Part shown: positions 1 through 38,542 of the stretch, piece after piece
How the letters are laid out: every line of letters starts with the position of its first letter
Numbering within the stretch: the first letter of the stretch is position 1
Notes under the pieces: model-generated
What the model was told of the DNA's origin: nothing
Databases searched by the model: none
Seen by the model: the letters and a program-made list of their open reading frames with translations, nothing else
Translations under genes and position numbers: made by a program
Assembly (NCBI GenBank): GCA_018817425.1
Contig: JAHITX010000102.1
Coordinates: 1 to 38,542, forward strand
Origin: Pseudomonadota bacterium
GTDB taxonomy: Bacteria > Desulfobacterota > Desulfobacteria > Desulfobacterales > RPRI01
DNA: 38,542 nucleotides
Direction: 5' to 3'

Positions 1-73
1 CTTTGCGGGTATTAAACACCAATGGAAAACCGGTCTTCTTTTCAGAACACATCGCTTTCTCTTGGTGTATCAT
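1..73 (-). CDS. 5' end of an unidentified minus-strand gene (partial, runs off the left edge)
   Basis: An open frame starts with ATG at 73 and reads leftward without a stop to the window edge, giving about 24 residues that begin MIHQEKAMCSEKK. A purine-rich GGGAGAG lies just upstream of the ATG as a possible ribosome site. The product is too short to recognise. The opposite-strand frame over the same bases (22-285) has no ribosome site and no recognisable content, so this reading is preferred, but only weakly. Confidence 0.3.
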   Translation of the reverse strand, partial: MIHQEKAMCSEKKTGFPLVFNTRK

Positions 74-250
74 ATCTCTCCCTTCCACGCCTTCAGTTTA
101 TCCCTTTGGTTAATTTGCGAAGCAATCTACGAGCTCCTTATGTCAAGCGAAAACGTGTAAAATATAATCAGATATTTTTGTTCGGATACCTCATTCCTTT
201 TGACGGCCTTCTAACATATTACAAAAAACATGCCGATGCTAATTTATCAC

Positions 251-267
251 TGTCGGAATTCTTTACA
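251..267 (+). promoter_or_regulatory. PEP-CTERM upstream motif, copy 1 of 3
   Basis: The sequence reads TGTCGGAATTCTTTACA. It matches two further copies upstream of this gene and three upstream of the second PEP-CTERM gene about 17 kb away. It probably binds the activator of the sigma-54-like promoter at 666-682 (inference). Confidence 0.6.
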
Positions 268-361
268 AATACTATATTTTATTAAATTATAAGTAATTGA
301 CTGATATTTTATTAAATACATGTGGTTTATGCAATATTGGGAAGGCTTAGGGATAGAACAC

Positions 362-378
362 TGTCGGGTTTCTTTACA
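362..378 (+). promoter_or_regulatory. PEP-CTERM upstream motif, copy 2 of 3
   Basis: The sequence reads TGTCGGGTTTCTTTACA, differing from copy 1 at two positions. It starts 111 bases after copy 1. Confidence 0.6.
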
Positions 379-497
379 TATTTAAAAAACATGTTGCAAT
401 TATTTAATATTAACTAGTAATATCTATAAGTTTATATCTAATTGAGAATGCATACTATTTGCATAATGAAATTTTATAAAAAAGTAAATAAACTATA

Positions 498-556
498 ACT
501 TACTATACTTTATAATATATAGTAAGTATATTCTAAATTCCACAAGAATTTAGAAT
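498..556. repeat. Two adjacent perfect AT-rich palindromes
   Basis: First palindrome: 10-base arms ACTTACTATA (498-507) and TATAGTAAGT (518-527). Second: 11-base arms at 530-540 and 546-556 around the 5-base spacer CACAA. They lie between motif copies 2 and 3 in the promoter region. They may be operator sites or the end of a short transcript; nothing in the sequence decides which. Confidence 0.5.
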
Positions 557-587
557 TCATGTATTTGTTCCTGTATCAATAAAAATG

Positions 588-604
588 TGTCGGATTTCTT
601 TACG
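588..604 (+). promoter_or_regulatory. PEP-CTERM upstream motif, copy 3 of 3
   Basis: The sequence reads TGTCGGATTTCTTTACG. It is the copy closest to the promoter, starting 80 bases before the GG of the -24 element, a usual distance for a sigma-54 enhancer site. Confidence 0.6.
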
Positions 605-665
605 ATTTGTTGCTTCATTCTTAAGACATGTTTTAAAATACATGTTAAATCAGTTATATAGATAT

Positions 666-682
666 TTGGCACGTATATTGCA
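666..682 (+). promoter_or_regulatory. Sigma-54 (-24/-12) promoter of the first PEP-CTERM gene
   Basis: TTGGCACGTATATTGCA is a near-perfect match to the sigma-54 consensus TGGCAC-N5-TTGC, with GG and GC separated by exactly 10 bases. Transcription would begin near 693, giving a leader of about 100 bases before the ATG at 797. Confidence 0.75.
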
Positions 683-796
683 AAATATTTTTGGATCTTA
701 AGTAATTAAAAAATAGAGGGCATATGTGGTGAGCCATTATTTTGGAGGCTCCCCTTTTGTCTAGTGTTGATTGCTTTATTTAATTGAGGAGAAAAA

Positions 797-1453
797 ATGA
801 AAAAAATAATACTATCTATCAGCTTTATTATGCTTTTTGCTTTTACTAATGTTACCGGCGCAAAAGGTGAGATTATAGGTATTAAATCATTATCAATAGA
901 TCAACTGCATCTGTCAGCGTATGTTGCAGTTGCAGATATGACTTTTCCACATGATGGGACTTCCCCATCGCCCCTGCAATACATTATGGGAGAATACTCG
1001 ACGATAGTAAGTACTGATGAAATCGATATCTATTTTAGCAACAACTATGGAAATCGTCCAACCGGAACAGTAAATACGGTAGCAAACACTATAGATGTAG
1101 ATTTTGGGTCTCTTCGGTTAAATTTGCGTTATGACGGCTATCCTTATCCTGGCCTCCCTTATTTTTTGCATGTGAATGATAATGTTTCTTTGTGGGATGG
1201 CACCAAGAATATCACAAGTCACTATTACAATCCTCTTGATGGTAGTTTCTCTTTGGAATGGACAGGAAGTACTCCGGTTAATGGTACAGTGAATGGTGGG
1301 TCGGTTTCTACAGATGCTGATTATTATTTTTTATTAAGTGGTAAAGCTTCTACCGTCCCGATTCCAGGAGCGATCTGGCTCTTTGGATCAGGTTTGTCAG
1401 CATTGGCATTTTTCAGGAAAAAAGTTGCGAAGTATCCATCCATCAAATCATAA
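797..1453 (+). CDS. PEP-CTERM sorting-domain surface protein
   Basis: A 218-residue exported protein. It has a Sec signal peptide at residues 1-22, a beta-rich middle with no recognised domain, and a C-terminal PEP-CTERM signal: VPIPG at 187-191, a hydrophobic stretch, then the basic cluster RKK at 207-209. Such proteins are cut and anchored or released by an exosortase and usually accompany exopolysaccharide. No exosortase gene lies in this window. A ribosome site GAGGAG precedes the ATG. The last nine residues lie beyond the usual end of the signal and appear to come from antisense transposase sequence (see the pseudogene at 1436). Expression is probably driven by the sigma-54-like promoter at 666-682. 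The precise function is unknown. Confidence 0.85.
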   Translation: MKKIILSISFIMLFAFTNVTGAKGEIIGIKSLSIDQLHLSAYVAVADMTFPHDGTSPSPLQYIMGEYSTIVSTDEIDIYFSNNYGNRPTGTVNTVANTIDVDFGSLRLNLRYDGYPYPGLPYFLHVNDNVSLWDGTKNITSHYYNPLDGSFSLEWTGSTPVNGTVNGGSVSTDADYYFLLSGKASTVPIPGAIWLFGSGLSALAFFRKKVAKYPSIKS

Positions 1454-1674
1454 AGATCGGTAACCCGTTTGGAACTCATCTGTGAAAGAGGAACTTCATC
1501 TTTACGGGAACATCCCAGCTTGCCTTTAGTATTGGGAAATGCTTTGGATAGTTCTTCTTTCACCGGTTTCTATCATGCTTCTATGGCGGTGGCATCCCGG
1601 CTTATGTGGTCGGCAGGTTTTTAGCCACAATGTTTTATAATTATTGCTTCATGAATTTTTTGCAGTTTTTTAAA
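1436..1674 (-). pseudogene. Decayed DDE transposase fragment
   Basis: Read on the minus strand, one frame resembles the middle of an IS4/IS5-type transposase. It contains IHEAIIIKHCG, DHISRDATAIEA, KGKLGCSRKDEVPLSQ and RVTDLYDLMD in order. The frame carries three in-frame stops: TAA after KHCG, then TGA and TAG directly after IEA, where intact relatives commonly read EAREKP. Only about 80 codons survive and no terminal inverted repeats are evident. The 3' side stops inside the end of the PEP-CTERM gene, so the two overlap antisense. The family assignment is from memory of transposase motifs and is approximate; that the frame is dead is seen directly. Confidence 0.65.
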
Positions 1675-1689
1675 TTACGGTGATGCTGC

Positions 1690-2769
1690 CTATTTTCGTT
1701 TTCCTGTATAAATCCCCCTGCTAATTCTTACAATCGTGCCTTTTTTATAGGCATTGTATAAAATACTTCTTACTTTCTTATCTTCAATTCCGGTTTTTCT
1801 TTTCAACGTGGCAATATCAACTCCATCTTTTGCCCGTTTTACAATTTTAAGAATACGTGCTGAATCAGATTCTTTTGTAATCTTTTTAACTGGTACCGGG
1901 GCTTTGCCAGGAAACTGTATGACATTTGAAGTTTTTTTGATTTTAGGTGAAACAACGGGTTTTTTTTCCGGTTTGGAAGCTTGTTTTTTCTTTGCCGGAA
2001 TATAAGCGGAAGTAATTTCAGCCACAGTTTCTGTTTCCATATCAATACCGAAAAGATCTTCCAGTGCGGAGTCTTCGATAACTCTTTCGGTTTTCTTTTC
2101 GGCAGCTAAAAGCAGGTTGTTTGTTCTGTCTTTAACCACATGGCTTATCAAATCGGATATTTCCACTTGTCTTAGTTTAAAAAAAAGACCCGGGTCTTTA
2201 TCAAGCCTTGCTCCAACAGCATAGAGTGTTGCCGCAACATGCTTGCACATGCTTGCCCAGTCGGGACAGGAGCATTCAAATTCGATTTCTTCTGGTGATG
2301 GGAAAAGACCGTTATTTTTTTCCATAAAAATCTCACCAAGAGCCTTCGGAAATTTTCCGGCCAGAAGATCCTGCAAGGAATCAAGTTGCTTTGAAGCGGC
2401 CGCTTTTATCCTGTTCCATATTAACGGAGAAATTTCCTTTATCTTTATTGCAACATCATAAGGCTTTGTCCTTGTTCCCTGAACAATTGCTTCCACCTTG
2501 CCCGAATTTATTTTAATATCAAGAACGGCACCGATCCGGACATAGCTTCTTCCCCGGCCTATACGGTTGCTGTAATCGGCATATCGCTCAAGGTTGCGAT
2601 TCCATGATTTTCCCCACCATGTTGTTGCAAGCGCACTTCCTTCAATAACAACCGGTGTTATATTTGGATTTTTTGCCATCAGTTTTTTTAATTGCTTTTG
2701 CGCTTTTTCCTTCTTTTCGCCAACTGATACATATCGAGGATAATACCGGAATGACATAATCACCTTCAT
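1690..2769 (-). CDS. SWIM zinc-finger protein
   Basis: A 359-residue protein with a SWIM zinc-binding motif of pattern CxCx6CxH at C166, C168, C175 and H177. A Lys/Pro-rich linker follows (about 262-300), then a C-terminal winged-helix-like segment (about 302-359). SWIM proteins of this kind are typically encoded beside bacterial SWI2/SNF2 helicases and are thought to act with them on nucleic acid. Here the start codon lies 3 bases after the helicase stop codon, so the two are co-transcribed and probably translationally coupled. A second possible start is the ATG at 2757, preceded closely by AAGGTG. The cellular role of the pair is not established. Confidence 0.8.
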   Translation of the reverse strand: MKVIMSFRYYPRYVSVGEKKEKAQKQLKKLMAKNPNITPVVIEGSALATTWWGKSWNRNLERYADYSNRIGRGRSYVRIGAVLDIKINSGKVEAIVQGTRTKPYDVAIKIKEISPLIWNRIKAAASKQLDSLQDLLAGKFPKALGEIFMEKNNGLFPSPEEIEFECSCPDWASMCKHVAATLYAVGARLDKDPGLFFKLRQVEISDLISHVVKDRTNNLLLAAEKKTERVIEDSALEDLFGIDMETETVAEITSAYIPAKKKQASKPEKKPVVSPKIKKTSNVIQFPGKAPVPVKKITKESDSARILKIVKRAKDGVDIATLKRKTGIEDKKVRSILYNAYKKGTIVRISRGIYTGKRK

Positions 2770-2772
2770 TTT

Positions 2773-5448
2773 TTATAATGTTAATTTGAATAGCTTCATC
2801 AGTTCATCATTTTTCATCTCTGTTATGAGTGCTTCCCCATTACACGAAATAACATCATTTGATAGTGTTCTTTTTTCTTCAAGCATTTTATCTATTTTTT
2901 CTTCTACAGTTCCCTTTGTAATAAACTTATGCACAATGACATTTTTTTTCTGGCCGATGCGAAAAGCCCTGTCTGTTGCCTGGTCTTCAACGGCAGGATT
3001 CCACCAGCGGTCAAAATGAATCACATGGTTTGCTTCGGTGAGGTTTAAGCCCACACCCCCTGCTTTTAAGGAAAGAACCATATAAGGTATATAGCTTTTA
3101 CCCTGAAACTCTTCAACGATTTTTTTCCTCTTTCCTACAGGCACTCCTCCATGCAGGATCAAACCTTTTTTATGAAATATGCTTTCCAGAAAATCGGAAA
3201 GAGGTTCGGTCATCTCTTTAAATTGTGTAAAAATCAGCACCTTTTCTCTTTTTTCATAAATTGTTTCACATATTTCTCTAAGCCTTGCAAACTTACCGCT
3301 GTCTTTTTCCTCAAATCCTGCTGTCCCGTTATATTGATCAGGATGATTACAAAGCTGCTTGAATTTAATGATTGAAGACAGTATTAGCCCTTTTCTTTGA
3401 ATGCCTTCCGTTTCAGCAATTAACCTTTTTATATCTTCCACAATTCTTTTGTACAGTAGTACCTGTTTTGTGCTTAAATCCGCATAGGTTTTCATTTCCA
3501 CTTTATCCGGGAGATCGGAAATAACTGACTTATCGGTTTTCAGACGACGCAGAACATAAGGACTTATGAGCTTTCGCAGTTTTGAATATCCGGCATGGCT
3601 GCGTTTAAGTTTTTCCGAAAATTTCTTGAATTCATTTATACTTCCGAGCAATCCTGGATTTAAAAAATCAAAAAGCGACCAAAGATCAGAAAGCCTGTTT
3701 TCTATCGGTGTTCCTGTCATTATAATTCTGTTTTCTGAGATCAATTTCTTTACGGCACGAGATTGCTTTGCGCCCGGATTCTTTATAGCCTGGGCTTCAT
3801 CAAGGATAATATAATTCCATTTGTACGACTGAAGCCACTCATATCTTTGAACCATGGCATAAGTTGTTATCACAAGATCATAATTTTTAGCCATATCATC
3901 CGAATTTTCTTTTACACCCCCTTTGTTTTTTGAAATGCTATGTGCCACGTAAAAACGAAGATCCGGAGAAAAACGCTCAATCTCACTGGACCAGTTAAAG
4001 ATAAGAGAAGCAGGCACAATCAGAAGATTTGCTTTATGCATTGCTCCGGTTTTACTGTTTTCCGATTTTAAGATATGTAAAAATGCCAGAGCTTCGATGG
4101 TTTTACCAAGACCCATATCATCGGCAAGACAAGCACCGAATTTAAGTGAATAAAGAAAATAAAGCCAGTTTACGCCTTTTTGCTGGTATTCTCTGAGCCT
4201 GGCTTTAAACCTGTGATCCGGAATTGCACAAGGAACCTTTTGAGGATCGGCCATTTTTCTTATTACCGATTCCAGCCATTTCCCGTTTGTAATACTATGA
4301 TCTATCTGTGCTGCATCATTTCCTAATAACTTTTCGGGCTGAAGCTGCAAGCGCAAAGCATCCAGAAAACTGAAACCTTCTTCTTCCGAAAGCATTTGTA
4401 CTTTTTCGTAAGCATCGAGTGTTTGCCTTAGTTTGTCAGGATCGACAGCTACCCACTTGTTTTTGATAAAGGCAAGCCCATCATATTCACTAAGCAGCTT
4501 TTTTGCCTCTTCTTCTGAAATCTGCGTGTCCCCAAGACACAGCTGCGCATCAAAATTTAAAAGGGCGCTTCCCCCAACATAAGACGGAGCATCATTACCC
4601 ATATTTATATTGAGCTTAACGCCTGAGGCGCTTGTCTTCCACCAGTTTGGAATCCTGCATAAAATTCCGCATTCTTCATATACAGGAATCTCTTTTAGAA
4701 AAGAAAAAGCTTCTTTTGCGTTCCATGCCAAAGGATGAAACAATTCTCCGTTTTCAAGAAGTTCGGAAATTATACTGCTTTTTTCAGCTGCCCTATGGAC
4801 TGTTGTTAGAAGCTGCAAGAGCTTTTCATTATCCTGGCCATATTCCTTAAGAGCATATTTTAACGGGAGATGTTTTGATTTCCCTTTTTCATTGAGCCTC
4901 GTGGAATAAGTTGCCAGAAAGGCGAAAGGCAGTTCCTGCTGTTTGTTTTCTACAAGATGAAAAAAGATCCTGCCTACAATATTAACTTCCGGACTGTAGG
5001 AACGGATAAAATCTTCTACGGTTCCGTCATATTTTTCAATCTCAATTACATAAGCATTGTTAAGCCTTTTCCATATATTTTCAAGTAATCCGGTATGAAG
5101 ATAATCGGAGCCTTCCATAAGCGGCGCATCTTCTGTAAACCGCCTTAACTCATCTTTTTCAACAGCAATTTTGGCCTGATGCCTCCACAATTCCAGATCG
5201 GGTGTTTGTGAAAGCTTTTTTGCGAATAATCCTGCAAAGTTTCGCCAATAATCAAGAGAAAATGAAAGCTCTATATTTTTATCGCAAAAGCCCAAAAAAA
5301 GAAGCCATAGATCGTTATTTGCCGAATACCGACTGTATATTTCTTCCTGCAACAGCCTGCTGCTGTTGGAAACAGGCTTTTTGGCATCCGCCCACTCCAG
5401 TTCAAGAAAACCGTTTGGCATAATAACTGTGATTAAATCTTTATTCAT
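2773..5448 (-). CDS. SNF2-family DEAD/DEAH helicase
   Basis: An 891-residue Swi2/Snf2-type ATPase. The N-terminal ~400 residues form the poorly characterised region usual for bacterial members of this group. The motor follows: Walker A DDMGLGKT at 443-450, Walker B DEAQ at 550-553, the MTGTPIENRLSDLW motif from about 577, and a C-terminal helicase lobe from about 680 to 860 with LKAGGVGLNLTEA and the arginine-finger motif DQATDRAFRIGQ. It is expected to translocate on double-stranded DNA and remodel nucleoprotein complexes. It is the first gene of a two-gene unit with the SWIM protein and is divergent from pyrR. No clear ribosome site precedes the ATG; an internal ATG at 5421 is an alternative. 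Confidence 0.9.
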   Translation of the reverse strand: MNKDLITVIMPNGFLELEWADAKKPVSNSSRLLQEEIYSRYSANNDLWLLFLGFCDKNIELSFSLDYWRNFAGLFAKKLSQTPDLELWRHQAKIAVEKDELRRFTEDAPLMEGSDYLHTGLLENIWKRLNNAYVIEIEKYDGTVEDFIRSYSPEVNIVGRIFFHLVENKQQELPFAFLATYSTRLNEKGKSKHLPLKYALKEYGQDNEKLLQLLTTVHRAAEKSSIISELLENGELFHPLAWNAKEAFSFLKEIPVYEECGILCRIPNWWKTSASGVKLNINMGNDAPSYVGGSALLNFDAQLCLGDTQISEEEAKKLLSEYDGLAFIKNKWVAVDPDKLRQTLDAYEKVQMLSEEEGFSFLDALRLQLQPEKLLGNDAAQIDHSITNGKWLESVIRKMADPQKVPCAIPDHRFKARLREYQQKGVNWLYFLYSLKFGACLADDMGLGKTIEALAFLHILKSENSKTGAMHKANLLIVPASLIFNWSSEIERFSPDLRFYVAHSISKNKGGVKENSDDMAKNYDLVITTYAMVQRYEWLQSYKWNYIILDEAQAIKNPGAKQSRAVKKLISENRIIMTGTPIENRLSDLWSLFDFLNPGLLGSINEFKKFSEKLKRSHAGYSKLRKLISPYVLRRLKTDKSVISDLPDKVEMKTYADLSTKQVLLYKRIVEDIKRLIAETEGIQRKGLILSSIIKFKQLCNHPDQYNGTAGFEEKDSGKFARLREICETIYEKREKVLIFTQFKEMTEPLSDFLESIFHKKGLILHGGVPVGKRKKIVEEFQGKSYIPYMVLSLKAGGVGLNLTEANHVIHFDRWWNPAVEDQATDRAFRIGQKKNVIVHKFITKGTVEEKIDKMLEEKRTLSNDVISCNGEALITEMKNDELMKLFKLTL

Positions 5449-5589
5449 ATTTAATATAGCTCATCAACCTGCCTGCCAAAAAGGCAATAAATGATATAGG
5501 AACCCACCGAATGGCTTGAGAAAAAATCCAATATTTTTTCTGACAGGAATGTTTATTTCACAGTAAAAAAGATAATTCAATTATATTTC

Positions 5590-5617
5590 TTGAACAAAAC
5601 AGCATGCATGTTATAAT
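5590..5617 (+). promoter_or_regulatory. Sigma-70-type promoter for the pyrR-moaB run
   Basis: TTGAAC at 5590-5595 and TATAAT at 5612-5617 are separated by 16 bases. The predicted transcription start, near 5624, lies after the first in-frame ATG at 5617. This rules that ATG out and supports the pyrR start at 5695. Confidence 0.6.
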
Positions 5618-5694
5618 TGCCCATATTTGTTATGTTAATTTGGATAGAACAAGATGATCAAACATATCAAGCATATACACAACCAGGTGAAACC

Positions 5695-6234
5695 ATGGAA
5701 AATATACAGCCCATACTGGATGCAGCAGATATAGAACGTATTGTCACAAGAATTACCCATGAAATTCTTGAAGTTCATAAGGGCACAAAAAACCTCTCGC
5801 TTATAGGAATTCAAACCCGCGGTGTTTTTCTGGCCAAAAGAATACAGGCATTAATAAAAAAAATCGAAGGTATTGAAATACCGGCTGGAATTATCGATAT
5901 TACGCTTTATCGCGATGACTGGACAAAAATAAGTAATAATCCTGTAGTTCAGGCAACCGATATTTTCTTTTCAATAGATGAAAAACAGATTGTACTGGTG
6001 GATGATGTTCTCTTTACCGGCAGGACTATAAGGGCTGCTATGGATGCAATCATGGATTACGGAAGACCGGATCGTATCGAGCTTGCCATACTTGTAGACA
6101 GAGGACACAGAGAACTTCCTATTCAAGCAAATTATGTCGGAAAGCATATTTCAACAGGCTTGACAGAAACCGTAAATGTTCTTGTATCCGAGCATGACGG
6201 TATAGACAAAGTCGTTCTGGAAAAAGGTAAATAA
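5695..6234 (+). CDS. pyrR: Bifunctional pyr operon regulator / uracil phosphoribosyltransferase
   Basis: A 179-residue protein of the type I phosphoribosyltransferase fold. The PRPP-binding motif reads VLVDDVLFTGRTIRAA, and the IGIQTRGVFLAKRI segment is typical of PyrR. PyrR makes UMP from uracil and PRPP and in many bacteria binds pyr mRNA to attenuate transcription. The start at 5695 is chosen because AGGTGA lies 5 bases upstream and the product then has the family's usual length; an upstream in-frame ATG at 5617 would overlap the promoter. No pyrimidine biosynthesis gene or obvious attenuator is nearby. Its stop codon overlaps the next ATG by one base (TAATG). Confidence 0.9.
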   Translation: MENIQPILDAADIERIVTRITHEILEVHKGTKNLSLIGIQTRGVFLAKRIQALIKKIEGIEIPAGIIDITLYRDDWTKISNNPVVQATDIFFSIDEKQIVLVDDVLFTGRTIRAAMDAIMDYGRPDRIELAILVDRGHRELPIQANYVGKHISTGLTETVNVLVSEHDGIDKVVLEKGK

Positions 6235-6740
6235 TGAGCGTTAATGAACACAAAGCACATGCCCCTAAAAGAATCAGAATGGGCATTATTTCCGTATCAT
6301 CAACAAGAACGAAACAAAATGATGAGAGCGGTGCCTGGATCAATAAACTGGCAAATAAAGAAGGGCATGAAGTAATATTCTATCAGGTCGTACCTGATGA
6401 TATATATAAAATAACAGAGACAATTATTGAAGCAATTCACGAGCAAAGAGTTCAGGCTCTTTTATTGACCGGAGGCACCGGAATAAGCAGTAAAGATGTT
6501 ACAATTGAAGCGGTTCGTCCATTGTTTGAAAAGGAACTTACAGCTTTTGGACCTATTTTCAGCCAGCTTAGTTTTGAAGAGATAGATTCAGCAGCACTTT
6601 TATCAAGAGCCACAGCAGGAATTATAGGAAATGCAATTGTTTTTTGTATGCCAGGCAGTTTGAAAGCCTGTAAGCTTGCTTGCAAAGCCTTGATTTTTCC
6701 TGAACTGGGGCATCTTTTAAAACACATTCTGGAAGGATAA
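6234..6740 (+). CDS. moaB: Molybdenum cofactor biosynthesis protein, MoaB/MogA family
   Basis: A 168-residue molybdopterin-binding protein. It shows GIISVSSTR near the N-terminus, the signature LLLTGGTGISSKDVTIEAV, and a C-terminal MPGSLKACKLA segment. The family adenylylates molybdopterin before metal insertion (MogA, and MoaB in many organisms). It overlaps pyrR by one base and ends 6 bases before the debranching enzyme, so it is part of the same transcript. Its product could serve the molybdo-hydroxylase encoded at 31869-35551 and formate dehydrogenases matured by the FdhD fusion at 24032. That link is inference. MoaB versus MogA cannot be settled from sequence alone. Confidence 0.85.
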   Translation: MSVNEHKAHAPKRIRMGIISVSSTRTKQNDESGAWINKLANKEGHEVIFYQVVPDDIYKITETIIEAIHEQRVQALLLTGGTGISSKDVTIEAVRPLFEKELTAFGPIFSQLSFEEIDSAALLSRATAGIIGNAIVFCMPGSLKACKLACKALIFPELGHLLKHILEG

Positions 6741-6746
6741 CGCTCC

Positions 6747-9700
6747 ATGGGAAACATAGTCCGGGTATCCCAAAATCCCTTCCCCGGAACTCATATCCTG
6801 ATGTTTCGGGGTGATGCTCAGACTTTTACTCTAACTCTCTCAACTCCTCTTAAAGGAAATGCATGGCTCCGTACTAATTTGGGCCATGCAAAAACCACAA
6901 GAACCGAAATTATACGAGAAGTATTTTACAATGAACCGCCTTTAGGAAGAGACTGGTTTGATCTTCCAATGAGAAAAATTGATGACCTTACTTTTGTTAT
7001 TACCGTACCTCTTAGCGAAGTCGGGCATTTTGAAGCCAAATGTTTCTTTTTAAAAGAAGATGATATTGATCCGATCTGGCCGGACGGCCAAAATACTGTA
7101 ATAAATGTTGAACCTGCCGCAACATGTTGCGCAAATATTATCTACAATGCTTTTATACGACAATTCGGGCCTAACAAGGAAGGCAGAGGGTTTGCAAATC
7201 AAACTGAAGAAAACTGGATACAAAACCTTGATACAAAAGGTTATACGGTAATACCTCCGTCGGGCAAATTTCGCGATCTTATCCGTGAACTTGATTTTAT
7301 TATAGGCAAACTAGGATGCAGAGCTATTCAGCTTCTCCCTATCAACCCTACCCCTACAACATATGCCAGAATGGGCCGTTTCGGCAGTCCATATGCAGCA
7401 CTTAGTTTTACAGCAGTTGATTCCGCTTTAGCAGAATTTGATACCAAAGCAACCCCGCTTGAACAGTTTATTGAGCTGGTCGATGCCGTTCATGCCCGCA
7501 GTGCAAAAATTTTAATAGACATAGCAATTAATCATACCGGATGGGCGGCATCTCTGCATGAAACTAACCCTGAGTGGCTTGTACGCAGCGAAGACGGACA
7601 TATTCAGGTTCCGGGTGCCTGGGGTATGCGCTGGGAAGATCTTACAAAGTTAGATTACTCAAAGAAAGATATGTGGGATTATATGGCGAATATATTTCTT
7701 ACATGGTGCCGCAGGGGTGTTGACGGATTCCGCTGCGACGCCGGTTATATGATTCCCCTTTCTGCATGGCGCTTTATCGTTTCTATAGTAAGGGAGCAAT
7801 TTCCGGATACTATATTCTTTCTGGAAGGACTGGGAGGCAAAATATCCGCTACGCGTGATATTTTAAACAGTGGTAATTTCAATATGGCTTATTCCGAATT
7901 GTTTCAAAATTACGATCGGGGCCAATTGGAACATTATCTTCCCGGCGCAAATGCTATATCTTCCGAAGATGGTATTCTTCTCCATTTTGCCGAAACCCAT
8001 GATAATAACAGGCTTGCTTCCAGTTCCAAAACATATGCGAAAATGCGCACCGCACTTTGCGCTCTGTTATCTTGCGAAGGATCTTTTGGTTTTGCAAATG
8101 GGGTTGAATGGTTTGCTACAGAAAAAATCAATGTGCATGGCGCATCTTCTCTTAACTGGGGAGCAGAAGACAACCAGGTAGATCATATAAAAACACTTTC
8201 AAATATTCTTAAAACTCACCCGGCTTTTTTTAACAAAACCCAATTGAGTTTAATCCAGCATGGAGAAGGAAATTTTATTTCCCTTCTTCGCAATAACATT
8301 TTAAGTGGCAAAAAACTGCTTATAGTAGCAAATCTTGATGATAACAATCAAACGCATGCTTTTTGGAATGCTAAAAAATCCGGGATGAAAGAAACAACAT
8401 ACATTGATCTTATTACATCAAGAAAAATTCATGTGGATTCAAGCGGCAATTATAATTCATATCTGCTTAATCCGGGTATGGTACTGTGTCTGACAAATGA
8501 TGAAAATGATCTTGAGCTTATAAATATTAAATCTGATAAAGATTTCATTGTACCTGATAAAGTTGCAAAACAGAAAATGAATGCAAAAGCGCTTGAGATT
8601 CTGTTGCTGTATAAGGGAAATAAAGACATAGGAGAATTTGATATTGAAAATGCATCAAAGTCTCTTGCCGATAACCCGGTAGAATTTTGCCGAAGTTTCA
8701 ATTCGTTTTCCGCTGAAACAAGAGTAAAAGTCTGGAACTGGCCTAATGATGCAAAGCGGGAAGTAATGGTTCCTCCCTCACATTTTCTGATGGCAGTTGC
8801 AGACAAACCTTTTCAGGCTCAAATAACTGATGGGAATTATGTTTTATCCAATGAAGAAAGCCTGCCCCGTTCGGATGGCGGGTTTTTTGCCCTTTTCTCT
8901 CCTCTTCAAAAACCTATAAAGCACCGTCAACTGACTCTTAAACTTACAGTTTATGAGTATGGCCTTGCAAAACATACAAAAGCGCCTCTTCTTTATTTAT
9001 CCGAACCTGAAGATACCAGAATCAAAAGAACGTTCACCCGTTCTCAATTGCTTAAAAACCATACTGTGATGCTTGATACGAACAGACGTGGTGCAATGCT
9101 TCATGTCCCTGTTTTCTGGGGAACATTAAACAGCAAATACGATGCAATACTTGCAGCAAATACCAACTCCGAATATCCTGTGGACAGGCTTGTTGTATTT
9201 TCAAGATGCCGGGCATGGGTAGTATATCAGGGTTTTTCTCAGGATATCTGCTCAGATTGCTTTGACTTATTTGAATTTGATTATAAAGAGGGCGGGCTCT
9301 GGCGTTACCGCATACCTACAAGCCAGGGAGAACACATTCATCTTAATATTAAGCTTCAAATGGTTAATGATAAAAACTCAGTCCGCATTACTTTTACCCG
9401 TTTGCATTCAAATAAGCAGGATAGAACTTTATCCGATGATAAAGCCATACGGCTTATATTAAGACCGGATATTGAATACCGCAGTTTTCATGAAACAACA
9501 AAGGCATTCAAAGGCCCCGAAAATTTTTGGCCTAACGCTGTTTCGGCAAAGTCTTCCGGATTTGTATTTGCGCCCGAAAGAGAAAATGCTCTTTCGGTCA
9601 ATATTTCAAAAGGTGATTTTGTTTCAGAACCCCAATGGCAGTATATGATCCATAGACAGATAGAATCACAAAGGGGTCTTGATCCGGATTCGGACCTGTT

Positions 9701-11039
9701 TAGCCCGGGTTATTTCCATACATTACTAAACGGTGGAGAAGAATGTGTTTTATCTGCTGACGTCGGTAATATAACAAAGCATAAACCAGTAATTCCAAAT
9801 CCTTTAGAAAAGACCGGTTCATTATCTGAAAAACGGATTACCAGCATAAAAATTGAAGACGCACTTAAGCTGGCTCTTGATAACTATATAGTAAGCAGGG
9901 GATCTTATAAATCAATAATAGCCGGATACCCCTGGTTTCTTGACTGGGGGCGTGATTCTCTTATATTTACAAGAGGAATGATTGCTGCCGGCAAGTATAA
10001 GGATTCAGAACTTGTAATAAAACAGTTTGCAAGATTTGAAAAAGACGGAACAATTCCGAATATGATAAGTGGGCATGATGCCGCAAACAGAGACACTTCC
10101 GATGCACCTTTATGGCTTTTTGTCGCCTGTTCCGATTTGTCAGTCGCCAAAGGTGAAGATTCTTTTCTAAACCAAAAACTGGATGACAGAGATATCGGCT
10201 CTATACTGATTTCCACTGCAAACCGTTTGATATCCGGCACTCCCAATGGAATTTACATGGATAATGACTCAGGTTTATTATTCAGCCCGGCACATTTTAC
10301 ATGGATGGATACCAACTACCCTGCTTGTACTCCGCGGGAAGGTTATCCCATTGAAATTCAGGCTCTGTGGTATAAAGCCCTTTTGTTTCTTTCACAAATT
10401 GATTCCGGTTCATCAGACAAATGGAGTACCCTTGCAGCAATAGTTCAAAAATCGATTTATGAACTCTTCCCGCTTGAAGGGGGTTATCTTTCAGACTGCC
10501 TTTATGCTTCATCAGGAATACCGGCACGAAAAGCCGAGAAAGACGATGCATTGAGACCGAATCAACTTCTTGCAATAACTCTTGGCGCTGTTTCAGATTT
10601 TTCCTTGTGTGAAAAAATTCTTTCTGCCTGTGATGAACTTCTTGTTCCGGGTGCTATCAGAAGTCTTGCCGACAGGCGGGTAAACAGACCGCTTGAGATA
10701 AAACATTACGGCACGGATCTCAATGATCCTTTGAATCCATATAAGGGAAGTTATGAAGGAGATGAAGATACCAAACGAAAGCTGGCTTATCACAACGGCA
10801 CAGCATGGACATGGCTTTTCCCCTCTTTTTGTGAAGCCTGGGCTATGACGTACGGTGATAAAGCTAAATACAGCGCTTTATCTTTGCTTTCTTCTTCAAC
10901 ACAAATTATAATGTACGGATGTACCGGGCATGTGCCGGAAATTATTGACGGAGATTATCCGCACAAAGCAAGAGGATGTGATGCGCAGGCATGGGGCGCA
11001 AGTGAACTTTTGCGCGTGTGGTTAAAACTTTCAAAATGA
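6747..11039 (+). CDS. Bifunctional glycogen debranching enzyme (GH13 + GH133)
   Basis: A 1430-residue protein. Residues 1-125 are a beta-rich N-terminal region. A GH13 alpha-amylase-type barrel at about 150-480 carries DIAINH (258), GFRCDAGY with nucleophile D331, FFLEG with acid/base E360, and AETHDN with D419. The middle is a beta-rich linker. The C-terminal GH133 amylo-alpha-1,6-glucosidase domain spans about 1050-1430, with YPWFLDWGRDS near 1060, DALRPNQLLAIT near 1255 and GCDAQAWGASELLR at the end. The layout resembles eukaryotic AGL, which moves a maltosaccharide (GH13) and then releases the branch glucose (GH133). Many bacterial GH133 enzymes lack the catalytic GH13 part. All GH13 catalytic residues are present, so both activities are expected. 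The ribosome site is AAGGA, 9 bases before the ATG. Confidence 0.88.
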   Translation: MGNIVRVSQNPFPGTHILMFRGDAQTFTLTLSTPLKGNAWLRTNLGHAKTTRTEIIREVFYNEPPLGRDWFDLPMRKIDDLTFVITVPLSEVGHFEAKCFFLKEDDIDPIWPDGQNTVINVEPAATCCANIIYNAFIRQFGPNKEGRGFANQTEENWIQNLDTKGYTVIPPSGKFRDLIRELDFIIGKLGCRAIQLLPINPTPTTYARMGRFGSPYAALSFTAVDSALAEFDTKATPLEQFIELVDAVHARSAKILIDIAINHTGWAASLHETNPEWLVRSEDGHIQVPGAWGMRWEDLTKLDYSKKDMWDYMANIFLTWCRRGVDGFRCDAGYMIPLSAWRFIVSIVREQFPDTIFFLEGLGGKISATRDILNSGNFNMAYSELFQNYDRGQLEHYLPGANAISSEDGILLHFAETHDNNRLASSSKTYAKMRTALCALLSCEGSFGFANGVEWFATEKINVHGASSLNWGAEDNQVDHIKTLSNILKTHPAFFNKTQLSLIQHGEGNFISLLRNNILSGKKLLIVANLDDNNQTHAFWNAKKSGMKETTYIDLITSRKIHVDSSGNYNSYLLNPGMVLCLTNDENDLELINIKSDKDFIVPDKVAKQKMNAKALEILLLYKGNKDIGEFDIENASKSLADNPVEFCRSFNSFSAETRVKVWNWPNDAKREVMVPPSHFLMAVADKPFQAQITDGNYVLSNEESLPRSDGGFFALFSPLQKPIKHRQLTLKLTVYEYGLAKHTKAPLLYLSEPEDTRIKRTFTRSQLLKNHTVMLDTNRRGAMLHVPVFWGTLNSKYDAILAANTNSEYPVDRLVVFSRCRAWVVYQGFSQDICSDCFDLFEFDYKEGGLWRYRIPTSQGEHIHLNIKLQMVNDKNSVRITFTRLHSNKQDRTLSDDKAIRLILRPDIEYRSFHETTKAFKGPENFWPNAVSAKSSGFVFAPERENALSVNISKGDFVSEPQWQYMIHRQIESQRGLDPDSDLFSPGYFHTLLNGGEECVLSADVGNITKHKPVIPNPLEKTGSLSEKRITSIKIEDALKLALDNYIVSRGSYKSIIAGYPWFLDWGRDSLIFTRGMIAAGKYKDSELVIKQFARFEKDGTIPNMISGHDAANRDTSDAPLWLFVACSDLSVAKGEDSFLNQKLDDRDIGSILISTANRLISGTPNGIYMDNDSGLLFSPAHFTWMDTNYPACTPREGYPIEIQALWYKALLFLSQIDSGSSDKWSTLAAIVQKSIYELFPLEGGYLSDCLYASSGIPARKAEKDDALRPNQLLAITLGAVSDFSLCEKILSACDELLVPGAIRSLADRRVNRPLEIKHYGTDLNDPLNPYKGSYEGDEDTKRKLAYHNGTAWTWLFPSFCEAWAMTYGDKAKYSALSLLSSSTQIIMYGCTGHVPEIIDGDYPHKARGCDAQAWGASELLRVWLKLSK

Positions 11040-11049
11040 TAAATTTTGT

Positions 11050-11185
11050 AAGGATTCAAGGGGTCAAGGATTCAAGGGGTCAAGTGAAGGTAGGCCATCT
11101 TTCTTCATATTGATATTGCTAAACGATGTGAAAGAGCACCAACCCTTGAACTCTGGAATCCTCGAATCCTTGAACCCTTTTTTTT
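11050..11185. repeat. Tandem repeat forming a long imperfect hairpin with a T-tract
   Basis: A 16-base unit AAGGATTCAAGGGGTC occurs twice in tandem (11050-11065 and 11066-11081). The arm 11052-11085 is an imperfect inverted repeat of 11143-11177, and eight T residues follow directly (11178-11185). It sits between the debranching enzyme and phosphorylase genes. It could act as a terminator or attenuator, or be a dispersed intergenic repeat; the ~57-base loop is long for a classical terminator. Confidence 0.65.
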
Positions 11186-11202
11186 ATAGAGGATTTTGAA
11201 TT

Positions 11203-13752
11203 ATGAAAAATATACAGCCTTTTCAGGTTTTTCCCATCATACCGGAACCCCTGTCGTTTTTGGATACATTATCCCGAAACCTATGGTGGAGCTGGCAAAG
11301 CGATGCAAAAGAGCTTTATAAAAGAATTGATCCAAAGCTCTGGGAAAAATCAGAACATAATCCAATTGTCTTTTTAACCAATACACCTAAAGAACGGCTT
11401 GAAGAACTTGCCGAAGATGGGAGTTTTCTCGTTCATCAAAAACGAATCGAAGAAAATTTCAAAAACTCTGTTCTTTCAAAACCGAATATGGCAGATTCTT
11501 CCTTTGAGCCCAACGATAATATTGCATATTTTTCAATGGAATTTGGCATTCATGAGTGTATTCCTCTTTTTGCAGGCGGTCTCGGAGTTCTAGCCGGAGA
11601 CCACCTGAAGGCTGCTTCTGATCTTAAGCTTCCTATGACCGGGGTCGGACTTTTATACAAACACGGATACTTCCGTCAATTCTTAAGCCAGGACGGAATG
11701 CAACAGGAGGAGTATCCTGAAACTGACCTGTATAAAATTCCGGTTGAAAAAGCACTTGATCTATCAGGAAAGGAATTATACATAACGATAGACAGGCCAA
11801 ACGGCAATATTCGTGCACGTGTCTGGAAGTTAAATATCGGACGTATTGCGCTTTATTTACTTGATACCAATCTGTCTGATAACCCTCCTGAAGTAAGGGA
11901 CATCACAGCTAATTTATACCCGGCCAACCAGAATAAACGCTTAGCCCAGGAAGTGCTTTTGGGAATAGGCGGCATGCGCGCTTTAGCGGCTATGGGAATA
12001 TTTCCCAATGTAGTTCATCTGAATGAAGGCCATTGTACTTTTGCAAGCATTGAACGTATTTCTCAGATTATTTCAAAACACAATATTGATTTAAAAACAG
12101 CGCTTGAAATAGTGCCCCGTTCTACAGTATTTACAACTCATACTCCTGTTATTGCAGGCCATGATGTATTTCCTGTAGACATTGTAAAACCATACATCGA
12201 AACTTATAAAGAAAAACTGGGAGCAACTGAAAAGGAAATTTTATCTTGGGCCAAACCTGAATGGAAAGATGGTGAAGGCCAGTTTTCCATGTTTATACTT
12301 GGCCTTAAAATGGCTCAATATTGTAATGGCGTCAGCAAACTTCACGGCTCTGTTGCCCGTAAAATGTGGGCGCATGCCTGGCCGGGCAGGCCGGTTGATG
12401 AAATACCAATAACACATATCACTAATGGTGTTCATGTGCCCTCATGGATATCATATGAAATAGCCCTCCTCTTAGACAGGTACCTTGGTCACGGATGGAA
12501 TAAACACCCGTGGGATCCTGTAATTATGAACCGCATTGATGGAATTTATGATGAAGAACTCTGGCATATTCATGAAATGAACCGTACCAGACTTATTCGT
12601 AAATGCCGGGAACTTATGGTAAAACAGTACGGGAAACGCAATACTCCCAAAGCTATTATGAGCGATGTGGAATCGGTACTTGATCAAGATGCTTTAACAA
12701 TTGTATTTGCCCGCAGGTTTGCAACATATAAAAGATCTCATCTTTTATTTATGGACCCTGATCGGCTTGGATCGATTCTGACTTCCAAAACACATCCTGT
12801 GCAAATCATTTTTGCAGGAAAAGCCCACCCAAAAGACCAGGAAGGAAAAGATCTTATAAAATATGTAGTACACTTTGCGCAAAAGCATGAGTTGAGGCAT
12901 CGCCTGATTTTTCTGGAAGATTATGATATCAGTATTGCCAAAATATTGGTGCAGGGAGCTGATGTCTGGCTGAATACTCCCAGGCGTCCTTTTGAAGCAT
13001 GCGGCACTTCCGGAATGAAATCTGCTATAAACGGAGGGCTTAATGTCGGTATCCTTGACGGATGGTGGTGCGAAGGATACTCTGAAGAAAGAGGTTGGCG
13101 AATCGGAAACGGGGAAGAATATTTTGACTCGGAATATCAGGATAATGTTGAGAGTCAGGCATTATATAATCTTTTAACAGATGAAGTTATTCCTTGTTAT
13201 TATGACAGAAAAAACAACACTTATTCGCAGGTTTGGGTGAGTAAAATGAAAGAATCCATGAAAATGGCCATGCAATATTTTTGCAGCCATGTCATGGTCT
13301 CAAATTACACAAAGAAATTTTATGTTTCGTCTGCAAAAAACAACAGGAGTCTTTTATCAGACAACAGCGCAGAAGCAAGAGCGCTTTCTTTGCAACGGGA
13401 ACGCCTTAGTTCGCTATGGAAACTTATTACGATAGAACCGCCCAAAAGGCAAAATCAAGGCCCCTTTCGTGTTGGCGATACCGTTAATGTCTCAACAGAA
13501 GTCTTTCTTGGTGAAATTCTTCCCAAAGAAGTAGATGTTCAGATATACTACGGTAAGATACAATCCGTTGATTCAGTTACTGGAGGTAAAGCAGAAACAA
13601 TGACTGTTGAAGAAAATCTCGGAAATGGCCGCTATCTTTATAGTTGTGCAGTAACCTGTAGTGATACCGGCAGATTCGGATTGACAGCCAGAATAATACC
13701 AAAAGGTGACGACTGGATAAAAAGCACCCAGGAATTTTTAACCTGGTCATGA
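11203..13752 (+). CDS. glgP: Alpha-glucan phosphorylase (GT35, DUF3417 type)
   Basis: An 849-residue enzyme that releases glucose-1-phosphate from the non-reducing ends of alpha-1,4-glucan. The N-terminus has the DUF3417 signature (SRNLWWSWQSDA), placing it in the shorter bacterial/archaeal phosphorylase group rather than with E. coli GlgP/MalP. The pyridoxal-phosphate lysine is K606 in the motif EACGTSGMKSAINGG. The Leloir-like nucleotide region includes IVFARRFATYKRSHLL. It is preceded by AGAGGA 9 bases before the ATG. Together with the upstream debranching enzyme it can degrade glycogen fully. Confidence 0.92.
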   Translation: MKNIQPFQVFPIIPEPLSFLDTLSRNLWWSWQSDAKELYKRIDPKLWEKSEHNPIVFLTNTPKERLEELAEDGSFLVHQKRIEENFKNSVLSKPNMADSSFEPNDNIAYFSMEFGIHECIPLFAGGLGVLAGDHLKAASDLKLPMTGVGLLYKHGYFRQFLSQDGMQQEEYPETDLYKIPVEKALDLSGKELYITIDRPNGNIRARVWKLNIGRIALYLLDTNLSDNPPEVRDITANLYPANQNKRLAQEVLLGIGGMRALAAMGIFPNVVHLNEGHCTFASIERISQIISKHNIDLKTALEIVPRSTVFTTHTPVIAGHDVFPVDIVKPYIETYKEKLGATEKEILSWAKPEWKDGEGQFSMFILGLKMAQYCNGVSKLHGSVARKMWAHAWPGRPVDEIPITHITNGVHVPSWISYEIALLLDRYLGHGWNKHPWDPVIMNRIDGIYDEELWHIHEMNRTRLIRKCRELMVKQYGKRNTPKAIMSDVESVLDQDALTIVFARRFATYKRSHLLFMDPDRLGSILTSKTHPVQIIFAGKAHPKDQEGKDLIKYVVHFAQKHELRHRLIFLEDYDISIAKILVQGADVWLNTPRRPFEACGTSGMKSAINGGLNVGILDGWWCEGYSEERGWRIGNGEEYFDSEYQDNVESQALYNLLTDEVIPCYYDRKNNTYSQVWVSKMKESMKMAMQYFCSHVMVSNYTKKFYVSSAKNNRSLLSDNSAEARALSLQRERLSSLWKLITIEPPKRQNQGPFRVGDTVNVSTEVFLGEILPKEVDVQIYYGKIQSVDSVTGGKAETMTVEENLGNGRYLYSCAVTCSDTGRFGLTARIIPKGDDWIKSTQEFLTWS

Positions 13753-13777
13753 TATAGTAAAATAAAAGGATCGCATA

Positions 13778-15298
13778 ATGTCTGCCGCTTCGGTAAAAAA
13801 TCCACGCATACTTATTGTAACACCTGAAGTAACTCATCTCCCTGAAGGGATGGGAAATATCAGTAATTATTTTACTGCAAAAGCCGGGGGTCTTGCCGAT
13901 GTTTCAGCTGCACTAATAAGCGCCTTATTTGAACATGGAGCAGATGTGCATGTCGCTTTGCCTGATTACAGAGAAATTTTCAACTCCCAACTTGCCCGTA
14001 TTTTCGGTAAAGAATTGGATTTAATTCGCAAAAAAATGCCTGAAGAAAGAATTCATCTTGCAGAAGACAAGGTGTTTTACTACTTAAATCATGTTTATTC
14101 CAGTTACGGTTGGGAAAACCTGAAAATTGCCTTATCCTTCCAGCGTGAAGTAATTAATCATATTGTTCCAAATGTCAGACCGGACCTGATTCATTGCAAT
14201 GACTGGATGACCGGCCTTATACCGGCTATGGCAAGAAAGATGGGGATACCCTGCCTGTTTACCGTACACAATATTCACACAACTAAAACTTTTCTTTCGA
14301 ATATCGAAGATGCGGGTATTGACGCAGCTTCCTTCTGGCAAAATCTTTATTATGAGCAAATGGCATATGATTACTGGGGAACACGCGAATCAAATCCTGT
14401 TGATCTGCTTACAAGCGGAGTTTTTGCCGCCCATTATGTAAACACTGTAAGCCCTACTTTTTTAAACGAAGTAATTGAGGGAAGCCATCCTTTTGTTGAG
14501 CCTTATCTCAAGCAGCAATTATCAAATAAATGGCAATCAGAATGCGCAACCGGAATTCTTAATGCTCCTGATCCAACTTTCAATCCGGCCAAAGATAGTG
14601 AAATTTTTTTCAAATATGACACTGATAATTTTAAAAGCGGAAAATTAAAAAACAAACAAGCATTCCAAAAAATGCTGGGACTGATAAAAGATGATAAGGC
14701 CCCTTTACTTTTCTGGCCTTCCAGGCTGGATTCAATTCAGAAAGGGTCCGAACTTCTTGCAGATATTTTGTATAATGTAATATCTTCATACTGGGATTTA
14801 AATCTTCAAATCGTTTTTGTGGCAAATGGAGAATATCAGCAGCACTTTAAAAACATTGTTGATTTTCACCGTTTCAATAACAGGGTTGCTGTGTGCAATT
14901 TCGATGAAAGACTTGAGCGCATGGCATATGCCGCCTCGGATTTTGTACTTATGCCATCTCGTTTTGAACCTTGCGGATTGCCGCAGATGATAGGAGCAAT
15001 ATACGGTTCTTTACCGATTGCCCATAACACGGGCGGATTGCACGACACAGTAACAGACCTTGATGTAACAAAAGAAACAGGAAATGGATTTTTATTCGAT
15101 CATTACGGTACACAGGGGCTGTTTTGGGCTATCAGCCAGGCAGTAAATTTTTACAAATTACCCTCAAATGTAAAACAAAAACAAATAAAAAGAGTCATGC
15201 AACAAAGCATTGGCAGTTTCAATCATTCCGTTACGGCAAAACACTATATAAACCTTTATGAGAAAATGTTACAACGCCCACTTATAACTACTTCTTGA
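13778..15298 (+). CDS. glgA: Glycogen synthase (GT5)
   Basis: A 506-residue glucosyltransferase extending alpha-1,4-glucan from a nucleotide glucose. The N-terminal Rossmann domain has VTPEVTHLPE and AGGLADVSAALISAL; the family's KTGGL motif here reads KAGGL and is preceded by a short insertion. The C-terminal domain has the E-X7-E-type motif within PSRFEPCGLPQMIGAIYG followed by NTGGLHDTV. Donor choice (ADP- or UDP-glucose) cannot be decided from sequence; no glgC is nearby. AAGGA lies 8 bases before the ATG. It is 25 bases after glgP and 24 bases before glgB. Confidence 0.9.
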   Translation: MSAASVKNPRILIVTPEVTHLPEGMGNISNYFTAKAGGLADVSAALISALFEHGADVHVALPDYREIFNSQLARIFGKELDLIRKKMPEERIHLAEDKVFYYLNHVYSSYGWENLKIALSFQREVINHIVPNVRPDLIHCNDWMTGLIPAMARKMGIPCLFTVHNIHTTKTFLSNIEDAGIDAASFWQNLYYEQMAYDYWGTRESNPVDLLTSGVFAAHYVNTVSPTFLNEVIEGSHPFVEPYLKQQLSNKWQSECATGILNAPDPTFNPAKDSEIFFKYDTDNFKSGKLKNKQAFQKMLGLIKDDKAPLLFWPSRLDSIQKGSELLADILYNVISSYWDLNLQIVFVANGEYQQHFKNIVDFHRFNNRVAVCNFDERLERMAYAASDFVLMPSRFEPCGLPQMIGAIYGSLPIAHNTGGLHDTVTDLDVTKETGNGFLFDHYGTQGLFWAISQAVNFYKLPSNVKQKQIKRVMQQSIGSFNHSVTAKHYINLYEKMLQRPLITTS

Positions 15299-15322
15299 TA
15301 AATACTCCGATTGGAAGTAACG

Positions 15323-17338
15323 ATGACTAATAAAGAAAGATTTTATATAAATGACCCTTTCCTGAAACTTTACAAGGATGCTATTGAAACCCGGATAGCA
15401 AATATAATTAAAAAAGAAACTCTTCTTGCACAAGGCAAGAGCAATCTTGCCAACTTTGCTTCCGGCCATAATTACTTCGGCCTCCATTTTTCCAACAACC
15501 AGTGGATATTCAGAGAGTGGGCACCTAACGCCGAATCTGTATTTTTGATCGGAGAGATTACAAGCTGGCAGGAAAATGATAAATATTCTTTAAACAGAAT
15601 CACCAACACAGGTGTGTGGGAAATAGTACTTGCGGAAGAAGCCCTGAAGCATAAAGATCTATACAGATTAAGGCTCCACTGGCCAGGTGGTAAAGGAGAC
15701 AGAGTCCCATCTTATGCAAACCGTGTAGTTCAGGATCCGCATACTCTTATTTTTAATGCGCAAGTCTGGCATCCTTCATATCCATTTAAATGGCGTTTTC
15801 CCGATTTTAAATGTAGCAAAGATGCTCCTTTGATTTATGAAGCTCATATAGGTATGGCTCAGGAAGAAGATAAGATAGGTACTTATAAAGAATTTACAGA
15901 AAAAATACTGCCCCGTATCGTATCTTCCGGTTATAATATGATACAGCTTATGGCAATTCAGGAGCACCCGTATTACGGATCTTTCGGATATCAGGTTTCT
16001 AATTTTTTTGCACCTTCATCACGCTTTGGAACTCCTGAAGATTTAAAAGAACTAATCGATGCTGCTCATTTTGCAGGCATAGCTGTTATTATGGATATAA
16101 TTCATTCCCATGCTGTTTCCAATGAAGTCGAGGGCATAAGCAGATTTGACGGAACATTATACCAGTATTTTCATGATGGGCCACGTGGAATACATAGCGC
16201 ATGGGATTCCAGATGTTTCGATTATAATAAAAAGGAAGTTCTCAATTTTCTGCTCTCAAATTGCAGATACTGGTTGGAAGAGTTTCATTTTGACGGATTC
16301 AGATTTGATGGTATCACAAGCATGTTATATTTACACCACGGCCTGGGAAAACCATTTACTTCATATAATGACTATTTTTGTGATGATGTTGATGAAGATG
16401 CTCTGACCTATCTTGCGCTTGCAAACAAATTGATACACGATATCAGACCGGATGCAATTACTATAGCAGAAGATATAAGCGGGATGCCCGGACTCGCAGC
16501 TCCCTTATCGGAAGGCGGCTTCGGCTTTGATTACCGCTTTTCTATGGGAATACCAGATTTCTGGATACAGCTTGTTAAGGATTCTTATGATGAAGACTGG
16601 CCTACCGGTCATCTTTGGTATGAACTTAACAACAGGCGCATAGAAGAAAAATCAATAAGCTATTGCGAATCGCATGATCAGGCTCTTGTAGGAGATCAAT
16701 CCCTTATTTTCAGACTGATAGGCACCGATATGTACGATCACATGGCTATTAACGATTATAATTTCAGGGTTGACAGAGGAATTGCCTTACATAAATTAAT
16801 AAGACTGATAACTTTAACTACAGCAGGAAACGGATACTTAAACTTCATGGGAAATGAATTCGGACATCCCGAATGGATAGACTTTCCCAGGCAAGGCAAC
16901 AACTGGTCATATCATTATGCCAGGCGCCAATGGCATCTTGTTGATGACCCTTTATTAAAATATCATTTTCTTGCAAACTATGACCGCGACATGATTGCTC
17001 TGGCAAAGCAATTTCATATTTTAGAATCTTCTTCTCCGATGATGTTATACGAAAATACTTCTGACAAGATTATTGCCTTCAGGCGTGCCGGACTTTTGTT
17101 TGTTTTCAATTTTCACCCTACATCATCTTATACAAATTACTGCTTTGATGCACCTCCGGGAACCTATCAAATGATTTTTGACAGCGATTCGCCCGAATAT
17201 GGAGGTCATAACCGGCTCATTCCTGATCATGATCATAAAACAATTCGCGATCAAGCAAAGGACTCAAAGCGTCAGTTTATCAGCCTTTATCTTCCTACAC
17301 GTACGGGAATAGTTTTAAAATATATGGAAGAAGCTTAG
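15323..17338 (+). CDS. glgB: 1,4-alpha-glucan branching enzyme, eukaryote-like GH13_8 type
   Basis: A 671-residue branching enzyme. An N-terminal CBM48 segment (IFREWAPNAESVFLIGE) is followed by a GH13 barrel with MDIIHSHAV, GFRFDGITSMLYLHHG (nucleophile Asp), ITIAEDISGMPG (acid/base Glu) and ESHDQALVGD, and a C-terminal beta domain. The TSMLYLHHG and AEDISGMPG forms are those of eukaryotic GBE1 and related bacterial GH13_8 enzymes, not of the usual GlgB (GH13_9). The start at 15323 (ATG, with GGAAG 6 bases upstream) is preferred over the in-frame TTG at 15311. It is the last gene of the glycogen block. Confidence 0.9.
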   Translation: MTNKERFYINDPFLKLYKDAIETRIANIIKKETLLAQGKSNLANFASGHNYFGLHFSNNQWIFREWAPNAESVFLIGEITSWQENDKYSLNRITNTGVWEIVLAEEALKHKDLYRLRLHWPGGKGDRVPSYANRVVQDPHTLIFNAQVWHPSYPFKWRFPDFKCSKDAPLIYEAHIGMAQEEDKIGTYKEFTEKILPRIVSSGYNMIQLMAIQEHPYYGSFGYQVSNFFAPSSRFGTPEDLKELIDAAHFAGIAVIMDIIHSHAVSNEVEGISRFDGTLYQYFHDGPRGIHSAWDSRCFDYNKKEVLNFLLSNCRYWLEEFHFDGFRFDGITSMLYLHHGLGKPFTSYNDYFCDDVDEDALTYLALANKLIHDIRPDAITIAEDISGMPGLAAPLSEGGFGFDYRFSMGIPDFWIQLVKDSYDEDWPTGHLWYELNNRRIEEKSISYCESHDQALVGDQSLIFRLIGTDMYDHMAINDYNFRVDRGIALHKLIRLITLTTAGNGYLNFMGNEFGHPEWIDFPRQGNNWSYHYARRQWHLVDDPLLKYHFLANYDRDMIALAKQFHILESSSPMMLYENTSDKIIAFRRAGLLFVFNFHPTSSYTNYCFDAPPGTYQMIFDSDSPEYGGHNRLIPDHDHKTIRDQAKDSKRQFISLYLPTRTGIVLKYMEEA

Positions 17339-17401
17339 AAAGAAATGTTAGCCGCTGTCATCTTAACGCCCTGCCAATACCCCGCTCATCTTCACAAACA
17401 G

Positions 17402-17418
17402 CGTCGGATAACTTTACA
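17402..17418 (+). promoter_or_regulatory. PEP-CTERM upstream motif, copy 1 of 3
   Basis: CGTCGGATAACTTTACA, followed two bases later by TTTTGATTA. It is the same motif as upstream of the first PEP-CTERM gene, with C for T at the first position. Confidence 0.55.
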
Positions 17419-17592
17419 ATTTTGATTATTACAGGAAAAAAGAGAAATAACCAGATTAAAATACATAATATCATGTAATTAAGAAGTATTATCATGTTTT
17501 ATTTGTCATATTCATTCAGGCATTAATATTTTTCAGAAATAGTTATTAATAATTACAGGAAGTTATAATATCGAATTGATTGTGATGAAACA

Positions 17593-17684
17593 GTAAAAAG
17601 TCCCAAAATGGCAGTTTATCAAAAATCACACTCAATAATTACAAGATGTTACAAAGCTATTTTTTTGATTTTCCGACTTTTTAC
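17593..17684. repeat. Small inverted-repeat element
   Basis: GTAAAAAGTC at 17593-17602 is a perfect inverted repeat of GACTTTTTAC at 17675-17684, enclosing about 70 bases without coding content. The size and ends suggest a MITE-like dispersed intergenic element, but only one complete copy is present. A related GTAAAAAGTC occurs once near 38061. Confidence 0.45.
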
Positions 17685-17703
17685 GAGACCTTCACCTTTA
17701 GAA

Positions 17704-17720
17704 TGTCGGGATAATTTACA
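17704..17720 (+). promoter_or_regulatory. PEP-CTERM upstream motif, copy 2 of 3
   Basis: TGTCGGGATAATTTACA, followed by TAATTTGATTA. It starts 302 bases after copy 1. Confidence 0.6.
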
Positions 17721-17830
17721 TAATTTGATTAACAGTTTTGAATTATTATATTTATTTTTATAACCGGTCAATATAATATATATAATTATATTTAAATTGA
17801 TATAATTATATATATTTAAATTACCATTAC

Positions 17831-17847
17831 TGTCGGAATATTTTACA
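17831..17847 (+). promoter_or_regulatory. PEP-CTERM upstream motif, copy 3 of 3
   Basis: TGTCGGAATATTTTACA, followed by GTTTTGATTA. It is the copy nearest the promoter, starting 111 bases before the GG of the -24 element. Confidence 0.6.
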
Positions 17848-17940
17848 GTTTTGATTATTCCAACGGCGGAAACAAATAACTAATATTTAATATTGTGTAT
17901 TTACAGTATTTTATCGATTTTTTTATATTTATTAAACAAA

Positions 17941-17957
17941 CGGTATAAAAATTGCTT
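17941..17957 (+). promoter_or_regulatory. Sigma-54-like promoter of the second PEP-CTERM gene
   Basis: CGGTATAAAAATTGCTT has GG and GC separated by exactly 10 bases and a good TTGC -12 box, with a weaker -24 box than the first promoter. Transcription would start near 17967, giving a leader of about 195 bases. Confidence 0.5.
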
Positions 17958-18161
17958 AAATATTTGAGGATTAAACATCTGTTACGGTTATTGATTTTAA
18001 AATATTTATATTGTATAAATCCTTTTAAAAAATTTTAAAAACAAATAGCATAAGCAAAAAATTAAAGGGTGAATTTACAAAAATAATTGGATTTTTTTGG
18101 ATTTTATAGAGATTTTTTCTTTTCTTAATAAGTTTATTAACCTTTAACCAAAAAGGCGTCT

Positions 18162-18815
18162 ATGATGAATAAAAGCAATAGTTTCATAAAATTGACTTTA
18201 ATTTTTTCTTTTTTAATGATGTTAATAATGGGGGCATCTCCCGGATCTCAGGCTACGGCCATGATGGCAGCACCTTCCGTAATCTTTGATTATATGAACG
18301 GTGATCTGGATGCACCTAGTAGCACTTTTACGTTTGACGTACTCATTGACAATATAATGCTTAGTAATCTTAAGGAATGGAATTTAGCTTTCACAATCAC
18401 CAGAAATAGCGATCCGGGAGTTCCATTCTCGTTTCACTATGCAGCGATAACGACTGATTCTAATTATGTTTTTGCAGGCAATAGCAATGGTTATCAGATA
18501 GACATTAATCCTCCATCAGCTACTGCAACGCAATTCAGCTTATTGGGCCATGATGCTACAAATTCAGGCAGTGTTACTGATACAACAGGAAAGCTTCTTG
18601 CCAGACTAATATTAGACGAGGTACAATATCAAGATTCGTTTATTATAACAATTGATCCGGTAAATTCATTTTTTATTGATTCAGGTAATAATTATTCCTA
18701 TATGGAATCTGATGTTTACGATGTAAATGTTGTACCCATCCCTTCTACTCTGCTTCTGATGGCCGGCGGACTTTTAGGGCTTTTAATTTCAAGAAGGAAA
18801 AATAAACGGGCTTAG
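18162..18815 (+). CDS. PEP-CTERM sorting-domain surface protein
   Basis: A 217-residue exported protein. A signal peptide spans about residues 1-33. The middle is Ser/Thr/Asn-rich and probably all-beta, with an alternation loosely like cohesin-type domains. The C-terminal PEP-CTERM signal has VPIPS at 191-195, a hydrophobic stretch ending GLLGLL, and the basic tail SRRKNKRA. It should be processed by an exosortase encoded elsewhere. An AAAGGCG precedes the ATG pair at 18162/18165. It is unrelated in sequence to the first PEP-CTERM protein apart from the sorting signal, but shares the upstream motif and promoter type. Confidence 0.85.
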   Translation: MMNKSNSFIKLTLIFSFLMMLIMGASPGSQATAMMAAPSVIFDYMNGDLDAPSSTFTFDVLIDNIMLSNLKEWNLAFTITRNSDPGVPFSFHYAAITTDSNYVFAGNSNGYQIDINPPSATATQFSLLGHDATNSGSVTDTTGKLLARLILDEVQYQDSFIITIDPVNSFFIDSGNNYSYMESDVYDVNVVPIPSTLLLMAGGLLGLLISRRKNKRA

Positions 18816-19118
18816 GTAACAATACCAATTTATGTTGCAAACACATGATCAAAACCTTCTGCATGGATCTTTCTTCTAAAGAAATAATTTCAGGAAATAA
18901 TACCATTTGATTTCCTGACTCACCGGCTTTAAATCTGGGCATAGAATTCTTCTTAAATAGCTGGAAAATCTATAGCATTTGTAGCAATGAAAAGCAATAT
19001 ATTATTTAATTATTTAAAGTTGTTATTGCTATTTACTAGTTCTGTAACAGCCTGTCTAATAATGAAATGGGCATATAAAATACATCTTATAGCAATCAGG
19101 CTTTTTCTACTCTGTGGT
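18816..19118. other. Intergenic stretch with a transposase remnant
   Basis: About 300 bases between the convergent PEP-CTERM and transglycosylase genes. Apart from the transposase N-terminal remnant at 18843-18942 I see no gene, promoter or clear terminator. A short plus-strand frame at 18987-19259 runs antisense into the transglycosylase gene and has no recognisable product. Confidence 0.5.
18843..18942 (-). pseudogene. N-terminal transposase remnant
   Basis: From an ATG at 18942 the minus strand reads MPRFKAGESGNQMVLFPE. This resembles the start of IS1182-type transposases, which commonly begin with a basic stretch, GES, a Q and a (L/F)PE motif. Similarity stops after about 20 residues and the frame then runs antisense into the PEP-CTERM gene. 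It is best read as a decayed fragment. The family call is tentative. Confidence 0.45.
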
Positions 19119-19757
19119 TTAATGCGAAACGCCGGGGCTGTTTTTTTTGAAATGGTGAAAATACTTCATAACTTTTTCAACATAGTCTTCAGTTTCTCTT
19201 ATGGGAGGTATGCCCTTATAAGAGACAACAGCTTTAGGGCCGGCATTATATGCAGCTAACGCCAGGTGAAGCTTTCCATCAAACCTGTTAAGCAGTTTTT
19301 TAAAATACCACGTTCCTGTTAAAATATTTTCTTTTGGATCAAAAGGGTCCTTCATTTTAAAAGCTTTTACATTTTGAGGCATTATCTGCATTAATCCAAG
19401 TGCTCCCGCTCTTGATACAGCTTTTGGGTCAAAATCAGACTCAGCCTTTATCACGGCTTTCAGCAAGGAAAACGAAATCCCATGCTTCTTTGAAGCTTCG
19501 GAAATCATAAGATCATATTTATTCGATGAATAAAATGGCAAACCTTCCTTCTTTGGTTTTCTTTGGATATCTTTAATAAAAAGTCGATATTTATATGACG
19601 GTTTTGTAGGAACATTAGTAAAATGCATCACACCGTTTTCATCAATATATTTATAGATATCAGCAAAGGCTAAATTCACACAGCCGCAAGCAAACAAAAC
19701 CATGACAAAATAAATAACAATCAATGCTGATTTTTTTATAAAAGTATTTTTAAGCAT
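19119..19757 (-). CDS. Lytic transglycosylase (DUF4124 + SLT domain)
   Basis: A 212-residue exported peptidoglycan-cleaving enzyme. A signal peptide spans about residues 1-32, ending LAFA. A DUF4124 segment (DIYKYIDENGVMHFTNVP) follows at 33-51. The SLT lysozyme-like domain (about 80-200) has the catalytic glutamate E106 in KAVIKAESDF, then GALGLMQIMP and ALAAYNAGP. It cleaves the MurNAc-GlcNAc bond with anhydro product formation. It follows RlmD on the same strand, 84 bases downstream. The size and layout are normal for this type. Confidence 0.9.
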   Translation of the reverse strand: MLKNTFIKKSALIVIYFVMVLFACGCVNLAFADIYKYIDENGVMHFTNVPTKPSYKYRLFIKDIQRKPKKEGLPFYSSNKYDLMISEASKKHGISFSLLKAVIKAESDFDPKAVSRAGALGLMQIMPQNVKAFKMKDPFDPKENILTGTWYFKKLLNRFDGKLHLALAAYNAGPKAVVSYKGIPPIRETEDYVEKVMKYFHHFKKNSPGVSH

Positions 19758-19841
19758 CTCTTAAACCGTAATTCAAATAATCCGTGTGGCTATATATATT
19801 TCATATCCTTAATATTATACATAATTATTTAAACAACTCAA

Positions 19842-21236
19842 TCAAAAACGTTTTTTTTCAAGCTTTGTCACAGATTCAATATGGAAAGTATGTGGAAACA
19901 TATCAACCGGCTGTACTTGTATTACATCAAAATAATCCTTTAATATAAAAAGATCTCTTGCAAGGGTCGCCGGGTTGCAGGAAACATAAACAATTCTTTC
20001 GGGAGCCATATCAATAACCTGCTTTACTACATCTTTGTGCATCCCCACTCTTGGCGGATCAATAATAAGAACATCAGGTTTATTTTCAATCTTTGAAAGG
20101 CTGTTTTTAATATCTCCGGTTATAAAAGTGCAGTTTGATATGCCATTTATTATGCAATTATTTTTGGCATCTGATACGGCACTTTCAGAAATCTCAATCC
20201 CTGTAATTTCAGCGGCATCTGCGGACAGATATATTGGTATGGTGCCTGTTCCGCTGTATAGATCAATCACCGTTTCTTTACCGGAAAGTTGTGCAAACTC
20301 CTTTACTTTGTTATATAGAATTTGTGCCCCTTTTGTATTTGTCTGGAAAAAAGAATTTGCCGATATTTTAAATTCAAAAGCTCCAATTTTATCTTTTATA
20401 TAAGAAGACCCTGCAAGCACTTTCTCATATTCTCCCACAGCGACACCAGCTTTGCTTGAAGTAATATTATTTATTACAGATACTATATCGGAGTACTTTT
20501 GTACAAGCATCTCGGAAAGAGGCTTAACAACTTTATTATCTTCGGCAGAAGTAATAATATTTACCATCCAACTGCCGTATGCTCCCGAATTTCGCAGCAT
20601 AAGAAAGCGCCAGAAACCTTCATGGGATCTGAGGCCATAGGGTTGGGCACCGGAATTTTGCATAAACTCTTTTACATCATTTAAAATTAAATTTCCTTTT
20701 TCCGGCTGCAATAAACAGGCTTTTATATCAAGTACTTTATCAAAAGTTCCTGGCACATGAAGCCCCAGTGCAAAACCTGCGTTTTTTTCTCCGGCAGTAA
20801 AATCTGAAGGCATTAGCCATTTTTTGTCTGAACAGGAAAATTCCATCTTGTTCCTGTATCCAAAGATCGATTGCGATGGAATTACAGGATGTATTGTAAT
20901 ATCTTTTAAAAACCCGATATGTTCCAATGCTTCTTTCACATGCTGCTGCTTGTAATAAAGCTGACGTTCATATTCTATGAACTGCCACTTGCAACCACCA
21001 CAATAACCGCTGTATTCACACGGCGGATTTATTCTGTAAGGTGATGCTTCAATTATTTCTACCATAGCAGCTTCTGCAAAACTCTTCTTCTTTTTTACTA
21101 TGCGTGCTCTAACCCGATCTAACGGAACAGCTTTATCTACAAAAACCGCAAACCCGTCAACTTTGGCTATTGCTTTCCCGCCAAAGGCCATGCCGGTTAT
21201 TTCAAGTTCAATAATATCGCCTTTTTTTATTCCCAT
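19842..21236 (-). CDS. rlmD: 23S rRNA (uracil-1939-C5)-methyltransferase
   Basis: A 464-residue S-adenosylmethionine-dependent rRNA methyltransferase of the RumA/RlmD family. A TRAM RNA-binding domain covers residues 1-58. A [4Fe-4S] cluster motif uses C73, C79 and C82 (CEYSGYCGGC) with a further Cys near 170. The methyltransferase domain has VIDLYSGTGTIPIYL, IDPPRVGMH and the catalytic cysteine in YVSCNPATLARDL. RlmD and the related RlmC/TrmA group are hard to separate by eye, and RlmD is the most common annotation for a protein with TRAM plus cluster. It is divergent from cstA. Confidence 0.85.
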   Translation of the reverse strand: MGIKKGDIIELEITGMAFGGKAIAKVDGFAVFVDKAVPLDRVRARIVKKKKSFAEAAMVEIIEASPYRINPPCEYSGYCGGCKWQFIEYERQLYYKQQHVKEALEHIGFLKDITIHPVIPSQSIFGYRNKMEFSCSDKKWLMPSDFTAGEKNAGFALGLHVPGTFDKVLDIKACLLQPEKGNLILNDVKEFMQNSGAQPYGLRSHEGFWRFLMLRNSGAYGSWMVNIITSAEDNKVVKPLSEMLVQKYSDIVSVINNITSSKAGVAVGEYEKVLAGSSYIKDKIGAFEFKISANSFFQTNTKGAQILYNKVKEFAQLSGKETVIDLYSGTGTIPIYLSADAAEITGIEISESAVSDAKNNCIINGISNCTFITGDIKNSLSKIENKPDVLIIDPPRVGMHKDVVKQVIDMAPERIVYVSCNPATLARDLFILKDYFDVIQVQPVDMFPHTFHIESVTKLEKKRF

Positions 21237-21278
21237 ATTTTATTTAACCCTTTATAAAAAAATAACTCAAAATGAGCC

Positions 21279-21290
21279 GATTGCGCAATC
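21279..21290. promoter_or_regulatory. Perfect 12-base palindrome between rlmD and cstA
   Basis: GATTGCGCAATC is a perfect palindrome in the 198-base divergent intergenic region, about 145 bases upstream of cstA and 43 upstream of rlmD. It is a plausible operator site. No promoter in this gap is convincing. Confidence 0.35.
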
Positions 21291-21434
21291 TAACACAAAC
21301 GAAATGATATTGCCAATACCACAAATTATATATTATGCCTTTACAATCATTTCCAACCAAATTATAGTTTGTTCGCTTAAGCAATACTGTGGGAAATCAC
21401 TACATTTTATTGTTTTGGATTAGGAGGATAAATT

Positions 21435-23168
21435 ATGAACGTTGCAGTTTTGCTGATTCTCGCGCTTCCGCTATTTTACCTGGGATATGCGTTTTACAGC
21501 AAGATGATAGCACGGTTGTTTGACGAAGATGACAACAATAAGACACCGGCTGTTGCCTTAAAAGACAATGTTGATTATGTGCCTACAAACCCTGTCGTTT
21601 TATTCGGGCATCATTTTTCCAGCATTGCAGGCGGAGGACCAATAATCGGGCCGGCGGTTGCGGTTCTTTTTGGTTATGTTCCGGTTTGGTTATGGCTTGT
21701 TATAGGTTCAATTTTTATTGGTGCTGCACATGACCTTGCAACTCTTTATGCCAGTATCCGTGAAAAAGGAAAATCCATAGCCGAGATTGCAAACTCTTCG
21801 CTTGGCAGGACGGGATTTTTTCTTTTTATTGCATTTACTATAATTATGCTTCTAACGGTTACCAGTGCTTTTCTGGGTCTTACCGCAACTTCTCTTACAT
21901 CAAAAGTACCCCTTGAATTCCTTAATCTTGATCCGTCTCAAACACTTTTAAAAACAGCAGTTATTGATGGTATCGTTAATGTGCAGATTGGTGGCATTGC
22001 TTCAATGTCTGTAATCGTAATTACTTTCTGCTCTCCTTTTTTAGGATATCTTCTTTATAAACGTGAGATTAATCCTTATTTCGCATCTTTAATTGCTATA
22101 ACCATTGCCATTGTTTCCATTACAATCGGTTTGAAATATCCGGTAACACTTGATCCGACTCACTGGATGATTATTATCTCGATATATACAATATTGGCGG
22201 CAGGACTTCCTGTATGGTTTGTCTTACAGCCCCGTGATTTTACCAATTCATTTCTGCTTTACGGAGGCATTTGCGTTTTGCTTGTTGCGGGTATAATCGC
22301 CGGATTCAAAGGAGCCACCATGCAGGCTCCTGCATGGAACTTAACGGAGGCAAGCGCAAAAATCGGCCCGGCATGGCCGTTTCTGTTTATTACTGTTGCA
22401 TGCGGTGCAATTTCCGGTTTTCATTGTCTGGTATGCGGAGGAACTACCTCAAAACAATTGCGAAAAGAATCGGATGGGCGGCGTATAGCCTATGGAGGCA
22501 TGATTATCGAAGGTATCTTTGCTATGTGCGTACTTATTGCCATAGGAAGCGCTCTTGGTTTTGCCGAATATACTAACATTGTTTTTCCTCAGACACCCGG
22601 TGTCAGATCAAATCCTATTCTGGCATTTGCTCTTAGCATGGGGCTGCTTTTGCATAACAGCTTAGGAATTCAGGCAGCATTTGGAACAATATTCGGCATT
22701 TTACTTGTTGAAGGTTTTGTTGTAACAACCTTAGATACAGCTGTACGTCTGAACCGGTATTTGCTTGAAGAATTATGGCAGTTTATTTTCAAAAATGTTC
22801 CAGGACTTTTTAAGACATATATTTTTAATGCATTAATCTGTGTTATAATGATGTTTGTGCTGGCATACTACAATGCGTTTTTAGTCATCTGGCCTCTTTT
22901 TGGATCTGCAAATCAGCTTCTTGCTTCTCTTGCGTTAATTGTTATCTCCGTTTGGTTAATAAAGCGCGGGAAGAAAGCATTGTTTTCCATTATCCCTGCA
23001 ATATTTATGATGGCTACCACGATTTATTCGCTTTGGCGTTTGTTGATGGACAAATATCTTCCAAAAGAAAACTATATGCTGATAACAACAGATATACTGC
23101 TTATTGTGCTGGCTTTTGGTGTAATTATTCTTTCTTTAAAAACAATAAAAAAGCTTAAAACAGCTTAA
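21435..23168 (+). CDS. cstA: Carbon starvation protein A (pyruvate/peptide transporter)
   Basis: A 577-residue polytopic inner-membrane protein of the CstA family. The family signature FGHHFSSIAGGGPIIGPA lies near residues 54-71, and many hydrophobic helices follow. CstA-type proteins import peptides and pyruvate when carbon is scarce. A strong ribosome site AGGAGG lies 8 bases before the ATG. The protein is shorter than E. coli CstA (about 700 residues), as is usual for this bacterial subgroup. It probably forms an operon with the GH46-like gene 34 bases downstream. Confidence 0.9.
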   Translation: MNVAVLLILALPLFYLGYAFYSKMIARLFDEDDNNKTPAVALKDNVDYVPTNPVVLFGHHFSSIAGGGPIIGPAVAVLFGYVPVWLWLVIGSIFIGAAHDLATLYASIREKGKSIAEIANSSLGRTGFFLFIAFTIIMLLTVTSAFLGLTATSLTSKVPLEFLNLDPSQTLLKTAVIDGIVNVQIGGIASMSVIVITFCSPFLGYLLYKREINPYFASLIAITIAIVSITIGLKYPVTLDPTHWMIIISIYTILAAGLPVWFVLQPRDFTNSFLLYGGICVLLVAGIIAGFKGATMQAPAWNLTEASAKIGPAWPFLFITVACGAISGFHCLVCGGTTSKQLRKESDGRRIAYGGMIIEGIFAMCVLIAIGSALGFAEYTNIVFPQTPGVRSNPILAFALSMGLLLHNSLGIQAAFGTIFGILLVEGFVVTTLDTAVRLNRYLLEELWQFIFKNVPGLFKTYIFNALICVIMMFVLAYYNAFLVIWPLFGSANQLLASLALIVISVWLIKRGKKALFSIIPAIFMMATTIYSLWRLLMDKYLPKENYMLITTDILLIVLAFGVIILSLKTIKKLKTA

Positions 23169-23202
23169 ATCCGGATTAATCACTATAACGAAGGAGACAC
23201 TT

Positions 23203-23880
23203 ATGACTATTTTAGAAAAAAAAGATCTTATCCAGAAAGTTATAAATGTGTTTGAAACTGGAACACCGGAAGGTAAATATGACATGCTTGTAATCTATGA
23301 TGATGGCGTTAATGATTCTTATCAGATTACATTTGGGCGAAGCCAGACAACAGAACAGGGCAATCTTGGCAAGCTTGTTGATATGTACATAGAAAACGGT
23401 GGTGCATATGCTGATGATTTTGTACCATACTTAGAAAAAATTGGTATCGAACCACTTGCCGATGATGAAAAGTTTAAAAATCTGCTCCTGGATGCTGCCC
23501 GAAAAGACCAAATTATGCGTGATACTCAGGACAGCTTTTTTGATAAACACTACTGGGAACCTGCTGTAGAGTGGGCACAAAGAAACGGGTTTAAATTGCC
23601 GCTAAGCATGCTTGTAATTTATGATTCCTATATTCATTCGGGACGCATCCCGATGTTTTTGCGAAAACGGTTTATGGAGTATCCTCCTTCAGGTGGCGGG
23701 GATGAAAAAAAATGGACCGGTTCTTATGTGGAAACACGTCACCAATGGCTAAAATATCATGAAAAAAAAATCCTTCGCAAAACTATCTATCGCACACAAA
23801 CCTTTTTAAACGAAATACAAAAGAATAACTGGGAATTAAATGATCTTCCGATAAATGCCAATGGAGTAAATGTAGGGTAG
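23203..23880 (+). CDS. GH46 chitosanase-like glycoside hydrolase
   Basis: A 225-residue protein resembling glycoside hydrolase family 46. E18 in NVFETG and an Asp of YDDG (D33/D34) sit where the chitosanase catalytic Glu and Asp are expected. The following QITFGRSQTTEQGNL segment is typical of bacterial relatives annotated as chitosanase. No signal peptide is visible, so the product looks cytoplasmic unless exported by another route. AAGGAGA lies 7 bases before the ATG. It follows cstA closely and ends at a long palindrome. The substrate may be chitosan or a related amino-sugar polymer; this is family-based inference. Confidence 0.6.
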   Translation: MTILEKKDLIQKVINVFETGTPEGKYDMLVIYDDGVNDSYQITFGRSQTTEQGNLGKLVDMYIENGGAYADDFVPYLEKIGIEPLADDEKFKNLLLDAARKDQIMRDTQDSFFDKHYWEPAVEWAQRNGFKLPLSMLVIYDSYIHSGRIPMFLRKRFMEYPPSGGGDEKKWTGSYVETRHQWLKYHEKKILRKTIYRTQTFLNEIQKNNWELNDLPINANGVNVG

Positions 23881-23882
23881 TA

Positions 23883-24024
23883 GAGCCAGTTTCAAAACGT
23901 CCCATTTTGGCCGATCTCTGCGTTGGGTGAAAATTTTAATCCTCGAAATACTCCATGTATTCCTGCGGTTAAAATTTTCACCCGCCTTGACCTTGACCAA
24001 ACTGAAACGTTTTGAAAGTGGCTC
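23883..24024. repeat. Long palindromic element between convergent genes
   Basis: The outer arms at 23883-23900 and 24007-24024 pair with one mismatch (17 of 18). The inner arms GGGTGAAAATTTTAA (23925-23939) and TTAAAATTTTCACCC (23969-23983) pair perfectly. The element fills the whole gap between the GH46-like gene and the MOSC-FdhD gene. It is probably a dispersed MITE-like or REP-like element that can also terminate transcription from both sides (inference). Confidence 0.75.
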
Positions 24025-24031
24025 AATATTA

Positions 24032-25249
24032 TTATTTTTTCAGCCTTTTTTCACCACAGTATATAAAAAGCCCGTTATCTTTTGAAAGACATGCTATTGT
24101 CATATCAAGTTCTTTGGCAAGTTTTACCGCAAGTTCTGTGGGGCGGGAAAATGCAAGTATTATCGCAATTTTTGCTCTTGCGGCCTTTTGAACAAGCTCA
24201 AAACTTATTCTTGATGAAAGTACCAGAAAAGCTGCGTCCGAAAGCTTTTTATCAAGAAACAATTTTCCTATAGCCTTATCTAAACCATTATGGCGACCAA
24301 CATCTTCCGAAACACTTAACAGTTGGTAGTCTTTGTTATAAATTGCAGAAGCATGGGAAGCATGCGTTTCTTTTTTTAAGGGCTGGTGATCGGAAAGAGA
24401 CAAAAGACAATTTGCTGCTTTATTTATATCTACTACTAAACTATCTGCCATAGGCTTAATGTCCTGGTAAAGGTCCTGTATAAGCTCCTTGCCGCATAAG
24501 CCACAACTTGTCTGGCTCACAAAACCGCGTCTTTCAAGAAGATCGGATACCAGTTCTTTTCTTGCAGCAGTGAGTGTAGCAGTAACAACATTGGTGTCGG
24601 TTCCGTCACAAAAAGCAAGAGATGCAAAATCTTCAGGGGCATCTACTATTCCTTCTCCAAGACAAAAACCTGCGACATGAGGTATTTCCTCACCTGGAGT
24701 CCGCATTACTACTGAATAGGGCTTTCCTTGTATGCGGATGGATAAAGGTTCTTCTCCGATAAGATTCTGGCTTACTGTCACAAAACTTTCTTCTTTCCAG
24801 TGAATAACTTTTGTGTGGGAAGAAATGATTTGTATTTTATCGCCACATCGTATTATGCCACCTTCCAATACTTTTGCAAAAATACCTTCTCTCGGCATTA
24901 TACAATCTCCTGCCTGATAAAAAATAGCGCATTTTTTCTTGCACTCTTTTCCTATCTGAGTGACTTCCACAAGAGCTTTTGCGCCAAGCCTTAACTTTGA
25001 ACCGACCGGCATATTTTTCCAGTCGATTCCCGTTGTAGCAATGTTTTCCGCAAAATCGCCAAATGTTACAGTAAGCCCTCTGTTTTTGGCATCCTCAATA
25101 CTTTCCGCTGCAAGAAAACTGACCTGCCTGTGCCATTTGCCTGCATGGGCATCACCATCTAAGCCATGGTCTGCGATCAGTTCGGCTTCCGTTATACAGG
25201 TTTTTCTTGTACCTTTTTTCCTGCTTGATGCTATTGAGACAATTTCCAT
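24032..25249 (-). CDS. MOSC domain-FdhD fusion protein
   Basis: A 405-residue fusion. Residues 1-145 form a MOSC domain (DHGLDGDAHAGKWHRQVSFL, then conserved cysteines in GKECKKKCAIFYQAGDC). Residues ~150-405 are FdhD, the sulfurtransferase that sulfurates molybdopterin for formate dehydrogenase. The FdhD part has the cysteine pair C249 and C252 (CGLCG), EDVGRHNGLDKAIG and LSSRISFELVQKAARA. MOSC domains occur in sulfur-carrying proteins acting on molybdenum cofactor, so the fusion may join two sulfur-handling steps. The ATG at 25249 is used; an in-frame GTG at 25261 would add four residues. No formate dehydrogenase gene is in the window. Confidence 0.88.
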   Translation of the reverse strand: MEIVSIASSRKKGTRKTCITEAELIADHGLDGDAHAGKWHRQVSFLAAESIEDAKNRGLTVTFGDFAENIATTGIDWKNMPVGSKLRLGAKALVEVTQIGKECKKKCAIFYQAGDCIMPREGIFAKVLEGGIIRCGDKIQIISSHTKVIHWKEESFVTVSQNLIGEEPLSIRIQGKPYSVVMRTPGEEIPHVAGFCLGEGIVDAPEDFASLAFCDGTDTNVVTATLTAARKELVSDLLERRGFVSQTSCGLCGKELIQDLYQDIKPMADSLVVDINKAANCLLSLSDHQPLKKETHASHASAIYNKDYQLLSVSEDVGRHNGLDKAIGKLFLDKKLSDAAFLVLSSRISFELVQKAARAKIAIILAFSRPTELAVKLAKELDMTIACLSKDNGLFIYCGEKRLKK

Positions 25250-25322
25250 TTTATTACCCACAGCAAATTAATGTTAACAATTCTAATAGATTCGAAAAAA
25301 GCTGAAAACTCACGGTTTTGTC

Positions 25323-25343
25323 ATTCCGGACTTGATCCGGAAT
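25323..25343. repeat. Short CCGGA palindrome
   Basis: ATTCCGGA and TCCGGAAT form perfect 8-base arms around CTTGA, in the wider context GTCATTCCGGACTTGATCCG, a type of small palindrome that is scattered in many proteobacterial genomes. Confidence 0.6.
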
Positions 25344-25444
25344 CCAGCATAAACTTGAAACTTCTGCATTTCTTACATATTTCTACACAAATTTTACATA
25401 AATTACAATTTATGATTTCTCTTATCTTTTAAGATATTCACTAA

Positions 25445-25627
25445 AGCAGGATATGCAACAATCAGATAGAGAATCCATGCCACACACCCCCTCCTTACGA
25501 AAAACTTGTCGGTGATCTATCGGGTGCTTACTCCGGACGAATCAATATTCAGCACAGGGTCGTTTACCAGGTCATGGATGATGAAAAAACTGTCAAGATT
25601 ATTCGTATGTGGACTTATTATGAATAG
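25445..25627 (+). pseudogene. Remnant of a Txe/YoeB-type toxin gene
   Basis: The frame ending at TAG 25625-25627 reads PPYEKLVGDLSGAYSGRINI, then QHRVVYQVMDDEKTVKIIR, then MWTYYE. This is the C-terminal half of a Txe/YoeB ribosome-dependent mRNA interferase, including the family's C-terminal WTHYE-like end. The frame is closed by TAA at 25442-25444 and has no start codon before the conserved part, so the N-terminal half is lost. No antitoxin gene is recognisable upstream. Confidence 0.7.
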
Positions 25628-25802
25628 CAGGCAGAAAAGTATAAATCAAAGAAGCTCCTATTATCCCCCTTTGATGAAATAAGACATTTCTTTTTATCTG
25701 TTCGCAATCTCAGTAATTCTCACTCATATTATAATGGTGAGGTTCTTGAAAACCATTTTAAGGATATATTTTCAACGCAATCAATAAAATTGCAGAACCA
25801 GA

Positions 25803-25841
25803 CGCTTAACCCAGACGGCTAATTCCGTTGCATTTTAAGCG
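25803..25841. terminator. Possible terminator hairpin of the large minus-strand operon
   Basis: Outer arms CGCTTAA (25803-25809) and TTAAGCG (25835-25841) and inner arms ACGG/CCGT around CTAATT form a nested hairpin starting 33 bases after the last stop codon of the operon. On the minus strand no clean T-tract follows directly, so termination activity is uncertain. Confidence 0.3.
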
Positions 25842-25873
25842 ATTGTGCTTTTAATACCATTTTAATTCCCCTG

Positions 25874-27853
25874 TCAGCCTTGCATCAATATATTTTCATT
25901 GCCCCAAAATCGCAGCATCATCACTGTAATGTCGTCGGTTTGTGGAGCCTGGCCTGCAAAGGATAGAACACTGCTAATAACCACATCCACCACCTGGGAC
26001 GACGGCAGTGGCTCCATACTCTTAAAAAGTTCAAGCAGGCGCTCTTCGGAGTATAGATTTTCCTTTTCATCCATAGCCTCGGTGATGCCGTCCGAATAGA
26101 TAAACAAGCCCTCTCCGGCATCTAACCGGATTTTTTTCATTTCGTATTCAATTCCGTCCATAGCGCCAAGCAAAACCCCGTCTGTTCCTTCCAGAAAGAC
26201 AGCTTCTCCGTTTTTTTGCAGCAACACAGGCGGATTATGTCCGCCGTTTGCATACCATAGCTCTCCGGTACGGATATTTAATATACCGCAAAACAGTGTT
26301 ACGAACATGTTGGCTTCATTGTCCCGGCTTAGTTGGGAATTTACTTCCTGCAAAATTAGATCCGGGCTCAGTCCCTTTGCAGCAGTCATTTTAATAAGGG
26401 TCATGGTTACAGCCATGAACAGGGATGCCGGAACACCTTTGCCGGATACATCTCCCAAAACAAAGCAGATGCGCTCATCATCAATTCTGTAGAAGTCATA
26501 AAGATCTCCACCCACTTCCTTTGCCGGTTTGATAAATGCGTAAAGATCAAACTCCGGAATATCCGGAAAGGGATTAAAATCTTTGGGCAGAAATCCCATC
26601 TGAATATCGCGGGCTATATTGAGCTCGCTTTCGAAACTCTTTTTGGCAGCAGTGGCTTCCAGCAAATCCTGAATGTGAATTTTAAGAGAATCTTTCATGA
26701 AATTAAAAGATTCGGCCAGAAGCCCCACCTCTCCTCCGCTTTTTTGGTTCGGCACTACTATTTCCAGATTGCCAGTAGCCATTTCACGGGCTACAACGGA
26801 CAGGGTTCTCAAAGGTCGGGTTATGGTTTTTGAAACCAGCCAAACCACCAGAAACAGTACTATCAATCCGCAAACCGCCAGATAGATTCCCTTTTTATTA
26901 ATGTCGTCCAGGTCGGCCATCAGTTCGTCTTTTGGAAAAAAAATACCCAAAGACCATTTGCTGAATTTAACCGGAGCAAAGTAGAGAAAACCGGCTTTTT
27001 TTAAATCATAGCCGGTAAAAGAAACAAAGCCTGATTCCCCTGCAATCATTCGCCTTCCGATATTTCTAAGTTTTGCATCACCCCTTGCCTCGGCTATACT
27101 GAAAATTGTCTCGTTCATCACCCAGCGCTTTTCCGGATGAGCAACAAAAGACCCGTTTCGAGAGAGGATGAATCCATAGCCGGTTTTAAGAATCCGTATT
27201 TCCGAAACAAATTTTTTAAGCCATTCCAGAGAGATATCGGCCGTGATTACACCGGCAAAAAGACGTTTTCCCTCTTTCTTTTTGAAAAAAGGGCACGAAA
27301 ATGTTGCCATGAGAATGTCGCCTCCACCTTCGTCGAAATATGGCTCGCTCCAGTATTCCTGAAGGGTTTCCCTTGGAATTTGATACCAGTCCTGATAGAA
27401 ATAGTGATAATTTTTTCCGTCAAGATATGTATGTTCAAGCCCTTTTTCCTTGTGGAACAAATAAGGGCAAAAATACAGTCTGTCTGATTTGAAGGCATAG
27501 GGTTCAAAGGCAATGGCAGCACCGAAGATTTCGGGGTTCTTGCTTAGTGTTTTACCAAGAACATCTATCATTTCTGTTTCGCTTAGATCAAGCGTTTCGA
27601 TTGCCGCAGTGAGATTGACCGGCAGTTTTTGCACTGGTGCAAGCACGGATTCGATACGGTGGGCAGTCTGTTTGGCAATATTTTGCGCATTATTCTCCAC
27701 ATTCCTAAGAATCGCTTCCCTTGAAAAGAAGTATCCGAATGTAAAAACAACCATAAATATCAGGGCGGCTCCTGCCAGGATCGGCGCCCCCAGCCTGAAG
27801 GCAATGCCTCTATTCTTTATCATGGCAAAAACACTTTCTGGAAAATAATTCAT
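25874..27853 (-). CDS. Cache-HAMP SpoIIE-type protein phosphatase (RsbU-like)
   Basis: A 659-residue membrane phosphatase. TM1 is at about 20-43, followed by a periplasmic Cache-like sensor domain (about 45-310), TM2 at about 323-341, HAMP at about 342-395, and a cytoplasmic PP2C/SpoIIE domain (about 430-650). Metal-binding motifs are GGDLYDFY (about 449), GDVSGKGVPA (467), YSDGITEA (586) and TDDITVM (639). It should dephosphorylate a STAS protein when its sensor is engaged, and the STAS gene is in the same operon. The first 44 bases overlap the binding-protein gene; ATG 27823 is an alternative start, and neither start has a clear ribosome site. It is the last gene of the operon. Confidence 0.88.
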   Translation of the reverse strand: MNYFPESVFAMIKNRGIAFRLGAPILAGAALIFMVVFTFGYFFSREAILRNVENNAQNIAKQTAHRIESVLAPVQKLPVNLTAAIETLDLSETEMIDVLGKTLSKNPEIFGAAIAFEPYAFKSDRLYFCPYLFHKEKGLEHTYLDGKNYHYFYQDWYQIPRETLQEYWSEPYFDEGGGDILMATFSCPFFKKKEGKRLFAGVITADISLEWLKKFVSEIRILKTGYGFILSRNGSFVAHPEKRWVMNETIFSIAEARGDAKLRNIGRRMIAGESGFVSFTGYDLKKAGFLYFAPVKFSKWSLGIFFPKDELMADLDDINKKGIYLAVCGLIVLFLVVWLVSKTITRPLRTLSVVAREMATGNLEIVVPNQKSGGEVGLLAESFNFMKDSLKIHIQDLLEATAAKKSFESELNIARDIQMGFLPKDFNPFPDIPEFDLYAFIKPAKEVGGDLYDFYRIDDERICFVLGDVSGKGVPASLFMAVTMTLIKMTAAKGLSPDLILQEVNSQLSRDNEANMFVTLFCGILNIRTGELWYANGGHNPPVLLQKNGEAVFLEGTDGVLLGAMDGIEYEMKKIRLDAGEGLFIYSDGITEAMDEKENLYSEERLLELFKSMEPLPSSQVVDVVISSVLSFAGQAPQTDDITVMMLRFWGNENILMQG

Positions 27854-28814
27854 AAGGTGGTACAGCCCGAATCAGCCCGTTTGAAACCAGAATATCACCA
27901 ACTTTCCGGTAATCATCAACTTTAAGCTCCCACATTCGCTCACCTTTCGGCCCGGATACCGTTAAATCACGCATCCGATCAAGCATCCATCGCTGATGCA
28001 CCCTGTTTGCCGGAATATGGGCCGCTTCCATGATCGGGATCATAATATCTATCGCCTCTTCGGGATGTGCGAAGGCGTATTGCCATCCCTCTACAGATGC
28101 GTTTACAAAGGCACAGGCAGCTTCAGGATCATTCTCGAAAGTCTCCTTACGAAGATAGATACCGTCTTCCGGGAAATTAAGATTCACGTCATCAAAGAAA
28201 AAAAGCGTTATCTCATCCGGGTCAAGTCCTGAATTGATCAGTGTATGATACTCATTGTACCACATAAGCGAAGAAACCTGGACTCCGTCGCGAAGAAAGA
28301 GATTGATCGGACTATTGGTTGTCACTACCTGCACCTTAAGGTCAAACTTATCGAAAAAAGCCCTGGGCTGGATTTGAAAATCGGATGGCCAAAGTGCGAT
28401 TTTTTTTCCGTCCATATCTGCCGGGCTATTAATACCCGAACTCTTTTTGGCGGCAAGTACCAATGCCGAGCGCTGAATAATCTGTCCCACATTGACCACT
28501 TCCACACTCTGGTCAGCCAGCTGAAGGGCCGAAGAAAGCCAGAGCGTTACAATATCTGCTTTTTTTTCTTTTATGTATGCTGCAGGTGAATGGTCGGGAC
28601 CACCCGGAATGATGGTCAGATCAATGCCGTGATGGCGATAATAACCCTTGTTAAGAGCCACATAATATCCGGCAAACTGCGCCTGTGGCAGCCATTGGGG
28701 AAGAAAAGTCAGCTTTTTCAAACCCGGTGATTCTGTTGTTGCCCACAAGGAACCGCATAGAATCATCCAAACGGTAATTGTAAGCCAGAATACGTTTCGT
28801 TGTGTCCGAATCAT
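27810..28814 (-). CDS. NMT1/THI5-type periplasmic substrate-binding protein
   Basis: A 334-residue exported binding protein. A signal peptide spans about residues 1-26 (ending SLWA). Typical NMT1/THI5 motifs follow: FLPQWLPQAQFAGYYVALNK, GIDLTIIPGGP and PADMDGKKIALWP. Relatives bind pyrimidine, sulfonate or similar small ligands for ABC importers, but no permease or ATPase gene is present. Placed between an RsbW-like kinase and a Cache-domain phosphatase, it may act as a ligand-binding sensor partner rather than an uptake component (inference). It overlaps the kinase gene by 4 bases and the phosphatase gene by 44. Confidence 0.85.
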   Translation of the reverse strand: MIRTQRNVFWLTITVWMILCGSLWATTESPGLKKLTFLPQWLPQAQFAGYYVALNKGYYRHHGIDLTIIPGGPDHSPAAYIKEKKADIVTLWLSSALQLADQSVEVVNVGQIIQRSALVLAAKKSSGINSPADMDGKKIALWPSDFQIQPRAFFDKFDLKVQVVTTNSPINLFLRDGVQVSSLMWYNEYHTLINSGLDPDEITLFFFDDVNLNFPEDGIYLRKETFENDPEAACAFVNASVEGWQYAFAHPEEAIDIMIPIMEAAHIPANRVHQRWMLDRMRDLTVSGPKGERMWELKVDDYRKVGDILVSNGLIRAVPPYELFSRKCFCHDKE

Positions 28815-29269
28815 TCTTTCATCTCCTTAGGATGCAAGAAGATCACCAGTTCCAAAAGATTCCTGTTGCCTTCCCGCCGGTAGCGGACATCGTCCATCAG
28901 GTTCCGCACAAGATAAATTCCCAACCCGCCTATTTTGCGCGATGAAACGTCGGAAGACAGATCAGGGGCATCGGCTGCAGTTATGTCGAATTCAATCCCT
29001 TCATCTTCAATGCAAACAACCAGGCAATCTTCTTCTCTCCGGCAGCCAATTCGCACTATACCTTCCTTATCCGGATAGGCATAGTTGATGATGTTGACTA
29101 TACTTTCTTCTATCGCAAGTTCCAGATCATGGCATCTGTCTTCATCAACGAAAAGGGCACGCGCTGCGGCAAGCACCGGAGTAATAAAGTGCGGCAGATT
29201 CTCGACCCGGGACGGTAATGAAACGGAAACCGGGACTACTTGTGTCTTAGAGATTTTCAAGTGCTGCAT
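28811..29269 (-). CDS. RsbW/SpoIIAB-like anti-sigma serine kinase
   Basis: A GHKL-ATPase protein of about 152 residues from ATG 29269 (156 from an in-frame TTG at 29281). In the 156-residue numbering, the N box ELAIEESIVNIINYAY is at 54-69, the G1 box EDEGIEFD at 92-99 and the G2 box KIGGLGIYLVRN at 116-127. Such kinases phosphorylate a STAS protein and, when free of it, sequester a sigma factor or other target. All ATP-binding boxes look intact. It overlaps the STAS gene upstream, consistent with translational coupling. No sigma factor gene is in the window, so its target is unknown. Confidence 0.88.
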   Translation of the reverse strand: MQHLKISKTQVVPVSVSLPSRVENLPHFITPVLAAARALFVDEDRCHDLELAIEESIVNIINYAYPDKEGIVRIGCRREEDCLVVCIEDEGIEFDITAADAPDLSSDVSSRKIGGLGIYLVRNLMDDVRYRREGNRNLLELVIFLHPKEMKE

Positions 29270-29582
29270 CCGTGGTATCAAAATGCTTGAAGAGGGAAAA
29301 AAACCCTGATATCTGGAATACCTTTTTAACCGGTCCCTGGGTTGCAGCCAACCGGATGTCTCCCCCTTTAGACTTCATAATTTTAGCCGTGCTCAATAAA
29401 ACACGCAAGCCTGCGCTGCTGATATATTCCAATCCTGAAAGATCGAACACCAGCCACTTCTCTTCCTGGCTCAATGCTTCGACAAGTTTCATCTCAAACA
29501 CAGAAGCGTTACCCGTATCCACCCTTCCATGCACTGATGCAACCAGGGCGTTTCCTTTCATCTGAAAGTCAATATCCATCAT
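29247..29582 (-). CDS. STAS-domain anti-anti-sigma factor (RsbV/SpoIIAA-like)
   Basis: A 111-residue single-domain STAS protein. The phosphorylation motif is DLSGLEYISSAGLRVLL at 47-63; S56 aligns with the serine phosphorylated in SpoIIAA. It should be phosphorylated by the kinase encoded next and dephosphorylated by the SpoIIE-type phosphatase at the operon's end. AAGGAG lies 4 bases before the first of two adjacent ATGs. It overlaps the GNAT gene by 14 bases. Confidence 0.9.
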   Translation of the reverse strand: MMDIDFQMKGNALVASVHGRVDTGNASVFEMKLVEALSQEEKWLVFDLSGLEYISSAGLRVLLSTAKIMKSKGGDIRLAATQGPVKKVFQISGFFSLFKHFDTTDAALENL

Positions 29583-30618
29583 GTTTCTCCTTAATCGAGC
29601 GTTCCCAGTCGCTTCGGACCATTTTTAGAATTTGTCCGTATCGATCCGTATGAGTGTATATTCCATCCCAGTCGGGATGTTTGCGTATTTTTTGCATTAA
29701 TAGTCCGTCTGTATCAAACCAGCGCGGAAGTATGCCACCAAGAAAATAGCCGCGCAGCCGCAATATTTCAACAGCCTTGCCGATACATGTGTCGGCAAAA
29801 TTGAGCCAGATCTGAATCACCAGTACATTTTTTTCCTGCAATTCCTTTTCCAGTGCTTCTATCCGTGCCAAAAAATCCCGGCCCACAGCATGGATTGCGA
29901 TACGGGCCACGCCTGCAAAGTCAAATATCAGGAGTTTCAGATCGGTATCGCTTTCGGTACATATTTCATTTTCCGCTATGAGAAAATCTCTCTCGTCGTC
30001 CAAACCTTCGTAGAAAAATGGCAGCTCTTTTGCATAAACACGGGGTAAATAGACCGTATGGGGTTTTTTTCGGTAGGTTTTGAAATTTAGAAATGCGGCT
30101 ACCCGACCACTTGCGCTGGCCTCTTTCACATAAGCTTCAGCCGGCATAAGGTCCACCTCCAATGAACTGGGAGGAAACCCCAAGTTTCCCATCAGCTTCT
30201 GGCTGAATGGATGATTGCAGACCGGTTCACCAAACGCGGCATCCACCCCCGGCAGTGTGGCGGCAAGATCGCGACTATGGATCGCAAGCTGAGTAAATAT
30301 TTTTTTCCCGCCACGATAGGCCGTATGAACCAAACCGGCTCCATATTCATAGGTTCCCGAATGCGGTGCGCTGTTAAACAATGCAGTGTGGCCGATAATA
30401 TCTCCCCGCCGGGTCCTGGCTACACTCGAAATGATATGCTGGGCCTCGTTTTCCCTGATTAATAGTTCTGCTTCCAAGTAGGTTCGTACCGGATATCCGC
30501 TGCCATAAACCGAGTAAAAGAGCCTGGCAACCCCTTCGGCATCGCCGGGTTGAAAACGGCATATTCCGTAGGACTGTCCGGGTTCAATATCAGGTGTTGT
30601 TATCGTTTCGGCTGTCAT
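29569..30618 (-). CDS. GNAT-family acetyltransferase with an extra C-terminal domain
   Basis: A 349-residue protein. The N-terminal part (about 18-165) resembles a GNAT acyltransferase, with the coenzyme A-binding region around VHTAYRGGKKIFTQLA and FGEPVCNHPFSQKLMGNLGF. The C-terminal ~150 residues look like the end of the first protein of the operon (36671-37987): both have an ATGF- or LRGYF-like element, then IPR or LPRW, and an acidic end. AAGGAG lies 7 bases before the ATG. The substrate is unknown. Confidence 0.7.
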   Translation of the reverse strand: MTAETITTPDIEPGQSYGICRFQPGDAEGVARLFYSVYGSGYPVRTYLEAELLIRENEAQHIISSVARTRRGDIIGHTALFNSAPHSGTYEYGAGLVHTAYRGGKKIFTQLAIHSRDLAATLPGVDAAFGEPVCNHPFSQKLMGNLGFPPSSLEVDLMPAEAYVKEASASGRVAAFLNFKTYRKKPHTVYLPRVYAKELPFFYEGLDDERDFLIAENEICTESDTDLKLLIFDFAGVARIAIHAVGRDFLARIEALEKELQEKNVLVIQIWLNFADTCIGKAVEILRLRGYFLGGILPRWFDTDGLLMQKIRKHPDWDGIYTHTDRYGQILKMVRSDWERSIKEKHDGY

Positions 30619-31834
30619 TTTTAGCTCCTTTCGTAAACATCAAAACTGCTGCCAGAAGACTTGTTCCGGCGCAAAAAAGGTATAGCTCCCTGTACCCCCA
30701 ACCGGCAAGCAAGGGTGCGCCTATCAATGGACCAAAAAAAAAGCCAGCCTGAAACATCTGCAGGCCAAGATTTATATTAAAAGCCCTGAACCGCGGTTTG
30801 GATACATCAAACATCAATCCGTTGAACACCGGCATGGCTACACCCCACCCCAACCCAAAGATCAGACCCAGAGAAAAGAAAATCCATTTATCCGGAACAT
30901 AGGCCAGCAGGACATAGGCCAAACACAATCCCACCAGACTCCAGAAGGCCAGACGTCCTTTATTTATCCGGTCGAAAAAAGAACCGGCAACAACACGAAT
31001 TCCGATTTCTCCCACTGTGGAAAAAGTCAAAAATATCCCGACATAGGCAATTTGAATAGATTTGCCATATCCGTCCAGGAAAAAAAAGACCATGGCATGC
31101 CCGCAATATAAAAGCAGCATGGCTGCCAGAATTCGAAGCACATGGATATTCGTCAGATTTTCCATGACTTCTTTAACGGATAGTGCGGATGAATCTTCAT
31201 TTGTTGATTTTTTTTGTTCCTTATCTGCTACAGCAAATACCAGAGGAAACATTAGAAGCGTCAAAGCGGCAAACAACAACAAAATCCGGTTAAACCCCCC
31301 CAGGCCGGCATCCAGAAAAGGAAGAAGTGGGGGGATCAGGGTATTCGGCAAAAGGGTGGCCACTGCCAGATATCCGAAAAACTGTGCGCTTTTTTCCTTA
31401 GGAATAACATCCACAACCAGGGTCATAAGGGCCGTTCCCAAAACGGCAAAGGCAATCCCGTGAAAAATACGCACCAGAAGCATACTCCAATAATCGACGG
31501 CCACAGTATAAGCGGCCAGGGAGCAGGCCGCAAGGACGGTGCCGATAAAAAGAAGTTTTTGGGCGTTTCCGGAATGGAAAAATGGACTGATCAACGGACG
31601 GACAATCAGGGATACGGCGGCTAAAGCACCTATAAGTAAGCCATAATCCGCGGGATCAACGGGCAAGGTGTGAAGATGATCAACAAAGCCGAAAAAAACG
31701 GATATGTTCGCATAAGCTAAAAAGGCTGCTGTCATCAGACAAATAAATTTTCGGGACAAAAGCAGCTCATGAATGGATATATCCGGGTTATCCGGACTTT
31801 TTGCTGTCATGGGTAAAGTTTTCGGTTTAGTCAA
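30590..31834 (-). CDS. Major facilitator superfamily transporter
   Basis: A 414-residue membrane protein with about 12 hydrophobic helices and the MFS fold (for example GIAFAVLGTALMTLVVDVIP in the first half and GLGWGVAMPVFNGLMFDV in the second). It most resembles drug or metabolite efflux permeases. The start is placed at a TTG (31834) because GGGGAGGA lies 6 bases upstream; the ATG at 31810 has no ribosome site, and the longer frame start at 31861 has none either. It lies between the molybdo-hydroxylase and GNAT genes and overlaps the latter by 29 bases, so its cargo is likely the operon's substrate or product. Confidence 0.8.
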   Translation of the reverse strand: MTKPKTLPMTAKSPDNPDISIHELLLSRKFICLMTAAFLAYANISVFFGFVDHLHTLPVDPADYGLLIGALAAVSLIVRPLISPFFHSGNAQKLLFIGTVLAACSLAAYTVAVDYWSMLLVRIFHGIAFAVLGTALMTLVVDVIPKEKSAQFFGYLAVATLLPNTLIPPLLPFLDAGLGGFNRILLLFAALTLLMFPLVFAVADKEQKKSTNEDSSALSVKEVMENLTNIHVLRILAAMLLLYCGHAMVFFFLDGYGKSIQIAYVGIFLTFSTVGEIGIRVVAGSFFDRINKGRLAFWSLVGLCLAYVLLAYVPDKWIFFSLGLIFGLGWGVAMPVFNGLMFDVSKPRFRAFNINLGLQMFQAGFFFGPLIGAPLLAGWGYRELYLFCAGTSLLAAVLMFTKGAKNDSRNDNNT

Positions 31835-31868
31835 CTTCCGTCCTCCCCAAACTACCGGCAATATTAGA

Positions 31869-33248
31869 TTATGATGATGCGACTACTTCCGGCAGACGCA
31901 GCAGCAGGTTACCTGCAACCAGCCTGCGGTAATCGGCTCCGGCTCTTATGTCGGTGATGGGGAAAAGCCGTTCCCGAACCAGAGGTATCAGTGCTTTCAT
32001 ATGCTGTTTGTCCAGGGGTTGTCCGACCAGAACTGATTCTATCTCAGGCAACCGTATAACAGTCGGACCCACACTTCCCCAGGCAAAACGAGCTGATTCG
32101 ATCCTGCCGGATTCCAAAAACCCGATCACTGCCGCCAGACTTGCCACAGCACAAGCCATAGCATCTCTGAGCCCTACTTTTTCAAAATACTGGAAAGTGA
32201 TTTCACTGGGTCTGGAGATAATCACGGCAGAAAGAATTTCACCCGTCTCCAAAACAGTTTGTCCCGGTCCCCGGATAAAGGCATCCAGAGGCAGACAGCG
32301 CAGGCCTTGTGCCGACAGCAACTCAACTTTTGCGCCCAGCACATACAAAGGCGGCAATGTGTCTCCGGCCGGAGAGGCGGTCATTATATTTCCGCCAATA
32401 GTTGCAACATGACGTATATGGGGGGAACCCAGTGTTTTTAATGCCTGAGTCAAAACAGGAAACATACTTTTGATAACAGGGTTTTCCAGCATGATCTCAT
32501 GAGTAGTGGCTGCGCCTATGCGAACCCCATCTGCGGTTTCATAAACGCCGCAAAGCTCATCAATGCGTTCAAGACCGATTATGGTTTCCGGGTCAATACG
32601 CCGGCTTCGCATCCATACAAAAAGATCGGTTCCGCCTCCAAAAACTTTCGCTCCCGGATATTCGGCAAAAATTTGCCACAGTTCGTTTAAAGATTGCGGA
32701 AGAAAAATATGGCGTTTATTTCTTCCTTTTAAACCAACTGAAACATCTGAAAGAATATCTTCCGGCATTATGGAGGTATGCCGGTTGTTTAGAGGTTTTT
32801 CTTCAACGCTTTCAACAGCATCAATAATCTTTTTATATCCGGTACAGCGGCATAGATTTCCGCTGATGGCCCGGGCAATTTCCTTGCGCCCGGGGTGGGG
32901 ATGGCGCGACAGAAGATCCACCGTTGTCAGAACCATGCCGGGCGTACAGAATCCGCATTGCACAGCCCCTTTTTCAACAAAGGATGCCTGAACCGGATGC
33001 AGATGTCCTTGCTGTGCCAAACCCTCTATAGTGATTACCCTGCGGCCTGCCAGTTGGGCCGCAAGCATCAGACAGGACAACCGACTGCGCCCGTCCACCA
33101 GAATAGTACATGCCCCGCATTCACCGGTCCCGCAGCCTTCCTTGGTTCCTGTCAGGCCCATATCCTCCCGCAAAAGGTCCACCACTCTCAAGTCACCGGG
33201 TACATCCAGGCAGATTGCTTTGCCGTTTAACTCGAATTCGATTTTCAT
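31869..33248 (-). CDS. Xanthine dehydrogenase-family iron-sulfur and FAD subunit
   Basis: A 459-residue electron-transfer subunit. The [2Fe-2S] ferredoxin-like domain uses C39, C44, C47 and C59, and the second [2Fe-2S] domain C98, C101, C133 and C135 (CGFCTPGM and CRCTGY). An FAD-binding domain (about 175-350) has VFGGGTDLFVW and TIGGNIMTASPAGD, and a CO-dehydrogenase-flavoprotein C-terminal domain follows. Together with the next gene it forms a molybdo-hydroxylase. AGGAGAGAG-like purines precede the ATG and the start overlaps the large subunit's stop by 4 bases. The substrate is undetermined. Confidence 0.92.
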   Translation of the reverse strand: MKIEFELNGKAICLDVPGDLRVVDLLREDMGLTGTKEGCGTGECGACTILVDGRSRLSCLMLAAQLAGRRVITIEGLAQQGHLHPVQASFVEKGAVQCGFCTPGMVLTTVDLLSRHPHPGRKEIARAISGNLCRCTGYKKIIDAVESVEEKPLNNRHTSIMPEDILSDVSVGLKGRNKRHIFLPQSLNELWQIFAEYPGAKVFGGGTDLFVWMRSRRIDPETIIGLERIDELCGVYETADGVRIGAATTHEIMLENPVIKSMFPVLTQALKTLGSPHIRHVATIGGNIMTASPAGDTLPPLYVLGAKVELLSAQGLRCLPLDAFIRGPGQTVLETGEILSAVIISRPSEITFQYFEKVGLRDAMACAVASLAAVIGFLESGRIESARFAWGSVGPTVIRLPEIESVLVGQPLDKQHMKALIPLVRERLFPITDIRAGADYRRLVAGNLLLRLPEVVASS

Positions 33249-35551
33249 CTCTCTCCGTTTTTTGACATGGCCGCAAGAACTCGCTCAGCGGTTAAAGGAA
33301 ATCGAAATAGCCTCAGGCCGCAGGCATCGTATACTGCATTGGCAACAGCCGGTGCAGGTGCATCGATACCGATTTCTCCGGCCCCTTTCAGGCCGAATGG
33401 GCCTGTGTGCTCAGCCACGGGAACCGCAATGGTTTCCATCTCCGGCATGTCCGACGCTGTTGGGATGATATAGGTTGTCAGATCAGTTGTCTTCATGCGA
33501 CCGTTTTCGGAAATAACATCCTCCCGGAGAGCGTATCCCAGACCCTGGACCACTGCCCCTTCCTGCTGGCCCTCAAAGAGACAGGGATTAATTACCTGTC
33601 CGCAGTCAGTTACAGTAAGATAATCGGTTACCAAAACACGTCCGGTCAGTTCATCCACATCCACACGGGCCAGGTGCACCGAATAGGAAAAAATTGCGTG
33701 GGGAAAGCCGTGCAACTGCAAGTTAGCATCAGTTGTGGGCCTTTCTTTTGAAACCGGTGCCCTGAAATGCCGGGTAATAAAACGCTCAGCAGCGTTTAGC
33801 AAACGGCTCATCCGGGCCAGCGGCAAATCCCTTCCCGTAGGCAAATGCCGGATGTTGCCCGGGATCAGCACTAATTCCGATACATCCGTAATCATAAATA
33901 AATCTGAAGCTTTAGCTATCAATCGCTTTTTCAGATCTTCAGCTGCGGCTACCAGTGCATTACCGAATGTATAGGTAGTGCGGCTGGCCGAAGCCGAACC
34001 GCCCGGAAAGGTCCGCGACGTATCCGGAAGTACAAGTTCCATGTTCTCCGGAGGCTGGGAAAGAATGTCTCCTGCCATATGAAGGTAGCTGGCCGTATTT
34101 CCCTGGCCCATGTCCACCACACCGGCAAAAATTCTAAACCGGCCTTCACCGGTAAGCTCGATTCCGGCCGTTGCAGAGTCAGGCACAACCGGACCATAGC
34201 CCATACCATGTGACACACATGCAATACCGGTACCCCTTTTATGATATGAACTTGCCGATGCCTGCCAGTCGACACGCTCTGTCCACAAGGGATAGGACTG
34301 GACCATTTTCAGACATTGTGTAAGGCCGATGGATCCCTGGCGCGTTGCACCGGCGGGACACCGGTCTCCGCGTACAAGGGCATTATGCATACGCAACTTC
34401 AGCGGGGATATGTTCAGACGACAAGCCATCATATCCATCACGGATTCCATAGCGGCAGCAACCTGGGGTACGCCAAAACCCCGAAAGGCCCCGGAAACGG
34501 GATTGTTCGTATATACAGCCCACACTTGAAGATGGGTGTTTGCTATCCGGTATGGACCTCCGGCATGCTCAAGGCCAAGAGCGGCAACCACTCCGCCCAG
34601 ATGATCATATGGACCGGTGTCAAAATATATCCTGGCAGATAAAGCTTTCAGTGTTCCGTCCCTTAAAGCCCCCAGTTTGTAATAGAGTTTAGCCGGATGA
34701 CGCTTGGCGCCTGCCAGAAAACTTTCCTCACGGCTCCACCACATCTTGACCGGTCTTCCCGGACATTGCAGGGCAGCCAGTGCCAATAAACTCTGGACGG
34801 TGATCCCGTCCTTTCCGCCGAAAGCTCCTCCGCAGTATGGTGCCATAATCCGAATGCTATCTATCTCCAGCCCCACGGCTTCAGCAACTTCAAAGCGATC
34901 CCGAAAAGGGGTCTGGGTAGAAACGGTCATTTCAAGACTGCCGTCTTCTCCTGCAATTGCCCATCCGTTTTCCGTCTCCAGAAAAACATGGGCCTGGCGG
35001 GGCAGATCGAAACAGGCTTCAACTGTTTCATCACAGCCGGCAAAAGCATCTTCGCCTTCCCCGACAATAATTTTTGTTGTAAACAAAGCGTTTCCGCCCG
35101 GATGTTCCGGATGAATCAGCGGCGCGTTTTCTTTTAAAGCCTCCTCAGGATCAAAAACTGCATCAAGGGCCTCATAATCAACGACAATACTCTCTATAGC
35201 AGATTCAAGAGCAGCTTTATTTTCTGCAACCACCAACGCTACCGGGTCCCCGCAATGACGCACCCGGTCATCGGCCAGCACAGGCTGGTCTTTTCGGATA
35301 ACTCCCTGGCGGTTACTGCCTCTTACGTCTGCAGCAGTTAAAACGGCCTTAACACCGGAAATTTTAAGCGCTGCCTGTATGTTTATGTTTTGAATCCGGG
35401 CATGGGCAATTCCGGCTCGTTTTACGCCTGCCCACAAGAAATCAGAGCCGTAGTTATCCACAGCGAACTTCTCAGCACCGGTAACCTTGGTAATGGCATC
35501 CGGCCTGAACATAGACTCGCCTATTTGAAAAACCCGGTTATTATCGGTCAT
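33245..35551 (-). CDS. Xanthine dehydrogenase-family molybdopterin-binding subunit
   Basis: A 768-residue catalytic subunit. Conserved elements are GGAFGGKDG at 241-249, AFRGFGVPQ with R358, DMGQGNTASY, and GAGEIG with catalytic base E726. In bovine xanthine dehydrogenase the residue after the GGK motif is the substrate-binding Glu802; here it is D248, while the arginine matching Arg880 (R358) is kept. Hydroxylation of an N-heterocycle or aldehyde, other than a standard xanthine dehydrogenase activity, is therefore likely (inference). AGGTGG precedes the ATG. It overlaps the aminotransferase gene by 11 bases. Confidence 0.92.
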   Translation of the reverse strand: MTDNNRVFQIGESMFRPDAITKVTGAEKFAVDNYGSDFLWAGVKRAGIAHARIQNINIQAALKISGVKAVLTAADVRGSNRQGVIRKDQPVLADDRVRHCGDPVALVVAENKAALESAIESIVVDYEALDAVFDPEEALKENAPLIHPEHPGGNALFTTKIIVGEGEDAFAGCDETVEACFDLPRQAHVFLETENGWAIAGEDGSLEMTVSTQTPFRDRFEVAEAVGLEIDSIRIMAPYCGGAFGGKDGITVQSLLALAALQCPGRPVKMWWSREESFLAGAKRHPAKLYYKLGALRDGTLKALSARIYFDTGPYDHLGGVVAALGLEHAGGPYRIANTHLQVWAVYTNNPVSGAFRGFGVPQVAAAMESVMDMMACRLNISPLKLRMHNALVRGDRCPAGATRQGSIGLTQCLKMVQSYPLWTERVDWQASASSYHKRGTGIACVSHGMGYGPVVPDSATAGIELTGEGRFRIFAGVVDMGQGNTASYLHMAGDILSQPPENMELVLPDTSRTFPGGSASASRTTYTFGNALVAAAEDLKKRLIAKASDLFMITDVSELVLIPGNIRHLPTGRDLPLARMSRLLNAAERFITRHFRAPVSKERPTTDANLQLHGFPHAIFSYSVHLARVDVDELTGRVLVTDYLTVTDCGQVINPCLFEGQQEGAVVQGLGYALREDVISENGRMKTTDLTTYIIPTASDMPEMETIAVPVAEHTGPFGLKGAGEIGIDAPAPAVANAVYDACGLRLFRFPLTAERVLAAMSKNGER

Positions 35552-36674
35552 GCTTCACCACCTCAAAAAGCGCCTCCATGAGGGCGTTCATGGCCTCTGG
35601 CAACGCAATCGTAATACGGATCCAGTTGGGAAAGCGAAATCCGGCCATACTGCGTACCATTACACCGTGTGTCATCAGTTTCCGGTATGCCAGGCTATCG
35701 CTCATGGGAAGTCTCACCATCAGAAAATTACCCTCACCCGAGACATAGGTCAGTCCAAGATTATCAAGCTCATGGGTAAGCAAAGCCTTGGCATTTCGAA
35801 CCAAAGTCCGCGTTGCAAGGACATGCTCTTTATCTTCTATTGCAACATATGCCGCTTCCTGAGCCAGACCGTTTACCGAGTAAACGACACAAGTTCGCCG
35901 AATTATATCCACAACCTCCCGATTTCCGGCCAGATACCCTATGCGAAGCCCGGCCAGTGCATACATTTTCGAAAAGGTTCTGAAGATAACAAGATTGGGG
36001 TATTCGGCAATAAGGCGCATACCGTCCGGAAAGTCCGCTTGCTCCACAAATTCGCAATATGCCTCGTCCACAACCACGATTTGTCTGCCGGCCACCCGAT
36101 CCAGAAACCTGCGAAGCCGCTCTTCCGACCAGTAAGTTCCGGTGGGGTTATTGGGATTGCAAACAAAAAATATCTTGGTTCGCTCATCCATAAGGCTTAA
36201 CATACCCTCATCATCAAAGGTAAAATCTTTTAACGGTACAAGCCGGGCCTCAAAACCGGAAAAGCTCGCCACCCATTCGTAGACCGCAAAGGTTTTGTCG
36301 GCAGTGATGATATTGTCTCCTTCCTGACAAAAAGCCTTGATGACAAAGCCGATAACCTCGTTGGCGCCGTTTCCTACAAGAATCTGATCCGGATGAAGGC
36401 CGAAAAGATCACCAAGCTTACATCGCAGATGGTAGGCATCACCGCTGGGATAAACCGATGCCCTGAGGGAAGGATAGGCTTCAATGATTCTGCGGGCGGC
36501 CGGCGGCGGCCCCAGAGGGTTTTCATTATTATTAAGGCGAAAAAGCCGGGAGCATCCTGCCATTTTCATCAACATATCATCGGGCTTGCTGGGGATATAG
36601 GCTTCAAAGCGTTTTATATGGTCCGGCACCAGACGTTCAATGTGCGTATTTTTCATCAAGTCGCAATGCTTCAT
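35541..36674 (-). CDS. HisC-like pyridoxal-phosphate aminotransferase
   Basis: A 377-residue fold-type I aminotransferase of the histidinol-phosphate aminotransferase family. It has LNNNENPLGPP near 48, NPNNPTG at 174-179, D203 in VVVDEAY, and the PLP lysine K236 in TFSKMYALAGLRIGY. No other histidine gene is near, so a role outside histidine synthesis is likely, for example transamination of a substrate or product of the molybdo-hydroxylase. GGAAGG lies 6 bases before the ATG, which overlaps the upstream gene's stop by 4 bases. Annotation as hisC would be unsafe without enzymology. Confidence 0.85.
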   Translation of the reverse strand: MKHCDLMKNTHIERLVPDHIKRFEAYIPSKPDDMLMKMAGCSRLFRLNNNENPLGPPPAARRIIEAYPSLRASVYPSGDAYHLRCKLGDLFGLHPDQILVGNGANEVIGFVIKAFCQEGDNIITADKTFAVYEWVASFSGFEARLVPLKDFTFDDEGMLSLMDERTKIFFVCNPNNPTGTYWSEERLRRFLDRVAGRQIVVVDEAYCEFVEQADFPDGMRLIAEYPNLVIFRTFSKMYALAGLRIGYLAGNREVVDIIRRTCVVYSVNGLAQEAAYVAIEDKEHVLATRTLVRNAKALLTHELDNLGLTYVSGEGNFLMVRLPMSDSLAYRKLMTHGVMVRSMAGFRFPNWIRITIALPEAMNALMEALFEVVKHDR

Positions 36675-37987
36675 GATTCGCCTTCCAGCTCAAAAATTAC
36701 AAGGTCTGCCTTGCCGGCATAAGGGATAATCATGCGGGGTATAAACCCGAGCTTAAGCAACCCCGGGGTGAAACCGGTCTGCCATGAAAGCCCTAAATCC
36801 ATTTCGAAAAAGATAGCACTCATCGATTCCTGCCGCAGTAATTTAACATGATCCGCCAGGATCTTCTCATAATCCTTTCCGTACCATATCGGTCTTAATG
36901 TTGTAACAGCAAGGTGGCGATCTGTTTCGGCACTTAAAACGGAAAAAGGTTCTTCTGCCTCGCCATCTGATAAGACTGTCTGAATTTCACGGAGAAAGAC
37001 CAAACGATGGTATTCGCTTTGAAGAAATTCGACCAGATCGGGATGAGCCCATACCACTGAGCCGGAATCTTCATGCATTAATCTGAAAAGAGCGGTTAAG
37101 GGTGCGCCACCATCCGGCCCTAATGCATTCAGGATACCCAGAATCTCAAGGTATCCTTCAGGAAGCTGCGGTGTCGGCATTCGGCTGATAAGGGCTAATG
37201 CCGGGGTTTTAGCAACGTTTCCAATGCAAGTTTCCATAAGTTCCCGGGCTATTTCCGGATGACTGTTTGTGTTAAAAATGTAAGGGCCGAAAACTTCGAT
37301 GGTCTTGGAACCTTCCCATTTCCAGGCCAAACCGCCACCAATCTCACCGGTAGGCCCGTTGGCCAGGAGGATATGGTAATCTCCGGCAGCAGCCATATCA
37401 ACAACTTTTCCCGGATATCTTAAATCCACAGGGAAAAGTTTTGCCGGATAGAATTGGTTTACCAGGCGGACAAACCATTTGATTTGTGCCGAATCCGGTG
37501 TCTGAATACTGAAATTTGTCAGGGCTTTGGGGGTCTGGATATCAGTCTCTTCTTTGATCTCGGGATAGCGCAATAATTTGACAAGGGTCAACTCCAGATT
37601 ACCATCAGCCGGACGGGAAATTCGAAAACGATCGGTCATTCTGGAGGCAATTAATAGTCCCATCTGATCGAGGCAAGCCTCGTCTTCGGCACTCACCCTG
37701 GCAGTCATATTGAAGGCATGCAACTGTATATTTTGAACCGGAAGTGAAAACTCGGTTTTGATAAAATGACTCCCGGCCGAGCATTGAATTACAACATCCT
37801 GTCCGCTGATACCAATACCGGTCAGATAGGCAATAACTTCTTCTGCAGCCAAAGATAACTCTTGCGCTGCTTCCTCATCCAGACCCAGTCCCTTCGCCGC
37901 AAGTTCAACGAAGGACACAGCCAGGGGAATAAAAGCACTTTCAACAGGGATTTTTACAAGAAGCTTTTTGTCAGGTTTTCTCAACAT
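36671..37987 (-). CDS. Degenerate RsbW-like domain fused to an acyltransferase-like region
   Basis: A 438-residue protein, first gene of the operon. Residues ~1-130 align with RsbW-type ATPases, but the N-box asparagine is replaced (AAEEVIAY where the operon's kinase has IEESIVNI), no G1 DxG is visible, and the G2 box reads QMGLLIA. ATP binding is therefore doubtful. Residues ~150-438 resemble GNAT-like folds (ILLANGPTGEIGGGLAWKWE) and end like the GNAT protein at 29569. The ATG at 37987 is chosen because GGAGG lies 5 bases upstream; the frame extends to a GTG at 37993. It may bind the STAS protein or a similar partner without kinase activity (inference). Confidence 0.65.
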   Translation of the reverse strand: MLRKPDKKLLVKIPVESAFIPLAVSFVELAAKGLGLDEEAAQELSLAAEEVIAYLTGIGISGQDVVIQCSAGSHFIKTEFSLPVQNIQLHAFNMTARVSAEDEACLDQMGLLIASRMTDRFRISRPADGNLELTLVKLLRYPEIKEETDIQTPKALTNFSIQTPDSAQIKWFVRLVNQFYPAKLFPVDLRYPGKVVDMAAAGDYHILLANGPTGEIGGGLAWKWEGSKTIEVFGPYIFNTNSHPEIARELMETCIGNVAKTPALALISRMPTPQLPEGYLEILGILNALGPDGGAPLTALFRLMHEDSGSVVWAHPDLVEFLQSEYHRLVFLREIQTVLSDGEAEEPFSVLSAETDRHLAVTTLRPIWYGKDYEKILADHVKLLRQESMSAIFFEMDLGLSWQTGFTPGLLKLGFIPRMIIPYAGKADLVIFELEGES

Positions 37988-38008
37988 CAACACCTCCGAT
38001 ATCTATTC

Positions 38009-38037
38009 TGTATATCACACTTCTTGAAAAGAAACAA
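38009..38037 (-). promoter_or_regulatory. Candidate sigma-70-type promoter of the large operon
   Basis: On the minus strand TTGTTT (38037-38032) and TATACA (38014-38009) are separated by exactly 17 bases. Transcription would begin near 38002, leaving a very short leader before the ribosome site. Confidence 0.35.
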
Positions 38038-38040
38038 AAA

Positions 38041-38402
38041 TGCAATTTCGACAGATTTGTAAAAAGTCCGGCAACAGGCCGAGAGTGGGTAAGCTCCGGC
38101 TTGGGGTGAGGGTGGAACCACTTGAATTTACTTCAAGTGGCGGGAGAGGGGAAACCCTTTCCCGCCGAGTAAACAGTTGAAAAAAATGGGTCTACTCTTT
38201 ACCCTTGCTGTATAATGCGCTGTGTTGATAGAGGATTAAAACCTGAAATGAAAAAGAATATTGACCAAACAAATCTTAAGTTTGAAGTTTAAATTAAAAT
38301 AGGGTTCATGGTAGTGAATTCTCCGGTTCTGATCACTTCATATGTGCTATTTACGATCTTCTATGTTAAAAACGTCTGCTTCCTTACGGTTTTGGCCTTT
38401 TT
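38041..38402. other. Intergenic region with strong hairpins
   Basis: About 360 bases without a supported gene. It contains a perfect hairpin CCACTTGAA-TTTAC-TTCAAGTGG (38118-38140) directly followed by a GC-rich hairpin, GGCGGGAGAGGG (38139-38150) pairing with CCCTTTCCCGCC (38155-38166) through one G-T pair. The remainder has only a 14-codon frame at 38248, not supported as a gene. Confidence 0.5.
38118..38166. repeat. Two overlapping perfect or near-perfect hairpins
   Basis: A 9-base-pair hairpin with a 5-base loop (38118-38140) shares its last two bases with a 12-base-pair hairpin with loop GAAA (38139-38166). The two compete for the shared GG. No T-tract follows on either strand, so it is not an ordinary terminator; a dispersed repeat or structured RNA is possible. 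Confidence 0.55.
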
Positions 38403-38540
38403 TTACTTTTTCTGTAAATTTGGTAAATATCCCATCAGTGTTATCTTCTTACCTTCACTTATTATGGTCATAGCACGCGCACCGGCAAAGATGGCTTTTT
38501 TATCACCCAAGAGATCCAGACCGCTGAACCAGGCCAGTTT
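38403..38540 (-). CDS. 3' end of an unidentified minus-strand gene (partial)
   Basis: A minus-strand frame enters from the right edge and ends at TAA (38405-38403). Its last 45 residues include KLAWFSGLDLLGDKKAIFAG and MTIISEGKKITLMGYLPN. I do not recognise the protein. The frame has protein-like composition throughout, so it is likely a real gene whose start lies outside the window, upstream of the large operon on the same strand and about 400 bases away. Confidence 0.5.
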   Translation of the reverse strand, partial: KLAWFSGLDLLGDKKAIFAGARAMTIISEGKKITLMGYLPNLQKK

Positions 38541-38542
38541 TA

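Follow-up and report, generated by a model that had tools for sequence, protein, structure and literature searches.

A conserved Desulfobacterota gene cluster that may make or modify and export a small molecule under the control of a partner switch

Gene content and organization of the locus

The window, a stretch of 38,542 nucleotides from the desulfobacterial assembly GCA_018817425.1 (contig JAHITX010000102.1), carries ten open reading frames, all on the minus strand, which run from position 37993 down to 25874 (Table 1). They form the tight block that the preliminary description had claimed, eight of the nine junctions overlapping by 4 to 44 bases. The starts of E and H are mechanical TTG calls, hence the real starts possibly lie further in. 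A promoter/terminator scan gave counts near the shuffled expectation (25 versus 17.6, sd 4.7; 20 versus 16.9, sd 5.3) and was set aside.

Table 1. Genes of the block, with the junction between each gene and the following one.
Gene	Coordinates	Strand	Assignment	Junction with following gene
A	36671..37993	-	RsbW-like and GNAT-like domains, with a C-terminal part common to F	A/B, overlap of 4 bases
B	35541..36674	-	HisC-like PLP aminotransferase, module-specific second copy	B/C, overlap of 11 bases
C	33245..35551	-	molybdopterin subunit of a molybdenum hydroxylase (XDH/AOR superfamily)	C/D, overlap of 4 bases
D	31869..33248	-	2Fe-2S and FAD subunit of the same enzyme as C	D/E, gap of 7 bases
E	30590..31861	-	MFS transporter, probable exporter	E/F, overlap of 29 bases
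F	29569..30618	-	GNAT-like acyltransferase, family without Pfam model	F/G, overlap of 14 bases
G	29247..29582	-	STAS antagonist (RsbV/SpoIIAA type), phosphorylatable Ser	G/H, overlap of 35 bases
H	28811..29281	-	RsbW/SpoIIAB-type serine kinase, N-box intact	H/I, overlap of 4 bases
I	27810..28814	-	NMT1/THI5-type periplasmic binding protein	I/J, overlap of 44 bases
J	25874..27853	-	dCache-HAMP-SpoIIE (PP2C) sensor phosphatase	

Domains of the ten proteins were assigned with Pfam and NCBIfam models, which matched J (dCache-HAMP-SpoIIE), I (NMT1), H (HATPase_c_2), G (STAS), E (MFS), D (2Fe-2S/FAD subunit), C (molybdopterin subunit) and B (HisC-like aminotransferase). The domain content described earlier is thereby upheld for the SpoIIE/Cache phosphatase, the STAS protein, the GHKL kinase, the NMT1 protein, the MFS transporter and the HisC-like enzyme, while the designation "XDH" is to be narrowed (see below). 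Among the ten proteins Pfam detected no sigma factor domain, as had been stated, no GGDEF domain (diguanylate cyclase) and no ABC permease or ATPase; the NMT1 gene I is thus without ABC partners in the operon. An anti-phage defence system was rejected for the seven proteins compared with PADLOC-DB (A, B and F to J), which gave 0 matches.

Conservation of the cluster

The ten-gene block is no chance assembly: its genes are found again, in their order, in other genomes. It is found, whole or largely, in many sulfur- and syntrophy-related bacteria; the identical ten genes stand in the identical order in other Desulfobacterota loci (L045, L067, L073 and L081), the same order with one extra gene is found in L078 and L080, and partial sets are widespread. 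Among 49 non-redundant loci of gene A, A and B are adjacent in 46, an MFS or MATE transporter is present in 44, C plus D in 33, and F in 46, the last count being inflated since part of the loci was fetched by F. In a set of 20 loci seeded with A, B adjoins A in all 20, accompanied by C/D (14), a transporter (13), F (11) and any of G/H/J (9). The core of the cluster is gene A followed by the HisC-like aminotransferase. Around this core lie F (the GNAT protein), a transporter of the MFS or MATE type and the molybdenum hydroxylase; D is split into two separate ORFs in most relatives, and XdhC- and MocA-like genes adjoin the hydroxylase in some.

A single-sequence search of genome contigs with A found nothing, after which the F profile was used for the contig search. 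A strong A was present in 24 of the 291 genomes examined from the order, each time together with a strong F (24/24), and three further genomes (completeness 67, 69 and 89%) have a strong F without a strong A.

The signalling genes are an optional part of the cluster. At least one of the STAS, RsbW and SpoIIE genes accompanies A in 23 of the 49 loci, and all three do so in 15, whereas 26 loci have none of them within the stretch that was fetched; a linked chain is thus no requirement for the presence of the metabolic core. The proposal that the ten genes constitute a single module is supported in part, by the recurrence of the full order and by those A loci that include signalling genes. These 26 loci, along with the fact that the operon looks acquired, would suit an explanation whereby chance or shared transfer has placed the signalling genes at this site, with no working link to the metabolic genes. 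We consider this distinctly improbable, because G/H/J occur upstream of A-B (L046, L070, L075), downstream of it (in the four loci of identical order) or on both sides (L091), and because A and the fused relatives of F carry RsbW domains. In all 13 cases counted, gene I is followed directly by J.

The partner-switch proteins

The RsbU/RsbV/RsbW system of Bacillus and SpoIIE/SpoIIAA/SpoIIAB are partner-switch systems composed of a phosphatase, an antagonist and a kinase, and such switches are best known for the control of sigma factors. J, G and H correspond to the same three proteins with their key residues intact. J matches SpoIIE (175.5 bits), dCache_1 (61.4) and HAMP (47.3), and the metal-binding Asp columns are kept in 26-27 of 27 rows; G matches STAS (74.1 bits) and exceeds the cut-off of TIGR00377, with the phosphorylatable Ser in 29 of 29 rows; H matches HATPase_c_2 (90.6 bits), with the N-box Asn in 24 of 24 rows. 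Judged by these residues, all three look fully competent. They differ from the classical systems in that J has a dCache sensor and a binding-protein partner gene, and perhaps in the cognate sigma factor: no SigB/F/G-type sigma factor (TIGR02980) scored above the cut-off in any of ten genomes, but this cut-off is strict, and of 14 control genomes only 1 passed it. The pairing of binding protein I with Cache phosphatase J fits the sensing of an external small molecule that had been suggested, the ligand being putative.

An ordinary partner switch would explain the competence of G, H and J: H would hold a transcription factor (sigma or other) whose gene lies outside the operon, G and J would release this factor, the metabolic genes would be its regulon, and the RsbW-like domain of A would be a relic or a metabolite binder. 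All ten genomes searched have sub-threshold matches to TIGR02980, and the genome of the window has three such sigma-70 family matches, in open frames of 617, 260 and 310 amino acids. We nonetheless regard this alternative as unlikely, since none of the matches in the ten genomes reaches the SigBFG cut-off, the operon is devoid of a sigma domain, A retains its RsbW-like domain in loci where G/H/J are not linked, and stand-alone RsbW-GNAT fusions exist.

Gene A encodes an RsbW-like domain without the kinase Asn

The preliminary description counted two GNAT-like proteins, and both indeed have a GNAT-like fold; A, however, begins with an RsbW-like domain and is not simply GNAT-like. On Pfam, A gives only a sub-threshold HATPase_c_2 match (17.1 bits, cut-off 27.4). 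Its structural model comprises an RsbW-like domain (approximately residues 7-142), which superposes on 8ih8_D (Z 15.5, rmsd 2.3, 121 residues) and 6m37_C (Z 15.3), and a GNAT-like domain (approximately residues 159-312), which superposes on 4mbu_A (Z 15.0, rmsd 2.4, 145 residues), while residues 157-435 align to F (hhalign probability 95.6). RsbW kinases require the N-box Asn, and this residue is absent from all 54 ungapped rows of the 57-row A alignment, the position being occupied by Tyr (32 rows; Tyr56 in the present A), His (14), Ser (3), Ala (3), Val (1) or Phe (1), with a gap in 3. In the GNAT part, the usual Q/RxxGxG/A loop is found in only 2 of 55 sequences, hence A may be no enzyme. 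The switch-type domain of A, a point absent from the preliminary description, suggests the site where the chain acts; we propose A as the receiver of the switch, and it seems to supply the missing connection from switch to enzymes.

F has no Pfam or NCBIfam match, and its GNAT domain is confined to approximately residues 15-189. The model (mean pLDDT 89.8) superposes on 2j8m_A (Z 12.8, rmsd 3.0, 161 residues); a likeness to the histidine acetyltransferase 9emd was a weak structural row (Z 11.5, rmsd 7.6) and was set aside. The strict Q/RxxGxG/A motif occurs in 6 of 118 rows and a looser R/QxxG/S in 52 of 118. GNATs of the F type are fused to RsbW domains elsewhere (L012-L015, L059); these fused relatives match Pfam Acetyltransf_1, and such fusions also occur on their own.

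The aminotransferase, the molybdenum hydroxylase and the transporter

B resembles HisC in that it passes TIGR01141 (302.5 bits, cut-off 276.55), as do the module copies in 15 of 18 genomes (those of G268, G236 and G053 fall slightly short), and in that the PLP Lys and two Arg with a substrate role are kept in 54 of 54 rows. It differs in that the genome has another HisC, away from the cluster, with a higher score (G000:C33, 366 bits), B being the second copy. Plain histidine synthesis was considered as its function and was not adopted. The 55 module copies of B are set apart from 20 other HisC-like proteins in the IQ-TREE phylogeny, and 26 positions distinguish the module copies from 19 of these 20. 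Support for the group is weak in FastTree (0.202) and mixed in IQ-TREE (bootstrap 91, below its 95 mark; SH-aLRT 96; long-branch warning), so we call B set apart and not a proven clade.

C has MoCoBD_1/2 and hammerhead domains and D has 2Fe-2S and FAD domains, a layout shared with aldehyde oxidoreductase (1sij), 4-hydroxybenzoyl-CoA reductase (1rm6) and nicotinate dehydrogenase (3hrd), as is the catalytic Glu, which is present in all 43 ungapped rows out of 44. Neither subunit reaches the xanthine dehydrogenase equivalog cut-offs (C, 518.5 versus 783.65 for PucD; D, 340.8 versus 467 for XdhA); "XDH" therefore denotes the superfamily only, a plain xanthine dehydrogenase was not adopted, and the substrate-level identity is putative. 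In three loci (L053, L054, L055) the hydroxylase is swapped for an adenosine-deaminase-family gene, which, on the basis of these three, could be a hint of a scaffold resembling purine or imidazole, retained here for the more specific version given below and for no other. One more gene of this family lies elsewhere in L170.

MATE-family proteins are exporters, and in some relatives a MATE gene replaces the MFS gene (e.g. A-B-C-D-D-MATE-F-G-H-I in L180). E is, on this evidence, probably an exporter. The earlier idea that a compound is made, modified and exported is strengthened by the MATE genes that occupy the position of the MFS gene or lie close to it, its chemistry remaining a proposal. Molybdenum hydroxylases, like NMT1 binding proteins, are often found in degradation and uptake, and some loci (L044) have a gene of the benzoate-CoA-ligase family nearby; both would agree with a catabolic module in which the transporter imports a compound that the hydroxylase and the aminotransferase degrade. 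This is, in our judgement, quite unlikely, given the MATE genes in the MFS slot, the absence of ABC components from the ten genes and the GNAT protein, which suits modification better than breakdown.

A partner switch with a proposed enzyme-linked output

The explanation that we prefer, tentatively and short of calling it probable, is that the block is a conserved Desulfobacterota cluster that makes or modifies a small molecule and exports it, and that the enzymes of the cluster itself are the most likely target of the partner switch. The sequences show which genes are present, that their linkage is conserved, that the key residues of G, H, J, B and C are intact and that A combines a pseudo-RsbW with a GNAT-like domain; they also show RsbW-GNAT fusions elsewhere and MATE-family genes in place of the MFS gene. 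From these we infer the protein contacts, the direction of control, the substrate, the product and the chemistry. The ligand would be sensed by the periplasmic protein I together with the Cache domain of J, whereupon J would dephosphorylate the STAS protein G. G would then leave the kinase H and bind A, the RsbW-like domain of which lacks the kinase Asn, and A, encoded almost always beside B, would turn on or release the reactions of B and F, putatively a transamination and an N-acylation. C/D would oxidise the substrate and E would export the product. A more specific version, in which the dephosphorylated STAS protein binds the catalytically dead RsbW domain of A, A being locked to B, and in which an extracellular ligand thereby causes an N-acylated heterocyclic amino compound to be made and exported, is possible if doubtful.

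SiaA has a Cache/HAMP layout; on the SiaA model NF038263, J scores 67 bits versus a cut-off of 700. In the SiaABCD system of Pseudomonas aeruginosa, the PP2C phosphatase SiaA, the kinase SiaB and the antagonist-like SiaC, phosphorylated on Thr68, have as their output the diguanylate cyclase SiaD and no sigma factor (PMC7647112, PMC8457831). The best reading of the present chain may be the same in kind: the switch would act on an enzyme-linked pseudo-RsbW protein and not on a sigma factor, as SiaC acts on SiaD. The two systems would share a phosphatase/kinase/antagonist chain with an enzyme-type output. They differ in the phosphorylation site (Thr68 in SiaC, Ser in G), in the proposed output, here a pseudo-RsbW/GNAT protein adjoining an aminotransferase, and in the embedding of the present chain in a metabolic operon.

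Within open-licence PMC papers, searches that also covered RsbW-GNAT proteins and related switches turned up no description of this gene set, PMC8256260 included; this is weak evidence of absence. While an enzyme output has already been described for SiaABCD, a fusion of an RsbW-like pseudokinase with a GNAT-like domain beside an aminotransferase would extend the range of known output types, and the RsbW-GNAT fusions would, if the proposal is true, be a new class of switch outputs. The RsbW-like/GNAT-like family is testable with small purified proteins. The cluster would indicate that sulfate reducers and syntrophs, an ecologically large group, have a conserved small molecule, and would give the gene cluster, the regulator and the probable exporter of that molecule together; if the proposal is true, this would be a widespread and undescribed secreted metabolite or signal of the Desulfobacterota.

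Operon layout and domain content

The ten minus-strand genes, which run from 37993 down to 25874 of the window (the entire contig G000:C102), are named A (transcribed first) through J. Neighbouring genes share 4 to 44 bases at eight of the nine junctions; D and E are separated by a 7-base gap. The ORF map and the Pfam and NCBIfam searches (see table) bear out the preliminary description of an overlapping operon that combines signalling and metabolic genes. A fusion of MOSC and FdhD/NarQ domains lies immediately downstream of J and may have a role in molybdenum enzyme maturation. Elsewhere in the window there are a glycogen gene group and a glycosyl hydrolase gene adjoining a CstA gene.

Domain assignments of the operon genes (Pfam and NCBIfam) and positions of other genes mentioned in the text
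Feature	Location	Strand	Assignment
A		-	no family above threshold
B		-	aminotransferase, above HisC cut-off
C, D		-	molybdenum hydroxylase subunits
E		-	MFS
F		-	no family
G		-	STAS
H		-	HATPase_c_2
I		-	NMT1
J		-	dCache-HAMP-SpoIIE
Downstream of J	window 24032-25261	-	MOSC + FdhD/NarQ fusion
Glycogen group	window 6747-17338	+	GDE_N/GDE_C debranching enzyme, DUF3417 phosphorylase, starch-synthase-like transferase, branching-enzyme-like protein
Next to CstA gene	window 23203-23880	+	glycosyl hydrolase family 46
F-related fusion	L012:9285-10808		RsbW domain/GNAT
F-related fusion	L013:4275-5939		RsbW domain/GNAT
F-related fusion	L014:9724-11409		RsbW domain/GNAT
F-related fusion	L015:9353-10888		RsbW domain/GNAT
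F-related fusion	L059:15486-17069		RsbW domain/GNAT
Tandem F family	L099, starts 1239, 2494, 3543, 4514		four genes
Tandem F family	L101, starts 7567, 8664, 9716, 10657		four genes
Gene after F	L072:3324-4403		flavin amine oxidase
Gene after F	L075:11018-12115		flavin amine oxidase

Distribution and acquisition

The A search of 291 genomes in the order returned 24 matches; with the profile, any match (E up to 0.001) was found in 36 genomes and a strong one (E below 1e-40) in 24. The F profile matched 49 of these genomes, 27 strongly (E below 1e-100), including all 24 with strong A; strong F without strong A occurs in G115, G197 and G238 (69, 89 and 67% complete, respectively). Among the weaker profile matches are 500-615 aa open frames, a part of them RsbW-GNAT fusions. 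In a phylum sample, 63 of 395 genomes had any match and 47 a strong A (E below 1e-80). Scanning named genome contigs with the F profile yielded 156 relatives, from which 79 loci were retained, chiefly from Desulfobacterota-type MAGs and from a few isolates. Many loci are MAG contigs, and the labels of L135 (Rhodoferax), L136 (Nitrospiraceae) and L110 (Acidobacteria) may reflect binning errors; the L135 module, which includes STAS, RsbW and SpoIIE genes, reflects either transfer or mis-binning.

The operon has a GC content of 48.3% versus 38.3% for the preceding bases (1-25873) and a genome mean of 38.4% (sd 4.4; 107 two-kb windows in six stretches). One of the six stretches (L163) has 44.2%, and the highest of these two-kb windows (50.9%) falls within the operon range of 44.4-53.9%, both of which blur the contrast. 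A and F were absent from all nine congeners searched (63-98% complete). The operon was likely, though not certainly, gained through transfer.

Conservation of the gene set

The ten-gene order recurs in the gene maps of L045, L067, L073 and L081, with D split into two ORFs in the last three, and with one addition in L078 (a second F) and L080 (an inserted GDSL-family gene). In a set of 49 non-redundant A loci (four near-duplicates merged, kinship ignored), A and B are adjacent in 46. The misses are L063 (contig edge), L096 (A and B apart) and L111, whose map has A next to B, the called ORFs overlapping too far to be counted. A loci are also missing from this set, at least L057, L060 and L123: gene calling there seems to have kept an overlapping B ORF in place of A, which lies at B in all three. 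F occurs in 46 of the 49, a count biased by the mixing of A-seeded and F-seeded loci, an MFS or MATE gene in 44, C plus D in 33 and a deaminase-family gene in 3. Within the fetched stretches, 23 loci carry any of the signalling genes G, H and J, 15 carry all three and 26 none. In a second set of 20 loci, chosen by hand out of the 47 strong phylum matches (kinship ignored; at least 7 contigs shared with the first set, several loci stopping at contig edges), B adjoins A in 20, and C/D are found in 14, a transporter in 13, F in 11, any of G/H/J in 9 and all three in 5.

Metabolic genes

HisC-like matches are numerous in the 18 carrier genomes searched, and in 17 a copy elsewhere outscores the module copy (the B next to A), G268 being the exception; of the 18 module copies, 15 score above the HisC cut-off. 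The 55 module copies (the B of the window and proteins >50% identical to it and >330 aa) split from 20 other HisC-like proteins (bootstrap 91, SH-aLRT 96, with a long-branch warning), and 26 positions distinguish them from 19 of these, one paralogue being excluded. All 54 rows examined keep the PLP Lys and two Arg; these Arg have a substrate role in HisC-type enzymes.

All 43 ungapped rows of C retain the catalytic Glu. XdhC-like genes occur in seven loci (L011 and L061 overlap, and counting them once gives six), each with C/D, and MocA-like genes in nine (eight on the same basis), only the L119 stretch being without C/D; these neighbours, of which the L061 copies were scanned with Pfam, support the view that C/D form an active molybdenum enzyme. 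With an aldehyde oxidoreductase, a 4-hydroxybenzoyl-CoA reductase and a nicotinate dehydrogenase as the best-scoring solved relatives, no single substrate is assigned. In L053, L054 and L055 an adenosine-deaminase-family gene, above the TIGR01430 cut-off, occupies the C/D position.

A MATE-family gene fills the MFS slot in L070, L075, L082 and L180 (by Pfam MatE for L075, by BLAST similarity for the others). Since MATE proteins are exporters, E is probably an exporter too. Two loci of the MATE type, L072 and L075, have a flavin amine oxidase gene after F; genes in L070 and L077 resemble it by appearance.

A, F and the RsbW-GNAT fusions

The AlphaFold models of F and A are confident (mean pLDDT 89.8 and 88.7, respectively). 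In the model, residues 15-189 of F form a GNAT domain, and structural matches hardly cover the C-terminal half. The first domain of modelled A is RsbW-like (Z 15.5 to 8ih8_D, 15.3 to 6m37_C) and the second a GNAT domain (Z 15.0 to 4mbu_A); hhalign matches residues 157-435 of A to F with a probability of 95.6 at 14% identity. RsbW-type kinases require the N-box Asn. At this position none of the 54 ungapped rows among 57 A rows, a set that contains near-copies, has Asn, and only 2/55 rows show the usual acyl-CoA loop; A therefore looks like a non-kinase, and perhaps non-enzyme, binding protein.

Among the five F-related fusions, Pfam detects HATPase_c_2 in all (barely at cut-off in L013 and L014) and Acetyltransf_1 in L012, L013 and L015; L015 and L059 have the N-box Asn, which L012, L013 and L014 lack. 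These fusions provide independent evidence that the GNAT family of F works with partner switches. An F gene of L010 overlaps with a STAS-domain gene. Four tandem F-family genes are found in each of two Desulfarculus-labelled MAG loci, L099 and L101.

The signalling chain and its output

The Ser of G is kept in 29/29, the Asn of H in 24/24 and the metal-binding Asp columns of J in 26-27 of 27 sequences. J lies directly 3' of I in all 13 I genes counted, therefore I is probably the ligand-binding partner of the Cache sensor of J.

No SigB/F/G-type sigma factor scored above cut-off in any of the ten genomes searched; this cut-off is strict (passed by only 1/14 control genomes) and all ten genomes have lower-scoring sigma-70 family matches, so the partner switch may still act through a sigma factor.

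We found no paper describing this ten-gene set among open-licence PMC papers, and the terms acetyltransferase, GNAT and diguanylate do not occur in the main text of a review of STAS-only proteins (PMC8256260). For an enzyme as the output of a partner switch, the nearest precedent is SiaABCD, in which SiaC is a substrate of both the kinase SiaB and the phosphatase SiaA (PMC7647112) and activates the cyclase SiaD (PMC8457831).
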